Below the pieces are notes generated by a model. It was given only the letters and a program-made list of their open reading frames with translations. It was not told the DNA's origin and did no database searches. Shown here one piece after another: positions 1 through 64,000 of a DNA stretch of 64,000 nucleotides. Source of the stretch: Hallerella succinigenes (GTDB taxonomy: Bacteria; Fibrobacterota; Fibrobacteria; Fibrobacterales; Fibrobacteraceae); assembly GCF_002797675.1 (NCBI RefSeq), contig NZ_PGEX01000001.1:434001-498000 (forward strand). The letters run 5' to 3'. The stretch's first letter is position 1. The number at the start of each line of letters is the position of its first letter. A program made the position numbers and the translations under genes.

Positions 1-711
1 CTTTCGGACTTTAACCGTCCGGCTTTGAAGCGCATTTCGGATCTTTCCCCGGGAACCTTCCACCATTCGATCCAGGTGGCAAACCTCGCCGAAAAGGTCG
101 CCGACGAAATCGGTGCAAACGCACTCCTTGTACGCACCATGGCGCTTTACCACGACATCGGCAAGACCATGCGACCGGAATTCTTCACCGAAAACCAGAA
201 GCAAGGCATCAATCCGCACAAGAACCTGCCGCCGCGTGATTCCGCAAAGATCATCATCGGTCACGTAACACAAGGCCTTGAACTCGCCAAGGAATTCAAG
301 CTTCCAGCAGTTATCAGCGACGGCATCGCCGAACACCACGGTTCAGGCATCGTCCAATACTTCTATCAGGAATCGAAAAAGCTCGATCCGGAAAATACCC
401 GCGTCGAAGACTTTACGTATCCGGGACCAAAGCCTCAATCCAAGGAAACGGCAATTCTCATGATTTCGGACGTAATCGAAGCATCGAGCCGCGCCATGCC
501 GGATCCGAGCGCCGAAAAGCTCGAAGACCTTGTCAACACGACCATCAACGCCCGCTTAAACGAAGGTCAGCTTTCGGAAAGCGGACTCAATCTGCGCGAC
601 CTTTCGAAGCTTTCCAAGGCATTCTTGCAGAGTCTCGACGGGACGTACCATACGCGTATAAAATATCCCGCTGCGGCACTTGCAGCGGGAAGAATCGGGC
701 GTCAAGTTTAA
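1..711 (+). CDS. 7TM-HD family cyclic-di-AMP phosphodiesterase (PgpH-like), 3' part
   Basis: The reading frame is open from base 1, so the gene starts outside the window. What remains is the C-terminal HD phosphohydrolase domain of the 7TM receptor/HD (PgpH, YqfF) family. Visible signs are [20 protein letters not shown], the metal-binding HD pair in [19 protein letters not shown], the family segment [15 protein letters not shown], a further histidine pair in AEHHGSG, and the ending ..TRIKYP that usually closes the family. About 15 residues follow KYP. PgpH-type enzymes hydrolyse cyclic di-AMP at the inner membrane; the membrane and extracellular parts are not visible here. The gene is convergent with the xylanase, and its terminator hairpin lies inside the end of that gene. 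Confidence 0.88.
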
Positions 712-723
712 ACGTTCGAAGCT

Positions 724-2388
724 TTATTCCAAGGTTCCCAGATTCTTTGACTGGGAGCCTTTTTTTGTTTTGAGTTCATAAAGGCCCGGATACCCGCGGA
801 AATGCACGGCACCGTTTTCGTCTGCGACAAGAGTTTCGTTCGTCGTCCAGACCTTGTGCCACAAGTCGTAAACCCTTTTACCCGCAGGCTTTTCCGTTCC
901 GTCCGCAGCAATGAAGCCTCCGTTGCCCGGAATCCAATGACGGCTATCCCAGAAGCCCCAGAAGAGAATTCCCTTCACTGCAGGATGGCTAAAGGCGGAA
1001 CGGAGGAACATTTCATACTGCTCCGCGCGTTCTTCTTCCGAGAAGACAAATCCGCGATCATACGAACCCATGTCGAATTCCGTCACCTTGATCGGAAGGC
1101 CGAGTTCCGCTAAACGGTCCAGGCGTTCCTTGATCAGCGCAGGCACGACCTTTCCACCGTTGAAGTGACACTGCACACCGATGCCCATCACCGGAACCTT
1201 GCGGTCGAGCATGCCCTTGATGAGTTCGTAATAACGTTCCGTTTCGCCCATCGCGACGACGTTATAATCGTTCACGTAAAGCTTCGCGCTCGGATCGGCG
1301 CGGTGCGCCCATACAAAGGAGCTGTCGAGAAGATCCCAGCCGCACTTGTCAAAGAGATACGTTTCGTGGATCGGTTCGTTCCAAACGTCGTACTCGGTGA
1401 TTCTGCCCTTGTATTCCTTCACGTCGCGGTCAATGCGGTCATGAATCTTTTGGGCGATTTCCTTGCAGGAACCTTGATTGCCGAAATGCTTGTCGTAGTC
1501 GTACTTTTGAATGCCCCAAACGAGCGTGTGAGCTCGGAAGCCCCAGTTGTAAGCCTTTGCAAAGTCCAGGTATTTCTTCAGTTCTTCACGGCGAATTTTT
1601 CCCTTTTTCGGTTCGTATTCCGGCCACTTGAACTGGTTTTCGGGAACCGCATACCAGAAGTACTTATTGGCGGTATTACGGTACCAAGTTTCCAGGCTAT
1701 CATTCATTTTGCCGTAGAAGGCAATTGCCGTACCGAATGGGAACGCATGACGCTTGAGCGCCATGTGGACCGTATCGCCCGGAGTAAATCCGTCCGCCGT
1801 CAGATTCTGCTTGCGAATGGAATCGATACGCGCCGGTGAATTCTTGTACCAGTTTACGTCAAAGCTTTCATCGACCGTTTCCACGGAGACATCATCCAAG
1901 TAAACGTTACCCGTCAAATATCCCAGCTGGAAAACCACATTGTTCACGCCGTAACCTTTTTGATCCGGCAAGAACTTCATCTTGTAAGTTTTCCATTCCG
2001 GAGTGAGCGTAAACGAAGAAGAAGTCTTTTGGCGATAATCCGGAGGACCGCCCTGCACAACAGCATTGATAGAGCCGCCCTTGTCGGCTTTCGCCTTAAA
2101 GCTCAATTCATAAAAGACCGTATCTGCGAGGAATTTAGGCGGCTGCAGCTGAAGTCCCCACCAATCCTTTGGTTTCGCGGTGATCGAAACGACTGCACCC
2201 TGGGAACCTTCGAAACCGATGCCCGGCGCACCTATCTTTGAAGAGACTGTCGCAGGTCCATCGGGATTGTTCCAAAGGTACCAGCCGCCATCTCCGTATT
2301 CCATGTCTCCGTTCGTCATCACGTTCTTGGCCGAAACATTTGCCGCCAAAGCCAATGCGGTCAAAGCGAAAAGCGTTTTAGGAAGCAT
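724..2388 (-). CDS. Secreted endo-1,4-beta-xylanase, GH10, with N-terminal carbohydrate-binding domain
   Basis: 554 aa. Residues 1-20 are a Sec signal peptide (MLPKTLFALTALALAANVSA). Residues about 22-175 form a jelly-roll region resembling CBM4/9-type modules (NVMTNGDMEYGDGGWYLWNN; VYLDDVSVE). From about 190 the GH10 barrel follows: the acid/base glutamate is E338 in DVWNEPIHE and the nucleophile is E437 in IKVTEFDM. Typical GH10 segments RAHTLVWG and ILFWGFWDSRHW are present. The enzyme would hydrolyse the xylan backbone outside the inner membrane. AAGGAG lies four bases before the ATG and fixes the start. Only 39 bp of native upstream DNA remain before a tandem IS insertion, so its promoter may have been displaced. 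Confidence 0.93.
   Translation of the reverse strand: MLPKTLFALTALALAANVSAKNVMTNGDMEYGDGGWYLWNNPDGPATVSSKIGAPGIGFEGSQGAVVSITAKPKDWWGLQLQPPKFLADTVFYELSFKAKADKGGSINAVVQGGPPDYRQKTSSSFTLTPEWKTYKMKFLPDQKGYGVNNVVFQLGYLTGNVYLDDVSVETVDESFDVNWYKNSPARIDSIRKQNLTADGFTPGDTVHMALKRHAFPFGTAIAFYGKMNDSLETWYRNTANKYFWYAVPENQFKWPEYEPKKGKIRREELKKYLDFAKAYNWGFRAHTLVWGIQKYDYDKHFGNQGSCKEIAQKIHDRIDRDVKEYKGRITEYDVWNEPIHETYLFDKCGWDLLDSSFVWAHRADPSAKLYVNDYNVVAMGETERYYELIKGMLDRKVPVMGIGVQCHFNGGKVVPALIKERLDRLAELGLPIKVTEFDMGSYDRGFVFSEEERAEQYEMFLRSAFSHPAVKGILFWGFWDSRHWIPGNGGFIAADGTEKPAGKRVYDLWHKVWTTNETLVADENGAVHFRGYPGLYELKTKKGSQSKNLGTLE
733..767 (+). terminator. Rho-independent terminator of the HD-domain gene
   Basis: GGTTCCCAG and CTGGGAGCC form a 9-bp stem with one G-T pair around a 9-nt loop, followed by a run of seven T. 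It lies 22 bp after the HD-domain stop codon and within the last codons of the convergent xylanase gene, so this DNA codes on one strand and terminates transcription on the other. Confidence 0.8.
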
Positions 2389-2495
2389 AAGACTCCTTCG
2401 TTTAAGTTCCTTTTGAATATATATATAGTCGTCCCTTAAAATCCCGCCCAGCCCGCATAACTATTGGGAAAAACTGATTTCTACCCTGTGAAAAT

Positions 2496-2540
2496 ATTGC
2501 AAGGTTTTCTAAAATATGATTGAAAACCTTGCAATTTTTT
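2496..2540 (+). terminator. Hairpin plus T-run guarding the transposase start (copy 1)
   Basis: ATTGCAAGGTTTTC (2496-2509) and GAAAACCTTGCAAT (2522-2535) are perfect 14-bp arms around a 12-nt loop. A six-T run leads directly into the ATG at 2541. This is the form of an intrinsic terminator placed ahead of the gene. By analogy with other insertion sequences, it could stop host transcription from reading into the transposase, or hide the start region in read-through RNA. The same hairpin is in the other copies at 3984-4028, 23318-23362 and 24806-24850. Confidence 0.6.
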
Positions 2541-3893
2541 ATGTACAGACCGCCAAAATCCCACGCACAGACAAGCCTTTTCTGTTCCCTTGAGGAGCAG
2601 TTGAACCACAAGCATTCCCTCTACGTTCTCGCGAACAAGATTGACTGGAACAAGTTCGAGACCGAGTTTTCGAAACGGTTTGACGACAAAATGGGTGCGC
2701 CGAACAAGCCGATCCGTCTCATGACCGGGCTCATCATCCTGAAGCACATCCGCAACGTATCGGACGAGTCCGTCGTGGAGCAGTTTCAGGAAAACGCCTA
2801 TTACCAGTATTTTTGCGGAGAACGGTTCTTCTCGACGGAGCAACCCTGCGACCCGAGCGAACTTGTTCACTTCCGGCACATGATTGGCGAAGCGGGCATG
2901 GACATGATCCTCAAGGAAAGTATCCTCGTCAACGATGACCACGATAAACAAGGACCGACAGGATGCGGCACGGTCTTTCTTGACACGACCGTGCAGGAAA
3001 AGAACATCACGTTCCCTACAGACGCCAAACTTGCGAACAAGATAATAGAACAGGTACAGAGGATCGTGGAAGAGCATGATCTTCCGCAAAGACAGTCCTA
3101 CAAGAGAACCTTGAAGAAGGTCCATCGTGACCAGCGTTTCCGCAATCACCCGAAGAACGGCAAGAAGGCTCACAAGGCAGATCGCAGGCTGAAGACAATC
3201 GCGGGACGGCTCGTCCGTGAATTAGAGCGAAATCTCGCCAGCAAGAACTTGTTGAACACGTACAAAGAAAAAATCGAGCTTTTCAAAAAAGTTCTGGCAC
3301 AGAAGAAATGCGACAAGGACAAGGTCTATTCGCTTCACGAACCCGAAGTAAAATGCATCGGCAAGGGCAAGGAACACAAGAAATACGAGTTCGGCAACAA
3401 GGTGTCAATCGCCCGGAGCTACAGCGGCATCATTGTCGGCGCGGTCTCGTTCCGGGACGAGTATGACGGACATACGATAGACGATACGCTTGACCATGTT
3501 GAACAAATGCTTGGATTCAGGCCGAGCCAGGCCGCATGCGACCGAGGCTACCGCGGACAAAAGGAATCCGGAACGACAAAGATCGTGATACCGGACGTCC
3601 CGAAGAAAAACGCGACTTACTACCAGAAGGAAAAGGCTCACAAGCTTTTTTGCAAGAGGGCAGGCATCGAGCCTATCAACGGCCACCTGAAAAGCGACCA
3701 CCGTATGGGTAGAAATTTCTACAAGGGAATCTTTGGCGACATGCTCAATGCAAAGCTTGCAGCAGCGGCGTTCAACTTCAAGAGGGCCATGAGGCGCTTT
3801 TTTGTCCTGTTGGAATGGCTATACTGTTGCTTCCTTTGCCGGGAAGGGGTGAATAAAAACGGCGAACCTCCTTATCCTGCGCTCGCGAAGTGA
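2541..3893 (+). CDS. IS5-family transposase, copy 1
   Basis: 450 aa from the ATG after the hairpin. A TTG start at 2520 in the same frame would add seven residues but lies inside the hairpin loop. The N-terminal half is the DUF772-type helical region (PIRLMTGLIILKHI; YYQYFCGE). Candidate DDE residues are D148 (VFLDTT), D334 (ACDRGYRG) and E377 (GIEPINGHLK). The protein is identical in copies 1, 2 and 3. It cuts and rejoins the IS ends. Confidence 0.9.
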   Translation: MYRPPKSHAQTSLFCSLEEQLNHKHSLYVLANKIDWNKFETEFSKRFDDKMGAPNKPIRLMTGLIILKHIRNVSDESVVEQFQENAYYQYFCGERFFSTEQPCDPSELVHFRHMIGEAGMDMILKESILVNDDHDKQGPTGCGTVFLDTTVQEKNITFPTDAKLANKIIEQVQRIVEEHDLPQRQSYKRTLKKVHRDQRFRNHPKNGKKAHKADRRLKTIAGRLVRELERNLASKNLLNTYKEKIELFKKVLAQKKCDKDKVYSLHEPEVKCIGKGKEHKKYEFGNKVSIARSYSGIIVGAVSFRDEYDGHTIDDTLDHVEQMLGFRPSQAACDRGYRGQKESGTTKIVIPDVPKKNATYYQKEKAHKLFCKRAGIEPINGHLKSDHRMGRNFYKGIFGDMLNAKLAAAAFNFKRAMRRFFVLLEWLYCCFLCREGVNKNGEPPYPALAK

Positions 3894-3915
3894 CTTTTTA
3901 AGGGTCAACTATATA

Positions 3916-5397
3916 GTCATCCCTTAAAATCCCGCCCAGCCCGCATAACTGTTGGGAAAAACTGATTTCTACCCTGTGAAAATATTGCAAGGTTTTCTAA
4001 AATATGATTGAAAACCTTGCAATTTTTTATGTACAGACCGCCAAAATCCCACGCACAGACAAGCCTTTTCTGTTCCCTTGAGGAGCAGTTGAACCACAAG
4101 CATTCCCTCTACGTTCTCGCGAACAAGATTGACTGGAACAAGTTCGAGACCGAGTTTTCGAAACGGTTTGACGACAAAATGGGTGCGCCGAACAAGCCGA
4201 TCCGTCTCATGACCGGGCTCATCATCCTGAAGCACATCCGCAACGTATCGGACGAGTCCGTCGTGGAGCAGTTTCAGGAAAACGCCTATTACCAGTATTT
4301 TTGCGGAGAACGGTTCTTCTCGACGGAGCAACCCTGCGACCCGAGCGAACTTGTTCACTTCCGGCACATGATTGGCGAAGCGGGCATGGACATGATCCTC
4401 AAGGAAAGTATCCTCGTCAACGATGACCACGATAAACAAGGACCGACAGGATGCGGCACGGTCTTTCTTGACACGACCGTGCAGGAAAAGAACATCACGT
4501 TCCCTACAGACGCCAAACTTGCGAACAAGATAATAGAACAGGTACAGAGGATCGTGGAAGAGCATGATCTTCCGCAAAGACAGTCCTACAAGAGAACCTT
4601 GAAGAAGGTCCATCGTGACCAGCGTTTCCGCAATCACCCGAAGAACGGCAAGAAGGCTCACAAGGCAGATCGCAGGCTGAAGACAATCGCGGGACGGCTC
4701 GTCCGTGAATTAGAGCGAAATCTCGCCAGCAAGAACTTGTTGAACACGTACAAAGAAAAAATCGAGCTTTTCAAAAAAGTTCTGGCACAGAAGAAATGCG
4801 ACAAGGACAAGGTCTATTCGCTTCACGAACCCGAAGTAAAATGCATCGGCAAGGGCAAGGAACACAAGAAATACGAGTTCGGCAACAAGGTGTCAATCGC
4901 CCGGAGCTACAGCGGCATCATTGTCGGCGCGGTCTCGTTCCGGGACGAGTATGACGGACATACGATAGACGATACGCTTGACCATGTTGAACAAATGCTT
5001 GGATTCAGGCCGAGCCAGGCCGCATGCGACCGAGGCTACCGCGGACAAAAGGAATCCGGAACGACAAAGATCGTGATACCGGACGTCCCGAAGAAAAACG
5101 CGACTTACTACCAGAAGGAAAAGGCTCACAAGCTTTTTTGCAAGAGGGCAGGCATCGAGCCTATCAACGGCCACCTGAAAAGCGACCACCGTATGGGTAG
5201 AAATTTCTACAAGGGAATCTTTGGCGACATGCTCAATGCAAAGCTTGCAGCAGCGGCGTTCAACTTCAAGAGGGCCATGAGGCGCTTTTTTGTCCTGTTG
5301 GAATGGCTATACTGTTGCTTCCTTTGCCGGGAAGGGGTGAATAAAAACGGCGAACCTCCTTATCCTGCGCTCGCGAAGTGACTTTTTAAGGGTCAAC
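3916..5397 (+). mobile_element. IS5-family insertion sequence, copy 2 (1482 bp)
   Basis: Directly follows copy 1 after the single hexamer TATATA, in the same orientation. It differs from copy 1 at two left-end positions: 3919 is A (copy 1 has G at 2431, inside the terminal repeat) and 3951 is G (copy 1 has A at 2463). The encoded transposase is the same. Confidence 0.88.
4029..5381 (+). CDS. IS5-family transposase, copy 2
   Basis: 450 aa, identical in sequence to the product of 2541-3893, with the same candidate DDE residues and the same hairpin before the ATG. It ends 16 bp before the right end of its element. Confidence 0.9.
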   Translation: MYRPPKSHAQTSLFCSLEEQLNHKHSLYVLANKIDWNKFETEFSKRFDDKMGAPNKPIRLMTGLIILKHIRNVSDESVVEQFQENAYYQYFCGERFFSTEQPCDPSELVHFRHMIGEAGMDMILKESILVNDDHDKQGPTGCGTVFLDTTVQEKNITFPTDAKLANKIIEQVQRIVEEHDLPQRQSYKRTLKKVHRDQRFRNHPKNGKKAHKADRRLKTIAGRLVRELERNLASKNLLNTYKEKIELFKKVLAQKKCDKDKVYSLHEPEVKCIGKGKEHKKYEFGNKVSIARSYSGIIVGAVSFRDEYDGHTIDDTLDHVEQMLGFRPSQAACDRGYRGQKESGTTKIVIPDVPKKNATYYQKEKAHKLFCKRAGIEPINGHLKSDHRMGRNFYKGIFGDMLNAKLAAAAFNFKRAMRRFFVLLEWLYCCFLCREGVNKNGEPPYPALAK

Positions 5398-5534
5398 TAT
5401 ATATCTTCTCCCAAATTCCAGTCGATACAGCAGACACAGTTGGTACAAAAGGTTATTTTCCCCTGGATTCAGTTTTTTTTTCGCTCTTTTTTCAGACTTT
5501 CTTAAACTTTTTTCATTTTTTCTACAAAATACCC

Positions 5535-5563
5535 TTGACGCCTCTAAAAGTTCTTTATATATT
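5535..5563 (+). promoter_or_regulatory. Sigma-70-type promoter for the small membrane gene and tRNAs
   Basis: TTGACG (5535-5540) and TATATT (5558-5563) are separated by exactly 17 bp, close to the consensus for the housekeeping sigma factor. The nearest downstream features are the 61-aa membrane protein at 5609 and the two tRNA genes, which probably form one transcript ending at the hairpin at 5960. The stretch from the IS end at 5404 to here is T-rich, and I see no gene in it. Confidence 0.6.
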
Positions 5564-5608
5564 TGGGTCACCCAAGCGGTGATAACGCTAAACAAGGTAA
5601 AGAAAGAA

Positions 5609-5794
5609 ATGAAAAAGAACATTCTTTTAGTTACAATCGGAACCTTGTTGATCGTGATCGGATTCATCTGCCTCGCCCAAGGCCCTGCAGAAAACCCCGT
5701 ATCACTGACTGTCGCACCGATGATCTTGATTTTTGCTTACCTGGTTGTGATTCCAATTGGAATTCTCTGGGGCGGTAAAAGCCAGAAGAAATAG
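5609..5794 (+). CDS. Small two-helix membrane protein
   Basis: 61 aa, MKKNILLVTIGTLLIVIGFI... The sequence is two hydrophobic helices (about residues 4-23 and 34-53) with a short polar link and a basic tail (GGKSQKK). It resembles the small inner-membrane proteins often annotated as DUF3098, but I cannot confirm the family. A purine-rich stretch (AAAGAAAGAA) precedes the ATG. The stop codon TAG ends at 5794, and the mature tRNA-Val begins at the next base, so mRNA and tRNA must be separated by processing. Confidence 0.65.
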   Translation: MKKNILLVTIGTLLIVIGFICLAQGPAENPVSLTVAPMILIFAYLVVIPIGILWGGKSQKK

Positions 5795-5869
5795 GGGCGA
5801 TTAGCTCAGTTGGTTCAGAGCAGCTGCCTTACAAGCAGCGGGTCAGCGGTTCGAATCCGTTATCGCCCA
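5795..5869 (+). tRNA. tRNA-Val (anticodon TAC)
   Basis: The acceptor strands GGGCGAT and ATCGCCC pair. The D-arm (TTAGCTCAGTTGG), the anticodon stem GCTGC/GCAGC with loop CTTACAA, and the T-arm GGTTCGAATCC are all present. The anticodon TAC at 5830-5832 reads valine codons. No CCA is encoded. Confidence 0.95.
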
Positions 5870-5880
5870 GAAGATTTTCT

Positions 5881-5956
5881 GGGGTGGTAGCTCAATTTTG
5901 GTTAGAGCACCGGCCTGTCACGCCGGAGGTTGCGAGTTCAAGCCTCGTCCGTCCCG
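5881..5956 (+). tRNA. tRNA-Asp (anticodon GTC)
   Basis: The acceptor GGGGTGG pairs with CCGTCCC using two wobble pairs. The anticodon stem CCGGC/GCCGG encloses CTGTCAC, with GTC at 5917-5919. The T-arm AGTTCAAGC is present and CCA is not encoded. It lies 11 bp after tRNA-Val, so the two are probably processed from one transcript. Confidence 0.95.
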
Positions 5957-5959
5957 CTA

Positions 5960-5994
5960 GAAACCCTCTCTTCAACGAGAGGGTTTCTTGTTTT
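5960..5994 (+). terminator. Terminator of the tRNA transcript
   Basis: GAAACCCTCTC and GAGAGGGTTTC form an 11-bp perfect stem with a 6-nt loop, followed by TTGTTTT, directly after tRNA-Asp. Confidence 0.85.
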
Positions 5995-6231
5995 AAATTC
6001 AGAATACTTCCCCGCAATTGTTCATCCTCACAATTCAAAAGCAAGTGTAGCCTGCAGCAATTCTTCAGCAAGCAATGCCGATGATTCAAGCAAGGATTCG
6101 AGCAAGGATTCGAGCCATGAGCAAGCCTAGAATCCCCTTCGAACGCCGTTTGCAAAGAAAAAGGCGTCCAGTACGCCGACGAATACGCAGGCGCCGTAAA
6201 CGCCTGCAACGATGCAGTCAGTACAAAGTAA
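5994..6231 (+). pseudogene. Decayed small Ser-rich lipoprotein remnant
   Basis: Two adjacent frames read like parts of one secreted protein. The first gives a lipobox-like SVAC followed by a Ser/Asp linker (SNADDSSKDSSKDSS) and stops at 6130. The second reads ASLESPSNAVCKEKGVQY and ends NACNDAVSTK with a stop at 6229-6231. A one- or two-base shift near 6120 would join them. No hydrophobic signal segment precedes the lipobox. I infer a broken lipoprotein gene of the Ser-rich type common in Fibrobacter; coding status is uncertain. Confidence 0.35.
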
Positions 6232-6246
6232 TTCCCTCCTCCCCAA

Positions 6247-6284
6247 ATCGAAAACGCCCGGCTTTTTAGCCGGGCGTTTTCGAT
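6247..6284 (-). terminator. Bidirectional terminator after serA
   Basis: ATCGAAAACGCCCGGCT and AGCCGGGCGTTTTCGAT form a 17-bp perfect stem around a four-T loop. The stem carries A-rich and T-rich outer parts on both strands. It lies 22 bp past the stop of the D-3-phosphoglycerate dehydrogenase gene. Confidence 0.8.
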
Positions 6285-6305
6285 TCTAAACTTTGAAGGC
6301 AAAGC

Positions 6306-7475
6306 TTAGAAGTGGATGACGCGAACGCGGATCACCTTTTCGAGCTTCGTCAAAGCGTCGATAATGGAATCATCCACAGCCGTTTCGACGTCGATCAGGT
6401 TGTAACCGATCTTGCCGTTAGACTTGTTGCTGAAGCTTGCGATGTTGATGTTTGCCGCACCGAAGACCTTCGTGATTTCTGCGATCATGTTCGGAACATC
6501 CTGGTTGATCACCACGACGCGGCTCTTCACTTCTGCGTGCGGATAGCTGTCGAGCGGCGGGAAGTTCACAGAGTTACGGACAACGCCGAATTCAAGGTAG
6601 TCCTTCAATTCTTCCACAGCCATGACTGCGCAGTTTTCTTCCGCTTCTTCTGTCGAAGCACCGAGGTGCGGGAAGATGGAAATCTTTTCGTGCTTCAAGG
6701 AGCGAGCGTCTGCAAAGTCGGTGAGGTAGCCAGCGAGCTTGCCTTCGTCGAGCATCTTGTAAACGGTTTCCATGTTCACGATGCCACCGCGTGCAAAGTT
6801 GAGAATCAAAGAGCCCTTGAATGCAGCGAGGTTCTTTTCGTTCAACATGTTTTCGGTCACGCCCTTGATGAACGGAACGTGCACGGTGAGGTAATCCGCC
6901 TGGGAAATCACTTCGTCGATTGTCTTCACAACAGTCACGACGTTCGAAAGCTTGTGCATGTTGGCTGCGCTCGGATACGGATCATAAGCGACAACCTTCA
7001 TGTTCTTCCAACGAGCATAGTTGGAAACAAGAACACCGATCTTGCCGAGGCCGACGACGCCGAGGGTCTTGCCGGCGAGTTCGGTACCGGAGAACATCTT
7101 CTTGCCCTTTTCGATCGTCTTTTCGAGAGCCGGATCGTTCGGGTCGAGAGACTTGACCCAAGCTTCTGCTTCGGAAACGTGGCGAACAGCCATGCCGAGC
7201 ACGGTCATCACGAGTTCTGCAACAGCATTTGCATTAGCACCCGGCGTGTTGAACACGCAAACACCCTTTGCGCTTGCCTTGTCGATCGTGATGTTGTTCA
7301 CACCAGCGCCGGCACGGGCGACAGCCAACAGACCTTCAAAAGAATCCGTATCGACCTGTGCACTGCGGACGAGAATCGCTTCCGGAGATTCCACGGAATC
7401 AGAAACTTCGTACTTGTCACTAAAAAGGTCGAGGCCTTTCTTCGAAATGTTGTTCAGAGTTTTAATCTTACGCAT
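6306..7475 (-). CDS. serA: D-3-phosphoglycerate dehydrogenase
   Basis: 389 aa from MRKIKTLNN, chosen because AAGGAA precedes this ATG. It oxidises 3-phosphoglycerate to 3-phosphohydroxypyruvate, the first step of serine synthesis. Visible signs are the NAD-binding glycine motif GVVGLGKIG, the substrate and catalytic segments LILNFARGGIV and IFPHLGAST, and a C-terminal ACT-like regulatory domain (DVPNMIAEITKVFGAANINI). The length and single ACT domain fit the short SerA type. ispG lies 40 bp upstream on the same strand, so the two may be cotranscribed. Confidence 0.9.
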   Translation of the reverse strand: MRKIKTLNNISKKGLDLFSDKYEVSDSVESPEAILVRSAQVDTDSFEGLLAVARAGAGVNNITIDKASAKGVCVFNTPGANANAVAELVMTVLGMAVRHVSEAEAWVKSLDPNDPALEKTIEKGKKMFSGTELAGKTLGVVGLGKIGVLVSNYARWKNMKVVAYDPYPSAANMHKLSNVVTVVKTIDEVISQADYLTVHVPFIKGVTENMLNEKNLAAFKGSLILNFARGGIVNMETVYKMLDEGKLAGYLTDFADARSLKHEKISIFPHLGASTEEAEENCAVMAVEELKDYLEFGVVRNSVNFPPLDSYPHAEVKSRVVVINQDVPNMIAEITKVFGAANINIASFSNKSNGKIGYNLIDVETAVDDSIIDALTKLEKVIRVRVIHF

Positions 7476-7515
7476 TGTGAGTTCCTTTTTATGAAGGTTC
7501 GTTAAATAAAACTTT

Positions 7516-9255
7516 TTAGCCCTCGTTGTACTTGCCGCGAGAACGGATGAGTTCTTCGAGTTCGTCCAGAGCCTTGTCTTCCGGCACGTTGCGCTTGACA
7601 CAAGTCTTGCCTTCGAAAAGGTTGATGAAGCCCGGAGCGCCGCCGACGTAACCGAAGTCCGCGTCAGCCATTTCGCCTGTTCCGTTCACAATACAGCCCA
7701 TGACGGCAATCGAGACATTCTGAAGCTTACCCAAGCGAGCTTGGATTTTTCCTAGCACCTGCTGGATGTTGTACAATGTACGGCCACAGCTCGGGCAGCT
7801 GATGAATTCCGTTTTGCTGCGACGGACACCTGCAGCCTGTAGAATGTCGAACGCGAGAGCGACTGCAGACATCTGGTCTGCCGGATCTTCAATCACCATG
7901 GCGTCTCCGATACCGTCCGAAAGAAGACTGCCGAAATCCGCTGCGGTCTTGAGCTTTTGATCCTCCGAACCGTCGATCTTCTTGTACAGAAGAATCGGGT
8001 TCTTTGCGTTCTTCGCTTCCATCGCAGAAACGAGAGCGCGCGTTCCATAGGCGAGATTATCGCCCGTATACGTCACGAGAGAGCCTGCCGGAACTTCCAT
8101 GCAACCCGCAGCAAAGGCGTTGATATCGAACATATCCTTGAAAACGACGATCCCCTGGGAATCGAGGCCCGTAAAGGCGAATTCCGGAGTACGCGGCTTA
8201 CCACTGATGCTGACCGCACTTACCGCTTCGCCCACGCGAACCATTTCCTTGCCGCCCAATTTGACACCGGAGAAACTCGTCACCGTTGATTCACGACGTT
8301 CGTAATGGTACGGATCCTTTTTCCATTCCGGAACCTGGTAATGGAGTTCTTCCTGCGGAATTTCGCAAACGTGAATGAGTTGCTGAGCCACCGGGACTTC
8401 TGCCACCGGATCTTCCGTCAGGGAAACGCGAATCGTGTCCGCGAGACCGTCGATCAAAAGGGCACCAATACCAACCGAGGACTTAAGACGTCCGTCTTCG
8501 CCCGCACCCGCTTCCGTCACACCGACGTGGAACGGATACTGCTTAAAGCCTTCCTGCTTGAGTCTTGCGGCGAGCATGCGGTAAGCGCTGATCGCAACGC
8601 GAGGAGTCGAAGACTTGAGGCTCACGACAACCTGGTCAAAGTGTTCCGCTTCGCAGACCGCGAGATATTCGATAGCGCTTTCGACCATCCCTTCGACGGT
8701 ATCGCCGTAGCGGTAAAGCATACGGGCGCCAAGAGAACCGTGGTTCACACCGATGCGGATAGCGCGGCCCAAACGGCGAGCTTCCTGCACAAACGGCGTA
8801 AAGGCTTCGAAAACCTTTTCACGGCCTTCTTCAAAATCTTTATCAGCCTGCTTGTCGAGAGTCGCAATACCGGTATCCACAAAGTTACCCGGATTAATGC
8901 GCACCTTTTCGACCCACTTCAAGGCTTCGAAGGCGGCCTTCGGCTGAAAATGGATGTCGGCGGAAACAGGAACATTGCATCCTGCCGCACGGATTTTCTG
9001 CATCACTTCCTTCAATGCCTGTGCATCGGCAAATGTCGGAGCTGTAATGCGAACGAGTTCGCAGCCCGCATTCGCAAGGGCAAGTGTTTCTTGAACGGTT
9101 TTATCGATATCCTTTGGCTTTGTCGTCGTCATCGATTGGACGAGAATCGGAGCTCCTCCACCGATTAGGGCATCACCTACACGGACTTGGACAGTTTCTC
9201 TACGAACCGGAGAAAAACGGTTCGGAACATAAGGAAAATCAAAAGTTTCAGGCAT
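7516..9255 (-). CDS. ispG: 4-hydroxy-3-methylbut-2-enyl diphosphate synthase, long form
   Basis: 579 aa. IspG (GcpE) makes HMBPP from methylerythritol cyclodiphosphate in the MEP isoprenoid pathway. The N-terminal TIM-barrel region is clear (ILVQSMTTTKPKDI; VPVSADIHFQ; RINPGNF). The C-terminal [4Fe-4S] region carries the expected cysteines in ISCPSCGRTLYN and AVMGCIVNGTGEMADADFG. The protein is about 200 residues longer than the E. coli enzyme because of a middle domain (about residues 300-450), as in the three-domain form of Bacteroidetes, Chlamydiae and plants. It probably leads an operon with serA. Confidence 0.93.
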   Translation of the reverse strand: MPETFDFPYVPNRFSPVRRETVQVRVGDALIGGGAPILVQSMTTTKPKDIDKTVQETLALANAGCELVRITAPTFADAQALKEVMQKIRAAGCNVPVSADIHFQPKAAFEALKWVEKVRINPGNFVDTGIATLDKQADKDFEEGREKVFEAFTPFVQEARRLGRAIRIGVNHGSLGARMLYRYGDTVEGMVESAIEYLAVCEAEHFDQVVVSLKSSTPRVAISAYRMLAARLKQEGFKQYPFHVGVTEAGAGEDGRLKSSVGIGALLIDGLADTIRVSLTEDPVAEVPVAQQLIHVCEIPQEELHYQVPEWKKDPYHYERRESTVTSFSGVKLGGKEMVRVGEAVSAVSISGKPRTPEFAFTGLDSQGIVVFKDMFDINAFAAGCMEVPAGSLVTYTGDNLAYGTRALVSAMEAKNAKNPILLYKKIDGSEDQKLKTAADFGSLLSDGIGDAMVIEDPADQMSAVALAFDILQAAGVRRSKTEFISCPSCGRTLYNIQQVLGKIQARLGKLQNVSIAVMGCIVNGTGEMADADFGYVGGAPGFINLFEGKTCVKRNVPEDKALDELEELIRSRGKYNEG

Positions 9256-9416
9256 GATTCAAATATAGCTAAATCCAGAACGCAGAACGGCCATTCTACA
9301 GTTTCACACCCTTACAAGTCCGCTACACAGCACACATACATGCCCCTAAAGCGCACAAAATCGTCCCATTCCACGTAATGCGACTTTTGGCTAAAGGACC
9401 AGTCCCTCGGAAACAA

Positions 9417-10205
9417 TCAAAAATGCATCACCACCCCAAAGTACCCCGGAGACGCAGCCACTTTCACACGGGAAGATTCATGCAATTTCAAAACCAGAAA
9501 ACTCGAAGCCGACCCCACCAAGGCTCCCACGATAACATCTGTCGGAAAATGCTTACCCGCCGCAATCCGCATCACACCGACAGCCGTTGCAGCGACCAAG
9601 GTTCCACCCCAAACAAGCGGCACATATGCGGAATTCGGATACTTTTCCATAAACCAAAGACTGCTAAAAACCGCAACCGAAAACGCGGTGCCCGTATGCC
9701 CGGAATAAAACGACCCCCAGGACTCTCCACGGCTTCTGTCCGCCTTGGAACGGTAAATTTCCGGACGTCCCCAAAGGCGCATGCTGCGCACGATCAAATT
9801 CAAACTGCTCTGCCACAAGGTGATTTCGGCGGCGGTCAAAAAGAAGGTCATCGCTTCACGCGTCGAAGAATTACCCAAGGCGAGTTCCACCGATTCAAAT
9901 CCGAGCGGAAAAGCGATGAGCGCATAAAGGCTCCAATCGCTGAGATAATCAAAGCTAGGATGGTACGTTCCCGCAAAAGGCCTGTCCCACGGCAAGAGTT
10001 CATCCTTAGAAGGCTCTCCCGACCGCGGCTCCATTTGCGAATACGTGTACTGCGAAAGCACATAAGTGGCAACGCCCAATGTGAGAATCGGAGCGTCTAC
10101 TGTCCACGACAGCGCATAGGGAGGCTCTTCCGCCATGGCTTTCGTCCCTAGTGCCGCAGACAAAATCCATGCAAAAAAGAGCATACAAGCATTAAACTTC
10201 ATCAT
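9417..10205 (-). CDS. PAP2-family membrane phosphatase
   Basis: 262 aa from MMKFNACMLFF; a signal-like hydrophobic segment is followed by several membrane helices. The three phosphatase motifs of the acid phosphatase/PAP2 superfamily are visible: LIVRSMRLWGRPE, SFYSGHTGTAFS with the central His, and RIAAGKHFPTDVIVG with the His and Asp. Such enzymes remove phosphate from lipid phosphates such as undecaprenyl pyrophosphate or phosphatidic acid on the periplasmic side; the substrate here is unknown. It is divergent from the ArsR-methyltransferase gene with only 21 bp between the start codons, so their promoters must overlap the neighbouring gene. Confidence 0.82.
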   Translation of the reverse strand: MMKFNACMLFFAWILSAALGTKAMAEEPPYALSWTVDAPILTLGVATYVLSQYTYSQMEPRSGEPSKDELLPWDRPFAGTYHPSFDYLSDWSLYALIAFPLGFESVELALGNSSTREAMTFFLTAAEITLWQSSLNLIVRSMRLWGRPEIYRSKADRSRGESWGSFYSGHTGTAFSVAVFSSLWFMEKYPNSAYVPLVWGGTLVAATAVGVMRIAAGKHFPTDVIVGALVGSASSFLVLKLHESSRVKVAASPGYFGVVMHF

Positions 10206-10226
10206 AAAAAAGATAAATTTTATTTT

Positions 10227-11177
10227 ATGCAAGAGAAAAACGAAAATCTGGAGCCGCTCAAGCCGAACCTGGATCTTTTCAACGCGATTTCCGACGAAAC
10301 GCGTCTCAAGATTCTGATGATCCTCTCGCATTCGGAATTTACGGTGAACGAACTCAAGGAAGTTCTCGACATTCACCAGTCGAATGCCAGCCGCCATTTG
10401 TCCAAGCTTTCCGCCTGCGGACTTTTGAAGGACCGCCGCGAAGGGACAAAGGCTTTTTACGGTCTTTCGGACGACCTTTACATGAGCAGTAGACTTTACG
10501 ATATGATTTCCAAGGCTTGGGAACAGCTTCCCGACTTGGCTGTTGTCGAAAGCAAGGTCGAAGAACTCCTGGTTTCACGTCGCAACAATTACTCGGCCAA
10601 ATTCCACAAGCTTTCCGAAGCCGGTGGAAGCCTCCGCGCCCAGATTTCGCTTTTTGCCCATTTGATGGTCCAATTCGACCATGCAATCGACATCGGATGC
10701 GGCGAAGGCGGCGATCTGAGCTTTATGCTCGCCGGACGTTGCAAAAAAGTGACCGCGATCGACATCAGCGAATCGAGCGTCAAAGGCGTGAACGAAATGG
10801 CCCGAAACCGCGGATTTTCAAATATCAAAGCTCTTTGCGCCGACATGCGAAAGATTCCCCTGCCAACGGGATGCGCAGACCTCGTTTTGATGAGCCAGGT
10901 TCTGCATCACGCCCCGAGCCCTCAGGAAGCCTTGGCCGAAGCCGTACGACTCTTAAAACCGGGCGCCACTCTTGCTCTGCTCGACCTCGCCGAACATCAC
11001 GAAGAAGAGCTCCGCGAAACCCACGGGCACCTCTGGCTCGGTTTCAGCGAAGAACGCATCCGCTTCCTTTTGCAGAACCAACCCTGTGAAATCGTAGAAA
11101 CGGAAATCATCCAAAGCGAAATTTCCGAAGAGAAAAAGCTCCCCGCTATCTGCATTATCGTAAAAAAAATCGGATAG
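10227..11177 (+). CDS. ArsR-family regulator fused to SAM-dependent methyltransferase
   Basis: 316 aa. Residues about 10-90 form an ArsR winged helix (LFNAISDETRLKILMILS; QSNASRHLSKLSACGLL). Residues about 145-290 form a class I methyltransferase with the SAM-binding motif AIDIGCGEGGDLSF, acidic residue VTAIDIS, and the Methyltransf_11 segment LVLMSQVLHHAPSPQEAL. This fusion is known in many bacteria and is sometimes linked to S-adenosylmethionine/homocysteine metabolism. The ligand, targets and methyl acceptor cannot be told from this window. I see none of the cysteine pairs typical of ArsR metal sensors in the winged-helix part. Confidence 0.85.
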   Translation: MQEKNENLEPLKPNLDLFNAISDETRLKILMILSHSEFTVNELKEVLDIHQSNASRHLSKLSACGLLKDRREGTKAFYGLSDDLYMSSRLYDMISKAWEQLPDLAVVESKVEELLVSRRNNYSAKFHKLSEAGGSLRAQISLFAHLMVQFDHAIDIGCGEGGDLSFMLAGRCKKVTAIDISESSVKGVNEMARNRGFSNIKALCADMRKIPLPTGCADLVLMSQVLHHAPSPQEALAEAVRLLKPGATLALLDLAEHHEEELRETHGHLWLGFSEERIRFLLQNQPCEIVETEIIQSEISEEKKLPAICIIVKKIG

Positions 11178-11235
11178 ATCGCTTTCTTTTTGGGCATTTA
11201 TTTAGTAAATTGAACATGTAATCAAGGAGTCATCT

Positions 11236-11346
11236 ATGGGAAAAATCATCAAAGTTTTGGGCATTGTTGTGGTATTCTTGCTTTCTCTATTCTCGATTTA
11301 CCACATTATCCAGTCCCGCGCACTCGATGAAAATGCAGCCGATTAA
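11236..11346 (+). CDS. Small single-helix membrane peptide (36 aa)
   Basis: A 36-aa frame starts with ATG after a good ribosome-binding site (AAGGAG, seven bases upstream). It encodes MGKIIKVLGIVVVFLLSLFS and then a short polar tail ending in ENAAD. The basic N-terminus, one 17-residue hydrophobic helix and acidic end suggest an inner-membrane peptide. A terminator hairpin follows at 11370, so it could be a unit of its own. The function is unknown. Confidence 0.6.
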   Translation: MGKIIKVLGIVVVFLLSLFSIYHIIQSRALDENAAD

Positions 11347-11369
11347 AGCAGTTTCATTAAATCATTTGC

Positions 11370-11403
11370 AACACCGCACCTCACAAGATGCGGTGTTTTT
11401 TTT
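11370..11403 (+). terminator. Terminator after the 36-aa membrane peptide
   Basis: AACACCGCA and TGCGGTGTT form a 9-bp stem, followed by a run of eight or more T. The YfhO-like gene starts 13 bp further on. Confidence 0.85.
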
Positions 11404-11415
11404 ACCTTGCGAAAT

Positions 11416-14034
11416 ATGCAAAAAGATACACTGAAAAAATTCGGAGCCTATGCCGGTATCGGCATCGCCTTCTTCATTCTTCTTCTCTTTGTTTTCCGCG
11501 CATTCGTTTTTGATTCGAATACGCTGATGTTGAATTCCGACCAGTTAAACGGTATTGGCAGTAAAGTGGTCCGCGCCCAAAGCCTTGTGCTTTCGGAATG
11601 GGACGACAGCCGCCTCGGCGGCGTTCCGACAATCGACGCCTTGTTCGGCGACGCTTACCATCCGCTCGTGCTGGTGGAATTTTTGATGGACCCGGCCCGG
11701 GCCGTGGGCTTCAAGTTTATTCTCATCGTCTGGGTCGCCTTCCTTTCAGCGCTCGCCCTTGCAAAGTCTTTAACGGGGAGCCTTGCCTGGGGAACCCTGT
11801 TCGGATTTTTGTACGCCTTCTCGCCGCAGTACTTTAGCTACGTCTATGGCGGTCACGACGGTAAGATGATGGTCTTTGCCGTCGCGCCTCTCGCGATTCT
11901 CGCTATCCGCAAGATTATTCGAGAGGGCAGTATCGGCTACTTTGCGATCTTTGTGCTTTCCGTCGTCTGGATGATTCTCGGATCGCACTTACAGCTCACC
12001 TACCTGTTCCTCTGGGGTGCAGGCTTTTATGCGCTTTTTGAAATGTTCGCTCTTTCGGCCAGTTGGAAGACCCGTTCGCTGCGCCTGGGTGTAACCGCCG
12101 GAGCATTGGCTATTGCGCTTGGAATTTCCGCCTTCCAGATCATTCCGCCGTACCTTTACACGACCACGGAATCGGTCCGCGGCACGGGCGAAAAGACGAA
12201 CTACGGCCACGCGAGTAGCTGGTCTATGCACCAGGAAGAACTCGCCGGCATGCTCATTCCGGGCTTTATCGGCGCAGACGTTTACGAACAGAAGCAAGGT
12301 GCTGCGGGCCTTGAGCTTTCGGGCAGCTCGCTCATCAGCATTCCCTACGCCGATATGCAAAAGGCGCACATCCAAAGTTCGCCGTTCTACTGGGGGCATA
12401 ATCCGTTCAAGTTGAACCACGACAGCGCCGGTATCGTTCTCACGTTCCTCGCCTTCCTTGGACTTTTTGTGCGCAAAAGCCGCCGCGCGGCCGCTTTCTG
12501 GTTTGTCGGTGCGGCGGTCGCACTTTCCTATGCGATGGGGGTTCATTCCCCGCTCTTTAAGCTTTGGTTTACGATTATTCCAGGCATGAAGAGCTTCCGC
12601 GCTCCGAGCATGGCTATGTTCTGGCTCCCGCTGCTTATGACGATGATGGCAGCCCCAGTAGTGACTTCCCTCAAGAATGCAGCCAACCGCCGAGCTCTCA
12701 AGGCGGGCTTTGTGATGTTTATCATTCTTCTTGCAATCGTTTGCGCGTCCCGTTTTGCGTGGACTTCGGTGCTCGGCATTCCGGGATTCCTCATTTCGAT
12801 CGTTTACGGCTTAGCCTTTATCGCCGTTTTGAACATTCTGGACCGCAATGTTCCATTTCAGGTTCAGGAATTTGCCAATGCGTTTAAGCTCAAATTCCAA
12901 GGTTCTTCCAAGCTTGAAATCGGTGCTATCTTTGCTCCTTTCCTGCTCACAGGATGCTTCTTTCTTTCGAACCAGAACCTTCTTTCGGACCCGGTGACTT
13001 CGGGCTACTTCAAGGCTTTGAACGAAACCGTGATGAACTTCACCGCCGCAACGATCATTCCGAGCTTTGTCCTCACGCTCATCGCGACTGTCACCGTCTT
13101 CTTCGTTTTGAGTTCCAAGCTCGAAGGTCTGAAAAAAGCGGCTATCGTCGGAGTGGTGGCTGCGATTGAACTTTACACGATCAACGGAGCCTTCATTCAG
13201 AATGTAGATTACAACGAATACGTGCAGCCAAAGAATCCGATCGTACAGAGCATCCACGCAGAACACCCGGATTCGCTGAACCGCCCACGCGTCCTTTCGC
13301 TGTCCCGCAGCGAGGCTTTGAGCGGTAACGCTTTCCCGCTTTACGGCATGCGAAACGCAGACGGTTTCCACGACAACGAACTCGCGAGCTACCGTCTTTT
13401 CCGTGGCGGTCAGGGCAACGAAAATTACATGTACAACATCAACCAGGTCGCGCAGGGTCAGGCGGAAAATGCTTTCCTCGATCTGATGAATATCGGGGAT
13501 GTAATCTTCGATACCCGCGCCGGAACCCAATACATTCCGTTCAAAAATCACCATAGTGACGGACATCTTTACGGTCACTACGTCGTCATGAGCGATTCCC
13601 AGGCGGTCAAGGCTCTCCGCGAAGGCTTCGATTACAAGAATACGCTTATCCTTTCCGAAAAACCGTCCGAAAGCTTTACGCAGTCCGCTTCCGTGAACGG
13701 CAATGCGAAAATCACCGCCAAGCCGAAGATGGATGACATCACCTACCAGGTTTCTTCCGATAAGCCGGCATTCCTGCTTTCTTCGGGTAACTTCCACCGC
13801 TACTGGAAGGCGACCGTCAACGGAAAGCCGGCCAAGGTTTACAAGGCATTCGGAACGCTCCGCGCTGTCGCCGTGCCTCAAGGAACTTCGACGGTTCGCC
13901 TCGAATACAAGTCCGATGCCGTCCGCGGATCTTTAGCCCTCGGCTTTGTCGCCTGCATCGTCTTCGTCGGTTCGATTGCTGTCGCAGTCGTTTTGAAGAA
14001 GCGTTCGGCAAAGGCTGCAAAGGTTAGCGCATAA
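11416..14034 (+). CDS. YfhO-like polytopic membrane protein
   Basis: 872 aa from ATG; an in-frame TTG nine bases upstream is a possible alternative. The first two-thirds carry about a dozen hydrophobic helices, starting with GIGIAFFILLLFVFRAFVF. An early periplasmic loop has acidic pairs (SEWDDSRLGGVP; FGDAYHPL), as in GT-C type membrane glycosyltransferases. The C-terminal part is a soluble periplasmic domain (YQVSSDKPAFLLSSGNFHRY; WKATVNGKPAKVYKAFG), typical of the YfhO family (PF09586), and is followed by a final helix. These proteins are thought to move sugars from lipid carriers to cell-envelope polymers; the substrate here is unknown. Confidence 0.75.
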   Translation: MQKDTLKKFGAYAGIGIAFFILLLFVFRAFVFDSNTLMLNSDQLNGIGSKVVRAQSLVLSEWDDSRLGGVPTIDALFGDAYHPLVLVEFLMDPARAVGFKFILIVWVAFLSALALAKSLTGSLAWGTLFGFLYAFSPQYFSYVYGGHDGKMMVFAVAPLAILAIRKIIREGSIGYFAIFVLSVVWMILGSHLQLTYLFLWGAGFYALFEMFALSASWKTRSLRLGVTAGALAIALGISAFQIIPPYLYTTTESVRGTGEKTNYGHASSWSMHQEELAGMLIPGFIGADVYEQKQGAAGLELSGSSLISIPYADMQKAHIQSSPFYWGHNPFKLNHDSAGIVLTFLAFLGLFVRKSRRAAAFWFVGAAVALSYAMGVHSPLFKLWFTIIPGMKSFRAPSMAMFWLPLLMTMMAAPVVTSLKNAANRRALKAGFVMFIILLAIVCASRFAWTSVLGIPGFLISIVYGLAFIAVLNILDRNVPFQVQEFANAFKLKFQGSSKLEIGAIFAPFLLTGCFFLSNQNLLSDPVTSGYFKALNETVMNFTAATIIPSFVLTLIATVTVFFVLSSKLEGLKKAAIVGVVAAIELYTINGAFIQNVDYNEYVQPKNPIVQSIHAEHPDSLNRPRVLSLSRSEALSGNAFPLYGMRNADGFHDNELASYRLFRGGQGNENYMYNINQVAQGQAENAFLDLMNIGDVIFDTRAGTQYIPFKNHHSDGHLYGHYVVMSDSQAVKALREGFDYKNTLILSEKPSESFTQSASVNGNAKITAKPKMDDITYQVSSDKPAFLLSSGNFHRYWKATVNGKPAKVYKAFGTLRAVAVPQGTSTVRLEYKSDAVRGSLALGFVACIVFVGSIAVAVVLKKRSAKAAKVSA

Positions 14035-14053
14035 AAGCGGTTTCCAAGCTTTC

Positions 14054-14082
14054 AAAAAAGGCCCGCATCTGCGGGTCTTTTT
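14054..14082 (+). terminator. Terminator after the YfhO-like gene
   Basis: AAAGGCCCGC and GCGGGTCTTT form a stem around a four-base loop, with A and T runs outside. It lies between convergent genes and may act on both strands. Confidence 0.75.
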
Positions 14083-14119
14083 GATGTCTTTAAGTTCTCG
14101 GAATGTCTCTGGGAGCTTT

Positions 14120-17100
14120 TTACTTTACCGTGATCTCCGGCGAAGTCGCATTCAAAAGATAGTTCCATTCTTCACGGATCCGTTCATATTCCGAGGGGTC
14201 TGCGTAAATGGCGTAAGTCATCCACTTGTAACCGTTCTTGACCTTTTCAAAGTTCACGTATTCCGTTTCACGGCCCAAGTTCGGCGCATCGGCGACCGTC
14301 ACATTTCCACTGTCGGCGGTCACTTCCAAGACGCTTTCAAATTCCGTCTCGTGCGGCATGCGAATCGGCAAATGACGCGTGCGAACCTTCGGCAAATACA
14401 TAATCGCACGTTCCCAAATATTCGGGAAGCGGCCCTTGCTGCCGTCAGAACTCTTACCGAAGTAATTCTTGGAAGAGAATGTAATCACAAGCTTCAAAGG
14501 CTTATCAAAATCCGTTACGTTTTCCGCACGAACGCGAGAAATAGAAACATCCGGAACGCCTTGTGCCAATAGGTCCGCAATCAAGCGTTCCGTTTCCTTC
14601 GCATCACGACCGTAAAGCTGATTGCGAAGCGTGCTTGCAAACTTGCCCGTCATGCTCAAGGAATCGCGGAATTCCGCAGTACCATCCGCAGCAATGTGCA
14701 AGCGGTGACCGAGGAACACCTGATGTTCCTTTGCGTCTTCAAGAACCGGCGTAATCGCCACATGGCTCGAATCGCCATCGATAACCAAGGCGACTTTTCC
14801 TTCCATATCAAGAGGGACCGGACGATCGTTACCGCCCTTATCGGACGGATCCACCCACATCTCCGGATAATTTTCACCTTTCGGAATATAGAGCATCATG
14901 TGGTTAAACTGCTGAATAGACGGAAGCGTTTCAAAACCCGGATCCGTTAAATGAATCGCGACGAGCTTACTTGGAACGCCGATCGCATTCAGCATTTCCT
15001 TCAAAAGAAGGCTCTGATCCTTGCAATCGCCCCGGCGTTCGCGGAGCGTCGTTTCCGCAACCTGCGGAATCAAGGAGTGTCCACCAAAGCGCACATCACG
15101 GTAGCGGATGTTTTCACGCACATAGCGCACTTCCGCAAGAACCGCTTCCTTGCCCAAGCGATTTCCCTTGACTTCAAAAGCCTTTTCACGCACCGGAATC
15201 GCATTCTTGAACTGATGGCGAATCAGGTTTTCATATTCACGTCCGACATCCTGCCACGTCCGCTTTCCGGTCAGCTGGAATCCTGCACCGTAGTCACGAT
15301 ACACAGGCATGTAAGGTTCACGACGGATCACGACAGGATCTTCAATCGACCACTCTTCGCCATCCGCTTCCGGCTTGCTCGAAAGCGGTCCATATTCTTC
15401 CGTCACAAAGCGAGACGTATCCGCATAGATTTTAAACGAATTCTTTTGCACAGGCACTTCTTCGGAAGCTTCAAAACTCACAAAAGGAATCACGCCGTAA
15501 TTCGCAAGGCTCGTACGGGAAATTTGCACATACACAAAATCGCCCGGAGCAAGCTTTTCGAGCGGAAAATGCGCCGTCTGCATTTCATTATCAAGGCCCA
15601 GTTCTGTCGCATAGGTAATGTAGGCGCCCTTGAGCGACATTTTCGCCTTGAGCGTCATCGTCGAATCGTAGATTTCGAGCGCATTCACAAAAATGCGGTC
15701 ATAGCCCGGCAAAAAGTCGAACGCCAGTTCCGAATAAAGGCCCACGCCGCGCATGTCGAGAATTTCCACAAGCTTTTGTTGCGTTCGCGTCCAAGCTTTG
15801 TCCTTGTCGGCACGCAGCGCTTCGCGGGAATAATGCACCACCGCCGGGAAGCCGTCCTTTTTCGCCTTGACCGCAAAATCCTTGTTCACCAAGGCTGCGA
15901 GCGCAATCGGTCGCATTTCCACCGGATCGATCTTCTTTTGGAGCGTCCGGTTATCCGCCTTGCCGAGGAACGCCTTTGTCGCCGAAAGGAAGCTCTTGAT
16001 ATCTTCATCATCCGGGTGCATCACAAGGGCATGCGACAAGGATTTTTCTGCCTGCACATAATTGCGGGAATAGAACTGTACCTTACCGCGCATTGTCCAC
16101 ACGCGATAATCCGAAGAGCCGAGCGGCAAAACTTCTTCGCTCACCGCAAGCGCTTCCGGATAACGACCGAGGAACACCAACGCATCCATCAAAGTAAGTC
16201 CCAAGTCCACCGTCATCCCGAACCGTTTTTTGGTCAAGTAAAGAACCTCCACCGCTTCCGCATAACGGTCCATACCCATATAAGTTTTCGCAAGATAAAC
16301 GCCCAAACGCGAAGACGGCTGCTTGTCGTACAGGTTCTGCACCACCACCAAGGACTGCGTGCGCTGACCGAGCCCCCAAAGCGCATCTGAAAGATTGATT
16401 ACATATTCCGGATGGTTCGGCGTATAACGCAAAGCCATTTCTGCATACTTGCGTGCTTCGCCAAAATCCATCATCTCTTCATACATTTCACCGAGGATCG
16501 AAAGCAGGCGCCCGCTCTTACGCACCAAATCCATTTCACTCAAGAAATGATTCACACCCGGTCCATAAAGTTCCTTCATCTGATAGATAAATCCGCAGTT
16601 GATCAAATACAGCGGTTCCGACGGATCCATCTTGTTCGCCTTTTCAAAGTACGAAAGCGCGACAAGCGGCTGATTTTCCGCAAGGCGCAAAAGGCCCACC
16701 TGGTTCACGACCGCCGCCTGGAAACGCAGAACCTTTTCATCGGTCACGGTCTTCGGCTTTTCGAGAAGGGTCACGCCGTCAATTGCCCGTTCCAAAACCT
16801 TCGCATACTTTTTATAAAGAATTCCCTGCGCCCAACCTGCGACCAAAATACCGCGACCGTTGTCCCAAAAATAACGCCCCGAATATTTAAAATCGTAACC
16901 GTCGATCACTCGGGTACAGGTAAAGTTCTGCGAGAACTGGTTTGCATTTCCACCGCGAACGCGCACCAGATCCAAATTCGGATCTTCTGGATCGAGACCC
17001 AAACGGATCAAAAGCACTTTGAACAAATCCTGCGCGCTGACTTCATTCGGGTCGATAATCGTTCCATATACAAAGAAAGCCGTTTCTTCTTTCATGTTCG

Positions 17101-17926
17101 CAAGGACAAGATCCGGGTCGCCGTTTTGCGCTGCGACGCTCGCCCAGTTATGCCACAGAGAATCTTCCACATGGAACTTGTAGCCAAGAGCCGAAGACTC
17201 ATAATCCGTCACCACGTCCTTCGAAATTTCCTGTTCCTTCGAAGTTTTCTTGAGCTCTTCCGAAAGGGAAAAGCCCGCAAAGAATTCCCGCCATTCCTTT
17301 TTGAATTCCGCACGCGGCGAAACGGAATCCACTGTCGAAAGCGTTAAAAAGAAAACGTGATTTCCCGATGCCGCCACAAAGCCGTCTGCAGCAAGAGAAG
17401 CTTCTGCCGAAGATCCCGCCGTTTCAAAGAAAGCGCCGGTCATGCCGACTTCTTCCGCGGGCGATACCGCCGTATATTCCGCTTTGCGGTACGAAAGCCC
17501 ACGGCCTTGCATTTCGGCACGGGCACGGTCCATCACATTCGGAGATTCCCCGGTCGAAAGGATAATCGTCTGAATTTCGGCGCGTCGTCCTGTCTGCGGA
17601 TTAAAAAATTCGAGCGGAGCTGTTTCATCGCTCGGATCGCTCACCAGATCCCAATCGGCGCTCGGCGTCTTGAACAAAAAACCGTTCGTTTTAAATTCAC
17701 GCATCTTAGCCGTCGACGAGACCTCCGGTTCAAATTCAGCACTTTGAATCGGATCGCCTTTCGAATAGCCTCGATTCGATGTTCCCGAAGACTGCTTCGA
17801 CGGAGCAGAACCGTACTGCGGGTCCGTTTTCAGGGGAATATCGCTTCCAGCGCAAGAAACGAGTAGAAAAATCCCAAATAAGGAAGTACAAAGGCGACTG
17901 CAAGATTTAAAAAGAGTATGCTTCAT
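14120..17926 (-). CDS. Lipoprotein with TPR, DUF3857 and transglutaminase-like domains
   Basis: 1268 aa. It starts with a lipoprotein signal (FGIFLLVSC, lipobox LVSC), so it is probably anchored in the outer membrane. Residues about 40-390 are an unassigned region. About 400-690 is a run of TPR-like helices (FGEARKYAEMALRYTPNHPE). About 700-950 is a DUF3857-like beta region, followed by a transglutaminase-like core with Cys in RRGDCKDQSLLLKEML, His in FNHMMLYIPKG and Asp in MWVDPSDKG. DUF3857-transglutaminase proteins are widespread in Bacteroidetes and Fibrobacteres; their substrate is mostly unknown. The gene is monocistronic and divergent from gap. Confidence 0.82.
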   Translation of the reverse strand: MKHTLFKSCSRLCTSLFGIFLLVSCAGSDIPLKTDPQYGSAPSKQSSGTSNRGYSKGDPIQSAEFEPEVSSTAKMREFKTNGFLFKTPSADWDLVSDPSDETAPLEFFNPQTGRRAEIQTIILSTGESPNVMDRARAEMQGRGLSYRKAEYTAVSPAEEVGMTGAFFETAGSSAEASLAADGFVAASGNHVFFLTLSTVDSVSPRAEFKKEWREFFAGFSLSEELKKTSKEQEISKDVVTDYESSALGYKFHVEDSLWHNWASVAAQNGDPDLVLANMKEETAFFVYGTIIDPNEVSAQDLFKVLLIRLGLDPEDPNLDLVRVRGGNANQFSQNFTCTRVIDGYDFKYSGRYFWDNGRGILVAGWAQGILYKKYAKVLERAIDGVTLLEKPKTVTDEKVLRFQAAVVNQVGLLRLAENQPLVALSYFEKANKMDPSEPLYLINCGFIYQMKELYGPGVNHFLSEMDLVRKSGRLLSILGEMYEEMMDFGEARKYAEMALRYTPNHPEYVINLSDALWGLGQRTQSLVVVQNLYDKQPSSRLGVYLAKTYMGMDRYAEAVEVLYLTKKRFGMTVDLGLTLMDALVFLGRYPEALAVSEEVLPLGSSDYRVWTMRGKVQFYSRNYVQAEKSLSHALVMHPDDEDIKSFLSATKAFLGKADNRTLQKKIDPVEMRPIALAALVNKDFAVKAKKDGFPAVVHYSREALRADKDKAWTRTQQKLVEILDMRGVGLYSELAFDFLPGYDRIFVNALEIYDSTMTLKAKMSLKGAYITYATELGLDNEMQTAHFPLEKLAPGDFVYVQISRTSLANYGVIPFVSFEASEEVPVQKNSFKIYADTSRFVTEEYGPLSSKPEADGEEWSIEDPVVIRREPYMPVYRDYGAGFQLTGKRTWQDVGREYENLIRHQFKNAIPVREKAFEVKGNRLGKEAVLAEVRYVRENIRYRDVRFGGHSLIPQVAETTLRERRGDCKDQSLLLKEMLNAIGVPSKLVAIHLTDPGFETLPSIQQFNHMMLYIPKGENYPEMWVDPSDKGGNDRPVPLDMEGKVALVIDGDSSHVAITPVLEDAKEHQVFLGHRLHIAADGTAEFRDSLSMTGKFASTLRNQLYGRDAKETERLIADLLAQGVPDVSISRVRAENVTDFDKPLKLVITFSSKNYFGKSSDGSKGRFPNIWERAIMYLPKVRTRHLPIRMPHETEFESVLEVTADSGNVTVADAPNLGRETEYVNFEKVKNGYKWMTYAIYADPSEYERIREEWNYLLNATSPEITVK

Positions 17927-18028
17927 CACACTAGAATATAGAATTTACGATTATACGGTCTCCTTTTTCTTCAAATGTATCTTCCCAAAAGTCAAGCACT
18001 TACCACCATCGGGAACCTAGGATACCGG

Positions 18029-18056
18029 TTGAGCACTCCTTTTTTCCAATTATCCT
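18029..18056 (+). promoter_or_regulatory. Possible promoter of gap
   Basis: TTGAGC (18029-18034) and TATCCT (18051-18056) are 16 bp apart in the 225-bp gap between the divergent lipoprotein and GAPDH genes. Other AT-rich boxes lie nearer the start (TTTTATATC around 18075), so this is only one candidate. Confidence 0.3.
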
Positions 18057-18120
18057 ACACAAAAAAAAAGGAATTTTATATCTTTTGAACTAGAAACGCC
18101 CCACTGTAAAAAGTGGTTAG

Positions 18121-19158
<1,038 letters not shown>

Positions 19159-19189
19159 TTTTAGCCTAACAGCTTAAAATACTTCAAGG

Positions 19190-19220
19190 AGACCTCTGCA
19201 ACAGCAGAGGCCTTCTTTTT
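19190..19220 (+). terminator. Terminator of gap
   Basis: ACCTCTGC and GCAGAGG(CC) form an 8-bp stem with a short loop, followed by TTCTTTTT, 32 bp after the gap stop codon. Confidence 0.85.
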
Positions 19221-19232
19221 ATATTATCGGCC

Positions 19233-20105
19233 ATGAACAATCAAAATCGCGGATTTCTATACGGCATTCTCGCTGCAATCTGCTACGGAACAAATCCGCT
19301 CGGAGCGTTGCACCTTTACTCCGCTGGATTCGACCCGGGTTCCGTTCTCTTTTACCGCTTCTTAGGCGCAACCATTTTAAGCGCCTTGTTTCTCCTGATC
19401 CTTCGCAAGGACTTTCGGCTTCCCAAAGAAAACATTCCTTATGTCTGCGCCTTGGGAATCCTGTTCGCCGTTTCCGCTTTGGCCCTGTTCAGCAGTTTTC
19501 TTTTTATGGATGCGGGAATCGCTTCGACTCTCCTTTTTGGCTACCCGATCATGGTCGCCATTTTCATGGTCCTCATTTTCCATGAGAAACTTCAAAAGAA
19601 AATGCTTCTTTCCATTTTCCTTGCCCTGTGCGGAGTCGGACTTTTAATGCGCACAAGCGACGGCGCGGCTTTAAGCCCCATCGGAACCCTATTCGTGTTT
19701 TTATCCTCTCTCGCTTATGCGATCTATATCATTGTCGCAGCCCACATGCCAAAGCCTGTCGGTGCGTTAAAAATGAACATGTATATTTTCGGCATCTGCG
19801 CGGTCTGCCTTGCGATCTTTAATTTGGCAATGCCTGCGCATGGCATTCGTCCGATCAAGACATTACCCGAATTCGGCTGGGCTTTGCAACTCGCCCTGAT
19901 TCCATCTTTACTTTCCCTTGTATTCATGCAAAAATCGCTGAAAACAATCGGTTCCACACCGACAGCGATTCTTGGTGCGATTGAACCTGTAACGGCTGTC
20001 GCCATCGGCGTGGGAATCTTTGGAGAGACGCTTTCCATTCGCCTGATTTTCGGTATTTTATTGATTCTCTGCGCCGTGACGTTCCTCGCCGTCAAGAAGC
20101 ATTAA
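19233..20105 (+). CDS. EamA/DMT-family transporter
   Basis: 290 aa with about ten hydrophobic helices in two EamA-like halves. The first half starts GFLYGILAAICYGTNPLGAL and the second starts SPIGTLFVFLSSLAYAIYII. The second half ends with the typical GAIEPVTAVAIGVGIFGE. Members of the drug/metabolite transporter superfamily export amino acids, nucleosides or other metabolites across the inner membrane; the substrate cannot be predicted. This is the last ordinary gene before the accessory island. Confidence 0.85.
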   Translation: MNNQNRGFLYGILAAICYGTNPLGALHLYSAGFDPGSVLFYRFLGATILSALFLLILRKDFRLPKENIPYVCALGILFAVSALALFSSFLFMDAGIASTLLFGYPIMVAIFMVLIFHEKLQKKMLLSIFLALCGVGLLMRTSDGAALSPIGTLFVFLSSLAYAIYIIVAAHMPKPVGALKMNMYIFGICAVCLAIFNLAMPAHGIRPIKTLPEFGWALQLALIPSLLSLVFMQKSLKTIGSTPTAILGAIEPVTAVAIGVGIFGETLSIRLIFGILLILCAVTFLAVKKH

Positions 20106-20414
20106 TTTCCAAACAGGTACTATTTTGATGCCGTCTTCTAAAGCATCATCAGTATCCCATGTGACATCCTTCGCCAAACGAATCGCTGCTAATTCACGAT
20201 TTTTCGTTTCTTGCTTTTCCATATTCCAGGCGGCTTGATTCAAAGCTCCATGGCATTCACATACTCTTGCAGCAACTTATTGCGAATGCGGAAGTTTTCT
20301 CCCTGCACATCGGGACATGAGGCTCTTGACTGCCTGAACGAATAAGGACAACCAACCCACGTCCCAAAAAGGCCGACACACACAAACGGACAGCACAAGG
20401 GCAGCCTGCGGTAG
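20106..20414. other. Stretch of gene remnants at the island's left edge
   Basis: No complete gene. On the - strand one frame reads as the end of a protein (ENFRIRNKLLQEYVNAMEL, stop near 20238). A TTG-started frame overlapping that stop encodes MNQAAWNMEKQETKNRELAA and runs on into the transporter's 3' end (to 20058). Both look protein-like, but neither is a recognisable family or complete. I read this as scar DNA from earlier exchanges at the island border. Confidence 0.35.
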
Positions 20415-20594
20415 CTGACAGGAGGTTATTGTCGCTTGCAAGACACCTCTAAACGCGGTAAGGAAAGTTTTCTTGACATCAATGGCAATGACGCAAGAAA
20501 CTATATTAACGACAAAGGCAAAAAACAAAGAAGAACCAAAAGCCAATTCAATGAAGCCACGCACTTTAGAATTCTAAAAAGAAAGGAGATGTAG
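20415..20594 (+). pseudogene. C-terminal fragment of a polymorphic-toxin-like protein
   Basis: An open frame without a start codon, bounded upstream by TAG at 20412, encodes 59 residues and ends in TAG at 20592. The sequence is basic and polar (DINGNDARNYINDKGKKQRR, then TKSQFNEATHFRILKRKEM), like the tail of a secreted nuclease-type toxin. The ribosome-binding site of the next gene (AAGGAG at 20583) lies within its last codons, and that gene starts two bases after the stop. This is the tight toxin-immunity spacing usual in Rhs and CDI systems. The family is not recognised, and the upstream toxin body is missing. Confidence 0.4.
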
Positions 20595-20596
20595 TT

Positions 20597-20962
20597 ATGC
20601 AAAACGCAAACGAAATCTTGCGCTATATGTTGGTGCCATTAAACCAACAAGGGCTAGAAGTTGATATGGAGCAAATGGGAGACCCTTGTACAGGGAATTT
20701 CAAGGAATGGGCTCTTACCGAAGCTGAAACAAATTCAATTATCAACTCCCTGCTTTTTGACTACTGTGAAAAATTCGATGTATATATTGACATCAGCGAA
20801 GACCGTATTCTAAACAAAGAATTCATTGCAGAAGCGCTGAACACAGCAAAAGAATTTCAAAAACATTGTAAAAAAGAAGTTCAAAAATCCGCAGTTCAAA
20901 AGGTTGTTGAGGCTCTAGAATTCGCTAAGTCAAGAAATATGCCTGTGTGGTTCTGGTTTTAA
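20597..20962 (+). CDS. Putative immunity protein (121 aa)
   Basis: Small, acidic and without a signal peptide, so probably cytoplasmic. It has mostly helical, charged sequence (EWALTEAETNSIINSLLFDY; FDVYIDISEDRILNKEF). It follows the toxin-tail fragment by two bases with an excellent ribosome-binding site and precedes another small gene by one base. Size, acidity and position fit an immunity protein for the truncated toxin, but I recognise no immunity family. Its A+T-rich codon use differs from the GAPDH and transporter genes to the left, which supports acquisition by transfer. Confidence 0.6.
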   Translation: MQNANEILRYMLVPLNQQGLEVDMEQMGDPCTGNFKEWALTEAETNSIINSLLFDYCEKFDVYIDISEDRILNKEFIAEALNTAKEFQKHCKKEVQKSAVQKVVEALEFAKSRNMPVWFWF

Positions 20963-20963
20963 C

Positions 20964-21335
20964 ATGTCGGACAACTATTGTTACCAAAAATTTTTCAACT
21001 TGACAGAGACAGACTCTATCGAATTAAAAAAGGTCCATTATAAGAAATCCTCTTTATTCCCATTAGTCAATTTCACTTATCGTCGTGAGTTGTTTGATGA
21101 TTCAAATTCAAAACTAACGCGGTCTATAAAAGCATCTTGGTTGGATTCTCATATAGACACGGAGTCGGATTTTGATGTTTTGCTCGACCAAATAAGCGAA
21201 GTCGGAACAATCGTCATCATTAACGACAGGGAAAAATGCAACAATCCCATATACAAGGCTTACTCAAACGAGATGCTAAAAAGCTATATCAAAGCTTTTC
21301 AAGAAAAAGGCTATCAATGCCTTTGGGCCGAATAA
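20964..21335 (+). CDS. Putative immunity protein (123 aa)
   Basis: Starts one base after the stop of the previous gene, so translation is probably coupled. It is an alpha/beta-looking cytoplasmic protein with no signal peptide (YQKFFNLTETDSIELKKVHY; EVGTIVIINDREKCNNPIYK), ending in CLWAE. No family is recognised. In this setting, a chain of small A+T-rich genes behind a toxin tail, it is best explained as an immunity gene left after its toxin was lost. Confidence 0.55.
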   Translation: MSDNYCYQKFFNLTETDSIELKKVHYKKSSLFPLVNFTYRRELFDDSNSKLTRSIKASWLDSHIDTESDFDVLLDQISEVGTIVIINDREKCNNPIYKAYSNEMLKSYIKAFQEKGYQCLWAE

Positions 21336-21353
21336 CGTGCAGGAGCTTGCACA

Positions 21354-21692
21354 ATGATATCATTTACTTCTGTTGAAAATTTCTTCGAAGAATGCACCAC
21401 TGGCATTGAATTTGTTTACGAAGGCAAATGGTATCTCATTGAATTTGACGACCCGTTTTCTGGCATCGGGAAAGTTCGAATCCATCTGCAAGATGAGGAC
21501 GGTAGCGGTTATCTAGACGATAATCGTTGCGAAGAGTTCGACAATCTTGAAAATCTTGTGCATAAATACAAGATAGGCGACAGAACTCTTGCTGAAATAA
21601 TTTGCGACGAAAATAATATACCTCGAACCGTTTTGCCGGTAAAACGCCCTATAGAAAAATGGCAGTCCGATTTGTTTGAAGGTAAAGAATAA
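21354..21692 (+). CDS. Putative immunity protein (112 aa)
   Basis: Acidic 112-aa protein starting after AGGAG (21342-21346, seven bases before the ATG). It begins MISFTSVENFFEECTTGIEF and reads on as WYLIEFDDPFSGIGKVRIHL. Several Asp/Glu-rich stretches could bind a basic toxin. It is the last gene of the three-gene run and is followed by the intergenic repeat with a terminator hairpin. The family is not recognised. Confidence 0.55.
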   Translation: MISFTSVENFFEECTTGIEFVYEGKWYLIEFDDPFSGIGKVRIHLQDEDGSGYLDDNRCEEFDNLENLVHKYKIGDRTLAEIICDENNIPRTVLPVKRPIEKWQSDLFEGKE

Positions 21693-21697
21693 CCTTG

Positions 21698-21898
21698 TCA
21701 AAAGCCGGGCGTTGCGGGTGCGACGAATGAGCACCCGCTAGAAGGGGTAGCGGAAGACCCGGCTTGGGCGGGATAATGGAGATGCCGGAACAGAGTCCGG
21801 TATGACAATGAGGGCGGGGCCGGGACTGAAGCGAGGGGGAAGCCTCCCCCCCCCACCATACGCAAAAAGGGCCGCATCGCTGCGAGCCTTTTTTTTTC
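21698..21898 (+). repeat. Intergenic repeat copy A with terminator hairpin
   Basis: It shares several blocks in the same order with 44100-44229: AAGCCGGGCGTTGCGGG near the start, GCGGAAGACCC in the middle, and at the end CCCCCACCATACGCAAAAAG followed by GGCCGCATCGCTGCG and a long T run. The last block (AAAGGGC-CGCA/TGCG-AGCC-T9) is a terminator for the immunity genes. Copy A also contains an extra hairpin block (GCCGGAACAGAGTCCGGTAT). The - strand frame through it is conserved only because the DNA is repeated. Copies A and B have the same orientation and bracket the toxin island. Confidence 0.65.
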
Positions 21899-21948
21899 AT
21901 GAATTATTTATTTTACAGAAAGAAAATTACATCTTCATCTTCTAGATA

Positions 21949-23430
21949 GTTGACCCTTAAAAAGTCACTTCGCGAGCGCAGGATAAGGAGGTTCGCCGTT
22001 TTTATTCACCCCTTCCCGGCAAAGGAAGCAACAGTATAGCCATTCCAACAGGACAAAAAAGCGCCTCATGGCCCTCTTGAAGTTGAACGCCGCTGCTGCA
22101 AGCTTTGCATTGAGCATGTCGCCAAAGATTCCCTTGTAGAAATTTCTACCCATACGGTGGTCGCTTTTCAGGTGGCCGTTGATAGGCTCGATGCCTGCCC
22201 TCTTGCAAAAAAGCTTGTGAGCCTTTTCCTTCTGGTAGTAAGTCGCGTTTTTCTTCGGGACGTCCGGTATCACGATCTTTGTCGTTCCGGATTCCTTTTG
22301 TCCGCGGTAGCCTCGGTCGCATGCGGCCTGGCTCGGCCTGAATCCAAGCATTTGTTCAACATGGTCAAGCGTATCGTCTATCGTATGTCCGTCATACTCG
22401 TCCCGGAACGAGACCGCGCCGACAATGATGCCGCTGTAGCTCCGGGCGATTGACACCTTGTTGCCGAACTCGTATTTCTTGTGTTCCTTGCCCTTGCCGA
22501 TGCATTTTACTTCGGGTTCGTGAAGCGAATAGACCTTGTCCTTGTCGCATTTCTTCTGTGCCAGAACTTTTTTGAAAAGCTCGATTTTTTCTTTGTACGT
22601 GTTCAACAAGTTCTTGCTGGCGAGATTTCGCTCTAATTCACGGACGAGCCGTCCCGCGATTGTCTTCAGCCTGCGATCTGCCTTGTGAGCCTTCTTGCCG
22701 TTCTTCGGGTGATTGCGGAAACGCTGGTCACGATGGACCTTCTTCAAGGTTCTCTTGTAGGACTGTCTTTGCGGAAGATCATGCTCTTCCACGATCCTCT
22801 GTACCTGTTCTATTATCTTGTTCGCAAGTTTGGCGTCTGTAGGGAACGTGATGTTCTTTTCCTGCACGGTCGTGTCAAGAAAGACCGTGCCGCATCCTGT
22901 CGGTCCTTGTTTATCGTGGTCATCGTTGACGAGGATACTTTCCTTGAGGATCATGTCCATGCCCGCTTCGCCAATCATGTGCCGGAAGTGAACAAGTTCG
23001 CTCGGGTCGCAGGGTTGCTCCGTCGAGAAGAACCGTTCTCCGCAAAAATACTGGTAATAGGCGTTTTCCTGAAACTGCTCCACGACGGACTCGTCCGATA
23101 CGTTGCGGATGTGCTTCAGGATGATGAGCCCGGTCATGAGACGGATCGGCTTGTTCGGCGCACCCATTTTGTCGTCAAACCGTTTCGAAAACTCGGTCTC
23201 GAACTTGTTCCAGTCAATCTTGTTCGCGAGAACGTAGAGGGAATGCTTGTGGTTCAACTGCTCCTCAAGGGAACAGAAAAGGCTTGTCTGTGCGTGGGAT
23301 TTTGGCGGTCTGTACATAAAAAATTGCAAGGTTTTCAATCATATTTTAGAAAACCTTGCAATATTTTCACAGGGTAGAAATCAGTTTTTCCCAATAGTTA
23401 TGCGGGCTGGGCGGGATTTTAAGGGACGAC
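21949..23430 (-). mobile_element. IS5-family insertion sequence, copy 3 (1482 bp)
   Basis: Same element as at 2428, in reverse orientation. Its left-end bases match copy 1 (GTCGTCCC; A in ACTATTGGG). The transposase matches copies 1 and 2 exactly at the protein level. Confidence 0.88.
21965..23317 (-). CDS. IS5-family transposase, copy 3
   Basis: 450 aa, identical in protein sequence to the product of 2541-3893. The start follows the same hairpin and T-run. Confidence 0.9.
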   Translation of the reverse strand: MYRPPKSHAQTSLFCSLEEQLNHKHSLYVLANKIDWNKFETEFSKRFDDKMGAPNKPIRLMTGLIILKHIRNVSDESVVEQFQENAYYQYFCGERFFSTEQPCDPSELVHFRHMIGEAGMDMILKESILVNDDHDKQGPTGCGTVFLDTTVQEKNITFPTDAKLANKIIEQVQRIVEEHDLPQRQSYKRTLKKVHRDQRFRNHPKNGKKAHKADRRLKTIAGRLVRELERNLASKNLLNTYKEKIELFKKVLAQKKCDKDKVYSLHEPEVKCIGKGKEHKKYEFGNKVSIARSYSGIIVGAVSFRDEYDGHTIDDTLDHVEQMLGFRPSQAACDRGYRGQKESGTTKIVIPDVPKKNATYYQKEKAHKLFCKRAGIEPINGHLKSDHRMGRNFYKGIFGDMLNAKLAAAAFNFKRAMRRFFVLLEWLYCCFLCREGVNKNGEPPYPALAK

Positions 23431-23436
23431 TAGATA

Positions 23437-24918
23437 GTTGACCCTTAAAAAGTCACTTCGCGAGCGCAGGATAAGGAGGTTCGCCGTTTTTATTCACCCC
23501 TTCCCGGCAAAGGAAGCAACAGTATAGCCATTCCAACAGGACAAAAAAGCGCCTCATGGCCCTCTTGAAGTTGAACGCCGCTGCTGCAAGCTTTGCATTG
23601 AGCATGTCGCCAAAGATTCCCTTGTAGAAATTTCTACCCATACGGTGGTCGCTTTTCAGGTGGCCGTTGATAGGCTCGATGCCTGCCCTCTTGCAAAAAA
23701 GCTTGTGAGCCTTTTCCTTCTGGTAGTAAGTCGCGTTTTTCTTCGGGACGTCCGGTATCACGATCTTTGTCGTTCCGGATTCCTTTTGTCCGCGGTAGCC
23801 TCGGTCGCATGCGGCCTGGCTCGGCCTGAATCCAAGCATTTGTTCAACATGGTCAAGCGTATCGTCTATCGTATGTCCGTCATACTCGTCCCGGAACGAG
23901 ACCGCGCCGACAATGATGCCGCTGTAGCTCCGGGCGATTGACACCTTGTTGCCGAACTCGTATTTCTTGTGTTCCTTGCCCTTGCCGATGCATTTTACTT
24001 CGGGTTCGTGAAGCGAATAGACCTTGTCCTTGTCGCATTTCTTCTGTGCCAGAACTTTTTTGAAAAGCTCGATTTTTTCTTTGTACGTGTTCAACAAGTT
24101 CTTGCTGGCGAGATTTCGCTCTAATTCACGGACGAGCCGTCCCCCGATTGTCTTCAGCCTGCGATCTGCCTTGTGAGCCTTCTTGCCGTTCTTCGGGTGA
24201 TTGCGGAAACGCTGGTCACGATGGGCCTTCTTCAAGGTTCTCTTGTAGGACTGTCTTTGCGGAAGATCATGCTCTTCCACGATCCTCTGTACCTGTTCTA
24301 TTATCTTGTTCGCAAGTTTGGCGTCTGTAGGGAACGTGATGTTCTTTTCCTGCACGGTCGTGTCAAGAAAGACCGTGCCGCATCCTGTCGGTCCTTGTTT
24401 ATCGTGGTCATCGTTGACGAGGATACTTTCCTTGAGGATCATGTCCATGCCCGCTTCGCCAATCATGTGCCGGAAGTGAACAAGTTCGCTCGGGTCGCAG
24501 GGTTGCTCCGTCGAGAAGAACCGTTCTCCGCAAAAATACTGGTAATAGGCGTTTTCCTGAAACTGCTCCACGACGGACTCGTCCGATACGTTGCGGATGT
24601 GCTTCAGGATGATGAGCCCGGTCATGAGACGGATCGGCTTGTTCGGCGCACCCATTTTGTCGTCAAACCGTTTCGAAAACTCGGTCTCGAACTTGTTCCA
24701 GTCAATCTTGTTCGCGAGAACGTAGAGGGGGTGCTTGTGGTTCAACTGCTCCTCAAGGGAACAGAAAAGGCTTGTCTGTGCGTGGGATTTTGGCGGTCTG
24801 TACATAAAAAATTGCAAGGTTTTCAATCATATTTTAGAAAACCTTGCAATATTTTCACAGGGTAGAAATCAGTTTTTCCCAACAGTTATGCGGGCTGGGC
24901 GGGATTTTAAGGGACGAC
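23437..24918 (-). mobile_element. IS5-family insertion sequence, copy 4 (1482 bp), diverged
   Basis: The most different of the four copies. Its left end has GTCGTCCC as in copies 1 and 3 but the G of copy 2 in ACTGTTGGG. The coding region has at least four substitutions not seen in the other three, changing three amino acids. Copies 3 and 4 are therefore not a very recent simple duplication of each other. Confidence 0.88.
23453..24805 (-). CDS. IS5-family transposase, copy 4
   Basis: 450 aa. It differs from the other three copies at three residues: HPLYVLA instead of HSLYVLA near the N-terminus, KKAHRD instead of KKVHRD, and TIGGRL instead of TIAGRL. The candidate catalytic D, D and E are intact. 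The HPLY form matches what I recall as usual for this family, so copy 4 may be nearer the ancestral sequence. Confidence 0.9.
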   Translation of the reverse strand: MYRPPKSHAQTSLFCSLEEQLNHKHPLYVLANKIDWNKFETEFSKRFDDKMGAPNKPIRLMTGLIILKHIRNVSDESVVEQFQENAYYQYFCGERFFSTEQPCDPSELVHFRHMIGEAGMDMILKESILVNDDHDKQGPTGCGTVFLDTTVQEKNITFPTDAKLANKIIEQVQRIVEEHDLPQRQSYKRTLKKAHRDQRFRNHPKNGKKAHKADRRLKTIGGRLVRELERNLASKNLLNTYKEKIELFKKVLAQKKCDKDKVYSLHEPEVKCIGKGKEHKKYEFGNKVSIARSYSGIIVGAVSFRDEYDGHTIDDTLDHVEQMLGFRPSQAACDRGYRGQKESGTTKIVIPDVPKKNATYYQKEKAHKLFCKRAGIEPINGHLKSDHRMGRNFYKGIFGDMLNAKLAAAAFNFKRAMRRFFVLLEWLYCCFLCREGVNKNGEPPYPALAK

Positions 24919-25217
24919 TAGATAAATACGGTATTGCGTACAATATTGTGAAAATCTATCCCAATGGTGTTCGTGTAGGAAACATCCCTTTGCATTCGAC
25001 AAGAGCGAAACGTACGGGGATAAACCAATCTTGGTTCCCCGCGTCATGGAGTGAAAAGACTATTAAACGGGCAGGAGAACATGTAGCCCAATTACACAGG
25101 AACCGCAATGTTCCTGACGGTCAAATTATGTACGGAACTTTTAAAGGTCTTCGTGGAGGTGTAATCAAAACAAATGGGCAAATAGCAACAGCCTTTCCCG
25201 ATAGCAATCAACCATAG
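24919..25217 (+). pseudogene. EndoU nuclease toxin, C-terminal fragment
   Basis: About 99 codons remain after the IS end. The sequence fits the second half of the bacterial EndoU RNase domain found at the tips of CDI/Rhs-type toxins: YNIVKIYPNGVRVGNIPLHS, the family block SWFPASWSEKTIKRAGEHVA, and MYGTFKGLRGG with IATAFP. The N-terminal part, which holds the catalytic His pair of the family, is missing. The DNA left of the IS dimer does not supply it, so the toxin was already headless before, or was trimmed with, the insertion. An immunity-like gene starts nine bases after the stop. The fragment cannot be active alone. Confidence 0.65.
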
Positions 25218-25226
25218 GAGTATTAT

Positions 25227-25357
25227 ATGCTTGACAAGGAAAAATTCAAAAAATTGATTCAAGAAAGAATTGACAAGGATGGTTTCATTGTTGCTGGGGA
25301 TACAACTGCTTGGGAAAACTTGGCAAACTTCCTTTCTGAGGATATCGTATCTTCAAT
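25227..25357 (+). pseudogene. EndoU immunity gene, 5' part (split by IS21)
   Basis: Starts with ATG after AGGAG and encodes MLDKEKFKKLIQERIDKDGF through to LSEDIVSS. It is then cut by the IS21-type element after TTCAAT. Removing the element and one TTCAAT joins this part to 27886-28075 in one frame of 106 codons with the junction Ser-Ser-Ile-Glu-Phe. The intact product would be a small acidic cytoplasmic protein, placed as the immunity protein of the EndoU toxin. A run-on frame into the IS (to 25442) is not a real gene end. Confidence 0.7.
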
Positions 25358-25430
25358 TGAATATTCCGGCGAAAATAAACCGGCATTCCGGAATGGCGGA
25401 AACCGCCAGACCGGAATGCAGGAAACCGCT

Positions 25431-26207
25431 CTAGCGGCTTAACTTTTTATCCAGTCCGTAGATTTCCCGCATGGAGATGTCTTTGTGCGGGTCGGAACTG
25501 CGGATGTCTATCGTATAGGCGTTGTGGATTATCCTGTCAAGTATGGAATCCGTCAACGGGTTCGCAAGACCGCCCAACTGCTCGTACCATTCCGAGGAAG
25601 GGTACTGCGAGCAGAAAATCGTGGACGATTTCCCGCTACGCCGATGCAGGATTTCGAAGATGGCCTTCTGTTCGCTTTCGCTGGGTTTCAGCAGCAGCCA
25701 TTCGTCGATAATCAGCAACGCCGGTTTCGTGTACTTCAGCATCGACTTCGTGAAGGTCCTGTTTTCGCGGGCCATCTCCAGTTCTATCAACAAATCCGGC
25801 AAACGTACGAATTTCGTGTTGTAGAACTGGCGACACGCCTCGTAACCGAAAGCGCAGGCCATGAAGGTCTTGCCGCTGCCCGTGGCCCCGGTGATGAAGA
25901 CGTTGCGGCCTTCGCGAACGAACTCGCAGGAAGCGAGCCTGGCAATCAAATCCCGGTTCAGTTTCCTGCCCGACGAGTAGTCGATTTCGTTGATATTGGC
26001 TCCTTTCTGCTCAAGCCCGGCACGTTTCACGAGCCGGTGCAGGGCGTTGTTCTTGCGCTGGCAATATTCGATATCCACAAGCAGGCCGAAACGGTCGTCG
26101 AACGAAATGCTTGACATGTTCGGATCGTCCCGTTGCGCATCGAAGGCGTTCGCCATGGCGCTGAGGCGCATCTCGATGAGTTTGTTCCGTGTCGCTTCGT
26201 TAGTCAT
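25431..26207 (-). CDS. istB: IS21-family transposition helper ATPase IstB
   Basis: 258 aa from MTNEATRNKLIEMRLSAMAN, selected because GGAGGG lies just before this ATG. It is an AAA+ ATPase related to DnaC, with Walker A GATGSGKTFMACAFG and Walker B LLIIDEWLL. IstB helps the transposase choose and capture the target. Its start overlaps the end of istA by eight bases, the usual coupled order. Confidence 0.93.
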   Translation of the reverse strand: MTNEATRNKLIEMRLSAMANAFDAQRDDPNMSSISFDDRFGLLVDIEYCQRKNNALHRLVKRAGLEQKGANINEIDYSSGRKLNRDLIARLASCEFVREGRNVFITGATGSGKTFMACAFGYEACRQFYNTKFVRLPDLLIELEMARENRTFTKSMLKYTKPALLIIDEWLLLKPSESEQKAIFEILHRRSGKSSTIFCSQYPSSEWYEQLGGLANPLTDSILDRIIHNAYTIDIRSSDPHKDISMREIYGLDKKLSR

Positions 26208-27732
26208 TGTCCCTCCTGTAGTATTCGGCCCCACGGGTTATCCCCCGCGGCCTTTCCGCAGGTTTCTTGGTCCTGTCGCCGTTTGCCGCAAGCAGGTTCT
26301 GGACGCTCTTGAAAGTCGGGGTAACCCCGAAAGAAATCATCCGTTCGCAGGCGGCTTCCAGCGAGACATCGGAGTAGTCCTTCGCCAGCGACAGGATCGC
26401 CATGCAGGCCTTGTACGTCTGCTGTTCAATGGGTTTGCTGGCCAGCACGCGTTCGATTACCGTCAGCGTGCTGTAGCCGATTTTGCGCGCCCAGTTGCGG
26501 AAACGGTCGCCATCCCATTCAAGGAACTTCTGGTGCTTTTCCGGCATGTGGACGGCCAATGTGCTATATTTTCCCTTGCAGCCGAGCATTTTTGCGTGCG
26601 ACGCTATCCTGTTCCCGTCATCGAATATCTCGACGATGGAATCGGTTTCACGGACATCCACCTTCTTGCCGATGAAGCCGAACGGGACCGAATAGAAGTT
26701 GCCCTCGACGCAGACATGGTAGTTGAATTGGACCGTAAGACTGCGCCATGTGGCGTTCTCGTAGCGTGTCCGGGGCAGCGGCAAGAGGAACGTTCTTTCT
26801 TCCAGGTCGAACAACCCTTTTCTGCTGCCCTCCTTCTTTTGGAACGGCCTTTCGTTGTATTCCTCCAGCTTCCTGCGGATGGCACGGTTGAGTTCCCCGA
26901 TGCCGAAGAACTCCTCGTTCCTCAACGCAGCGATGATCCATGTGGACACGTTGCCGACGGTCCCCTCTGCGCTGGCCTTGTCCTTCGGGGCCCGAACCCT
27001 GGCGGGAATGATCGCGGTGCCGTAATGTTCGGCAAGTTCCTGGTAGCTCGAATTCAGTTCGTCCGCGTATTTCCTGTTGTGCGTCACTGCGGTCTTGCAG
27101 TTGTCGGGCACGAGCATCTTCGAGACTCCGCCGAAAAACTCGAACATGTGGATGTGTGCGTCGTTCCATGACTTCTGTTTTTCGTCCGGGAAGGCCTCCG
27201 CGTAGGCATACATGCTGTAGTTGAGAACGCCTACGAACACGTAAGCCTTTTTCTGTTCCCCCGTTTCGGGGTCGATGATGTATGCGGGATCTCCGGCCCA
27301 GTCGACTTCGATCTGCTCGCCGGGTTTGCGGTTGATGTGCATTGTAGCCCTGCGGACGCGTTCGTCCTGCAGGATGTAGTGGCAGAACTGCGAGTACATC
27401 AGCGGCTTGGTATTCTCGAGCCTGCATTCTTCAAGATATTCCGCCCAGAGGAGCTTCTTGTTCACGCCGTTGCGCAGCAGTTCGTTCTTAACGTGGTCGA
27501 AATCGGGCAACTTCCTGTCGGTGATTTTCCTGGTCTCTTTACCGTTCGGGTGTATGATCTTGTCGATTTCCCTGTCGGTGAGACGTTCTTCCAGGGGCCA
27601 GCGGAGATTGTACTCGTTGGCCAGTTTCAGGACCTTGTTTACGGTCTTTTTTGACACCTGGCAGCTTGCCGCAATGTCGTTCTGGCTTAATCCCAGGCTT
27701 CGCAGCCTGAGGATTTCGCGGTATTTGGTCAT
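26200..27732 (-). CDS. istA: IS21-family transposase IstA
   Basis: 510 aa. The N-terminal HTH (LRLRSLGLSQNDIAASCQVS) is followed by an RNase-H-like catalytic domain with DDE residues in EVDWAGD, MLVPDNCKTAV and KDKASAEGTV, and then a C-terminal beta-barrel region (NFYSVPFGFIGKKVDV). The start has a strong AGGAGG site nine bases upstream. The length is normal for the family and no frameshift is seen. Confidence 0.95.
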   Translation of the reverse strand: MTKYREILRLRSLGLSQNDIAASCQVSKKTVNKVLKLANEYNLRWPLEERLTDREIDKIIHPNGKETRKITDRKLPDFDHVKNELLRNGVNKKLLWAEYLEECRLENTKPLMYSQFCHYILQDERVRRATMHINRKPGEQIEVDWAGDPAYIIDPETGEQKKAYVFVGVLNYSMYAYAEAFPDEKQKSWNDAHIHMFEFFGGVSKMLVPDNCKTAVTHNRKYADELNSSYQELAEHYGTAIIPARVRAPKDKASAEGTVGNVSTWIIAALRNEEFFGIGELNRAIRRKLEEYNERPFQKKEGSRKGLFDLEERTFLLPLPRTRYENATWRSLTVQFNYHVCVEGNFYSVPFGFIGKKVDVRETDSIVEIFDDGNRIASHAKMLGCKGKYSTLAVHMPEKHQKFLEWDGDRFRNWARKIGYSTLTVIERVLASKPIEQQTYKACMAILSLAKDYSDVSLEAACERMISFGVTPTFKSVQNLLAANGDRTKKPAERPRGITRGAEYYRRDND

Positions 27733-27879
27733 TAGACCTCCTGTCTATTTTGTTCGCACGGAATTGTGCAGGCCAAAATTAGACAGGTTTCCTTGTCTCC
27801 GGAATCGCGGTTTCCGTTTGACCGGTACGCCGGTTTCCATTACTCCGGTTTCATGGTGTAATTCACTCCGGAATACTCA

Positions 27880-28075
27880 TTCAATCGAGTTCTTGGAAAA
27901 TCAGGCGACAGTAGACGAAATTTGTTGGGTCAGCGAAGTCTTTGACGATATCGCAGCCAAAACTCAGTCAAAGGACTTTATCGAAGCCCTTCACAGAATT
28001 CACGACAAACTGCCTGAAGAGGAGGGCAAATTAATTGAACCCAGTATAAAATCTGCTGAATTGGCAATTCAGTAA
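27880..28075 (+). pseudogene. EndoU immunity gene, 3' part
   Basis: Begins with the second copy of TTCAAT and continues the interrupted gene: IEFLENQATVDEICWVSEVF, then FIEALHRIHDKLPEEEGKL, to the stop at 28073. The frame matches 25227-25357 once the IS and one target copy are removed. Confidence 0.7.
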
Positions 28076-28123
28076 AAAAGAAAGGACTCGAACAAGTTGC
28101 AGCGAACAATCTTGTTCAAGTCC
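28073..28123 (-). terminator. Terminator at the end of the Rhs operon
   Basis: GGACTCGAACAAG and CTTGTTCAAGTCC form a 13-bp stem with one mismatch or wobble and a 14-nt loop. Read on the - strand, it is followed by TTTCTTTTTTA. It closes the long - strand toxin operon just before the convergent immunity fragment and shares bases with the end of that gene. Confidence 0.65.
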
Positions 28124-28171
28124 ATTCCCAGATATGCTAAAGCAAATCCTAGTTAACAGGGAAGCTTACAA

Positions 28172-28565
28172 TAGGACAATTGTACCGCAGGGACATCATC
28201 AAACAGATAGACGACCCAGTGTCTTGACATACGCCCTATGCGGTCATAGGACTTCATTTTTATGGATACCGGATTACCTTCACCGTCGTAAGCAATGATA
28301 GCCCCGACATCATAATCGCGTATTCGTCCATCTGAGACAGAATGTTTCCAAGCAGCGAACTGTTCAGGTTTACCCCGTATAGGGTCAATGTATCGGATGT
28401 CGGCTTTCCGTAAACTGTGCGGACTATGGGAGTAAGAGCTGCGGAGGCAATCGCCGTATTTGGGGCAGCAAAGTCATGACCGCCATGTACTTCGCCGATT
28501 GCGACAACACGCCCTTCGCTGTCATATACATTCGCCATAAAGTAGTTGTTTCCCAAAGCCTTCTG
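28172..28565 (-). pseudogene. Rhs protein fragment, frameshifted
   Basis: About 395 bp closely match 34094-34489 inside the large Rhs gene: both encode KALGNNYFMANVYD and VVAIGEVHGGHDFAAPNTAI. A missing base (TATTCGTCC here, TATTCCGTCC there, near 28328) shifts the frame, so the copy ends in unrelated residues. Both borders are abrupt. It is a dead duplicate of a middle Rhs segment, not of the toxin-bearing end, probably left by recombination within the array. Confidence 0.8.
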
Positions 28566-28593
28566 ATACACGATATCATCCATGCAAAAAATT

Positions 28594-28959
28594 TTAGTAA
28601 TCTGCCATTTTATTGCCATCTATCTTGTAATAAGGCCATGTATGCCTAACTACATCAGACGGAATATAATTTTCATCTGCCACTGATTCTTCCTTCAAGA
28701 CATTCAGCAGAATTTCTGCATTCATTTTTTCTTTTAAAACTAAATTCACATATAATTCATGATAAATTGTAATACACGAATCACAGTATTTTTTTACTGA
28801 TATTTCTGCAAAAAGATAATCACATTTTATTCCATCTGTAGATTGGCAAAGAGCGAATTTCGCTCCACTATCATCTATATAAATAGGTCCCCGTTCAGAC
28901 GCAAACGAATAAATAGGTTTTACGGAAGAAGAACCTGAATCTTTGGGAAAATAATACAT
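28594..28959 (-). CDS. Unknown small protein, possible truncated immunity protein
   Basis: 121 aa from the first ATG (MYYFPKDSGSSSVKPIYSFA). The frame stays open about 25 codons further upstream without a usable start codon, so the N-terminus may be lost. It has four Cys, two of them close together in KYCDSCITIYHELYVN, which suggests an exported protein with disulfides, but no signal peptide is visible from this start. It lies behind the lipoprotein at 29028 in the Rhs operon and is A+T-rich like the other immunity genes. No family is recognised. Confidence 0.45.
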   Translation of the reverse strand: MYYFPKDSGSSSVKPIYSFASERGPIYIDDSGAKFALCQSTDGIKCDYLFAEISVKKYCDSCITIYHELYVNLVLKEKMNAEILLNVLKEESVADENYIPSDVVRHTWPYYKIDGNKMADY

Positions 28960-29027
28960 TTGTGCCGCATAATAAAAAAATAGAACATTTAACTCACCAA
29001 CCCCACTCGCTTTTATTTGTAAAGTTT

Positions 29028-29273
29028 CTAGATATTCTTTGATGTTTTATATTCTAGAGAACAAGGGTATAAAATTATTCGATTCTCTATTTTTTCTTCA
29101 CACACATTATAGCGTAAAATAGACTTTTCCCCTGGTTCATATGCATACCTGCTATGAAATGAGTCCTTAATTCTCTTTGAAAAAATTTCCACACTCCAAT
29201 GATGTCGGTTTCCATTCAAAACAGCACAACCACTTATCACTAAAAGGGTTACAACAAGAAATCTAAAAGTCAT
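29028..29273 (-). CDS. Small lipoprotein, putative immunity to the HExxH toxin
   Basis: 81 aa. MTFRFLVVTLLVISGCAVLN is a lipoprotein signal with lipobox ISGC, so the mature part (about 65 residues) sits on the periplasmic face of a membrane. Its start overlaps the stop of the orphan Rhs toxin by four bases. That position is where the cognate immunity gene is expected. Two later Cys (YNVCEEK; LYPCSLEY) could form a disulfide. No family is recognised. Confidence 0.6.
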   Translation of the reverse strand: MTFRFLVVTLLVISGCAVLNGNRHHWSVEIFSKRIKDSFHSRYAYEPGEKSILRYNVCEEKIENRIILYPCSLEYKTSKNI

Positions 29274-30583
29274 CTTCGCTGCGTCTCCAAAAGAATATTG
29301 TACAAGCGCCTTCGGTTTCCAAAAGTTTCTAAAGTTTTTATTGTTTGTTTGCTTGTTGATTTTCTTTCAATAAATGTTTTTAAATCAGCGATTTCTTTCG
29401 CACGTTCATTAGGCCAGAATTTATTAAACTTATGATCTAATAAACGATCTCTTACTAGGGCTTCTTCGGCATCAATACTATTATTAAACATCAGTCCCAT
29501 ATTACCAGATCCCATATAATTAAATTTTTGGTGAAGACCTTCATGCGCAATAGTTTCATAAAAATTCGCCGCTGATGTGGTGGCTGATTTTGCAATTTTT
29601 ATATTGCCCAAATTATCAGTCGCTCCCTCTGCATCTACAAATCCGGTTTTGCTGGTAGCACTTTCTACCCGAAAATATTCCTGTGTCATATCCACAGATA
29701 TCGTTCCTAAAGCTAGACCTTCTTCATTTCCTATATAATTGGCAACTCGATTTAAGAAATCAAAACGTTTGCCAAAACTATATGTTTCCTCGTATACACT
29801 CCATTGATAATTGACATCTGTTTGAAAACGAATTTCACTCAGCGTTCCTCCTAAAACTGCTCCAATGCCTACTTGTGCTAGAAAACCATTCCGCCCCCAC
29901 CAACTCCATTCGGAACGATTCCCCAAAGTGTTATTCAAAAAATAACTTGATGTATAACCAGCAGCAGAACCTGCTGCACCACCAACAGCACCACCAGCAA
30001 AAGCCGCAGCTGAACCAGATTCCATAAGAACTCCTGCAGCACCCGTAGCCAAGCCACTGACTGCGCTTCCGACCCCTCCACTAGCTGCTCCAGCAACGGC
30101 CCCCACAGCTGCACCTTGTGCTATCGCTTTTCCACACCCCACTTCATTTGCCCCGCTGCAATTCACCGCCGAAACTGTTCCGCCAACAGCGGCTCCTATA
30201 GCGGCCCCCACAATGATGGCCGCGGTTACGCTTTCCCCGTTTGGGTCAATGTAGTTTAGCGGGTCACCACCGTAAGTATAGGGGTTCGCAAACTGTCCGG
30301 CAGGGTCCGGCGTAAGCCATAGTCCAAAGAGCGGGTCATAGAATCGTGCGCCGAAGTAATACTTGTTCAAGTCGGAATCAAATTCCTTGGACTGCCAGCG
30401 TCTTGAATCTTCAGCATCGTCATGAGCCAAGTCAATTAGTGTCCCGTATGGGTAATAGGCGTATGCGCTCTGGACTCCAGATGTATTTGCATAGCCCCTG
30501 ATATTGCCCTGGACATCCGTCACAGGGAAATAGGCCAAGCCATTTTTGCGATAGCCACTACTAATCAAAAGCATTCTTGACAT
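29270..30583 (-). CDS. Orphan Rhs core with metallopeptidase-like C-terminal toxin
   Basis: 437 aa with no signal peptide. Residues about 10-170 are nearly identical to the large Rhs protein: YFGARFYDPLFGLWLTPDPA, then YGGDPLNYIDPNGES and the Gly/Ala-rich start of its tail. After that the sequence is unrelated to the main gene's tail. At about residue 343 lies YETIAHEGLHQKFNY, an HExxH zinc-protease motif, with downstream acidic residues that could give a third ligand. It overlaps the upstream lipoprotein by 19 bases. This is an orphan toxin cassette of the kind that can replace the main tail by recombination through the shared core. Expression as a separate protein is uncertain. Confidence 0.75.
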   Translation of the reverse strand: MSRMLLISSGYRKNGLAYFPVTDVQGNIRGYANTSGVQSAYAYYPYGTLIDLAHDDAEDSRRWQSKEFDSDLNKYYFGARFYDPLFGLWLTPDPAGQFANPYTYGGDPLNYIDPNGESVTAAIIVGAAIGAAVGGTVSAVNCSGANEVGCGKAIAQGAAVGAVAGAASGGVGSAVSGLATGAAGVLMESGSAAAFAGGAVGGAAGSAAGYTSSYFLNNTLGNRSEWSWWGRNGFLAQVGIGAVLGGTLSEIRFQTDVNYQWSVYEETYSFGKRFDFLNRVANYIGNEEGLALGTISVDMTQEYFRVESATSKTGFVDAEGATDNLGNIKIAKSATTSAANFYETIAHEGLHQKFNYMGSGNMGLMFNNSIDAEEALVRDRLLDHKFNKFWPNERAKEIADLKTFIERKSTSKQTIKTLETFGNRRRLYNILLETQRR

Positions 30584-31197
30584 TTCCTGTCAGAATTTTC
30601 ATTTTCTTTTACCAAAATGCACGTTTGAAAATAAATGTAATCTTGCAAATTCTCTGAATATATAGCATTGAAAGAACGCTCTTGTTTCGAACACGTATTT
30701 CCATAGCGTAAAAAATCGGTTTTCTTTTCAAATTCTTTTGTTCCGACATAAATCCTAGTCCAAACAATGGTTTTATCATATTCAAGAAATGAAGTCTGGT
30801 ATTTTACCAACCGATATACTTCTCCTGTATTAATTTCCACTAAAAAGGACTGAAAAAGGGCCTCATGTCTTAATTTATTCTTACATCCTCCAAGATCGCC
30901 CGCTCCAATTAACGCATTGCAAAAACCTGTAAGGCAATCAAAGCCTTGTTCATTATAATCCTGCATACAATTGCTCTCTTGTTCTTCTCCATCAAGATAA
31001 TACTCCACTTTGTATCTAGATTCATCGCCTTCTGCACTTTTCCCTAGATAAGATTGATAATACCTTTCTGCCATTTTATAAGAATATGGGTCAATCAAAT
31101 CAGTCGTTAATACAATATCTTGAGTATTTCTTGGCGTTGCACACGAAAGAATGAGAAAATTTATCATCGATACAATCCATTTTCTTTTGAATTTCAT
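30565..31197 (-). CDS. Lipoprotein, putative immunity protein 2
   Basis: 210 aa from MKFKRKWIVSMINFLILSCA (lipobox LILSC). An upstream in-frame ATG at 31218 would place extra residues before the signal. The C-terminal half is paralogous to the product of 31209-31790: VWTRIYVGTKEF aligns with WIHTMVYLGERNF, IYSENLQDYIYFQTC with TYSDCLKDSIFYETC, and the ends are CQECF and IEQCF. This protein has an extra Cys-rich insert (NCMQDYNEQGFDCLTGFCNA). Tandem lipoprotein paralogues behind an Rhs toxin fit immunity to an effector acting in the periplasm. Confidence 0.65.
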   Translation of the reverse strand: MKFKRKWIVSMINFLILSCATPRNTQDIVLTTDLIDPYSYKMAERYYQSYLGKSAEGDESRYKVEYYLDGEEQESNCMQDYNEQGFDCLTGFCNALIGAGDLGGCKNKLRHEALFQSFLVEINTGEVYRLVKYQTSFLEYDKTIVWTRIYVGTKEFEKKTDFLRYGNTCSKQERSFNAIYSENLQDYIYFQTCILVKENENSDRKCQECF

Positions 31198-31208
31198 ACA
31201 CACATTCC

Positions 31209-31790
31209 CTAAAAACACTGCTCGATTTTATAGCTAGAATCGTATTCTATACGTTTCATTACACATGTTTCATAAAAAATGGAATCTTTTAAGCAATCAG
31301 AATATGTGGAATTAAAATATTTCTCCGGCCAATGTTTTTCATCTTTTTTTCTTTTCCGAAAATTTCTTTCACCCAAGTACACCATTGTATGTATCCACGT
31401 AATCTTTTCCCCGGAATCGCTCGGTTTGTACTTCCCCAACAGATAATATTTTTTTTGTTTTCTTTCCGTGCAACGCTCGGTCATCGAAATGGATATTTCC
31501 GCATTTTTTATTTCATGATATGGTATAAGAGGATATTTGAAGAAAGTTCTACTGTAAAAAAAGCCAGGCAAGTCAATCTTTTCGCTTTTGGGTATTTCAG
31601 GATAATAAGTATTGTTAAAACCATAATGCATTTCATAACCAAAAGGGAGAAGATAACCATCTTCATCAAAATTATAAACATCATCGGTCACTAGCCACGT
31701 TCTCACCGCTAAAAGTTCCTTGTTTGAGCAACCGATGAATATTAAACAAATGAAAATACACATAATATTTTTTTTGGAGAAGTTCACCAT
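31209..31790 (-). CDS. Lipoprotein, putative immunity protein 1
   Basis: 193 aa. MVNFSKKNIMCIFICLIFIG followed by Cys is a lipoprotein signal. The gene starts seven bases before the stop codon of the large Rhs gene, so translation is coupled to the toxin. The mature part is polar and aromatic-rich (GFNNTYYPEIPKSEKIDLPG) and ends in a Cys-containing block shared with the next gene. I infer the cognate immunity protein of the toxin tail encoded just upstream. No family is recognised. Confidence 0.68.
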   Translation of the reverse strand: MVNFSKKNIMCIFICLIFIGCSNKELLAVRTWLVTDDVYNFDEDGYLLPFGYEMHYGFNNTYYPEIPKSEKIDLPGFFYSRTFFKYPLIPYHEIKNAEISISMTERCTERKQKKYYLLGKYKPSDSGEKITWIHTMVYLGERNFRKRKKDEKHWPEKYFNSTYSDCLKDSIFYETCVMKRIEYDSSYKIEQCF

Positions 31791-34700
31791 AATCCTCCCG
31801 GATAAAAATGATATCTATACCGCCACGGAATAAGGTTATTCGGAGCTCCACCCCGATAAAAAGGATTCAGCTCATGTACAGCACCTGTGCATAAACCAGC
31901 TTTTAGATATCCCATTCCTTTCATGTTATTAACAGTAACGTTGGAATGATAATTATCGGCATATTTTTTTGAAACAAAAGTTAATCTGGTTGAACTTTTA
32001 TCGTCATCCGCCGCATTTTGATATTCCATCACCCCGTTCCCGTTATTTTCTAAAACATTACCTTCAATATCACTACCTCGAACATGACTGAAAGGACCGC
32101 CTCCAGACAATATGGCAATAGCCCACCCCACCGGATCATTCGCCACAGAGGCGGAAACGGCACCTGGGCTAGTTCTCATTTCTTTAACCGCTTGTTTTTC
32201 TGTCATCCAAATCCCAGCCTTTTCTCCATAGAGGTTATTTAAGGCATCCGTTCCACCAACAGCATTAGCAGCATAGACCAAACCTATACTTGCAAGAGAA
32301 TTTGCCATTGACGATAGTCCCCCAAACATTAGTCCCTTCAATCCAGCTTCTCCTACATCATCGCCATTAATTTCCGCCAAGACCATTGAGGATATAGACG
32401 AAGACATTGCACTATTGACAACAGGGACATTTCCGAAATATGTTGCAGGGTTATACCAAGAACCACCAAAAGCTTGCCCCCAAGCCGATAGGCCATAACT
32501 TACACCTCCGCTTATCGCTCCACTAACGGACCCCTGCCAAAAAGCAGTCCACAGTCCCATACCATCAACGGAACCATTGCCTGTAACTGAATTTCCCAAG
32601 TAATTAATAGTCCCACTAGTTGCACCACCAGAAGCACCACCAGCAATCGCGCCACCAACACCGCCTATCGCCCCGCTGACTGCGCTTCCGACCCCTCCAC
32701 TTGCAGCTCCAGCAATTCCTCCGATTGCAGCACCTTGTGCTATTGCTTTTCCACAGCCAACTTCATTTGCCCCGCTGCAATTCACCGCCGAAACTGTTCC
32801 GCCAATAGCGGCTCCTATAGCGGCCCCCACAATGATGGCCGCAGTTACGCTTTCCCCGTTTGGGTCAATGTAGTTTAGCGGGTCACCACCATAAGTATAG
32901 GGGTTCGCAAACTGTCCGGCAGGGTCCGGCGTAAGCCATAGTCCAAAGAGCGGGTCATAGAATCGTGCGCCGAAGTAATACTTGTTCAAGTCGGAATCAA
33001 ATTCCTTGGCCTGCCAGCGTCTTGAATCTTCAGCATCGTCATGAGCCAAGTCAATTAGTGTCCCGTATGGGTAATAGGCGTATGCGCTCTGGACTCCTGA
33101 TGTATTTGCATAGCCCCTTATATTGCCCTGAACATCCGTCACAGGGAAATACGCTGCGCCATCTTTGCGGTAGCCGCCTGCAATCAAATCCTCCCGTACA
33201 AGAGTATAATCCCCACTTCCATCCTTGCGGTAAACGCCCACCCCGCCCAGGGTCGCCTCACCGTAACCGGAACTTCCGTCACCATAGTTAAAATACATAC
33301 GCTGGCCGTTTTCGTCATAGGCCATACGGATTCGAGCCAATTCTAAAGACTCGAAATCATCCAAATTATTCTGCGAAATTCCAGACGGGACTTCAGGATA
33401 CAACCGAACATTCTCCGGCAACGCCCTGGCATCCAGTTCGTAGGCGGCACGAGCATAACGGTCTAGCCACACATTTCCGGATGCGTCATAGGAATAGTAC
33501 TCAAACGGGGTGTAGCTTCTACCCGAAATCGTCATACCATGAGGTCGATAGTAGCCTTGATGGCTCTGAGAACCATAGTAATACCCTACAGCTTGGGAAC
33601 CCTCGCGCTTGGCAGTCAGGCGTCCAAGTTCGTCATAACGATAGCTTGCGTTCCTAGTTCCGGACATTTCCGTCAGACGGCCCAGATAGTCATAGGTATA
33701 GCCAGCATTTTCTACAACTCGGCCTGCAGTTCCCGCATCAGCCCACACTCTTGCCACGGTTGACTGTCGCACAGACAAGGGATTTTCATACGATATGTTT
33801 TCAGAATAAAGCTCCGTAGAGCCGTTCCTATAGTCCAGTACAACGGGTCTTCCGTATACATCGCGCCGAACGGTTTTTGCAAACACCTCTGCTCCCGCAT
33901 CGTAATAATGTTTGGATACAACATTCCCATTTGCACTGTACGTATAGCTAGCCAACATGGAATTGCCTTCGCGTGTTTCAACGAGGCGTCCCTTGTTGTC
34001 ATAAGTTCTAGTCCTTGTTGACTTTTGCGTCCAACCGCTTCCATCCCATTCCGAATAGGTCGAAGAAGCCAGCTCGTCGGACAAGTTATAGACATAGGAC
34101 AATTGTACCGCGGGAACATCGTCAAACAGATAGACGACCCACTGTCTTGACATGCGCCCAATGCGGTCATAGGACTTCATTTTTATAGATACAGGATTAC
34201 CTTCACCGTCGTAGGCAATGATAGCCCCGACATCATAATCGCGTATTCCGTCCATCTGAGACAGAATGTTTCCAAGCAGCGAACTGTTCAGGTTTACCCC
34301 GTATAGGGTCAATGTATCGGATGTCGGCTTTCCGTAAACTGTGCGGACTATGGGAGTAAGAGCTGCGGAGGCAATCGCCGTATTTGGGGCTGCAAAGTCA
34401 TGACCGCCATGTACTTCGCCGATTGCGACAACACGCCCTTCGCCGTCATATACATTCGCCATAAAGTAGTTGTTTCCCAAAGCCTTCTGGCGAGCGTTTC
34501 TCGTAAACCTTAAATTTCCCAAGGAATCATAGGCATATTCCACCAGGCCACGGTCATTGGATTTTTTCGAGAGCAGGCGACCCATGGCATCATAGCCCAT
34601 CGTATCCGCAAACGCAGGGTAATCCCTAAGATAAGATCGAATCAACCTATCATAGCCATCATACTCGTTCATGACAACGAGTTCATTCTCGCCATCGTAT

Positions 34701-36760
34701 GTCCATGTCGATACAGTCCTGTTTTTCTCATCCGTTACACTTTGCGTATAACGCCCTTCAGCATCGCGAGATATCGTCAAATGCTTTCCGCCAGGGTTCT
34801 TGATTCTTTTCCTGAAATTATCCGATATATTGTCTTCGTTCAAATAATTCAAATAGAGAAAGTCCGTCGCAACAGATGCGGGCAAACCGTAGGCTTCCTG
34901 GACTTGCTGCTGATATTCAAAAGAACGCCTCGCTATCCCTGCATTCCTTCCGAAGGAACCGGAAGTATTTCCATATCTCGGTTCGAATTCCGTGAAGGCA
35001 TTACTCTCCGCATTCGGTTTGTCTGTAGAATCGGTTCCGTCGTAATAATTATTCGCCGCGGTCACACAGGCTTCGCAAGCCATATCCATATACCCGAATG
35101 CAGTCGTATCACGCACAAACGACATCGGCTCATATTTTGTTTTTCCGAGAGCGTCACTATATACGGCTGACACAATATACTTTCCGTCAGCAAGAGAATC
35201 CTGCTTCTGCACAGTCGAACCGAAGGCGTCCTTGAAAAATGCCGATGTAAACTTTCTCGCATTTGACTGGTTGACGGGATCAAGATAGGAATCGGTCTTT
35301 ACCATTTCCGGTACGACATCGAGCGTCCTCGCCTCACAGGGAGCAAATTCAACGACCACATTCACATTTTCATGCATGGCCGTGATATCAAAATCAATCT
35401 TCGAATACGGCCTGTTTCCATAGACCTTAAAAAGCTTTACATATTCATTTGCATCTCTCATTGCATTAAACGACGGATTTATGGGAGGCATTTTCGAAAT
35501 AATTTCTCCATTGAGAACAACAACTTTTCCATTCACCGTAATCCGTTCTATCGTCGAACCGGCCTTGCCTATTATGGAAGCGGAAGCCTTTTCACCTTCG
35601 TATAGACTAAACGGAGAAGTACCCGACGGGGAGTTCATCGATACACGACCACTTCCCGTAATCGAAAAAGTCAACTGATATGGTTTAGGTGGCAGAAACT
35701 GGATTGACGGGAGTTGCTTTAGATTGTATACAATCCGGCCTATTCTAAATGTCATATTTTGGTTTTGTGGGTAAGCCAGCTGAAATTTGAAACCTGGAGC
35801 CGGCCTAGTTACATAAGATGACGTATAGAAAGGGCCGCCCCACTGATAAGTGTAATCTTCGGGACTAAATACCCCCATCGTCTGATTCTTCTTCATGGAC
35901 GGATAATACGCATCTGCAGTTCCTTGAAACTCATTGAAATACCAAATGCAAAGACTATCGTCAACATCGACCGGATTAAGCATTTTGACTTCGATGTTAC
36001 GTATTCCACCAACTACGGGGTACTCTCTAGAATAATCATAAGCAAGGAGTCCCCCAGCTTGCGAAAATGTTCCCATATTCACAAGAAGGCCAGTCCCAAT
36101 GCCGTTTGGTTCAGTAATAGAAACCCCGGCCCCGTTAAATGATTTCGCTATCCATCCAGGTCTCAAACCATTCGGCCCATAGACATCCATTCTGGTCACT
36201 TGTTTCTTCTCCGGACGTGTTTTTACAGTTCCGTTATACAAGACCGGACGCATCCAATTAAGCAATTCCGGTTTGGCGTGAGCAACATCGTTTTGCCATA
36301 GCTGTACCTGAATTTCACCGTCTATAAAGAAAGACGACTGGACAGAATAGGATTTTCCCCTATACAGAAACGGTCCCATTTCTACAACGGTAAGATAATT
36401 CGAATTCGCATCGACAATAGACCTCCATCTAAAAAAGTTTCCCATGTTGACATCGGCAGAAATAGGCTGTAGATAGGGTTCGATGTCCTTATCAAGACCG
36501 TTAGTCGAATTTCCAAACGAAATGCGGCCATCGGCATAAATGGTAAGATTCGAATATGTTCGCGACATATAGGTAAACTGATGTGCTTCAGAAAGACTGA
36601 GAACTGTCCCGTTCACCGAAAAAGGAACAACTTGCGCATCTGACATGTCTATCCAGCTAGGGAGCGCCCTATGAATTTTGCCATCGCTATATCGCTGGGC
36701 AATGACATCCGCAAAGGAAAATCCGACAATCAGGAATAGAAAAATTAGTGTCTTTTTCAT
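31784..36760 (-). CDS. Large Rhs/YD-repeat protein with variable toxin C-terminus
   Basis: 1658 aa. A Sec signal (MKKTLIFLFLIVGFSFADVI) is followed by a beta-rich N-terminal region of about 600 residues with no clear family, and then YD/Rhs repeats (YDGYDRLIRSYL; YDSLGNLRFTRN; YDELGRLTAKREG). The Rhs core signature stands near residue 1262 (YYFGARFYDPLFGLWLTPDP), with PNGES just below 1300. Next come Gly/Ala-rich hydrophobic segments, then a polar tail. Around 1558 the tail reads GPFSHVRGSDIEGNVLENN and near 1623 LKAGLCTGAVHEL. This His-then-Cys order resembles permuted NlpC/P60 (papain-like) hydrolases. AGGAGG precedes the ATG. The gene lies eight bases after the 2431-aa gene and overlaps a lipoprotein gene. 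Confidence 0.85.
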   Translation of the reverse strand: MKKTLIFLFLIVGFSFADVIAQRYSDGKIHRALPSWIDMSDAQVVPFSVNGTVLSLSEAHQFTYMSRTYSNLTIYADGRISFGNSTNGLDKDIEPYLQPISADVNMGNFFRWRSIVDANSNYLTVVEMGPFLYRGKSYSVQSSFFIDGEIQVQLWQNDVAHAKPELLNWMRPVLYNGTVKTRPEKKQVTRMDVYGPNGLRPGWIAKSFNGAGVSITEPNGIGTGLLVNMGTFSQAGGLLAYDYSREYPVVGGIRNIEVKMLNPVDVDDSLCIWYFNEFQGTADAYYPSMKKNQTMGVFSPEDYTYQWGGPFYTSSYVTRPAPGFKFQLAYPQNQNMTFRIGRIVYNLKQLPSIQFLPPKPYQLTFSITGSGRVSMNSPSGTSPFSLYEGEKASASIIGKAGSTIERITVNGKVVVLNGEIISKMPPINPSFNAMRDANEYVKLFKVYGNRPYSKIDFDITAMHENVNVVVEFAPCEARTLDVVPEMVKTDSYLDPVNQSNARKFTSAFFKDAFGSTVQKQDSLADGKYIVSAVYSDALGKTKYEPMSFVRDTTAFGYMDMACEACVTAANNYYDGTDSTDKPNAESNAFTEFEPRYGNTSGSFGRNAGIARRSFEYQQQVQEAYGLPASVATDFLYLNYLNEDNISDNFRKRIKNPGGKHLTISRDAEGRYTQSVTDEKNRTVSTWTYDGENELVVMNEYDGYDRLIRSYLRDYPAFADTMGYDAMGRLLSKKSNDRGLVEYAYDSLGNLRFTRNARQKALGNNYFMANVYDGEGRVVAIGEVHGGHDFAAPNTAIASAALTPIVRTVYGKPTSDTLTLYGVNLNSSLLGNILSQMDGIRDYDVGAIIAYDGEGNPVSIKMKSYDRIGRMSRQWVVYLFDDVPAVQLSYVYNLSDELASSTYSEWDGSGWTQKSTRTRTYDNKGRLVETREGNSMLASYTYSANGNVVSKHYYDAGAEVFAKTVRRDVYGRPVVLDYRNGSTELYSENISYENPLSVRQSTVARVWADAGTAGRVVENAGYTYDYLGRLTEMSGTRNASYRYDELGRLTAKREGSQAVGYYYGSQSHQGYYRPHGMTISGRSYTPFEYYSYDASGNVWLDRYARAAYELDARALPENVRLYPEVPSGISQNNLDDFESLELARIRMAYDENGQRMYFNYGDGSSGYGEATLGGVGVYRKDGSGDYTLVREDLIAGGYRKDGAAYFPVTDVQGNIRGYANTSGVQSAYAYYPYGTLIDLAHDDAEDSRRWQAKEFDSDLNKYYFGARFYDPLFGLWLTPDPAGQFANPYTYGGDPLNYIDPNGESVTAAIIVGAAIGAAIGGTVSAVNCSGANEVGCGKAIAQGAAIGGIAGAASGGVGSAVSGAIGGVGGAIAGGASGGATSGTINYLGNSVTGNGSVDGMGLWTAFWQGSVSGAISGGVSYGLSAWGQAFGGSWYNPATYFGNVPVVNSAMSSSISSMVLAEINGDDVGEAGLKGLMFGGLSSMANSLASIGLVYAANAVGGTDALNNLYGEKAGIWMTEKQAVKEMRTSPGAVSASVANDPVGWAIAILSGGGPFSHVRGSDIEGNVLENNGNGVMEYQNAADDDKSSTRLTFVSKKYADNYHSNVTVNNMKGMGYLKAGLCTGAVHELNPFYRGGAPNNLIPWRYRYHFYPGGLW

Positions 36761-36768
36761 TTTTCCTC

Positions 36769-39700
36769 CTATTCAATTACGGCATCCGCCTGTACATAAA
36801 TGTTGTTGGCCCAAATAAGCCCTTCCCACCTGGATCGGGGCGCAAGGCTCACGGATGCGAACGGAGCGACAAGAATGGACGCAAAATCAGAATAGACTCC
36901 GAAATACATCAAGTCAGTTGTATTCGTATAAAGGAATACATTTTCTGCTCCACCTGGAGAATTATAGAGCCCCGCACGGTCAGCAATGCTGATACCGTTT
37001 TGTACCCACAGACGAACAGGGCCATCAAAGTACACCCTGACATCAGGTTCTACGACAAAGGAGTCGAAATAATATTCCCCCTCCTCAAAATGTATTTCCG
37101 AATTTGCATAGGCATGGAAATCCTTATATGCACCAGAAGATATCGTTGCCGAATCATTCACGCCGACGATAAAATCCGTTATTCCTGTAACGAAATAATT
37201 TACAGGTATGTCCGCAATATGGACATCCCTATGTTCAATTTGTCCGTGCGTTGCACCATCCTGCATATACAGATTTCCACCTAAAGTAATATCCTCGACA
37301 TTTGAATTGGACCGTAACAAGACATCCCCTTCAACAGTCATCTGTGCAAGAACATTTGCTCCTGCGCAAACCTCGACCGTTTCACCGACAACTTCATCGG
37401 CAGAAATCGAAGCCCGATCATAAAGGGCCATATATCCTGTAGCATAGACCTTGTGCCCTAACAAATTCCTATACGGTAAAGGAATATTCTCATGTTCGTC
37501 AACTCCGCTACTATCGTCATCGCTTTCATTCTTGTTTTCAGCAATGTTGTCATCTTCAACGAAAATAACTTGCTTATTTCCATATTCATCCTCCAGGAAC
37601 AACGTATCGATTGAAGCCTTGGAGAAATCCAAATCAACACAGGTGCTGCGGAAATAGGTCGTTCCCTTGAACCACAGACGAACGCCGAACGGGAACTGAA
37701 TACAGAATTTACGATACGAACTATCCCCCCTACTGACATATAGTGCCGTATCCAAAGCTATGCCGACAGGAATCAAATTGCTGTTGGTACTGATACTATA
37801 TTGCAATGTTTTATCCGATGAATCCGCAGTCGGGTGCTCCCTAACCAGGTCTATCGTATAAGTCAAAGATACGCCATTAGCCCCGATGACATTTATTTCT
37901 ATGCGGTTCTCTCCAGGTTCCAAATGAATTTCACTTGTCAAATCCTGGAAGTTATATCCGGGAGAAAATATTGAACCGACCCACGATATCAGTGCACCAA
38001 AGAAATTGACACCCTCATAGGAAACCTGATTCCCGTTATGAAGCACCTGCACAGAAGCTACATCCAGCGGTTCCATCAAGGCGGGTGATATTTCAATGAC
38101 AGAGTCATTCGACAATACCTTGGCCGAATAATTTAAAATGTATTGACGGAATTCGGACGAAATTGTTGTCACGGCACCCGTAACCTGAATTCCAGAAAGA
38201 GTTATATCCACGTCATCCGCCGATACATACTTCATTGGAACAATATGCTTTCTGCGACTTTTCGTTTCTTTATCCGATGCCCGTACAACAACAGCGGGTG
38301 TTCCATTTGAGCCAAAAGCCAAGCTGGCCGAATTCACCATTTTATTTGACTTAATGAAAGCAGGGATACCAACAGAAAGCCATCGTGAATCTCGATAACT
38401 TACAAGAGTGAGTCCATCTTCGTTTTGACTATTCGCAAACAAGACATAAGGGATTCCATTCCGAACAGCAAAATCAAACGGAGCATCACTTTCTAAATAA
38501 GCAATAATCCGGCGTTCCTGTTCAACGGGTAATCCCGCAGAATTTACAATAGAAGCATCCTCGTAGGGAGTAAACTGGAGTCTATGCTCGGGAATACCAT
38601 CTTCATCTTCCGTGTCGACAAATTCGCCCCTGAGAACCGTAATAGCAGTCTTACCAGTATTGTCCACAGAGACATTGTATGCGACAGCAAGGTAGATATA
38701 GTCAGCATCGCCAACAATCTTAAACTGCTTCACCATGGTAAGTGGTATTGAATCATCCATAAAGACAAAATCTCCTAGATAATTCGGGAGCATGTCACCC
38801 GAAGCAGAATCCTTTGTAAGAGTCGGCCCCGCCCAAATACTTCCTGAGCCAGATATTCCTGATTCCGAAGAATCAAAAAGCCTCTTTATAATCAAGAATT
38901 TGGGAGAAGAAACGCTATCTCCATGTTCAGCAATCACATCATCCTTATATAGTTCAAAATAGGGATTTCGTGCAACATACGCCACATAGAGTTTTCCGCC
39001 AGGACCTGTTGTCAAATCAACGCCAAACACATCGCCATTCTCTATAATACCCGGTACAACAGATGGAGGCGCATCAAAATCTTGCCCAAACACCGTATAG
39101 CCACCTATAGGCATCCATACATTGTTTATAAAGCAACTGGAAGCAAGTACCGAAGGCGTTGTGCTATCATGGGCAGCTGTCTTTACATAGGCCGCACAAA
39201 CATTGCCAGTTGAATTCGCCGACATAGCAAAATCAAGCCCGTATACGGAGGCATCAAAAATGTAACCATTGTTGCTCCATGTTTCTGAATTGCCAGAGAA
39301 CAGTTCAGCATTTTCGTTGCTAGTAGAATCAACCATCAGGATTCGCGGCATTGAAAGCAAATAGCTGTTTCCACCAGACGTTGTTCCCGACAAAGCCTTA
39401 GACTTTTGCAAAGTTACCAGATTTTCAATCCATGCATTTCCACTAAAATCAGCCGTATAGACTCCATCTGGTGCAGAATAGACTATTTTCGATGAATCTC
39501 CCTTGCTAATAAACAGCGGCATTTCAGCCTTTCTCAAAATATTTCCATAGCCAACCCACCCGGAAGAGGTTTTCTGAATATGCACAGTATAAATCCCGAC
39601 ACTGTCCGCCCCGACATCTATTTCCAATGTATATGAGGTATTGTCATCAAACGTAGCATACAACCCATCGGTAGCAGAGCAACAGTCGTAATGCCATCCA

Positions 39701-42700
39701 GCCGAAGCAGACTCTCCGTCCGCATAAAGACGATAACGGACTGCATCTTCCGAATTCTTTGGTTCCCAAGAAATAACTACATCCTCCTTGTTTCCGGCCA
39801 ATACATATTGCAAGTTTCGATTAGTCGAAGACTGAAGAATCGGTTTGGAATCAAAAGATAAAGACGCCAAGTCATCTGAACCAAGAGAAGGATCGCTACA
39901 TCTTGCATCGATGAAATCATTTTCGCTTACAAGCCGTAGACTACCGGAAACATCTTCACCAAAAGTCTTTTTGATCCGTCCGTTTTCATCCAGCGTAATA
40001 TGCTTACCAACACCTCGATCATCAACTTCGGCAACAGGCATCCCGAAGTGTACATCATAGTATTTGACCATGGCTGCAGCACCAGCGGGGATCATCCGGA
40101 TATCCTGCACACGAGTATTTCCCGTACTAGACAAGGAAACATTCTGTAAACCCGAATTCACTTCGCCTTCCCACTCGACATAATGCCAATTACCGGCCGC
40201 ATTTCCATCTAAAGTCCAGTTATATTTCTGTATTCCATTAAGTGACAACGTAACTGTTGCAGATGTGTTGTCCGCATTTTGGACCCATGCGGAAAAACGA
40301 TATTTAGCTTGCCTTGCCTGCTTGACGACACCTGAAAAGCCATATCTCAAATCCATCACGACTTTTGAAAAGCGACCATTAGACGCACCTTCGCCATCGG
40401 TCGCTCTTCCCTGTAAAGGCAACAAGTGACATTCACTAGTCACTTCCATGCCATTTTCGTCACAACGATCACCAGGAACAACAAGAATTTCATCAAATCC
40501 GGCATTTTGCACCACGGCACGTTCAAAAGCAATTGAGTCATCATCAACAACCCTTGCAGTCTTGTTTCCGAGTGCATCAGTTTTTTCTACTGCAAAACCG
40601 TTCAAAAATTTTAATACAGCAGAATTCTTTTTCCATATACCACTTGGGTTCTCATTAAGCGCCCAAGGAATTCCTTGGAAAGAATTGCCATTTACAAGGC
40701 TATCAGGATTATAAATCCATTCCTCAACAAGGTGCGGTATTCCTATTGAGTCGTTTGCAGCGGCATAACGAGCCGCCGTAGCCTGAACTACTTTTCCCGA
40801 AGTGCAATTGGGCTTACATGAATAAGAAAGCAATGGGTTGCGGAGATGATTTCCATTACGTTCAAAAGCATATTCTTCCGCCGAATATCTGAGAACCTGC
40901 TCATTAGAGATATCATTCGAACCGTTTTCAAAAAACAATTTTCTTGAGGGCAGTCCATTAAGCGCAATATTATACTCTATCGAATCCTTACTCTTGACGC
41001 CCTTGATATACGTTTCAACAGAACTGACTGCATCGACATGCAACAGATTCGGCCAATTTGAATTATGGTAACGAGTATACTTGGAAATTGAACTTTTTTC
41101 AATAACTTCCCCCACATAGGTTCTTTCAGCGCAAATTTTTCCCAGTCCAAGCCCGACATCACTGTAATCAATTGGGCACAATTCTCGTTCAATCATCCCT
41201 GAATTATCTGGTAATTCAACGCGAACGGTCGTTATTAAAGGTGTATTATTCACATAATCAAAGGCAACATCCGGAGCATTGTCAAAATTATAAACATACT
41301 TGTAAGAATACTCTTTGTCAATTATTGGATCCTGAACAGTCTTCTTTTCTACAAGTAACACGCCCTTATTTTTCACAAAGGAATCATTTTTCTTATAATA
41401 AACCCTTGTCGTTCCTTCTTCCGGCAGTCCAGTCGACCCCTCAACAGCAAAGAAATCACCTATTGTATAAGACTCGTCAAAGAGTTCGACCGTAGTCGGT
41501 CCTTGTCCGCTCGGGGTTCGGATATCCTCAAAGTGACTCCAATTTATATCAAGTTGTTCTTCGTTCCATTTTACGCCGTCCCACAGAAAAGCCTTGTTTG
41601 ATCGTTTCTCTATATACCAATTCGAGCCAACAACCAAATGTTTTTCACTTTTGGAATCATCAGTATTTACTTCACCATATCTTATCCACCCACCATCATT
41701 TTGCCGCTCAAACAATTCAATATTTGCACCGGAGTGGGTTTCACTCCACACTCTCACATATTTACACTTCCACTTTACACCCCAACGCTTAAATTTCGGC
41801 CAACAAAAATAGGGGATTTTAATAATGTTGTCTACTTTGGGTCTTCTTGTCACAAAGAAATGGCTACTCCCAACAGCATCCCATTCCGCCTCTTTCAAAA
41901 GGTCAAAATCATCATGGTGGACCATATTCCTATTTTCAAAAGGAATCCGCCAGGATTCACCATCCCAATCAAATAAAGTCAAGTCATCGTTGTCATTGTG
42001 TCGCATAGCGACATAATTATAACCTACAGCCTGCGCCCTCGGAACGCCCTGAACCCCATGAACATCATAGTTAAGCAATTTTGTCCAACCACTACCATTC
42101 CAATGATACGCTTCTGCTCGTTGCCCCCAAAGGCCAGTGGACTCCACGGCACCAAACAAATAGCCGTTTCCCCAATAGTAACGATTATCGTCGTCCAAAT
42201 CATCATTATCATAGGTTTTTTGGACAGAAATTCCGGATGCATCGTACTTAAAAGAAAAAATTCTTACTCGGTAGTTGTTTCCCAAATCTTCACCTATATA
42301 AGATACAGCAATATGATTTTCCGACGGATAAATCTGAAGGAACTGATTATCCATACTCCCTTCATCAGCAGAAAGAGTATCTATTACAAAAGTATTTCCC
42401 CATAGAGTCCAAGGAACTGTGAGCGTCAGGGTAGATTCGTCTGAAGACAGATTTCCCTTTACTATATAATTAGGACCTGTAAGCACCAATTCCTTATCAC
42501 CATCATCATGAACATATGGCTTCACTTGCCACGAAGCACCATCCCATACAACAGGATACATATCGTAACTATCGCCATCACCTGTCACATAGGCGAACCA
42601 GTTGTTTTTCTCCGTAATAAAATACCCTTTGTCATGATACGGCAGTGAACTTAATTCCTTTCGTATATTCCAGGCGCCGTTTCGCCAATAATAAACAACA

Positions 42701-44064
42701 ACTTTTTTTTCGTTCTTGTCAACACCTAACAAATAGGGAGTTCCGTCCTCCAAGTAACCTAGCGACACGTTGACGACAGGCAATTTCTCCGAGTGAATAG
42801 TCAACGGTTGTTTATCTATGGCCTGATAGACATAATCAAATGACACTTTTCCGCAGTTCGCCCCCTGAATTTCCTTCATCATGCCTAACGCGTAGGAATC
42901 ATTCAAATACGCTTTATACACATTATCGTAGTATTCATACGATTCTCGTTTCGTTTCCTTTCCGGCGCCATTCGCCCACACTATTCGTGTCAATAAACGC
43001 TTGGTGTATTTTTTATTTTCGTCGGCGTCTAGACTTGGAGAAACTTTCAAAGCTTCATAACAGAAACCTACCGTTTGCAAAATTTCGCCATCCATTCCAT
43101 AAAGTTCTACCTTAGACAAGAATTTTCGTTTCAGGGGGTCCACAAACGCATCAATTTCATCATCAGCAGAAAGTTCTTCTTTTCCGATAGCATCAACCAC
43201 TTCACCTTCAAAATCACCTTCATTTTTATCCGAAAGAACAAACTTTACATAAGAACCCATCGAGGAACGAACCTCTTTTAAGTATGTTTCTTTTGTATAT
43301 CTGTTTTGAGAAGTCCAGGAACCATGCTTTATTTTTTCCTGAAACTGGTAATAAGAATATGTTAAAGAATTATTTTTCCAATCATAAATCTTAGCTAGAC
43401 TCCAAGAAACGGGATAAGGGACATCGTTTCCATCGATAGACTCACCCGTATGCCCAAATGCAGGAAAACCTAGCTCATATGCCGTCGCCCCTTGCGCACT
43501 ACAAGCAGTATCTAAAGTATTAGACATGCAATAAGACATATCACCATACTGGTATTTATTGCCCGAATCATCCGTCAAAATCCATCCCACGACAATTTCA
43601 AAAGTTTTGCCACTTAAAATTTTTGTTTCAACATGTCTTTCAACCAACCAATATGGCAAACCTTCAATCCACCATCGATTTCCCTCATAAATCAACTTAT
43701 AACGAATACCCTCTGCAGTTACCAAGTAATAAAAATCATCTAAAAGACTCATCGAATGATTGTTTTCGCTAACGATTTTTGCAAAACCCATAGACCAACC
43801 TAAACCGACCCAGCTAGTCGGACTCAAGTCATTTCGATTTTTTACACTCTGAGAAACATTACCCGAATAATTCAAAGCAAACGAGGTGGATACGCCCCCT
43901 GCAGACAGCGTTGCAAGAGGAACACTAAAGCTAACCGTTCCAGATAAAGGGTTTATCCCACCATCAGGGGACATATATTTATTGAACGATTCGCCCGTTT
44001 CCACAGATTGCGAAAGAACCACGGAACAAGCGATGAATAAAATTTGTAAGATTTTCGAAAGCAT
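36769..44064 (-). CDS. Giant SpvB/Rhs-like surface protein with C-terminal beta-helix
   Basis: 2431 aa from MLSKILQILFIACSVVLSQS, which gives a signal peptide; an upstream in-frame start at 44211 would put 49 unlikely residues before it. The N-terminus is the Rhs/SpvB-type opening (MSPDGGINPLSGTVSFSVPL; SPTSWVGLGWSMGFAKIVSE). A long middle part has propeller-like repeats about measured values and a ligand-binding-like module (RFSAWVQNADNTSATVTLSL). Near residue 2000 is a cadherin-like beta sandwich (LEPGENRIEINVIGANGVSL). The last 250 residues form short beta-helix-like repeats (VCAGANVLAQMTVEGDVLLR). There is no Rhs core signature and no toxin tail. It probably works with the next gene, as shell or anchor of a two-protein complex. 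Confidence 0.7.
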   Translation of the reverse strand: MLSKILQILFIACSVVLSQSVETGESFNKYMSPDGGINPLSGTVSFSVPLATLSAGGVSTSFALNYSGNVSQSVKNRNDLSPTSWVGLGWSMGFAKIVSENNHSMSLLDDFYYLVTAEGIRYKLIYEGNRWWIEGLPYWLVERHVETKILSGKTFEIVVGWILTDDSGNKYQYGDMSYCMSNTLDTACSAQGATAYELGFPAFGHTGESIDGNDVPYPVSWSLAKIYDWKNNSLTYSYYQFQEKIKHGSWTSQNRYTKETYLKEVRSSMGSYVKFVLSDKNEGDFEGEVVDAIGKEELSADDEIDAFVDPLKRKFLSKVELYGMDGEILQTVGFCYEALKVSPSLDADENKKYTKRLLTRIVWANGAGKETKRESYEYYDNVYKAYLNDSYALGMMKEIQGANCGKVSFDYVYQAIDKQPLTIHSEKLPVVNVSLGYLEDGTPYLLGVDKNEKKVVVYYWRNGAWNIRKELSSLPYHDKGYFITEKNNWFAYVTGDGDSYDMYPVVWDGASWQVKPYVHDDGDKELVLTGPNYIVKGNLSSDESTLTLTVPWTLWGNTFVIDTLSADEGSMDNQFLQIYPSENHIAVSYIGEDLGNNYRVRIFSFKYDASGISVQKTYDNDDLDDDNRYYWGNGYLFGAVESTGLWGQRAEAYHWNGSGWTKLLNYDVHGVQGVPRAQAVGYNYVAMRHNDNDDLTLFDWDGESWRIPFENRNMVHHDDFDLLKEAEWDAVGSSHFFVTRRPKVDNIIKIPYFCWPKFKRWGVKWKCKYVRVWSETHSGANIELFERQNDGGWIRYGEVNTDDSKSEKHLVVGSNWYIEKRSNKAFLWDGVKWNEEQLDINWSHFEDIRTPSGQGPTTVELFDESYTIGDFFAVEGSTGLPEEGTTRVYYKKNDSFVKNKGVLLVEKKTVQDPIIDKEYSYKYVYNFDNAPDVAFDYVNNTPLITTVRVELPDNSGMIERELCPIDYSDVGLGLGKICAERTYVGEVIEKSSISKYTRYHNSNWPNLLHVDAVSSVETYIKGVKSKDSIEYNIALNGLPSRKLFFENGSNDISNEQVLRYSAEEYAFERNGNHLRNPLLSYSCKPNCTSGKVVQATAARYAAANDSIGIPHLVEEWIYNPDSLVNGNSFQGIPWALNENPSGIWKKNSAVLKFLNGFAVEKTDALGNKTARVVDDDSIAFERAVVQNAGFDEILVVPGDRCDENGMEVTSECHLLPLQGRATDGEGASNGRFSKVVMDLRYGFSGVVKQARQAKYRFSAWVQNADNTSATVTLSLNGIQKYNWTLDGNAAGNWHYVEWEGEVNSGLQNVSLSSTGNTRVQDIRMIPAGAAAMVKYYDVHFGMPVAEVDDRGVGKHITLDENGRIKKTFGEDVSGSLRLVSENDFIDARCSDPSLGSDDLASLSFDSKPILQSSTNRNLQYVLAGNKEDVVISWEPKNSEDAVRYRLYADGESASAGWHYDCCSATDGLYATFDDNTSYTLEIDVGADSVGIYTVHIQKTSSGWVGYGNILRKAEMPLFISKGDSSKIVYSAPDGVYTADFSGNAWIENLVTLQKSKALSGTTSGGNSYLLSMPRILMVDSTSNENAELFSGNSETWSNNGYIFDASVYGLDFAMSANSTGNVCAAYVKTAAHDSTTPSVLASSCFINNVWMPIGGYTVFGQDFDAPPSVVPGIIENGDVFGVDLTTGPGGKLYVAYVARNPYFELYKDDVIAEHGDSVSSPKFLIIKRLFDSSESGISGSGSIWAGPTLTKDSASGDMLPNYLGDFVFMDDSIPLTMVKQFKIVGDADYIYLAVAYNVSVDNTGKTAITVLRGEFVDTEDEDGIPEHRLQFTPYEDASIVNSAGLPVEQERRIIAYLESDAPFDFAVRNGIPYVLFANSQNEDGLTLVSYRDSRWLSVGIPAFIKSNKMVNSASLAFGSNGTPAVVVRASDKETKSRRKHIVPMKYVSADDVDITLSGIQVTGAVTTISSEFRQYILNYSAKVLSNDSVIEISPALMEPLDVASVQVLHNGNQVSYEGVNFFGALISWVGSIFSPGYNFQDLTSEIHLEPGENRIEINVIGANGVSLTYTIDLVREHPTADSSDKTLQYSISTNSNLIPVGIALDTALYVSRGDSSYRKFCIQFPFGVRLWFKGTTYFRSTCVDLDFSKASIDTLFLEDEYGNKQVIFVEDDNIAENKNESDDDSSGVDEHENIPLPYRNLLGHKVYATGYMALYDRASISADEVVGETVEVCAGANVLAQMTVEGDVLLRSNSNVEDITLGGNLYMQDGATHGQIEHRDVHIADIPVNYFVTGITDFIVGVNDSATISSGAYKDFHAYANSEIHFEEGEYYFDSFVVEPDVRVYFDGPVRLWVQNGISIADRAGLYNSPGGAENVFLYTNTTDLMYFGVYSDFASILVAPFASVSLAPRSRWEGLIWANNIYVQADAVIE

Positions 44065-44099
44065 AAGGTAAATATAAAAACGCGAACATTTTTTGCTAT

Positions 44100-44229
44100 A
44101 AGCCAGGCGTTGCGGGCTGGCGTCTGAAGCCCGCAGTGGGGGTGCGCGGAAGACCCAAAGGGGCTGAAGCCAGGGGGATTCCTCCCCCACCATACGCAAA
44201 AAGGGCCGCATCGCTGCGGTCCCTTTTTA
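44100..44229 (+). repeat. Intergenic repeat copy B with terminator hairpin
   Basis: Shorter partner of 21698-21898, in the same orientation: AAGCCAGGCGTTGCGGG, GCGGAAGACCC, GGCTGAAGCCAGGGGG, then CCCCCACCATACGCAAAAAG and a terminator hairpin (AAAGGGCCGCA TCGC TGCGGTCCCTTTTT). The hairpin is nearly symmetrical and could stop transcription on both strands. It stands upstream of the giant gene's start and would insulate the Rhs operon. The rest of the 341-bp gap (44065-44405) holds a hairpin-like GGGGCTACGCCCC and the putative antitoxin operator. Confidence 0.65.
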
Positions 44230-44307
44230 ATGCTGGTCTGGATCCTATCGGGGCTACGCCCCTCCAGGATAACATAGGGAACGAGACGCCATCTTGCTCC
44301 TTTTGTA

Positions 44308-44401
44308 TGAAACATTTTATTTAAAAACACAACATTTTGTTTCACACAATTACAGAAAAGACACGAATTTTCGCATTTTCGCCCATTTATGTGAAACATT
44401 T
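44308..44401. promoter_or_regulatory. Putative autoregulatory operator of the RelB/YafQ-type pair
   Basis: TGAAACATTT occurs at 44308-44317 and 44392-44401, and as the inverted form ACATTTTGTTTCA at 44332-44344. The first and second make an inverted pair; the third lies five bases before the antitoxin ATG. RelB/DinJ antitoxins commonly bind such repeats to repress their own operon. The function here is an inference. Confidence 0.5.
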
Positions 44402-44405
44402 ATTC

Positions 44406-44678
44406 ATGAGTACAGTAGCAAAAAATTTCCGTATTGATTCCAGATTAAACGAACAGGCCACCGACTTGTTCAATCGCCTAGGACTTTCCATGTCGCAGGC
44501 ATTTTCCCTTTTCTTGCAACAGGCGGTTTTGCACCGTGGCCTCCCTTTCAAGATAGAACTTCCTCGATATTCGACGGAGCTGATAGCCGCTATTGAAGAG
44601 GCTAAGGAATTAGAGTCAAATCCCCATACAAAACGAAATACAGACATGGACGAAATGTGGGCTGATTTAGACAAATGA
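44406..44678 (+). CDS. RelB/DinJ-family antitoxin
   Basis: 90 aa from MSTVAKNFRIDSRLNEQATD. The N-terminal ribbon-helix-helix of the RelB/DinJ family is clear (FNRLGLSMSQAFSLFLQQAV; RGLPFKIELPRYS). The acidic C-terminal part (KRNTDMDEMWADLDK) would wrap the toxin. Its TGA overlaps the ATG of the toxin gene (ATGA), the usual coupling. An in-frame upstream start at 44337 would read through the operator sites and is less likely. Confidence 0.85.
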   Translation: MSTVAKNFRIDSRLNEQATDLFNRLGLSMSQAFSLFLQQAVLHRGLPFKIELPRYSTELIAAIEEAKELESNPHTKRNTDMDEMWADLDK

Positions 44679-44860
44679 TATACGAAGTTATTTGGACTAG
44701 TCGCTTCAAGAAGTCTTACAAGCGTTGCCAAAAGAGAAGACTTCCGATGCAGGAACTGAAGGATGTCGTTGAAAAACTTCGCAACGATGTTCCTCTTGAA
44801 GAAAAATTTCAGGATCATGAATTGTCTGGAATCTTTTCTAAAACCTCCACACGTCCCTAG
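44675..44860 (+). pseudogene. YafQ-family mRNA interferase, truncated
   Basis: 61 aa, about two-thirds of the usual 90 or so. The N-terminus is typical: VIWTSRFKKSYKRCQKRRLP and QELKDVVEKLRNDVPLEEKF, up to the conserved DHELSG. After GIF the sequence becomes KTSTRP and stops. The catalytic His-containing C-terminal half of the family (RECHI..DWLLIY) is absent, so the toxin should be inactive. The following DNA, read on the - strand (44945 to 44848), gives a protein-like stretch (MFGTWIRRDHGFYRLFDHDI). This suggests the 3' end was replaced by foreign DNA rather than lost by a point mutation. Confidence 0.75.
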
Positions 44861-45040
44861 GGATTTTCTTGAAAGTGATGTCGTGGTCGAAGAGGCGATA
44901 GAATCCATGGTCCCTACGTATCCAAGTTCCAAACATGGAGTTTAATACTCTTACAAGCGAAAAAAAAATAAATTTATAGATATTTTTTCAACACAATCGG
45001 CTTAAAACATTAGATTAATAAAAAGAGCCGGAGGTCATTT

Positions 45041-45241
45041 ATGAGTTGGGAATGCCGCTATCTAGACGAAACGCACTGCAACAAACGCAACAAGGAATGC
45101 AACCCGGGAGACCGTGGATGTGTCCTCGAAGGCAGATTTTTCTTTCCATTTGACGAAACCAAAAATAAGTCCAAGCACTCTGCCCAAACCACCAAAAAAT
45201 CCGCCACCAAAACCGCCGAGAGCAAACCTGTAAACGAATAA
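45041..45241 (+). CDS. Small Cys-rich protein
   Basis: 66 aa starting with MSWECRYLDETHCNKRNKEC, then NPGDRGCVLEGRFFFPF, and ending in a Lys/Ser/Thr-rich tail. Four Cys in the first 30 residues (C-x7-C-x6-C-x6-C) could bind metal. GGAGGT lies seven bases before the ATG. I recall similar short 'MSW.CRY' proteins in Deltaproteobacteria and relatives, with no known function. The antisense frames here are shadows. Confidence 0.65.
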   Translation: MSWECRYLDETHCNKRNKECNPGDRGCVLEGRFFFPFDETKNKSKHSAQTTKKSATKTAESKPVNE

Positions 45242-45383
45242 AACGAAAAATGTTCGTGTTCCCCAAAACACGCGAGTGTATTTCCTATCACACCCAAAAG
45301 GAAGTCCCCCTTTACAAAAAAGACCTAAAAGAGCATCTTTGTTGTTACACAACCAAACAGTCTTATTATATAGGAGACATCCA

Positions 45384-46157
45384 ATGTTCAAGAAAATCGC
45401 ACTCGCTGTAGCACTCGTTGCTGCAACTAGCTTTGCTACCTGGGATTACTACAAAGTTCCGGAAGCCGGAAAAGGTCAGGTCAAGGGCCAGTTCAAGTAC
45501 GACACCGACGATCCGTGGTCCGGCTGGGGCATCAATGCAAGCGCTCGCTACGTGGTGATTCCGAACTTGGAACTTTCTCTCCGCGGTCTCGGCATTGCTT
45601 CTTGGGAAGACGACGACTCTGACGCCGACGGCTTTGGCATCACGGACTTCACTTTCGGCGTCCGCTATGCGATTATGCCGATCGTCAACGTCTTTGTGGA
45701 CATGAACCTCCCGATCGGTGACGAAGACGAAGGAACCTACATCGGTACGGATGAATGGGGTTTTTACTTCGGCGGTCAGTTCACTTCCGATCAGTTCCTC
45801 AAGAACTTGACCGTCGGTGCTGAAGTCGGCACTTATTGGGGCTTTGAACACAACGACTACGATCCGGGTCTCGTTCTTACAACCGGCGTGGAAGCTGGCT
45901 ACTTCATCGAACAGATTGGTCTTACCCCGTTCGTCGGTTCTGAATTCAAGTACAAGCTTACGGATGACGAATACGATCCGGCTAACAAAGCAGCACACTG
46001 GAAAGACAACCAAGGTGACACTCAGTTTAACTTCTGGGTTGGCGCAGCTTACGGCATCAATGACCGTATGACGGTTGACGCTCAGATCAAATTCCGTTCT
46101 GGCGACATCGACGGTGATGCTTTCCACACCGAAGCTAACTATACCTTCAGCTTCTAA
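45384..46157 (+). CDS. Outer-membrane beta-barrel protein
   Basis: 257 aa from MFKKIALAVALVAATSFAT, a signal peptide, preceded by AGGAGA. The mature part is a series of alternating amphipathic strands with aromatic girdles (GWGINASARYVVIPNLELSL; ITDFTFGVRYAIMPIVNVFV) and ends in FHTEANYTFSF, with the terminal Phe needed for barrel insertion. There is an Asp-rich loop (WEDDDSDADGFG). It is probably a porin-like or small OmpW/transporter-type barrel; the substrate is unknown. Codon bias suggests high expression. Confidence 0.78.
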   Translation: MFKKIALAVALVAATSFATWDYYKVPEAGKGQVKGQFKYDTDDPWSGWGINASARYVVIPNLELSLRGLGIASWEDDDSDADGFGITDFTFGVRYAIMPIVNVFVDMNLPIGDEDEGTYIGTDEWGFYFGGQFTSDQFLKNLTVGAEVGTYWGFEHNDYDPGLVLTTGVEAGYFIEQIGLTPFVGSEFKYKLTDDEYDPANKAAHWKDNQGDTQFNFWVGAAYGINDRMTVDAQIKFRSGDIDGDAFHTEANYTFSF

Positions 46158-46178
46158 TTCTAAGTTTATTGTGATTTC

Positions 46179-46211
46179 AAAAAAGACCGGCACACACTGC
46201 CGGTCTTTTTT
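46179..46211. terminator. Bidirectional terminator between the barrel gene and priA
   Basis: AAAAAGACCGGC and GCCGGTCTTTTT form a 12-bp stem with a 7-nt loop, with A and T runs on both sides, between two convergent genes. Confidence 0.85.
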
Positions 46212-46227
46212 GTGGAAAAATTGAAAT

Positions 46228-48270
46228 TTACTGCGGGTCGATATTGATGCGAATTTCGAGATCTTCGGGCAGCGTCATCAGGGACTTGCGGATATCGACT
46301 GCATTCGACGCCTTTAATAAAAGGTGCATCCAGTACGTGCCGCGAACCTGCGGAATATAAGAATCCACCGGTCCAAGAACTTCCAAAGATTGATTCCGAG
46401 ATAAAACTTCCGCAAAGGCTTCTGCCTTCTGAATCAAAAAGTTGTAATCCTGATGACCGACTTCGACTGTCGCGACTTTGGCATACGGCGGATAATGTGC
46501 ATCCAGGCGAGATTCGAGTTCCCACTCCGCAAAGCCTGCGTAATCGTGGGCAATAGCAAAATGGATGATCGGATCCTCGGAATTGTTCGTTTGCAAAATC
46601 ACACGCCCGCCTTCGCGAGCGCGCCCCGCGCGTCCCGAAGTTTGGCTTAAAAGTTCAAAGAGCCTTTCCCCAGCCCGAAAGTCCGGCACGCCCGCGCCGG
46701 AATCGGCGCCCACGACGCCCACGAGTTGGACGCCGGGGAAATCGTGGCCTTTCGCCACGATTTGCGTGCCCAGCAGAATGGAATACTTGCGTTCGCGGAA
46801 ATCCGAAAGAATCTGTTCTGCTGCACCGACATTCGCGGTCGTGTCACGGTCCATGCGAATGGTCTTTGCATCGGGAATCCATTCCGCGATTTCCTCTTCG
46901 AGTTTTTCGATTGCCCCGCCCGCGAATTCATATTCCGGAGATCCGCATTCCGGGCATGCCATATTCAGCGGAAAGAGCCTTCCGCAATAGTGGCAAAGAA
47001 GACCGTTGTACTGCTTATGGTAAACGAGGGGAACCTTGCATTCCGGACAACTGAACGTGTTACCGCATTCCGCACAAATTCGCGACTTGGAATAACCACG
47101 ACGATTCATGAGCACAATCGCCTGATCGCCCTTTTGCACTGTTTCCGTGAGCGCTTCGCGCAGTTCCGTCGAAAGAAGGAGCGACGAATCCTGTAAACGC
47201 ACTTTCTTCTTCATATCGACAATTTTCACATTCGGAAGCGCCGTTTCCGTCGCCCGTTTCGAAAGCACCAGGTAGTCGATCTTTTTGTTTTTGGCGGCAC
47301 AGTACGTTTCCAGTGCCGGAGTCGCGCTGCCGAGCAAAACAAGCCCGCCGTATTTAGCCGCTTCATGGAACGCAATGCTCCTCGCGTGATAACGCGGCGC
47401 CGGGTCTTCCTGCTTGTAAGAGCTGTCATGCTCTTCGTCCATCACTACCAAATCATAATCAAATGGCGAAAGGATCGCACTCCGCGTTCCGATGACAATC
47501 GAAGCCTTGCCCGAAAGAATCGAAACCCATGCGGCCCGTTTTTTAGGTGCCGAAAGCGCCGAATGGATTACAGGAATATCAAAGCCCAGGAACTCGGCAA
47601 AACGCATCGCCGTTTGCGGTGCAAGGCCGATTTCCGGTACAAGAACCAGCACCTTTTTGCCCGCAGCCAAGGCGCGCTTGCAAAGTTCCATATAAACGCG
47701 GGTCTTTCCGCTGCCCGTCACGCCGTGCAAAAGCGCGCCGCGAAATCCTTCCTTTTGCAAAAGCAGTTCCAAAAGTTTTTCAAGGGCGGAATTCTGCTCT
47801 TCGGTCAACGGAGGCAATTCGGGCGCAGATGTCAGAGGCTTGTCTTCCGGAGCGTTCCCCTGGGAAGCTTCAAAAAACACCGCGTCCAAATATTTTTCAA
47901 AGTCCTTCGGCAAAAAGATGTTCAAGGCCTGCTGTTGCGTCGAAAGGTAGTAGCGCGAAGTCCATTCGAGCTTTTCCATAAAACGTTCACTAAAAACGTA
48001 GCCCGAAGCATGGGGAAAAGCTGTTTTCGCCTTCGCAAAGGCAGGTTTTTCCGAAATCACCCGGGAGACAACGCCCAAAGTCGGCTTCCGATGGGAAAGC
48101 TGTACCCAAACGACACTTCCCCGCTGCAGAACAACCCCTTCCGGGACCGCATAAGTGAAGATCATGGGCGAAAGCGGAACGATTACTTCACAGAAAGCCG
48201 AAAACAGCCCGCAATCTTTTGCGACCGCGATTTTCTCCGGTGGGACAGTCTTCGGAATTCTCTTTGCCAT
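46228..48270 (-). CDS. priA: Primosomal protein N', replication restart helicase
   Basis: 680 aa. PriA reloads the replisome at stalled forks. After an N-terminal DNA-binding domain (FCEVIVPLSPMIFTYAVPEG), the superfamily 2 helicase carries Walker A LLHGVTGSGKTRVYMEL and the DEEH box VMDEEHDSSYKQEDPAPRYH. The zinc-binding insert has its eight Cys (RICAECGNTFSCPECKVPL; LCHYCGRLF; CPECGS), followed by QTSGRAGRAREGG. The length is normal. Confidence 0.95.
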   Translation of the reverse strand: MAKRIPKTVPPEKIAVAKDCGLFSAFCEVIVPLSPMIFTYAVPEGVVLQRGSVVWVQLSHRKPTLGVVSRVISEKPAFAKAKTAFPHASGYVFSERFMEKLEWTSRYYLSTQQQALNIFLPKDFEKYLDAVFFEASQGNAPEDKPLTSAPELPPLTEEQNSALEKLLELLLQKEGFRGALLHGVTGSGKTRVYMELCKRALAAGKKVLVLVPEIGLAPQTAMRFAEFLGFDIPVIHSALSAPKKRAAWVSILSGKASIVIGTRSAILSPFDYDLVVMDEEHDSSYKQEDPAPRYHARSIAFHEAAKYGGLVLLGSATPALETYCAAKNKKIDYLVLSKRATETALPNVKIVDMKKKVRLQDSSLLLSTELREALTETVQKGDQAIVLMNRRGYSKSRICAECGNTFSCPECKVPLVYHKQYNGLLCHYCGRLFPLNMACPECGSPEYEFAGGAIEKLEEEIAEWIPDAKTIRMDRDTTANVGAAEQILSDFRERKYSILLGTQIVAKGHDFPGVQLVGVVGADSGAGVPDFRAGERLFELLSQTSGRAGRAREGGRVILQTNNSEDPIIHFAIAHDYAGFAEWELESRLDAHYPPYAKVATVEVGHQDYNFLIQKAEAFAEVLSRNQSLEVLGPVDSYIPQVRGTYWMHLLLKASNAVDIRKSLMTLPEDLEIRINIDPQ

Positions 48271-48403
48271 GACCCAAAAATAGCTCTTTTAGCGAATTTC
48301 AGCTTTTTTTCTGCATTTCGTTTGCACTTATCTTTTGCTTTTATTTAGATTAAATCTAGCTCAAACGCGCCCCGCGGCGCGAATTGAATTTGGAGAACAC
48401 TTT

Positions 48404-51271
48404 ATGGGACTTTTTGATTTATTTAAACCCAAATGGCAGAAATCTGATGTGGAAGTGCGCAAAGACGCTGTCATCAAATTGAACGCAAACAATCAGAGTG
48501 CGATTGAAACCGTTGCTCTGTCCGATACGGATTCGGAAATTCGGGGAATTGCGATTCGAAAACTCGAAAGCAAGGAAGTCCTGCAAAAAGTCATTGATTC
48601 AGAAACCGATGCTTCAAACAAGCGCGACGCTGAAAACCGTCTTCTTGAAAAACTGGCCGACCATTTGAAAAACTTCCGCGAAGTCGTGACTCCGAATGAA
48701 CTTGAAGCCGTAGCCAAGGTGGCAAACTCCCGCTTTGTCGATGACCTTCTCAAGTCCATGCCGAGCTCGGAACTTCGCTTGGCACTCGTCCAGATTTCGA
48801 CCCGCCAAAGCTCGCTCGAATATGTCGCCTTGAAAGATCTCAAGACCGACGTTGCCATGGCGGCCTTAGAACGCGTGGAACGCGCCAACATGCTGCAGAA
48901 CATTTTCCAGAATTCCCGTCACACGGTTGTCCGTCAAAAGGCCGGCGAAAAACTCCGCGAACTCGAAAAGAACGGGAAAACCGAAGACGACCAGAAGAAT
49001 GACACAACCATTTTGTTCCGCAAGCGTGAAGCCATTCTCCAACAAGCCCAACGCATTTCCGACTCCAAAAACTTCATGGAGAACGAAGCGGAATTCGAAA
49101 ACATTCTCCAAGCCGCCAAGGAACTCGGCATGGGTCCTGCCCAAGCTGAGCTCGACCGTATCACCGACACCTACCATCTGCGTCGCAAGGCAGAACTGTC
49201 CCGCATTGAAAAGGCTAACGCCGAAGCCCATGCAAAGACCGATCTGCAGAAGCGTTTGGAAAGCATTCTCGCCGAAATCGACAAGCTGATGGAAGGTAAT
49301 CTGGATGAAAACAGAGACCAGCTCAATCTTCTGATTGCAAGCTTCAAGGCTCAGAGTTCCAAGGCAGATAACGCCATGCTCAACCTTTTCAAGATGTCGA
49401 TGGATCGCTACAACCAGCTGACCGAACAGTCGACTGAAGAAAGCGAAGAAGATGAAGAATCCAAAGCAAGCCGCGAAGAAATTCTCGCCCAGCTCAAGGT
49501 TCTCGCCGAAGCCGACGACACTTCCAAGGCAGTCGAACACAAAGTCAAGGTTCTCGCCCGCGCCTGGGAAAAGCTCCCGGTCATGGAAGGCGATGATCCG
49601 GAACTGCAAAACTATAACGCTCTCCGCAATAAGCTGACCGAAAAGTTCAACGCCCAGCACGAAGCCGACGAAAAGATTTTCAACGAAAACTCGGAAAAGC
49701 TCCGTGCCATCATCGACGAAGTCAAGAAGATCGACGACAACAATGACTTCAAGGTCATTTCCCAGAAGCTCCGCGACTCATACAAGCGCTGGAAAGAAAT
49801 CGTCGTCGACGACAAATACCGCTACAAGGAAATTTGGAAGGAATACCAGGACGCGACTTCCCGCTTTAAGGAAATGCAGGAATGGGAATCTTGGCACAAC
49901 GAAAATGACCGTGAAGCTCTTCTCGAAGAAATGGTCGCTCTTTCCAAGGAAGAACCGAGTAAGGATGTCCTCTTAAAGCTTCGCACCTATGCGAACCAGT
50001 GGAAGACCGCCGGTCCTGTTTCCACAGCCCGTTTAAACGAATTCCGCGACAAGTTCCGCGCCCTCTTCGAAGAAATTATGAAGAAGTGCGAACCGATCAT
50101 CCAGGAACAGGAAGAGGAACGCGAAAAGAACCTCGCCCTGAAGGAAGAAATTTGCCAGCAGATAGAAGAACTCGCCAAGGAAAGCGATGAAAACTGGCGC
50201 GACAAGTACAAGACTATGCAGGAACTCCAGGAAAAGTGGAAAACCATCGGCATGGTCCCGAAGGACAACGTCCAGGCGATCTGGAATCGTTTCCGCACCG
50301 CAGAAAACGCCTTCTTTGCCAAGCACAAGGAATTTGTGAAGCAAGAAGACTTCGTCCGCGAAGAAAACTACCAGAAGAAAGTGGCTCTTTGCGAAAAGGC
50401 AGAAAAGCTCGCCACCTCGAACGATTGGAATGCGACATCAAATGAATTCCGCAACCTTCAGGAAGATTGGAAGAATATCGGCCCTGCACCGCGCTCCAAG
50501 TCCGAAGAAATCTGGGCCCGTTTCCGCACAGCTTGTGACGGTTTCTTTGACCGCAAGCGTTCGCACTTCGAAGAACTCGATTCCGAAAAGGCAAAGACTT
50601 TGGCCGCAAAGGAAGCCCTTTGCGCAAAGCTCGAAGCGCTGAACTTTGACCCGACGGATCCGGAAACCGTAAAAGCGATGGAAGAAGGTGCCGAAGAATG
50701 GAAGAAGCTCGGCATGGTTCCCAAGGACAAGATCGAAGAAATCTGGAACCGCTACAGCGCGATCCTCGACAAGTTCGCTGCCAAGCGAGCCGAAGTCGAC
50801 CCGGAATACAAAAAAACCGCAGCAGAAGCGAAATCCAAGAAGGAGTCGATGATTACGACCGTTTCTAAGCTCATGGAAACCGCAGGTTCCAACCAGAGCG
50901 CAGATGCCGTCAAGAATCTGCAATCCGAATGGAACGCCCTTCCGCGTTGTGGCGCCGAAGAACAGGAACTTTACAAGAAGTTCCGTTCGATCTGCGATGA
51001 ATTCTTTACCCGTCGCCGTGACCAGCTGGATATCCAGGAACAGGCTCGCGAAAACAATCTGCAGAGCAAGCTCCGCCTTTGCGAAGAAGCCGAACGTTTG
51101 CTCGATGGATTGACCGACGAAAACCGTCGTGACGCGATGAATGAAGTCAAACAGCTCCGCCGTCACTGGCGCGAGATCGGCGCAGTGCCTCGAAAGGAAT
51201 CCGATAAGATTTGGAACCGATTCAATTCCGCGTGTGATGCTATCTTTGGCAAAAAACCGGAAGCAGAATAG
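48404..51271 (+). CDS. DUF349 repeat protein
   Basis: 955 aa from MGLFDLFKPKWQKSDVEVRK; TGGAGA lies nine bases before this ATG. An N-terminal HEAT-like helical part (about 1-190) is followed by long charged helices and a series of DUF349 units, each with a W..IG.(V/A)P..K core: ELQEKWKTIGMVPKDNVQ, NLQEDWKNIGPAPRSKSE, EEWKKLGMVPKDKIEE, and QLRRHWREIGAVPRKESD near the end. DUF349 proteins are cytoplasmic, coiled and of poorly known function; some are linked to ribosome or RNA biology. The gene is followed two bases later by the TsaC/Sua5 gene, so the two are an operon. Confidence 0.85.
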   Translation: MGLFDLFKPKWQKSDVEVRKDAVIKLNANNQSAIETVALSDTDSEIRGIAIRKLESKEVLQKVIDSETDASNKRDAENRLLEKLADHLKNFREVVTPNELEAVAKVANSRFVDDLLKSMPSSELRLALVQISTRQSSLEYVALKDLKTDVAMAALERVERANMLQNIFQNSRHTVVRQKAGEKLRELEKNGKTEDDQKNDTTILFRKREAILQQAQRISDSKNFMENEAEFENILQAAKELGMGPAQAELDRITDTYHLRRKAELSRIEKANAEAHAKTDLQKRLESILAEIDKLMEGNLDENRDQLNLLIASFKAQSSKADNAMLNLFKMSMDRYNQLTEQSTEESEEDEESKASREEILAQLKVLAEADDTSKAVEHKVKVLARAWEKLPVMEGDDPELQNYNALRNKLTEKFNAQHEADEKIFNENSEKLRAIIDEVKKIDDNNDFKVISQKLRDSYKRWKEIVVDDKYRYKEIWKEYQDATSRFKEMQEWESWHNENDREALLEEMVALSKEEPSKDVLLKLRTYANQWKTAGPVSTARLNEFRDKFRALFEEIMKKCEPIIQEQEEEREKNLALKEEICQQIEELAKESDENWRDKYKTMQELQEKWKTIGMVPKDNVQAIWNRFRTAENAFFAKHKEFVKQEDFVREENYQKKVALCEKAEKLATSNDWNATSNEFRNLQEDWKNIGPAPRSKSEEIWARFRTACDGFFDRKRSHFEELDSEKAKTLAAKEALCAKLEALNFDPTDPETVKAMEEGAEEWKKLGMVPKDKIEEIWNRYSAILDKFAAKRAEVDPEYKKTAAEAKSKKESMITTVSKLMETAGSNQSADAVKNLQSEWNALPRCGAEEQELYKKFRSICDEFFTRRRDQLDIQEQARENNLQSKLRLCEEAERLLDGLTDENRRDAMNEVKQLRRHWREIGAVPRKESDKIWNRFNSACDAIFGKKPEAE

Positions 51272-51273
51272 AT

Positions 51274-52245
51274 ATGTTCCCTCCTTGGACTACTCCTGAA
51301 GCCGCCGCAGAAATTCTGAAAAACGGCGGTGTCGTGGCTATACCCACGGAAACAGTTTACGGGCTCGCAGGCAACGCCTACGATCCCAAGGCACTAGCCA
51401 AAATTTTCGAAGCGAAAAAGCGCCCACACTTCGATCCTTTGATTGTGCACATTTCGGCAATCGAAGAATTGTCAAATGTCGCGCTCGAAGTTCCAGAAGT
51501 GGCAAAGAAGCTCGCCAAAGCCTATTGGCCAGGCCCCATGACCTTGGTCCTGCCGAAAAAGGATTGCATTCCGGACCTCGCGACAAGCGGTCTTCCGACC
51601 GTAGCCGTTCGATTCCCGAACCATCCGATTGCGCAGAAGATTATTCGTTTGGCAGGCGTTCCTCTTGCCGCTCCGAGCGCAAACCTTTTCCAGCATGTGA
51701 GTCCGACAACGGCACAGCATGTGGCGGAACAGCTCGGCAATGTAATCGATGGCATTGTGGACGGAGGCTCCTGTGGCGTCGGTGTGGAAAGCACCATCAT
51801 TTCTTTCCCCGAAGACAAACCCGTCATTTTGAGACCAGGCGGAATTACGCCGGAAATGGTGGAAGCCGTTGCCGGATCGGTGACCATTCACGAGTCCAAG
51901 TCGAATCCAAAAGGTCCGATGCTCGCTCCGGGCATGATCGACAGACATTACCGTCCGCAGGTTCCGCTCTACTACGGAGCCGTTCCAAAAAATGCCAAGA
52001 TTCCTTCGGAAACAGTCCGCATCGCCTTTGGAAGTCAGGAATCCGTGATTCCGCCGACGGTGAACCTGTCCGCATCGGGAGACTTAAAAGAAGCGGCTGC
52101 GAATTTGTACGCATTCATGCGTCAGATGGACAAGCCCGGTGTGGAATTGATTTTAGTGGACCCGATTCCGAACGAAGGTTTGGGGGTCGCTTGCAACGAC
52201 CGTCTTAAAAGGGCGGCAGTTCGCCAGTTGCCCGAATCGTTTTAG
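51274..52245 (+). CDS. L-threonylcarbamoyladenylate synthase (Sua5/YrdC/YwlC)
   Basis: 323 aa. It makes threonylcarbamoyl-AMP for the t6A modification at position 37 of tRNAs that read ANN codons. The YrdC domain is clear: GGVVAIPTETVYGLAGNAYD, IFEAKKRPHFDPLIVHI, YWPGPMTLVLPKK, and PLAAPSANLFQHVSPTTAQH. The extra C-terminal 120 residues form the Sua5 domain (LAPGMIDRHYRPQVPLYYG). Its 3' end overlaps the convergent VanX-like gene by 41 bp. Confidence 0.93.
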   Translation: MFPPWTTPEAAAEILKNGGVVAIPTETVYGLAGNAYDPKALAKIFEAKKRPHFDPLIVHISAIEELSNVALEVPEVAKKLAKAYWPGPMTLVLPKKDCIPDLATSGLPTVAVRFPNHPIAQKIIRLAGVPLAAPSANLFQHVSPTTAQHVAEQLGNVIDGIVDGGSCGVGVESTIISFPEDKPVILRPGGITPEMVEAVAGSVTIHESKSNPKGPMLAPGMIDRHYRPQVPLYYGAVPKNAKIPSETVRIAFGSQESVIPPTVNLSASGDLKEAAANLYAFMRQMDKPGVELILVDPIPNEGLGVACNDRLKRAAVRQLPESF

Positions 52246-52936
52246 ACGGTATCGCGTTAAAATGCCACCATTCAGAACTGAGCGGGAGAAATCCCGCTTT
52301 TTTCATAATGCGCTTGAGAAGTCTGCGATTTTCAATCTGGAATTCCTGAAGGAAGCCATTTTTCAAAGCATCCGCTTCGCCCTGTTCCCCGGCGCGGCTT
52401 TCAAAGGAATCAAAGTCCGTCCCCATGTCGAGAGCGTTCCCTTTTTCATCGGCAATCGTCAAATCGAGAGCGTATCCGAAGTTGTGCACACTACCGCGCT
52501 TGGGATTAGAGACAAAGTCGCTAAAAGGGGTTCCCGCTACGGTCTGCCGTAACAGAGCCTGAGCGTAAACAGGGCGCGCAGCGTCGTAAACAATGAAGCG
52601 GTAACCCGGTTTTTCTTGTTGCAATAAACGGATTGCCTTGCGGAGTTTCTGAGCTGCCATCGTCTTTAAATAAGCGCGTTTTGCCCCGCAGTATAAATCG
52701 TGCCCCGTCACATTCTGAAAGGTTCCATACCGCATGTCCAGAGTCATATGGGGAAACCGTGAAATGTCCACGTAAGACGTATCGCTTTTCACATAAGCTT
52801 CCCACTTGGCATAAGCCGAACAATACCGCAAAGGCTTGGCCGGATGACGCGGTTCAAAAACAGATTTCCCGCTGTCTTCTGCCGCAAAAGAAATCCCGAT
52901 CAGCAGAAGAAGGATTCCGAGAATCTTAAATGGCAA
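52205..52936 (-). CDS. VanX-type D-alanyl-D-alanine dipeptidase (M15D)
   Basis: 243 aa if started at TTG 52936, which gives a signal peptide (LPFKILGILLLLIGISFA) and overlaps the upstream gene's stop by 11 bases. A longer frame from 53059 would run through that gene and is unlikely. The zinc site and core of the M15D family are visible: MTLDMRYGTFQNVTGHDLYC, IVYDAARPVYAQ, SVHNFGYALDLTIADEKG, FDSFESRAGE and SSEWWHFN. It would cleave D-Ala-D-Ala or similar dipeptides in the periplasm, more likely for recycling or wall turnover than for vancomycin resistance, since no van genes are nearby. Confidence 0.85.
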   Translation of the reverse strand: MPFKILGILLLLIGISFAAEDSGKSVFEPRHPAKPLRYCSAYAKWEAYVKSDTSYVDISRFPHMTLDMRYGTFQNVTGHDLYCGAKRAYLKTMAAQKLRKAIRLLQQEKPGYRFIVYDAARPVYAQALLRQTVAGTPFSDFVSNPKRGSVHNFGYALDLTIADEKGNALDMGTDFDSFESRAGEQGEADALKNGFLQEFQIENRRLLKRIMKKAGFLPLSSEWWHFNAIPSKTIRATGELPPF

Positions 52937-55280
52937 AGTTGGCCTCGATCCCGAACTGGATGTACAATCCCATACCCTTTGCCATGAAAGGAACCAGATC
53001 GTAACCGTTCGAAGAACGCTTGTCGTTATCCTGCGAAACCAAGGAACGTTCACGCGCATTGTCGCCGCCGAGGAACCTTAAAGCATCGACGTCGAGGTTT
53101 GCAAAGATGTTGTCCGCTTCCAAGTAAAAGCGCACCTTTCTAAAGAAGAACACGTGTCCCGGCAAATCGAGATTTGCACGGACATCGGTGCGGAAGAGAT
53201 CCGTGAATTCATTGTAGTCGCGAATTTCACGCGTACCGGCTGTCTGCGTATCCGATTTCGAAGAATGGATCTTGTAATAGTACAATGGGCGATGCCAGCC
53301 GGCGTGATGCGTTAAGATCAGCGAGAAAAGCGAATCCTTGAGCGGATAATAGCGGATCGAAGTGGACATATCCAGGCGAGAATTTGCTTCCCACGGGAGA
53401 GAACGTCCATCGTCCAAAGCGTATTCGCCGTAAACAGAAGAAAGGTTCACAGCCAAAGCGAAATGGTGCAACGTGCGAGCTTCCATCTTGGCAGCAGCAC
53501 CCAGGACCCATGCGTAATCTGCTTCCGAGAGCTCCGTGTAATGCGCATAAGCAAGCGGAGTCGGCAATTCCGGGTTCAAATAATAACGTCCAAAGCCGTG
53601 ACCGCTCAAGCTAAAGCGTTTTTCGGAATAACCCATTCCGAGCTTTGCCGAAGAACCGGTGATGATATTGCTTTCAAGTTCACCATCGTCCCACGTTTCA
53701 TGCCAGTCACCACGCCAGGCGACGTTACCGAAAACGCGGAATCCCTGGCCAGCCGCCACCCCCGGCTTTCCTATCGAAAGATTACGGTCCACGTCGAGAG
53801 AAACCATCGGCGAACCGTGACCGTCGAAGTCGGCCAATGCACCGAAGGCAAAGATCGTCTTTTGCGCATTGTTCTGCCACGTCATGCGGCTCGTTCCCGT
53901 CAAAACGTTTGCGTGGAATTCCGACTTCTGCGTTTTCGAGAAGTCCGGCCATTTACGTGTCACGATGTGATGTTCATAGAGGAACGCGCCCGAGAGGTCT
54001 GCTCCAAAAAGCTTTCCCGGGAAAGGCTTATCAAAACCAGCGGAGAAGGTCGTCTTGCTCTGATCGTAGCCGTCGATAAAGGTCGCATTTTCCGGAACGG
54101 CATCTTGACGGTAACCGGTCGTGTCGCGGAGCGTGTCCGAAGCTTCTTCGTGAACGACACCGCCGTGGAAGCTCGTGCCGAACTTCGATTGGTATTCAAA
54201 TCCGAGGACACCGTAAGTGCGATGACCGCGGATGATATCGACGCTGTTTGAAGAATCCGAAGTCACCATCGTATCTTGGCGAATGATGTATTCATCGCTA
54301 CTGTACACGCCGTTCAGCATCCAATTGTTGCCGAGGGAATCATGACCGGCGAGCTGGGCGAACATATCGTAAGACGTCAGGTCAAAAGAATCGGAGCTCT
54401 TTTTAGGAGCATCATTTTCATCGCTACTTCTACGGAATTCCGTAAAGAATTTTTCGCCCATGTTCTTGAGCATTTCTGCATCGAGGTAGCGGAAGCTAAA
54501 GCGGAAGGAATCCCAGAAGAGGAATGGACCGCCGACCGTGATTTCACGCATTGTCGTTCCCGCCGAAATGTCCACTTCAAAATCTTCACCCGAAAGCGTT
54601 TCCGGAATGAAATCGACCGAAGTCGCAAGTCCCTGTCCCACCGGACCTTCGCCGTAGTTGTCGTAAATATCGATCGACTTGAGCATGTGCGAATTGATCA
54701 CGGAAAGGTTGCCCGGGAACCCAATATCCAAGTGGCGCATGTTCGGAATGCGAAGACGTCCCAAATGATAGCCGACTTCATCGGCACGGGAGCCGTCATA
54801 GAACAAATCGCTCGAAAAATCCTTTTGACCCGAAACGCCTTCAAACGAACTCATGAGTTCCGCAATGTCGAATCGCATACCGGAAACATCTTCCAACTGC
54901 TCCACGGTAATATGTGACGGTTCCGGCCATTCTGCCTTCGTGCCCCCACCGATTACCGTACTTTCGCCCAAGTTTCTCACATTCGGGTGCATCACCACGA
55001 GAATGTCGAAAAGGTCCGCAAAGTCGTCCAAGGAAACATGCAACGTATCAAAGCCGTCCTTGATGAACACGAGCTTTGCTCTACGGGAATCCACCGTCTG
55101 TTCAAAACGGCCGCTCCCATTCGTTTCCCCGATTTCTCTTCCGGATTCATACTGAATCTTCACCGAAGAAAGCGGGTGGTCGGTTTCCGCTTCGAGAACG
55201 GTACCGATAATAGTCGTCGGAGCAGCCACTGCGATGGCTGGCAAGAGAAGACTGAAAAAGACAAAAATTCGTTTAAGCAT
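52926..55280 (-). CDS. TonB-dependent-receptor-like outer-membrane protein
   Basis: 784 aa. A signal peptide (MLKRIFVFFSLLLPAIAVAA) is followed by a carboxypeptidase-regulatory-like domain (TTIIGTVLEAETDHPLSSVK; GRFEQTV). A plug-like part follows (ITVEQLEDVSGMRFDIAELM; LFYDGSRADEVGYHLGRL; SIDIYDNYGEGPVGQGLA), and then a long barrel of alternating strands ending in GLYIQFGIEANFAI. The plug resembles TonB-dependent receptors, but I see no clear TonB box. The ligand is unknown. The dipeptidase gene overlaps its 3' end, which suggests a cell-wall or peptide link. Confidence 0.75.
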   Translation of the reverse strand: MLKRIFVFFSLLLPAIAVAAPTTIIGTVLEAETDHPLSSVKIQYESGREIGETNGSGRFEQTVDSRRAKLVFIKDGFDTLHVSLDDFADLFDILVVMHPNVRNLGESTVIGGGTKAEWPEPSHITVEQLEDVSGMRFDIAELMSSFEGVSGQKDFSSDLFYDGSRADEVGYHLGRLRIPNMRHLDIGFPGNLSVINSHMLKSIDIYDNYGEGPVGQGLATSVDFIPETLSGEDFEVDISAGTTMREITVGGPFLFWDSFRFSFRYLDAEMLKNMGEKFFTEFRRSSDENDAPKKSSDSFDLTSYDMFAQLAGHDSLGNNWMLNGVYSSDEYIIRQDTMVTSDSSNSVDIIRGHRTYGVLGFEYQSKFGTSFHGGVVHEEASDTLRDTTGYRQDAVPENATFIDGYDQSKTTFSAGFDKPFPGKLFGADLSGAFLYEHHIVTRKWPDFSKTQKSEFHANVLTGTSRMTWQNNAQKTIFAFGALADFDGHGSPMVSLDVDRNLSIGKPGVAAGQGFRVFGNVAWRGDWHETWDDGELESNIITGSSAKLGMGYSEKRFSLSGHGFGRYYLNPELPTPLAYAHYTELSEADYAWVLGAAAKMEARTLHHFALAVNLSSVYGEYALDDGRSLPWEANSRLDMSTSIRYYPLKDSLFSLILTHHAGWHRPLYYYKIHSSKSDTQTAGTREIRDYNEFTDLFRTDVRANLDLPGHVFFFRKVRFYLEADNIFANLDVDALRFLGGDNARERSLVSQDNDKRSSNGYDLVPFMAKGMGLYIQFGIEANFAI

Positions 55281-55319
55281 ATGGAGTTATCAAAATATAT
55301 AATTTCTACTTTATAGGTG

Positions 55320-56090
55320 ATGGCTAACGCTTACCTCATTCAGACAGAACCGCGTCCAAACGGCATTGAAGCGACGTTTTCGCGGGTCAGGGAAATGGTC
55401 CTGCAGGCAAATCCTACCGCAGGCAGTCTGATTTTACTGCCCGAAATGTTCGCCACGGGCTTTTTAACGAATCCGCCAACCGCTTCAGCCGAAGATTTAA
55501 CGAGTCGAGAAGCCCCGACCCCGCGTTTTTTACAGGCACTCGCCGACGAAACCCAGTGCGCGATTCTCGGTGGCGGAATCGAGGCGTTCGCAAGCGAAAG
55601 CCTTCCCTTTTGCAACTGGACAGGCCTTTTTAAGCCTGGCAAAAGCACTCCCCAGGCGTTCTACCGCAAACGACACCCGTTTGCCGACGAGGCAAAACAC
55701 TTTACGGCGGGCACAAAGTTTGCCTCCTTTGACTGGCAAGGCTTTTCCGTTTCGCCCTTTATCTGCTTTGATTTAAGGTTCCCCGAAGATTTTCGCCTAG
55801 CGAGAGCCTCGGGAGCTTCACTTTTGACCGTTCAAGCGGAATGGCCCACCTCCCGTGCGCTGCATTTTAAGACGCTCTTGCGCGCGAGAGCCATTGAAAA
55901 CCAGTGCTATGTGCTTGCCTGCTCTCGCGCGGGCAAAGCTTTTGCCACGAGCAGCGCCTTTGGCCCGAACGGCGAAGAACTTTTGGACGCCGATTCCGCG
56001 GAAAAAACCTTTTGTGTGAACCTGGATGTTTCGCAGGTCAATGCGGCACGGGCGAACTTTCCGCTGCCCCTTCCCAAAATTCACGTTTGA
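55320..56090 (+). CDS. Carbon-nitrogen hydrolase, omega-amidase (YafV/Nit2-like)
   Basis: 256 aa from ATG; a GTG directly before it is an alternative. The nitrilase-family triad is present: Glu in SLILLPEMFATGF, Lys in AFYRKRHPFADEAK, and Cys in SPFICFDLRFPEDFR. The CFDLRFPE form is typical of the YafV/Nit2 branch, which hydrolyses alpha-ketoglutaramate or alpha-ketosuccinamate after transamination of glutamine or asparagine. It opens a + strand run (omega-amidase, unknown, cysE, nth) and is divergent from the receptor gene with only 39 bp between starts. Confidence 0.85.
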   Translation: MANAYLIQTEPRPNGIEATFSRVREMVLQANPTAGSLILLPEMFATGFLTNPPTASAEDLTSREAPTPRFLQALADETQCAILGGGIEAFASESLPFCNWTGLFKPGKSTPQAFYRKRHPFADEAKHFTAGTKFASFDWQGFSVSPFICFDLRFPEDFRLARASGASLLTVQAEWPTSRALHFKTLLRARAIENQCYVLACSRAGKAFATSSAFGPNGEELLDADSAEKTFCVNLDVSQVNAARANFPLPLPKIHV

Positions 56091-56097
56091 GGTTTTT

Positions 56098-56454
56098 ATG
56101 GAAATCATCCTACAGATTCCGCCACAGCCTCTGACTTTGAACGAAGCGCGTTCCATGACCGTCCTCGGCATGGACTTTCAAAACGCGATCATCACCGAAG
56201 CACGAGACGGCAAACTCCCGGCGCAAATCCGTTTTACCGAAAACGACCCTTTCCCCTGGGGACAACTTTTGCAAAAGCTCGCCGTTTTATGGCAACTCTC
56301 CCAAAACGATGCCATATCAAAGGATTTCCGCTTAAAAAACAAACTTCCCCAGCAGATTGTAGATTTACTGCCCCAAGTCGCCGAAAAAGACTCCTTGAAC
56401 GTTTTAAAACAGCTCGGATCGGCAGGATTCATTTGTGCTTTTTCTAAATTTTAA
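56098..56454 (+). CDS. Unknown conserved-looking protein (118 aa)
   Basis: Starts at ATG eight bases after the amidase stop codon with AGGTTT before it. It is mixed alpha/beta with no signal peptide or Cys motif (MEIILQIPPQPLTLNEARSM; LNVLKQLGSAGFICAFSKF). Not recognised. Its codon use matches its neighbours and its position between two housekeeping genes argues that it is real. Confidence 0.6.
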   Translation: MEIILQIPPQPLTLNEARSMTVLGMDFQNAIITEARDGKLPAQIRFTENDPFPWGQLLQKLAVLWQLSQNDAISKDFRLKNKLPQQIVDLLPQVAEKDSLNVLKQLGSAGFICAFSKF

Positions 56455-56500
56455 GGCGAATGATTGCGGCTAAAGAAACCACCGCACTGCGGAGTCTTGA

Positions 56501-57328
56501 ATGTCAAATAAAGAAACGACAAAGGATTCGACAAAAGAACTGTTTTCAGTACTGGTGAAAGAAGCTCTCACGCTCTCCAATTCTGAACCGCTTCTCAAGT
56601 CCGTTTTGGACGAGCTGATCGTTTTCCGGCAGTCCTTCGCCGAAGTTCTCGCGATGTCGCTTTCCCGCAAGTTGGCAAGCTCGCTTTTGAGCCGTTCCCA
56701 ACTCGAAATTTTATTCCTTTCCACGTACAAAGAAAATCCGTCGATCGTGGAAGATGCGACGGCAGACCTGTGCGCCACTATGGACCGTGACCCGGCCTGC
56801 AAATCTTACTTGGAACCTCTCCTCTTCTTCAAGGGCTATCAGGCAATCCAAGCTTACCGCATTGCGCACGTCCTTTGGAAAGACGAAAGATTCTTCCTCG
56901 CAGAAATGCTTCAGAGCTTAATCAGCCAGAAGTTCGCCGTGGACATTCACCCGGCCGCAAAAATCGGACGCGGAATCTTCCTCGACCATGCGACAGGACT
57001 TGTCGTCGGCGAAACGGCCCGTATCGGTAACAACGTTTCGATTTTACACGGCGTTACCTTGGGCGGTACCGGCAACGAAACCGGCGATCGTCACCCGAAG
57101 ATCAGCGACGGCGTGATGATCGGTGCACACGCACAGCTCCTCGGCAATATCCACATCGGCAAGGGTGCTAAAGTGGGCGCAGGCGCCGTCGTGCTCGAAG
57201 ATGTTCCGCCGCATGTAACCGTGGCAGGAGTCCCTGCCGTCAAGGTCGGACGTCCGGAAAATGCCCTGCCGAGCCTCGAAATGAATCAGAACTTTACCCG
57301 CGACACAAACAGCAAACCGGCGAAGTAA
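56501..57328 (+). CDS. cysE: Serine O-acetyltransferase
   Basis: 275 aa. It makes O-acetylserine, the precursor of cysteine. The N-terminal helical domain (YLEPLLFFKGYQAIQAYRIA) is followed by the left-handed beta-helix of hexapeptide repeats with the catalytic His/Asp region (HPAAKIGRGIFLDHATGLVV; GDRHPKISDGVMIGAHAQLL) and the cofactor-binding end VAGVPAVKVG. ATG follows a weak purine-rich site. It is the third gene of the run starting with the omega-amidase. Confidence 0.93.
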   Translation: MSNKETTKDSTKELFSVLVKEALTLSNSEPLLKSVLDELIVFRQSFAEVLAMSLSRKLASSLLSRSQLEILFLSTYKENPSIVEDATADLCATMDRDPACKSYLEPLLFFKGYQAIQAYRIAHVLWKDERFFLAEMLQSLISQKFAVDIHPAAKIGRGIFLDHATGLVVGETARIGNNVSILHGVTLGGTGNETGDRHPKISDGVMIGAHAQLLGNIHIGKGAKVGAGAVVLEDVPPHVTVAGVPAVKVGRPENALPSLEMNQNFTRDTNSKPAK

Positions 57329-57336
57329 GGTTTTTG

Positions 57337-57969
57337 ATGAACAAGAAAGAGCGGGCAGAATTTGTCGGTAAAACATTGGACGCGATTTACCCGGATCCGC
57401 CTATACCTCTGCAGTTTTCGAACACATTCACCTTTCTTGTCGCCGTTCTGCTCAGCGCGCAGTGTACCGATAAAAAGGTCAATGCGGTCACTCCCGAGCT
57501 TTTTGCCTTAGCGGATACCCCGCAAAAAATGGCCCAGATTCCCACGGAAAAAATCGAAGCGATCATTCGCCCGTGCGGACTTGCCCCCGCCAAGAGCAAG
57601 CACATCACAGCCCTTTCCCAAAAGCTTTTACAGGAATTCGGCGGTGAAGTCCCCAAGACTTTTGAAGAACTCGAAAGTCTGCCCGGCGTTGGTCATAAAA
57701 CGGCGAGCGTCATCATGAGCCAGGCCTATGGTATCCCCGCCTTCCCCGTCGATACGCATATTCACCGCCTCGCCATGCGTTGGAAACTTTCGGACGGGAC
57801 TTCTGTAGAAAAGACGGAAAAAGACTTGAAAAAGCTCTTTCCGCAAGAAGAATGGAACAGGCGTCACTTACAAATTATCTACTTCGGAAGGGAGTATTGC
57901 CCTGCCCGCGGACATGACGTCGCAAAATGTCCCATTTGCAGTCAAATCGGCTGTCGCGAAAAGGTTTGA
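57337..57969 (+). CDS. nth: Endonuclease III (DNA glycosylase/AP lyase)
   Basis: 210 aa from ATG. It removes oxidised pyrimidines and nicks AP sites. The helix-hairpin-helix with catalytic Lys (LESLPGVGHKTASVIMSQAY) and catalytic Asp (FPVDTHIHRLAMRW) is clear. The C-terminal [4Fe-4S] ligands are CPARGHDVAKCPICSQIGC, spaced C-x9-C-x2-C-x4-C rather than the C-x6-C-x2-C-x5-C of E. coli; I recall a similar spacing in Bacteroidetes. The gene lies eight bases after cysE. Confidence 0.93.
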   Translation: MNKKERAEFVGKTLDAIYPDPPIPLQFSNTFTFLVAVLLSAQCTDKKVNAVTPELFALADTPQKMAQIPTEKIEAIIRPCGLAPAKSKHITALSQKLLQEFGGEVPKTFEELESLPGVGHKTASVIMSQAYGIPAFPVDTHIHRLAMRWKLSDGTSVEKTEKDLKKLFPQEEWNRRHLQIIYFGREYCPARGHDVAKCPICSQIGCREKV

Positions 57970-57986
57970 TTGTTTATTTTACGGCT

Positions 57987-58643
57987 ATGAAGTTGCCCCT
58001 GAGGACAATTTGGGTTCTTGGAATTTGCGTTTTCTTGATCGCCTGTCTCGAAACACCGGATTCTCCTGAAGTTTCTAGCACGACGCCGGAGATTTTGATT
58101 TGCATTTCCCAGACGGATTCAAGCTGTACCTCGCCCCTCCAAGCTTCTCCCACTGAACCATTCACGTTGCAGGCAAATGTTTTCCCGTCCAGTGCCAAAT
58201 CCGAACTTTCTTTTAAATGGATTTCAGCAAAGAGCGAAACGTTAAAAACAGGGACGCCCTTTAAAACGGATACGTCTCGAGTTCCTGACTCGCTGATCGT
58301 GACCGATGACAACAAGAACCGTTTATCCTTTGCACTCGACTTCATTTTCGATACCGCTCCCGTTTTAAGTTCCAAAACGGTTCCCGCAAACGGAGATACG
58401 CTTTTCGGAGATTCGACGACCGCATTCTTTTTTGAATATTCCGCAACCGACGCGGACAAAGGCGATAGCCTCGTTTATACGCTCGTGCTGGATTCCACCG
58501 AGTATTTTGCAGGATCCATGACCACCCTTTACCAGTCCGGCTTAGCTGAAGGCGAACATGCTTTCCGTGTGATCGTACAAGATGTTTATGGGCTTAAAGA
58601 TTCTACAGACTGGATAGAGTTCACCGTTCAGGAGGAAAAATGA
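57987..58643 (+). CDS. Lipoprotein 1 of a surface-protein operon
   Basis: 218 aa. The signal MKLPLRTIWVLGICVFLIAC has lipobox LIAC. The mature part has a short Ser/Thr-rich start and two beta-rich segments like cadherin/Ig folds (SFKWISAKSETLKTGTPFKT; FFEYSATDADKGDSLVYTLV; HAFRVIVQDVYGLKDSTDW). The gene overlaps the next one by four bases (ATGA) and is 17 bp after nth. No enzyme motif is seen. It is probably an outer-membrane-anchored structural or binding protein, with related genes behind it. Confidence 0.75.
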   Translation: MKLPLRTIWVLGICVFLIACLETPDSPEVSSTTPEILICISQTDSSCTSPLQASPTEPFTLQANVFPSSAKSELSFKWISAKSETLKTGTPFKTDTSRVPDSLIVTDDNKNRLSFALDFIFDTAPVLSSKTVPANGDTLFGDSTTAFFFEYSATDADKGDSLVYTLVLDSTEYFAGSMTTLYQSGLAEGEHAFRVIVQDVYGLKDSTDWIEFTVQEEK

Positions 58644-60190
58644 AGATTTTTTCTCTGCTCGGCGCTTTCCTTTTTCTTTTACTCGGAATTTTAGCCTGTT
58701 CCGAAGGCGATGTGAGTTTTGATACGGACGACGCTGAAGTCGTGACCGTCAAAGCCTACATGATGCTGCTCGGCGACTCTGCAGGAACGCGCTTAAAATC
58801 GGACACGCTCTTGCCGAGCGATAGTCTCGTTTTGATCGCTCAAATCGAACCTTCGCGTTCCATTCGCATCTCACAGTTCTACTGGCAAATCGATTCCTCT
58901 TCCAAACATTCGGAATTCTCTTACCGCACAAATGTTTCGACGCCCGGTCTGCACCAGGCAAAGTTCATTCTGCTTGACCGTTTTGAAGATACGTTGCAAG
59001 ACAGCGTTTCGTTCTGGATTGCACCCGAACCTGTCTTGGACACGGGCGCCTTGATTCCGAAGAACGGAACAACCTCCATTCCCACGTCTAAAGCGCTTTC
59101 CTTCGCCTGGAAATCCACAGTCGAAAATCCGCTGTCGATTACCCATTATCCGTTCCTCTTAAAATGCGGCTCCGATACCCTGGTCGATACCGTTTTGAAT
59201 TCGACGGAATTCATCTACACACAAGGCTTCCCCACTCTGACCCGTTGCAGTTGGACCGTTTCGGCACACGATAATTTTGGAAGAACTTCTCCGACAAGTA
59301 TCCGAGCGGCCTTCTTTACCGAAAACGATTCCGAAGAGGTTTTCGGCGCGGCCTTCGCAAGTATCAGCACCCCGTTCAGTTCCCTTTTGGACTCGCTGCG
59401 TTTCAAGCTGTTCGATGCGGATGGAAACCTTTTGGATCTTGATAATTTTGCCGTTGACCGGAATGATTCCGTCATCACTCTTTCCAAGCTCCCCGCCGCC
59501 GATTACCGCCTTTTTGTAACCCACTTCAAATATACGGACTTCACAAGCGACACGCTCCACTTTACCGTTCGCACGGGAAAGGTTTCAAGCCTCGGCACAA
59601 TCCTTTTAAGCGACACCGTGCAACCGCAGATCATCTGCGACTTTTGCACCGAAGATTCTCTTACCTGGAACGATACACTCCGTTTTGCTGTTGAAGAAAA
59701 AGGGCTACCTCCGCAGTCCGCTACCTTACGCATCACCTTTGACGGGGCCACCCTTTCGAATTGGGATTACAAAGAGGACTCCCTTTTCATCTACACGCAC
59801 AGCCTTCAAAAAAGCTTTGCGTGGCATCCGCTCAAGATCGCTCTTTCGGACCGTTCAGGAAATTACATCGCCAAAAATTTTTACGTGGAACCGGGAAAAT
59901 CCTGCGTCAAGACTCTCGACAAAGCTTCGATTTTTGCAGACTCCTCCATTTCGATTCCCATTCAAAATCTTTGCCCGAACCTAACCCCCAAACGTTATTT
60001 CTGGGACATCGATAACGATGGAAACTGGGATGGAGAAGCTCCTGCAGCCGGCCTCGATTCCGTTTCCAAGACCTTCTCCGGTTCGCTCTTCCACGTGTAC
60101 CAAAATCCCATCCACGTCTACATTCTTTATGAAAGCGGTGCGCAGTACGAAGCCACGTTCACCCTTTACGTCGATGGAGTTTCCGGATGA
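58640..60190 (+). CDS. Lipoprotein 2 of the operon, Ig-like domains
   Basis: 516 aa with signal MKIFSLLGAFLFLLLGILAC. Several beta-sandwich-like segments follow (ISQFYWQIDSSSKHSEFSYR; SKALSFAWKSTVENPLSITH) and then a carboxypeptidase-regulatory-like module (FDADGNLLDLDNFAVDRND; DYRLFVTHFKYTDFTSDTLH). A PKD-like end reads RYFWDIDNDGNWDGEAP. GGAGGA lies ten bases before the start. It overlaps the next gene by four bases. Similar build to its two lipoprotein neighbours; role unknown. Confidence 0.75.
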   Translation: MKIFSLLGAFLFLLLGILACSEGDVSFDTDDAEVVTVKAYMMLLGDSAGTRLKSDTLLPSDSLVLIAQIEPSRSIRISQFYWQIDSSSKHSEFSYRTNVSTPGLHQAKFILLDRFEDTLQDSVSFWIAPEPVLDTGALIPKNGTTSIPTSKALSFAWKSTVENPLSITHYPFLLKCGSDTLVDTVLNSTEFIYTQGFPTLTRCSWTVSAHDNFGRTSPTSIRAAFFTENDSEEVFGAAFASISTPFSSLLDSLRFKLFDADGNLLDLDNFAVDRNDSVITLSKLPAADYRLFVTHFKYTDFTSDTLHFTVRTGKVSSLGTILLSDTVQPQIICDFCTEDSLTWNDTLRFAVEEKGLPPQSATLRITFDGATLSNWDYKEDSLFIYTHSLQKSFAWHPLKIALSDRSGNYIAKNFYVEPGKSCVKTLDKASIFADSSISIPIQNLCPNLTPKRYFWDIDNDGNWDGEAPAAGLDSVSKTFSGSLFHVYQNPIHVYILYESGAQYEATFTLYVDGVSG

Positions 60191-61548
60191 ATAAGCGACT
60201 TTGGATTTGCATAGTGCTTCTTATCGCCTTGTACGGATGCGGAAGCGATCCCCGAGTGGAGTCCGAGGACGTGCCAAGGCTTCGCGCGTACATTCACTTT
60301 GTTCCGTCTAGCTATTATGGGACTTCGTATCTGTTGTTTTCCAGTGTGCGGGAAAAAGAAATTCCCCAGGGTGAAACAGGCAGGCTGGTTGCGGAAATCC
60401 GCGTGAACGAGAAAAGCATCACCAGCGATTACGTTTCGGATTATATCCAGAACTTTATTTGGACTGTGGACGGCAAGGATTACATTTCGGGCACGATCAC
60501 GCATACCTTCCCCGACACGGGCATCTTTGACGTCACCCTGCGCACCGTCGATTTCTTTGGCGATACGCTATACGACACGCTCAGCCTTTACGTCACCACC
60601 CAGCTTTCTGTACATCCCATTTCTCCCGAAAACGGCTTCAACGGATTTCACGCATTTGACTCCGCCGGTATGACTTTTGAAATCCAAACAGAAGGAATCA
60701 ACTCCTGGCAAGACGCTGTTTGCAAGCTTTACGTTTCGACCGAAAAATCTTACCTGTGGGAGTTTCTCATCGACACAATCCCCTGCAACGGAAAGTACAC
60801 GATCGACGAGCCGTTCCTCATCGGCGATTCCACAATCCTCACCGACACGGCCATCGCCTTTTACTGGGGAGTCACCGCCCAAGTTCCCGACACGGAACTG
60901 GATTTCAACAAGGACACTTCCGACATCCAAGTTTTTTACAGTGCCCTAATCAACACGGATTCTTCGCACCTCGTGGTCCCGGTCCGCTACCGCTCTCTCG
61001 CATCGAGCATCATCCCACGCGGAACGCTCATCCTGCAAAATTCCCAAGGCGATACTCTCGCCCAAAAGGCGCTTTCCAAAAATCCGGCGGTCATTCACTT
61101 TAACCGTTTAGCTTCCGACAGCCTGACCCTCACCCTCTGGGATTCGACTCTCACCGAATATGCGCCTGTTTCACAAAGCCTTTACCTTTCCAAATCGTCC
61201 TATCTCATTCTCGACACGCTGACCCTTTTTGACACGGTCCCTCCCGTGCGCATTCCGGCGAATAAGCGCTATGCACGGTCCGACTCAATCCGCTTTTACC
61301 TCTACGACGGAGGCTCTGGCGTTTCGCAAAATTCGCTGACCATTATTTTGGCAGGCGATACGCTTTCCAAAAATGTGAGCGGAGACGTTGTGAGTTTTTT
61401 GCCGAACTGTTACAACAACTGCGAATTGTCCGTTGCGCTTCGCGACTATGCCGGGAATTCCGCATCGTCTGTCGTTTGGAACTTAAAGCGCAGCGAAGAT
61501 GGCGATAGTCTTATCCTTTTAGGGCCATATAATCCGGGGGATCTATGA
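60187..61548 (+). CDS. Lipoprotein 3 of the operon, PKD-like
   Basis: 453 aa, signal MNKRLWICIVLLIALYGC. A PKD-like unit stands near the N-terminus (FIWTVDGKDYISGTITHTFP; DTGIFDVTLRTVDFFGDTLY), followed by further beta-rich segments and a last Ig-like part (DSIRFYLYDGGSGVSQNSLT). It overlaps the next gene by four bases. The three lipoproteins share layout and repeated phrases such as 'G-D-T-L', which suggests duplication followed by divergence. Confidence 0.75.
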   Translation: MNKRLWICIVLLIALYGCGSDPRVESEDVPRLRAYIHFVPSSYYGTSYLLFSSVREKEIPQGETGRLVAEIRVNEKSITSDYVSDYIQNFIWTVDGKDYISGTITHTFPDTGIFDVTLRTVDFFGDTLYDTLSLYVTTQLSVHPISPENGFNGFHAFDSAGMTFEIQTEGINSWQDAVCKLYVSTEKSYLWEFLIDTIPCNGKYTIDEPFLIGDSTILTDTAIAFYWGVTAQVPDTELDFNKDTSDIQVFYSALINTDSSHLVVPVRYRSLASSIIPRGTLILQNSQGDTLAQKALSKNPAVIHFNRLASDSLTLTLWDSTLTEYAPVSQSLYLSKSSYLILDTLTLFDTVPPVRIPANKRYARSDSIRFYLYDGGSGVSQNSLTIILAGDTLSKNVSGDVVSFLPNCYNNCELSVALRDYAGNSASSVVWNLKRSEDGDSLILLGPYNPGDL

Positions 61549-62213
61549 GAATGCGGATTCTTCTGATAAGCCTTCTAATCGCCTTTTCAAGTCCTGGAAT
61601 TTTTGCAGCCGATTCGACAGTTGTATCCCCGTCGATTCCTGTAACGCCTTCCGCCAAAACGCTCCGTATTTCGACGTGGCCTGCAGGCGCCGAAGTTTAC
61701 ATAGGAAAGCGTCCTTCAAACTTCATCGAAGCTTCCGAAAGATTTTCCCCGGATTCGCTTTCGCTCGCCGCCGAAGATTCCGTCGTACGCGTCACGTTCT
61801 TCAAACCGGGTTACGTCGACACGACTCTCGACATTCACCTCCAAGCGCCGAAAAAAAATTACGTGTGGATCGAACTCGTCGAAGAAACGGACTTGGACCG
61901 TCTCGAATGGCAAGAAGCGATTCTTCACAAACGTGAAAACAAGCAGATCGGGAAAATCCTTTTCTATTCGGGCTTTGGTCCTCTTGCCTTGGCAGGTGTC
62001 TTTGCAGGTATTGCCGAATACAACTTCCAAAGCGCAGACGATACCCGTCAAAAAATTGAAAAGAGCGTCATCCGCGAAGGCGAGCATTACCAAAAGCTCC
62101 AGGATGATTTCGACGATTCCCGTCAGAGCGGAAAAAATTTTAGGACAGCCGCCTTGGTTTCTCTTGGAGCAAGCGCGCTCCTCTTTGCTGCGGCAGCGGT
62201 CTTTTACTTTTAG
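61545..62213 (+). CDS. PEGA-domain membrane protein
   Basis: 222 aa with signal MRMRILLISLLIAFSSPGIF. A PEGA-type domain (LRISTWPAGAEVYIGKRPSN; VRVTFFKPGYVDTTLDIHLQ) is followed by a charged helix, two hydrophobic segments (FYSGFGPLALAGVFAGIAEY; ALVSLGASALLFAAAAVFYF) and a coiled region between them. Codons and spacing fit the lipoprotein operon. The C-terminal half is similar to that of the next gene, which points to a common origin. Confidence 0.75.
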   Translation: MRMRILLISLLIAFSSPGIFAADSTVVSPSIPVTPSAKTLRISTWPAGAEVYIGKRPSNFIEASERFSPDSLSLAAEDSVVRVTFFKPGYVDTTLDIHLQAPKKNYVWIELVEETDLDRLEWQEAILHKRENKQIGKILFYSGFGPLALAGVFAGIAEYNFQSADDTRQKIEKSVIREGEHYQKLQDDFDDSRQSGKNFRTAALVSLGASALLFAAAAVFYF

Positions 62214-62223
62214 GAGTTGATGC

Positions 62224-63741
62224 ATGAAAAAATTTTTTGCACTCCTTTTCTTCGGTTTCACCTGGCTCCTTGCACAGAACATGCAGCGGGGCTTTCCGGT
62301 TTCCGTGAAGCTCGTTTCCGGTGCTACGCAAAAAGCGGAATACGTCGGCAGTTCAGCCGATACGGTCTTCCTCGGAGGCTTTATCGCCGATACGTTCACC
62401 GTCGTAAAAATTCTCAAAGACCGCATCACGTTCCTCAGCGATTCAAACGGAACCGTGTTGAACCTAGAACAGGCCGATTCGCTGTACACGGCGCTTCACA
62501 CGCCCCAATATTCAAAAACCCAAGATACCGTCGCACCGCTCCCGCAAACCGACATCTCGGGCAAGTCTCTCGTCTTCCCCGCCACCCGTCGCCCGATCGA
62601 TTCCGCCTTGGCAGTCCGCATCCACGACTTACAGATCCAGATTCTCCGGGAGCAAGGAGAACGTCCCATCTCCGTTTCCACTGCCGACTTCCCGAACTGC
62701 AAAAATTCCCCCTGCATTGCAAAAGACGCAGAAACCCGCGGAGCCGTTGCCGTCTGGACGCTCGAAATCGAACCTGCCAGGCATCAGGACAGCCTAAACC
62801 TGAATCTGCACCGCTTTCTCTTTTCAAACGAAGCCCAAAGCACCGAACGTCTCACAATTTCTGCAAAGAATGCGACGAGCGAACTTCTTTCCAAAAACCG
62901 CTTCATCGAATGGATTCAAAAAGCAAAAGGCACCTACCAGGCACCCCAAAAGCCGAAGGAGAGCAAAAGTTTCATCTATGTGCAAACCGACCCGGAAGGG
63001 GCTAATCTTGCCCGTAAAGGCGGAGATGTCATTTGCCAAACGCCCTGCGCCTTCGCCATCAACGACACCGATAAAGTCGAAATCGAAGCCTATTGGGACG
63101 TCGAAAACACACTCTGGGCAAACAAAGCTATCATCCGCCCGATTCCCGGTGACACAGCCAAAATCAACATGCGCCTCAAACGCGTCAAACCGGAAGTTGA
63201 AATCCGCACCTTCCCCGCCGGAGCGCAAATCTACAGCGACGCCGAAGTCACTCCGCACAGTCGCCCAATCGGTTACACCCCCAAGACCCTCTTTACCGAG
63301 GAACCCGGTCCTGCCGAACTGCACCTGTGGAAAGAAGGTTACAAGGATTCCGTCGTCCATTTCCACGTGAGTGCGACCTCCAAGACCGTTGTCGAAATCC
63401 ATCTGGACTCTTTGACCCAGCTAAAGGACCTTCAAGCGCAGGAAGTCTTCCAAAAGATCCAAAAAAGAATCTTCTGGGGGCATCTCGCCCTTGGAACTTC
63501 CATCGCTCCAGCCGTTGCAGGGGGCATTTTGCTCTATCTTTCCCACAAAGACCGTGAAAAAGCCCGCGATTTGAAAAATGAGCTCTCCCTTCCAAGTTCC
63601 GGAAGGGGAAAAAACTACCAAAAACTCGTCGACGACAACCACAAGTACGCCGACCGCTCCAAAACGGAAGCCTATGCAGGCTCTGGATTTCTTATTTTTG
63701 CCGGTGGACTCTTCATTACGGGATTTGTCCTGTCATTTTGA
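62224..63741 (+). CDS. Secreted protein with two PEGA-like domains
   Basis: 505 aa with a signal peptide (MKKFFALLFFGFTWLLAQNM) and an N-terminal unassigned region of about 230 residues. Two PEGA-like units follow (SFIYVQTDPEGANLARKGGD; VEIRTFPAGAQIYSDAEVTP, then ELHLWKEGYKDSVVHFHV). The end carries a pair of hydrophobic segments around a charged loop with GRGKNYQKLVDDNHKYADRS, matching the previous gene's EHYQKLQDDFDDSRQSGK. It has AGGAG ahead of the ATG. It is probably the last gene of the operon, with its C-terminus in a membrane. Confidence 0.75.
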   Translation: MKKFFALLFFGFTWLLAQNMQRGFPVSVKLVSGATQKAEYVGSSADTVFLGGFIADTFTVVKILKDRITFLSDSNGTVLNLEQADSLYTALHTPQYSKTQDTVAPLPQTDISGKSLVFPATRRPIDSALAVRIHDLQIQILREQGERPISVSTADFPNCKNSPCIAKDAETRGAVAVWTLEIEPARHQDSLNLNLHRFLFSNEAQSTERLTISAKNATSELLSKNRFIEWIQKAKGTYQAPQKPKESKSFIYVQTDPEGANLARKGGDVICQTPCAFAINDTDKVEIEAYWDVENTLWANKAIIRPIPGDTAKINMRLKRVKPEVEIRTFPAGAQIYSDAEVTPHSRPIGYTPKTLFTEEPGPAELHLWKEGYKDSVVHFHVSATSKTVVEIHLDSLTQLKDLQAQEVFQKIQKRIFWGHLALGTSIAPAVAGGILLYLSHKDREKARDLKNELSLPSSGRGKNYQKLVDDNHKYADRSKTEAYAGSGFLIFAGGLFITGFVLSF

Positions 63742-63810
63742 TGCATTCGTACGCTAATTTTTGCGTTATTTCCGAAACGCTTTCCATCGGGAGAGAGTAA
63801 ATTATTAACG

Positions 63811-64000
63811 ATGCGTAAAGTTTTATTTCCTCTATTTGCTGCTACCCTCGCGTTTGGTGCTGATTTTGAAAGGTCCAATTGGCATACCCAGACCTTTTTC
63901 CAAGTTGAACCCTATACCCCGATTCATTTTGAAGGACAGGGTCAATACCTCACGGAGAAGATCGACGAAGAAGTGACGACCGTGCCGATGTCGCTCGGTT
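63811..64000 (+). CDS. Secreted protein, 5' part only
   Basis: The frame opens with ATG at 63811, preceded by GAGAGAG 14 bases upstream, and runs off the window. It encodes a signal peptide (MRKVLFPLFAATLAFGA) and the start of a mature protein (DFERSNWHTQTFFQVEPYTP) that is too short to assign. It lies 69 bp after the PEGA gene on the same strand, so it may belong to the same operon. Confidence 0.65.
   Translation, partial: MRKVLFPLFAATLAFGADFERSNWHTQTFFQVEPYTPIHFEGQGQYLTEKIDEEVTTVPMSLG

What the first reader, a model, noticed from the sequence alone, without database searches (positions are those of the whole stretch)
2422..5403. IS dimer A: the 6-bp spacer equals both outer flanks
Seen: TATATA occurs before copy 1, between copies 1 and 2, and after copy 2, and the two 1482-bp elements are in the same orientation. 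Simple integration of a pre-formed circle or dimer would carry a donor-derived spacer, not the local target. The pattern therefore suggests that a second copy used the same hexamer as target (reforming the duplication), or that IS plus hexamer was duplicated in place. Two differences at the left ends of copies 1 and 2 (2431/3919 and 2463/3951) favour a second insertion over a very recent exact duplication.
Basis: partly seen in the sequence, partly recalled or inferred. Interest (0 to 1): 0.72.

Follow-up and report, generated by a model that had tools for sequence, protein, structure and literature searches.

The report
Jumping genes stacked in one target
A bacterial jumping gene in a Fibrobacter genome has landed three separate times directly beside an older copy of itself, each time reusing the short target sequence already duplicated there; this is probably because its own ends help rebuild the kind of site it prefers, so the finding is a clean example of a mostly known behaviour rather than a new system.

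Summary
The complete genome (Fibrobacter, 3.13 Mb) holds 24 copies of this 1482-bp IS5-family element, including three head-to-tail dimers (two in this window). Each dimer has a different hexamer (TATATA, TATCTA, TAGTTA), present before, between and after the copies. In each dimer one partner is the recent 14-copy sequence type; the other is a different sequence type (in B and C it carries older alleles; in A it matches a single copy elsewhere). In-place duplication would give identical partners, and an imported dimer or circle would bring a donor spacer (chance of three matches about 6e-4). Best explanation: a second element inserted into the target duplication of a resident copy. The extended target is Y-TANNTA-R, and the element's ends (5'-G...C-3') restore that context, so the site regenerates. 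A simulation with this preference expects 0.4 to 1.8 dimers against 3 seen, so a dedicated end-targeting activity is possible but not required. TANNTA duplication is typical of the transposase's subgroup. E. coli ISKpn26 forms the same kind of dimers, nearly always head-to-tail. Interest is modest.

The parts
2422..2427 (.). Left outer target hexamer TATATA of dimer A
2428..3909 (+). Dimer A copy 1, 1482-bp IS, majority haplotype H0 (identical to 13 other copies)
2486..2548 (+). Stable hairpin just upstream of and reaching the transposase start; likely limits translation (inferred)
   Evidence: -24.5 kcal/mol, z -6.2
2520..3893 (+). Transposase, 457 aa from TTG 2520 (an ATG at 2541 is also possible); candidate catalytic motifs LDTT, ACDRGYRG, IEPINGHLK (assigned by eye)
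3910..3915 (.). Spacer hexamer TATATA between copies 1 and 2
3890..3917 (+). Promoter-like match spanning the junction (GTGACT-16-TATAGT); function not shown
3916..5397 (+). Dimer A copy 2, haplotype H1 (4A, 36G), identical to the single copy at genome 834611
4008..5381 (+). Transposase of copy 2, intact, 457 aa
5398..5403 (.). Right outer target hexamer TATATA of dimer A
21943..21948 (.). Outer hexamer of dimer B (TATCTA in IS orientation, TAGATA on + strand)
21949..23430 (-). Dimer B, majority-haplotype (H0) copy
23431..23436 (.). Spacer hexamer of dimer B
23437..24918 (-). Dimer B, older-type copy (36G, 188C, 189C, 694C, 775G)
24919..24924 (.). Outer hexamer of dimer B

Best explanation
Each dimer arose in two steps. 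A first element inserted at a TANNTA site and duplicated the hexamer. Later a second element, usually from the recently spread H0 lineage, inserted by ordinary transposition into one of those two hexamers and duplicated it again, giving hexamer-IS-hexamer-IS-hexamer. The flanking hexamer stays a preferred target because the full target is Y-TANNTA-R: the element starts with G and ends with C, so a resident copy supplies the preferred base on its side (C before, or G after, the hexamer). Shown by sequence: the three triple hexamers, the mixed haplotypes, the Y-TANNTA-R preference, the end bases and the four-of-four head-to-tail junctions. Inferred: which partner came first, that the restored context raises the rate, and that inverted products are either not formed or lost.
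For: Three dimers with three different hexamers, each with spacer = both outer flanks. Partners are never identical: B differs at 5 positions and C at 4, spread over positions 8 to 775. The alleles 188C/189C (B) and 440C/509C (C) occur in divergent copies or in F. intestinalis, so they are probably older. The second copy of A is exactly the haplotype of the single copy at 834611 (TACCTA flanks). Junction search in six congeneric genomes found only right end-TANNTA-left end joints: 3 here and 1 in G001, where the left partner is a truncated relic. Target flanks: 64 of 87 are Y(-1)/R(+1) against 42% of background TANNTA sites (p about 5e-9); C/G is 2.2-fold enriched. Orthologous unoccupied AT-rich intergenic site for A in three relatives. 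E. coli ISKpn26/IS5 show abutted head-to-tail copies with a YTAR spacer, including a triple and an ISKpn26+IS5 mixed pair.
Against: No sister strain with a single copy at one of these three sites was available, so the order of events is inferred. Gene conversion among copies clearly occurs (allele 36G is shared across haplotypes), so in-place duplication followed by conversion is not strictly excluded, least of all for dimer A. In four of eight abutted E. coli arrays read, the spacer matched only one outer flank.
Confidence: 0.87

Rival explanations
1. In-place duplication: unequal exchange or replication slippage between the two 6-bp target repeats duplicated IS plus hexamer, and the copies diverged or were converted later.
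For: Gives spacer = flanks and same orientation automatically. Gene conversion among copies is visible (allele 36G in several haplotypes).
Against: Predicts identical partners; none of three is identical, while 14 dispersed copies are identical to each other. It needs long conversions in B and C, and recombination on only 6 bp of homology.
Confidence: 0.07
2. Insertion of a pre-formed circle or dimer, or homologous integration of an IS circle into a resident copy.
For: Circles and tandem dimers are real intermediates in IS30, IS3 and related families (PMC9333248, PMC3299598).
Against: The spacer would come from the donor's flank. Matching the local hexamer three times has a chance of about 6e-4 given hexamer use at 59 independent ends.
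Confidence: 0.03
3. Active end-targeting: the transposase specifically recognises a resident end and inserts beside it, as IS30 does in IR-targeting, beyond what target-sequence preference explains. This is a refinement of the best explanation, not an exclusive alternative to it.
For: 3 dimers against 0.4 expected with all sites open (P about 0.008). All four Fibrobacter junctions are head-to-tail. ISKpn26/IS5 in E. coli: about 14 abutted head-to-tail, 0 head-to-head, 1 tail-to-tail; IS30 IR-targeting gives exclusively left-right junctions (PMC9333248).
Against: If selection leaves only 20-30% of sites usable, 1.2-1.8 dimers are expected (P 0.13-0.26). Complete target duplications look like ordinary insertion. 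Inverted neighbours would form long palindromes that may be lost. ISRm12-like and ISRsp18-like elements on plasmids show no tandem.
Confidence: 0.3
4. Assembly artefact.
For: Repeats of 3 kb can be mis-assembled; no reads were available.
Against: Single complete contig; partners carry different variants; three loci with three hexamers; a fourth junction in an independent draft genome.
Confidence: 0.02

Closest known systems
NCBIfam NF033578 transpos_IS5_1 elements (ISRm12, ISRsp18, ISGlo4 and relatives)
   Same: Transposase far above the family cut-off (470.9 vs 275 bits); GTCG...CGAC-type ends; 6-bp duplication read here in six relatives, TANNTA in five and CATATA in one.
   Different: Tandem copies not found for ISRm12 or ISRsp18 on plasmids.
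ISKpn26 / IS5 (IS5 family, YTAR target, 4-bp duplication) in E. coli
   Same: Abutted head-to-tail copies with a target-type spacer, including a triple.
   Different: 4-bp target with few variants, so spacer = flank is less telling; only four of the eight abutted arrays read agree at every flank readable in the fetched stretch.
IS30 IR-targeting (also IS911, IS2)
   Same: Insertion beside a resident end with exclusively left-right junctions (PMC9333248).
   Different: IS30 works through circles and joined ends and makes 2-bp duplications; here a full 6-bp duplication on all sides fits ordinary target-site insertion. Different family.
IS481 of Bordetella pertussis (NCTAGN, 6-bp duplication)
   Same: Six-base target with fixed core, duplicated on insertion (PMC3279416).
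   Different: Different IS family; tandem re-use not examined here.

Membership tests
IS5 family, NF033578 (transpos_IS5_1) | Transposase above curated cut-off | tested here: met
   470.9 bits against 275, nearly full length; Pfam DUF772 above cut-off
IS5 family, NF033578 (transpos_IS5_1) | DDE catalytic motifs | tested here: inconclusive
   Candidate D, D and E motifs near residues 154, 339 and 383, assigned by eye; DDE_Tnp_1 match just below Pfam cut-off
IS5 family, NF033578 (transpos_IS5_1) | Terminal inverted repeats of GTCG type and 6-bp TANNTA duplication shared with relatives | tested here: met
   (own copies); TATTTA, TATTTA, TAGTTA, TAAGTA, TAGTTA, CATATA in six relatives; not resolved in three others
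IS30-like IR-targeting | Left-right junction only | tested here: met
   four of four; small number
IS30-like IR-targeting | Spacer not derived from the local target duplication (joined-end intermediate) | tested here: not met
   spacer is the local hexamer in all three dimers
IS30-like IR-targeting | Circle or joined-end intermediate in the cell | not testable with these tools
   needs DNA from cells
In-place tandem duplication | Identical partners | tested here: not met

The most novel reading that the evidence does not exclude
The IS5-family transposase actively prefers the hexamer beside a resident copy, in one orientation, so an IS array becomes a safe landing pad that shields genes from new insertions while copy number grows. 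This would be an IS30-like end-targeting ability reached by a different route, through a target that the element's own ends rebuild.
Probability: 0.25. Interest if true: 0.55.

Novelty: new member of a known kind. Interest (0 to 1): 0.33.

Why it matters
It shows from sequence alone how tandem IS arrays can form without circles or in-place duplication: if an element's terminal bases complete its own target motif, every insertion leaves two good targets behind. The rule (target context = own end bases) can be checked in other IS families, and predicts where tandem IS, which can drive amplification and create junction promoters, should be frequent.

Tried and rejected
The first junction pattern in F. 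intestinalis (G005) gave two hits that were only TAGTC by chance, not dimers. Dimer B and C flanks have no clear unoccupied ortholog in the genus. IS5 itself gave no exact abutted IS5-IS5 pair in the rows listed for E. coli (two-piece joins with extra bases between); the abutted pairs are ISKpn26 or mixed. ISRm12 and ISRsp18 junctions: none in plasmids. A junction pattern for CAGGG-type ends found nothing in 168 genomes of the phylum. Literature searches in the held library found no description of this element or of this mechanism for the subgroup. Calls that failed: scripts 13 and 33, family search 73.

Full report
Observation. The sequence at 2422-5403 is as described: TATATA, a 1482-bp element, TATATA, a second 1482-bp element in the same orientation, TATATA. 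The elements differ at two positions, 4 and 36 of the element. Each encodes an intact transposase of 457 codons.

What the element is. The transposase scores 470.9 bits against a cut-off of 275 for NF033578, IS5 family, with Pfam DUF772. The ends are 5'-GTCGTCCCTTAAAA and TTTTAAGGGTCAAC-3'. Relatives on plasmids and in a MAG (ISRm12, ISRsp18, Sulfurospirillum, Methylomonas, Microvirga, a gammaproteobacterium) have GTCG-type ends and 6-bp duplications that are TANNTA in five of six cases. So the hexamer type is a trait of the subgroup. The genome is a single 3,127,022-bp contig. Its genus is Fibrobacter, inferred because 37 of the 38 protein hits in named genomes are in F. intestinalis ATCC 43854 and a same-genus genome (G005) shows matching contig lengths.

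All copies. There are 24 copies: 21 of the 1482-bp type and 3 of a 94% variant. Fourteen are identical (H0) and one differs from them at one base. Three pairs are head-to-tail dimers: A 436428-439397 (TATATA), B 455949-458918 (TATCTA; window 21949-24918), C 1823634-1826603 (TAGTTA). Single copies have direct TANNTA duplications, two of them 7 bp (TATAATA, TATACTA). One copy, 1553700, has TATTTA and TAAATA instead. In 59 element ends (15 own single-copy loci plus draft-genome ends) 93% are TANNTA.

Why this is not in-place duplication or an imported dimer. Each dimer pairs an H0 copy with a different haplotype: A with 4A,36G (same as the single copy at 834611); B with 36G,188C,189C,694C,775G; C with 8T,440C,509C,775G. 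Several of these alleles occur in the 94% copies or in F. intestinalis and are therefore probably older. In-place duplication predicts identical partners. A donor-derived spacer would have to match the local hexamer three times, with a chance of about 6e-4. Gene conversion among copies exists (36G is shared), so dimer A alone would not be conclusive.

Why the flanking hexamer is a good target. Bases next to the hexamer are Y on the left and R on the right in 64 of 87 flanks, against 42% for background TANNTA sites (p about 5e-9); C(-1)/G(+1) is 2.2-fold enriched and G(-1)/C(+1) depleted. The flank set includes the one G001 dimer junction, which adds at most 2 of 87. The element begins with G and ends with C, so each resident copy supplies the preferred base on the inner side of both its hexamers. 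With these weights, 24 insertions are expected to give 0.4 dimers if all about 6,300 sites are usable (P of 3 or more: 0.008) and 1.2-1.8 if 20-30% are usable (P 0.13-0.26). The usable fraction is an assumption; roughly a third of the loci lie in open frames on both sides (read by eye). So target self-regeneration may suffice, and a specific attraction to IS ends remains possible.

Orientation. All four junctions found in the genus are right end to left end, including one in G001 where the left partner is a 5'-truncated relic; chance 1/16. In E. coli, abutted ISKpn26/IS5 pairs are head-to-tail in about 14 records (some sharing one prophage site), head-to-head in none and tail-to-tail in one (listed rows only). 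Either inverted insertion is disfavoured or the resulting long palindromes are lost.

E. coli comparison. Eight abutted ISKpn26 or mixed arrays were read. In four (L128, a triple, and L131, L132, L133) every flank readable in the fetched stretch equals the spacer; the outer right flank of the triple was not fetched. In the others the spacer equals one outer flank only. L130 is ISKpn26 next to IS5, two different elements, which cannot be an in-place duplication.

Empty site. Three relatives carry the site of dimer A unoccupied, an AATATATAT stretch in the same intergenic position. The neighbouring gene is a GH10 xylanase whose start codon lies 39 bp from the first IS copy. No clear ortholog exists for B or C.

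Known mechanisms. IS30 inserts either in hot spots or next to its own ends, the latter with only left-right junctions (PMC9333248). The result here looks similar but keeps a full 6-bp duplication, as in ordinary insertion. Statements on IS911, IS2 and palindrome loss rest on general knowledge.

Verdict. The phenomenon is real, recurrent in this genome and has counterparts in other IS5-family elements; the added point is that the element's ends recreate its target context.

Noticed in passing
window 2388-2428: Dimer A sits 39 bp upstream of the start codon of a GH10 xylanase gene (724-2388, minus strand), so it may alter its expression; a promoter-like match spans the IS-IS junction (3890-3917) but points away from that gene.
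   Followed up: partly
window 2486-2548: A strong hairpin (-24.5 kcal/mol, z -6.2) reaches the transposase start region, as in other IS that limit translation from read-through transcripts.
   Followed up: partly
genome 1553700-1555183 (L026): A 94%-type copy with flanks TATTTA and TAAATA, reverse complements instead of a direct repeat; perhaps recombination between copies.
   Followed up: no
genome 1326783-1330860 (L017): Two H0 copies in opposite orientation 1114 bp apart, each with its own target duplication, so two insertions and not a composite transposon.
   Followed up: partly
F. intestinalis ATCC 43854 draft, L058-L094: Dozens of contig ends stop inside this IS; it is a major cause of breaks in that assembly.
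   Followed up: no
window 26200-44211: A Mu-type transposase gene (26200-27732), a 1658-aa protein with RHS repeats (31784-36760) and a 2480-aa protein with a cadherin-like domain (36769-44211), with repeated segments at 28171-28565/34094-34489 and 30054/32673.
   Followed up: no
window 5795-5956: Two tRNA genes in tandem about 400 bp beyond dimer A.
   Followed up: no

Follow-up and report, generated by a model that had tools for sequence, protein, structure and literature searches.

How does a genome come to carry, behind one intact Rhs gene, a second copy of the core of that gene joined to a different C-terminal tail? The question is raised by a locus in the window, as we call the whole 64,000-nt stretch of DNA analyzed here (bases 434001–498000 of a closed 3.13 Mb genome). 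A sequence-only reading had proposed a long Rhs operon of a member of the Fibrobacterota, with a giant companion protein and lipoproteins as immunity proteins, in which one toxin is in the course of being replaced by another. The assignment to this phylum is borne out indirectly by the 51 Fib_succ_major matches in the host genome.

Organization of the Locus

The host genome has a single Rhs locus. All of the features named from the sequence were found in place, on the minus strand (Table 1). Read in this direction, the order is giant, Rhs, lipoprotein 1, lipoprotein 2, orphan, broken lipoprotein gene and a 395-nt remnant. The giant and the Rhs gene form a two-gene operon with a gap of 8 nt between them. 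The giant is 2431 aa long when read from the Met at 44064, and its frame is open as far as 44211.

Table 1. Features of the Rhs locus and their positions in the window.
Feature	Position	Strand	Remarks
Giant companion, 2431 aa	36769..44064	-	Sec-type signal; N-terminal domain, WDG-x-W-like repeats, C-terminal DUF7305/bactofilin-like domain
Full-length Rhs, 1658 aa	31784..36760	-	Sec-type signal, strong ribosome site; RHS_repeat and Rhs_assc_core matches
Rhs-associated core of resident gene	32855..33151	-	Ends in DPNGE
Gly/Ala-rich linker and current tail T1	31784..32854	-	Relative on another Rhs core in G075
Lipoprotein, candidate T1 immunity 1	31209..31790	-	Position behind T1
Lipoprotein, candidate T1 immunity 2	30565..31218	-	Homologs behind T1-like tail (G075) and T1-like stubs (G092)
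Duplicated core segment, left copy (resident Rhs)	32673..33188	-	Paired with orphan copy
Duplicated core segment, right copy (orphan)	30054..30569	-	Paired with resident copy
Orphan: core fragment and putatively displaced tail T2, 437 aa	29270..30583	-	AHEGLH (HExxH)
T2 immunity lipoprotein gene (candidate), split by frameshift	28594..29273	-	Intact 226-aa form in G064 and G059
Remnant, frameshifted	28171..28565	-	Copies Rhs residues ~757–890

The Rhs Protein and Its Duplicated Core

The Rhs protein contains RHS/YD repeats (PF05593, 2.2e-9; TIGR01643, 1.4e-5), and the RHS-associated core model TIGR03696 is matched by both the main Rhs (3.1e-14) and the orphan (1.6e-15). The core, which also matches solved PDB structures of Rhs and TccC, ends just before the tail in DPNGE, a DPxG motif.

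The resident and the orphan core can be aligned over 517 nt with 94.0% identity, rising to 99% across 300 nt. In successive blocks of 60 columns the identities are 52/60, then 59, 59, 60, 59, 59, 57, 49 and 36, and finally 16/36. The two copies, similar far beyond chance, are near-identical inside and diverge at both ends. We looked for similarity between the tails T1 and T2 and could detect none. A near-identical core shared by the Rhs gene and the orphan, followed by complete divergence, is what had been noticed from the sequence, and the alignment confirms it.

The third remnant had likewise been described as a duplicate of another Rhs segment. It is indeed a copy of Rhs nt 34094–34489 with 97% identity and a frameshift, and is probably the start of an older, lost cassette. 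An IS21-like element was considered as the cutter of this remnant, but its repeated match stops near 27879 and about 290 nt of other sequence lie between, which gives this idea no support.

The Same Core Carries Different Tails in Other Genomes

The genomes G064 and G059, both from another genus, contain an orthologous Rhs that has T2 as its tail, with an intact 226-aa lipoprotein behind it. Positions 28573–30569 of the window are colinear with the 3′ end of the Rhs gene at the loci L042 and L043 (93.2% identity over 1998 nt). A third tail is found behind the same core in G033 and in contig L012, and the core in G060 carries a tail related to this third one (66% over 313 aa). G059:C48 holds one more orphan, whose tail is different again. 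A comparison across genomes for different tails behind the same core had been proposed as a check, and the tails in G064/G059, G033/L012 and G060 are of this kind. Since T2 is the resident tail in G064/G059, the check is obtained in its strongest form, which supports tail replacement through the conserved core.

Behind the G033 tail (L044, 751–1634) stand two successive small lipoprotein genes, as behind T1 in the window, and double immunity genes may be common.

Tails T1 and T2 and Their Lipoproteins

The T1 tail domain was found in only 3 of the 168 genomes of the phylum, too few to improve the alignment. G075 has a relative of T1 (41.6% identity over 202 aa) at the end of a different Rhs, and behind it lies a lipoprotein homologous to that encoded at 30565–31218. 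G092 has two short stubs of the end of T1, each standing ahead of a relative of the same lipoprotein and inside a run of exported genes. The T1 tail and the lipoprotein therefore travel together, which is the best available evidence for their pairing. The run in G092 (L084, contig C47, 1772–9962) comprises about nine exported or lipoprotein genes, with T1-like C-terminal stubs only (near 4235–4375 and 9151–9315), and looks like an immunity-only island in which the toxins are reduced to stubs.

T1 has a conserved His (SHVR) followed by a conserved Cys (GxCxGA), and our guess is a permuted papain-like enzyme. T2 contains AHEGLH, an HExxH motif that is also seen in several other tails. Neither Pfam at E 10 nor PADLOC assigned T1 or T2 to a toxin family, and AlphaFold runs on the two tails with shallow alignments gave no usable models (pLDDT 35 and 36).

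Lipoprotein genes had been described after each toxin-bearing unit. This holds for the main tail, which is followed by two paralogous lipoproteins (31% identity over 83 aa, E 1e-9); behind the orphan, what had been read as a lipoprotein covers just the N-terminal 81 aa of a 226-aa gene that is split. A single frameshift in the window causes the split and, being read from the assembly, might be an error in it; the gene is intact in G064 and G059. The orphan ORF itself has no signal peptide and no good ribosome site, and its start overlaps the end of the immunity 2 gene.

Exported Proteins Behind the Tails Across the Family

After removal of duplicates, 86 core-bearing ORFs were available, many of which are short fragments of core and tail in arrays. 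In 64 of 74 cases the gene after the tail encodes an N-terminal hydrophobic segment for export, compared with 18 of 64 background ORFs (Fisher 2e-12). Lipoproteins, called by a simple, broad lipobox test with background and shuffle controls, follow 23 of the 35 tails of at least 280 aa, compared with 5 of the 64 background ORFs (2e-9) and 2.3% of shuffled sequences. Both contrasts are approximate, as the background ORFs came from mechanical calling and related loci do not count as independent. They support the proposed lipoprotein version of Rhs immunity at the level of candidates. With lipoproteins as the usual partner behind long tails, toxins that act on the envelope and a route other than a T6SS are suggested. 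If the weapon does attack the cell envelope of neighbors, this would explain why the immunity proteins are exported lipoproteins.

In another class of arrays (L073–L075, L078, L085 and L089), the Rhs tails are short (about 150 aa), and the downstream genes are exported but mostly non-lipoprotein.

Transfer Between Genera

The PriA protein of the host is 58–60% identical (aa) to those of G064 and G059, and 71% identical to that of a genome of its own genus that has neither the giant nor a full Rhs. The 11.4-kb unit of giant and Rhs (32679–44078), however, shows 95.5–95.8% DNA identity to G064/G059. With DNA identities this high against a PriA identity of only 58–60%, the unit moves between genera and, judging from these comparisons, has done so recently. 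The genes flanking PriA are kept together in G059 and G064, and the Rhs locus is absent from that place and sited elsewhere.

An intergenic repeat flanks the locus on both sides in the same orientation (44088–44260 and 21822–21894) and also precedes the giant in G064 and G059; it may have had a part in mobilizing the island. A conserved gene for a trypsin-like protein of 293 aa lies upstream of the giant in G064 (L042, 2396–3277), G059 (L043, 4025–4906) and G033 (L044, 14280–15161). It is missing from the window, where about 10 bases are left between the flanking matches. The window also contains, as two tandem pairs (2520–5381 and 21942–24924), four near-identical copies of an element with a transposase of 457 aa. 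This element occurs in more than one genus, since the G064 contig begins with 95 bases that match its end at 100%.

The Giant Companion and a Likely Route of Delivery

In every long-body locus with enough upstream sequence the giant lies at most about 16 nt upstream of the Rhs gene. Strong matches to the giant in the family are likewise paired with a downstream Rhs match, except at contig ends (compared by eye). The giant, which had been singled out as a companion from the window alone, is therefore a conserved partner of the long Rhs genes, and its N-terminal domain is present in 16 of the 41 genera of the phylum. Five WDG-x-W-like repeats suggest a propeller, and the C-terminal DUF7305/bactofilin-like domain is found in five of six relatives (best 6e-13). 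The SpvB and TcdB models of Pfam had no match in the giant or in five aligned relatives, where remote homology is possible, and a PDB profile search with the N-terminus returned nothing useful. Even so, the giant looks similar to the SpvB/propeller partner of TcB. In some loci related to the arrays with short tails (L054, L040 and L041), the giant-like partner is smaller, about 1457 aa.

A dedicated secretion system linked to the 2431-aa protein, which the sequence-only reading had suggested looking for, was not found. The T6SS sheath protein VipB/TssC was detected in none of seven genomes (the E. coli control was positive). The T9SS protein SprA scored above cut-off in all seven and is encoded about 0.8 Mb from the Rhs locus. 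Neither Rhs nor the giant, which ends in the DUF7305-like domain, matched a T9SS sorting domain of the Por_Secre_tail type, and scans of both with Pfam and NCBIfam gave no FHA-type domain. The likeliest route is Sec over the inner membrane, and then the T9SS or the giant itself. It is possible, though we lean against it, that the Fibrobacterota have a separate class of Rhs weapon, in which a Sec-exported giant propeller/β-helix companion and an Rhs shell would attack the envelope of neighbors with no T6SS and possibly with the T9SS, the pair moving between genera and the tail being swapped in place.

How the Tail May Have Been Displaced

The best explanation, to which we give a probability of roughly 85%, is that this is a polymorphic Rhs toxin locus in which homologous recombination within the conserved core pushed the resident C-terminal toxin tail off the Rhs gene. 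The incoming DNA would have consisted of core, T1, lipoprotein 1 and lipoprotein 2. It would have arrived as a circle or within a donor array, and its core would have recombined with that of an Rhs gene then ending in T2. The product would be an Rhs ending in T1 with its lipoproteins, followed by the second core, to which the former T2 tail is attached, and the T2 lipoprotein gene. A single crossover with a circle would account for the junction, as would a double crossover with a donor array. The Rhs protein would be exported by Sec and probably assembled with, or surfaced by, the giant; its tail would be delivered to neighboring cells, and the lipoproteins would guard the cell's own envelope. 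A point against this explanation is the synonymous divergence of T2 (0.239), which is somewhat higher than the value for the Rhs body (0.155; p about 0.03); tail and body may have different histories.

The replacement had been described as still in progress, which does not agree with the state of the T2 immunity gene. Since this gene is already frameshifted, a reversion by recombination between the two cores would restore the toxin without its immunity, and the swap therefore looks finished. The same observation bears on the orphan as a standing silent cassette, from which recombination between the cores, with deletion of T1 and its lipoproteins, would bring T2 back into expression, as happened in evolved Salmonella LT2. 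The shared 517 nt at 94% are close to the LT2 substrate of 522 bp at 95% (PMC3967940), and the T2 tail is intact, with a dN/dS of 0.09 relative to the resident copy and no decay. Such a low ratio, however, reflects mostly the time before displacement, and reversion would expose the cell, which leaves this explanation unlikely, if still worth weighing.

The polarity of the change could also be the reverse, as a loss of T1 in G064/G059 by deletion between two cores would look similar. An ancestor with T1 followed by T2 would then have lost T1 in these genomes, and fusions of an orphan to the main gene by deletion are documented in Yersinia and Salmonella (PMC3150448, PMC3967940). We consider this improbable, as neither G064 nor G059 retains any trace of T1. 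In addition, the middle part of the L042 core is about 95% identical to the cores in the window, which are 99% identical to each other; a simple deletion would not predict this difference, though later divergence could hide it.

A different function is conceivable for the whole locus, with Rhs and the giant as surface or adhesion proteins rather than an antibacterial weapon, and with another role in the envelope for the tails and lipoproteins. Fibrobacter lives attached to fibre, the tails match no toxin family, and the giant has a DUF7305/bactofilin-like domain, all of which would suit adhesion. Tail polymorphism with paired downstream genes, arrays of fragments and the joint movement of tail and lipoprotein nevertheless form the pattern of toxin and immunity, and the HExxH motif recurs in several tails; adhesion is accordingly quite improbable. 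Finally, an in-place tandem duplication of one Rhs end with rapid divergence of the tail would leave two adjoining core copies, as here, but is scarcely credible when T1 and T2 are dissimilar and each has separate relatives elsewhere.

Comparison With Known Systems

Displacement of the tail through the core thus appears as the preferred reading far from the enteric bacteria in which the process has been described, and with the displaced tail still resident in relatives. The locus points to a two-protein Rhs operon whose giant partner is found in 16 genera of the phylum and whose immunity candidates are exported. Competition among fibre degraders becomes testable with defined pairs of tail and lipoprotein.

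For the enteric rhs genes, displacement of the tip via the core, circular intermediates and arrays of dissociated tips have been proposed (Jackson, 2009; PMC2935791). What this model describes is also found in the window, namely an intact gene and, downstream of it, a displaced tail with a piece of core, the same tail being resident elsewhere. The enterobacterial loci likewise have a conserved core with unrelated tails, and downstream fragments of core and tail with varying core length (PMC2935791, PMC3967940). They also resemble the window in a shared core of about 520 nt (522 bp at 95% between the main and the orphan rhs of Salmonella LT2; Koskiniemi, 2014; PMC3967940), an orphan tail resident in other strains and the decay of displaced parts. 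Unlike them, the locus in the window has a Sec-type signal, an upstream giant and exported or lipoprotein immunity candidates, lacks a T6SS sheath, belongs to another phylum and shows transfer between genera.

The orphan cdiA-CT/cdiI arrays of CDI systems are displaced modules of toxin and immunity as well, interchangeable between strains and resident in others (Poole, 2011; PMC3150448). Their carrier protein and export route are different from those of the window, and orphan CDI immunity genes are reported to be functional (PMC3150448), unlike the T2 immunity gene of the window, which is broken.

Polymorphic toxins of the TcdB/TcaC type (SpvB, β-propeller and RHS) have been listed for the Fibrobacteres (Zhang, 2012; PMC3482391). 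Like TcB-TcC, the operon has two large partners, the second with an Rhs core that matches TccC. The giant, however, has no Pfam match to SpvB/TcdB, and Rhs and giant are separate proteins, each with a Sec-type signal. In the same survey, Imm65 was the only lipoprotein immunity family known (Zhang, 2012; PMC3482391).

Among the Bacteroidota, the RHS gene of Ornithobacterium hominis and Bergeyella is accompanied by arrayed orphan tips and immunity genes, and the tips are common to different RHS cores; a giant partner and exported immunity are not mentioned in the accessible part of that report (PMC13183296). The TANFOR toxins of Bacteroidetes are likewise large exported carriers with C-terminal toxins in T9SS bacteria, but the characterized toxin is a DNase with another kind of immunity protein (PMC7073777). 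Pfam and NCBIfam, which may or may not include a TANFOR model, gave no TANFOR match on Rhs or the giant.

The mechanism of displacement is not new, as it is known from work on enteric rhs (2009), CDI (2011) and LT2 (2014). What differs here is the setting, the giant partner and the exported immunity candidates.
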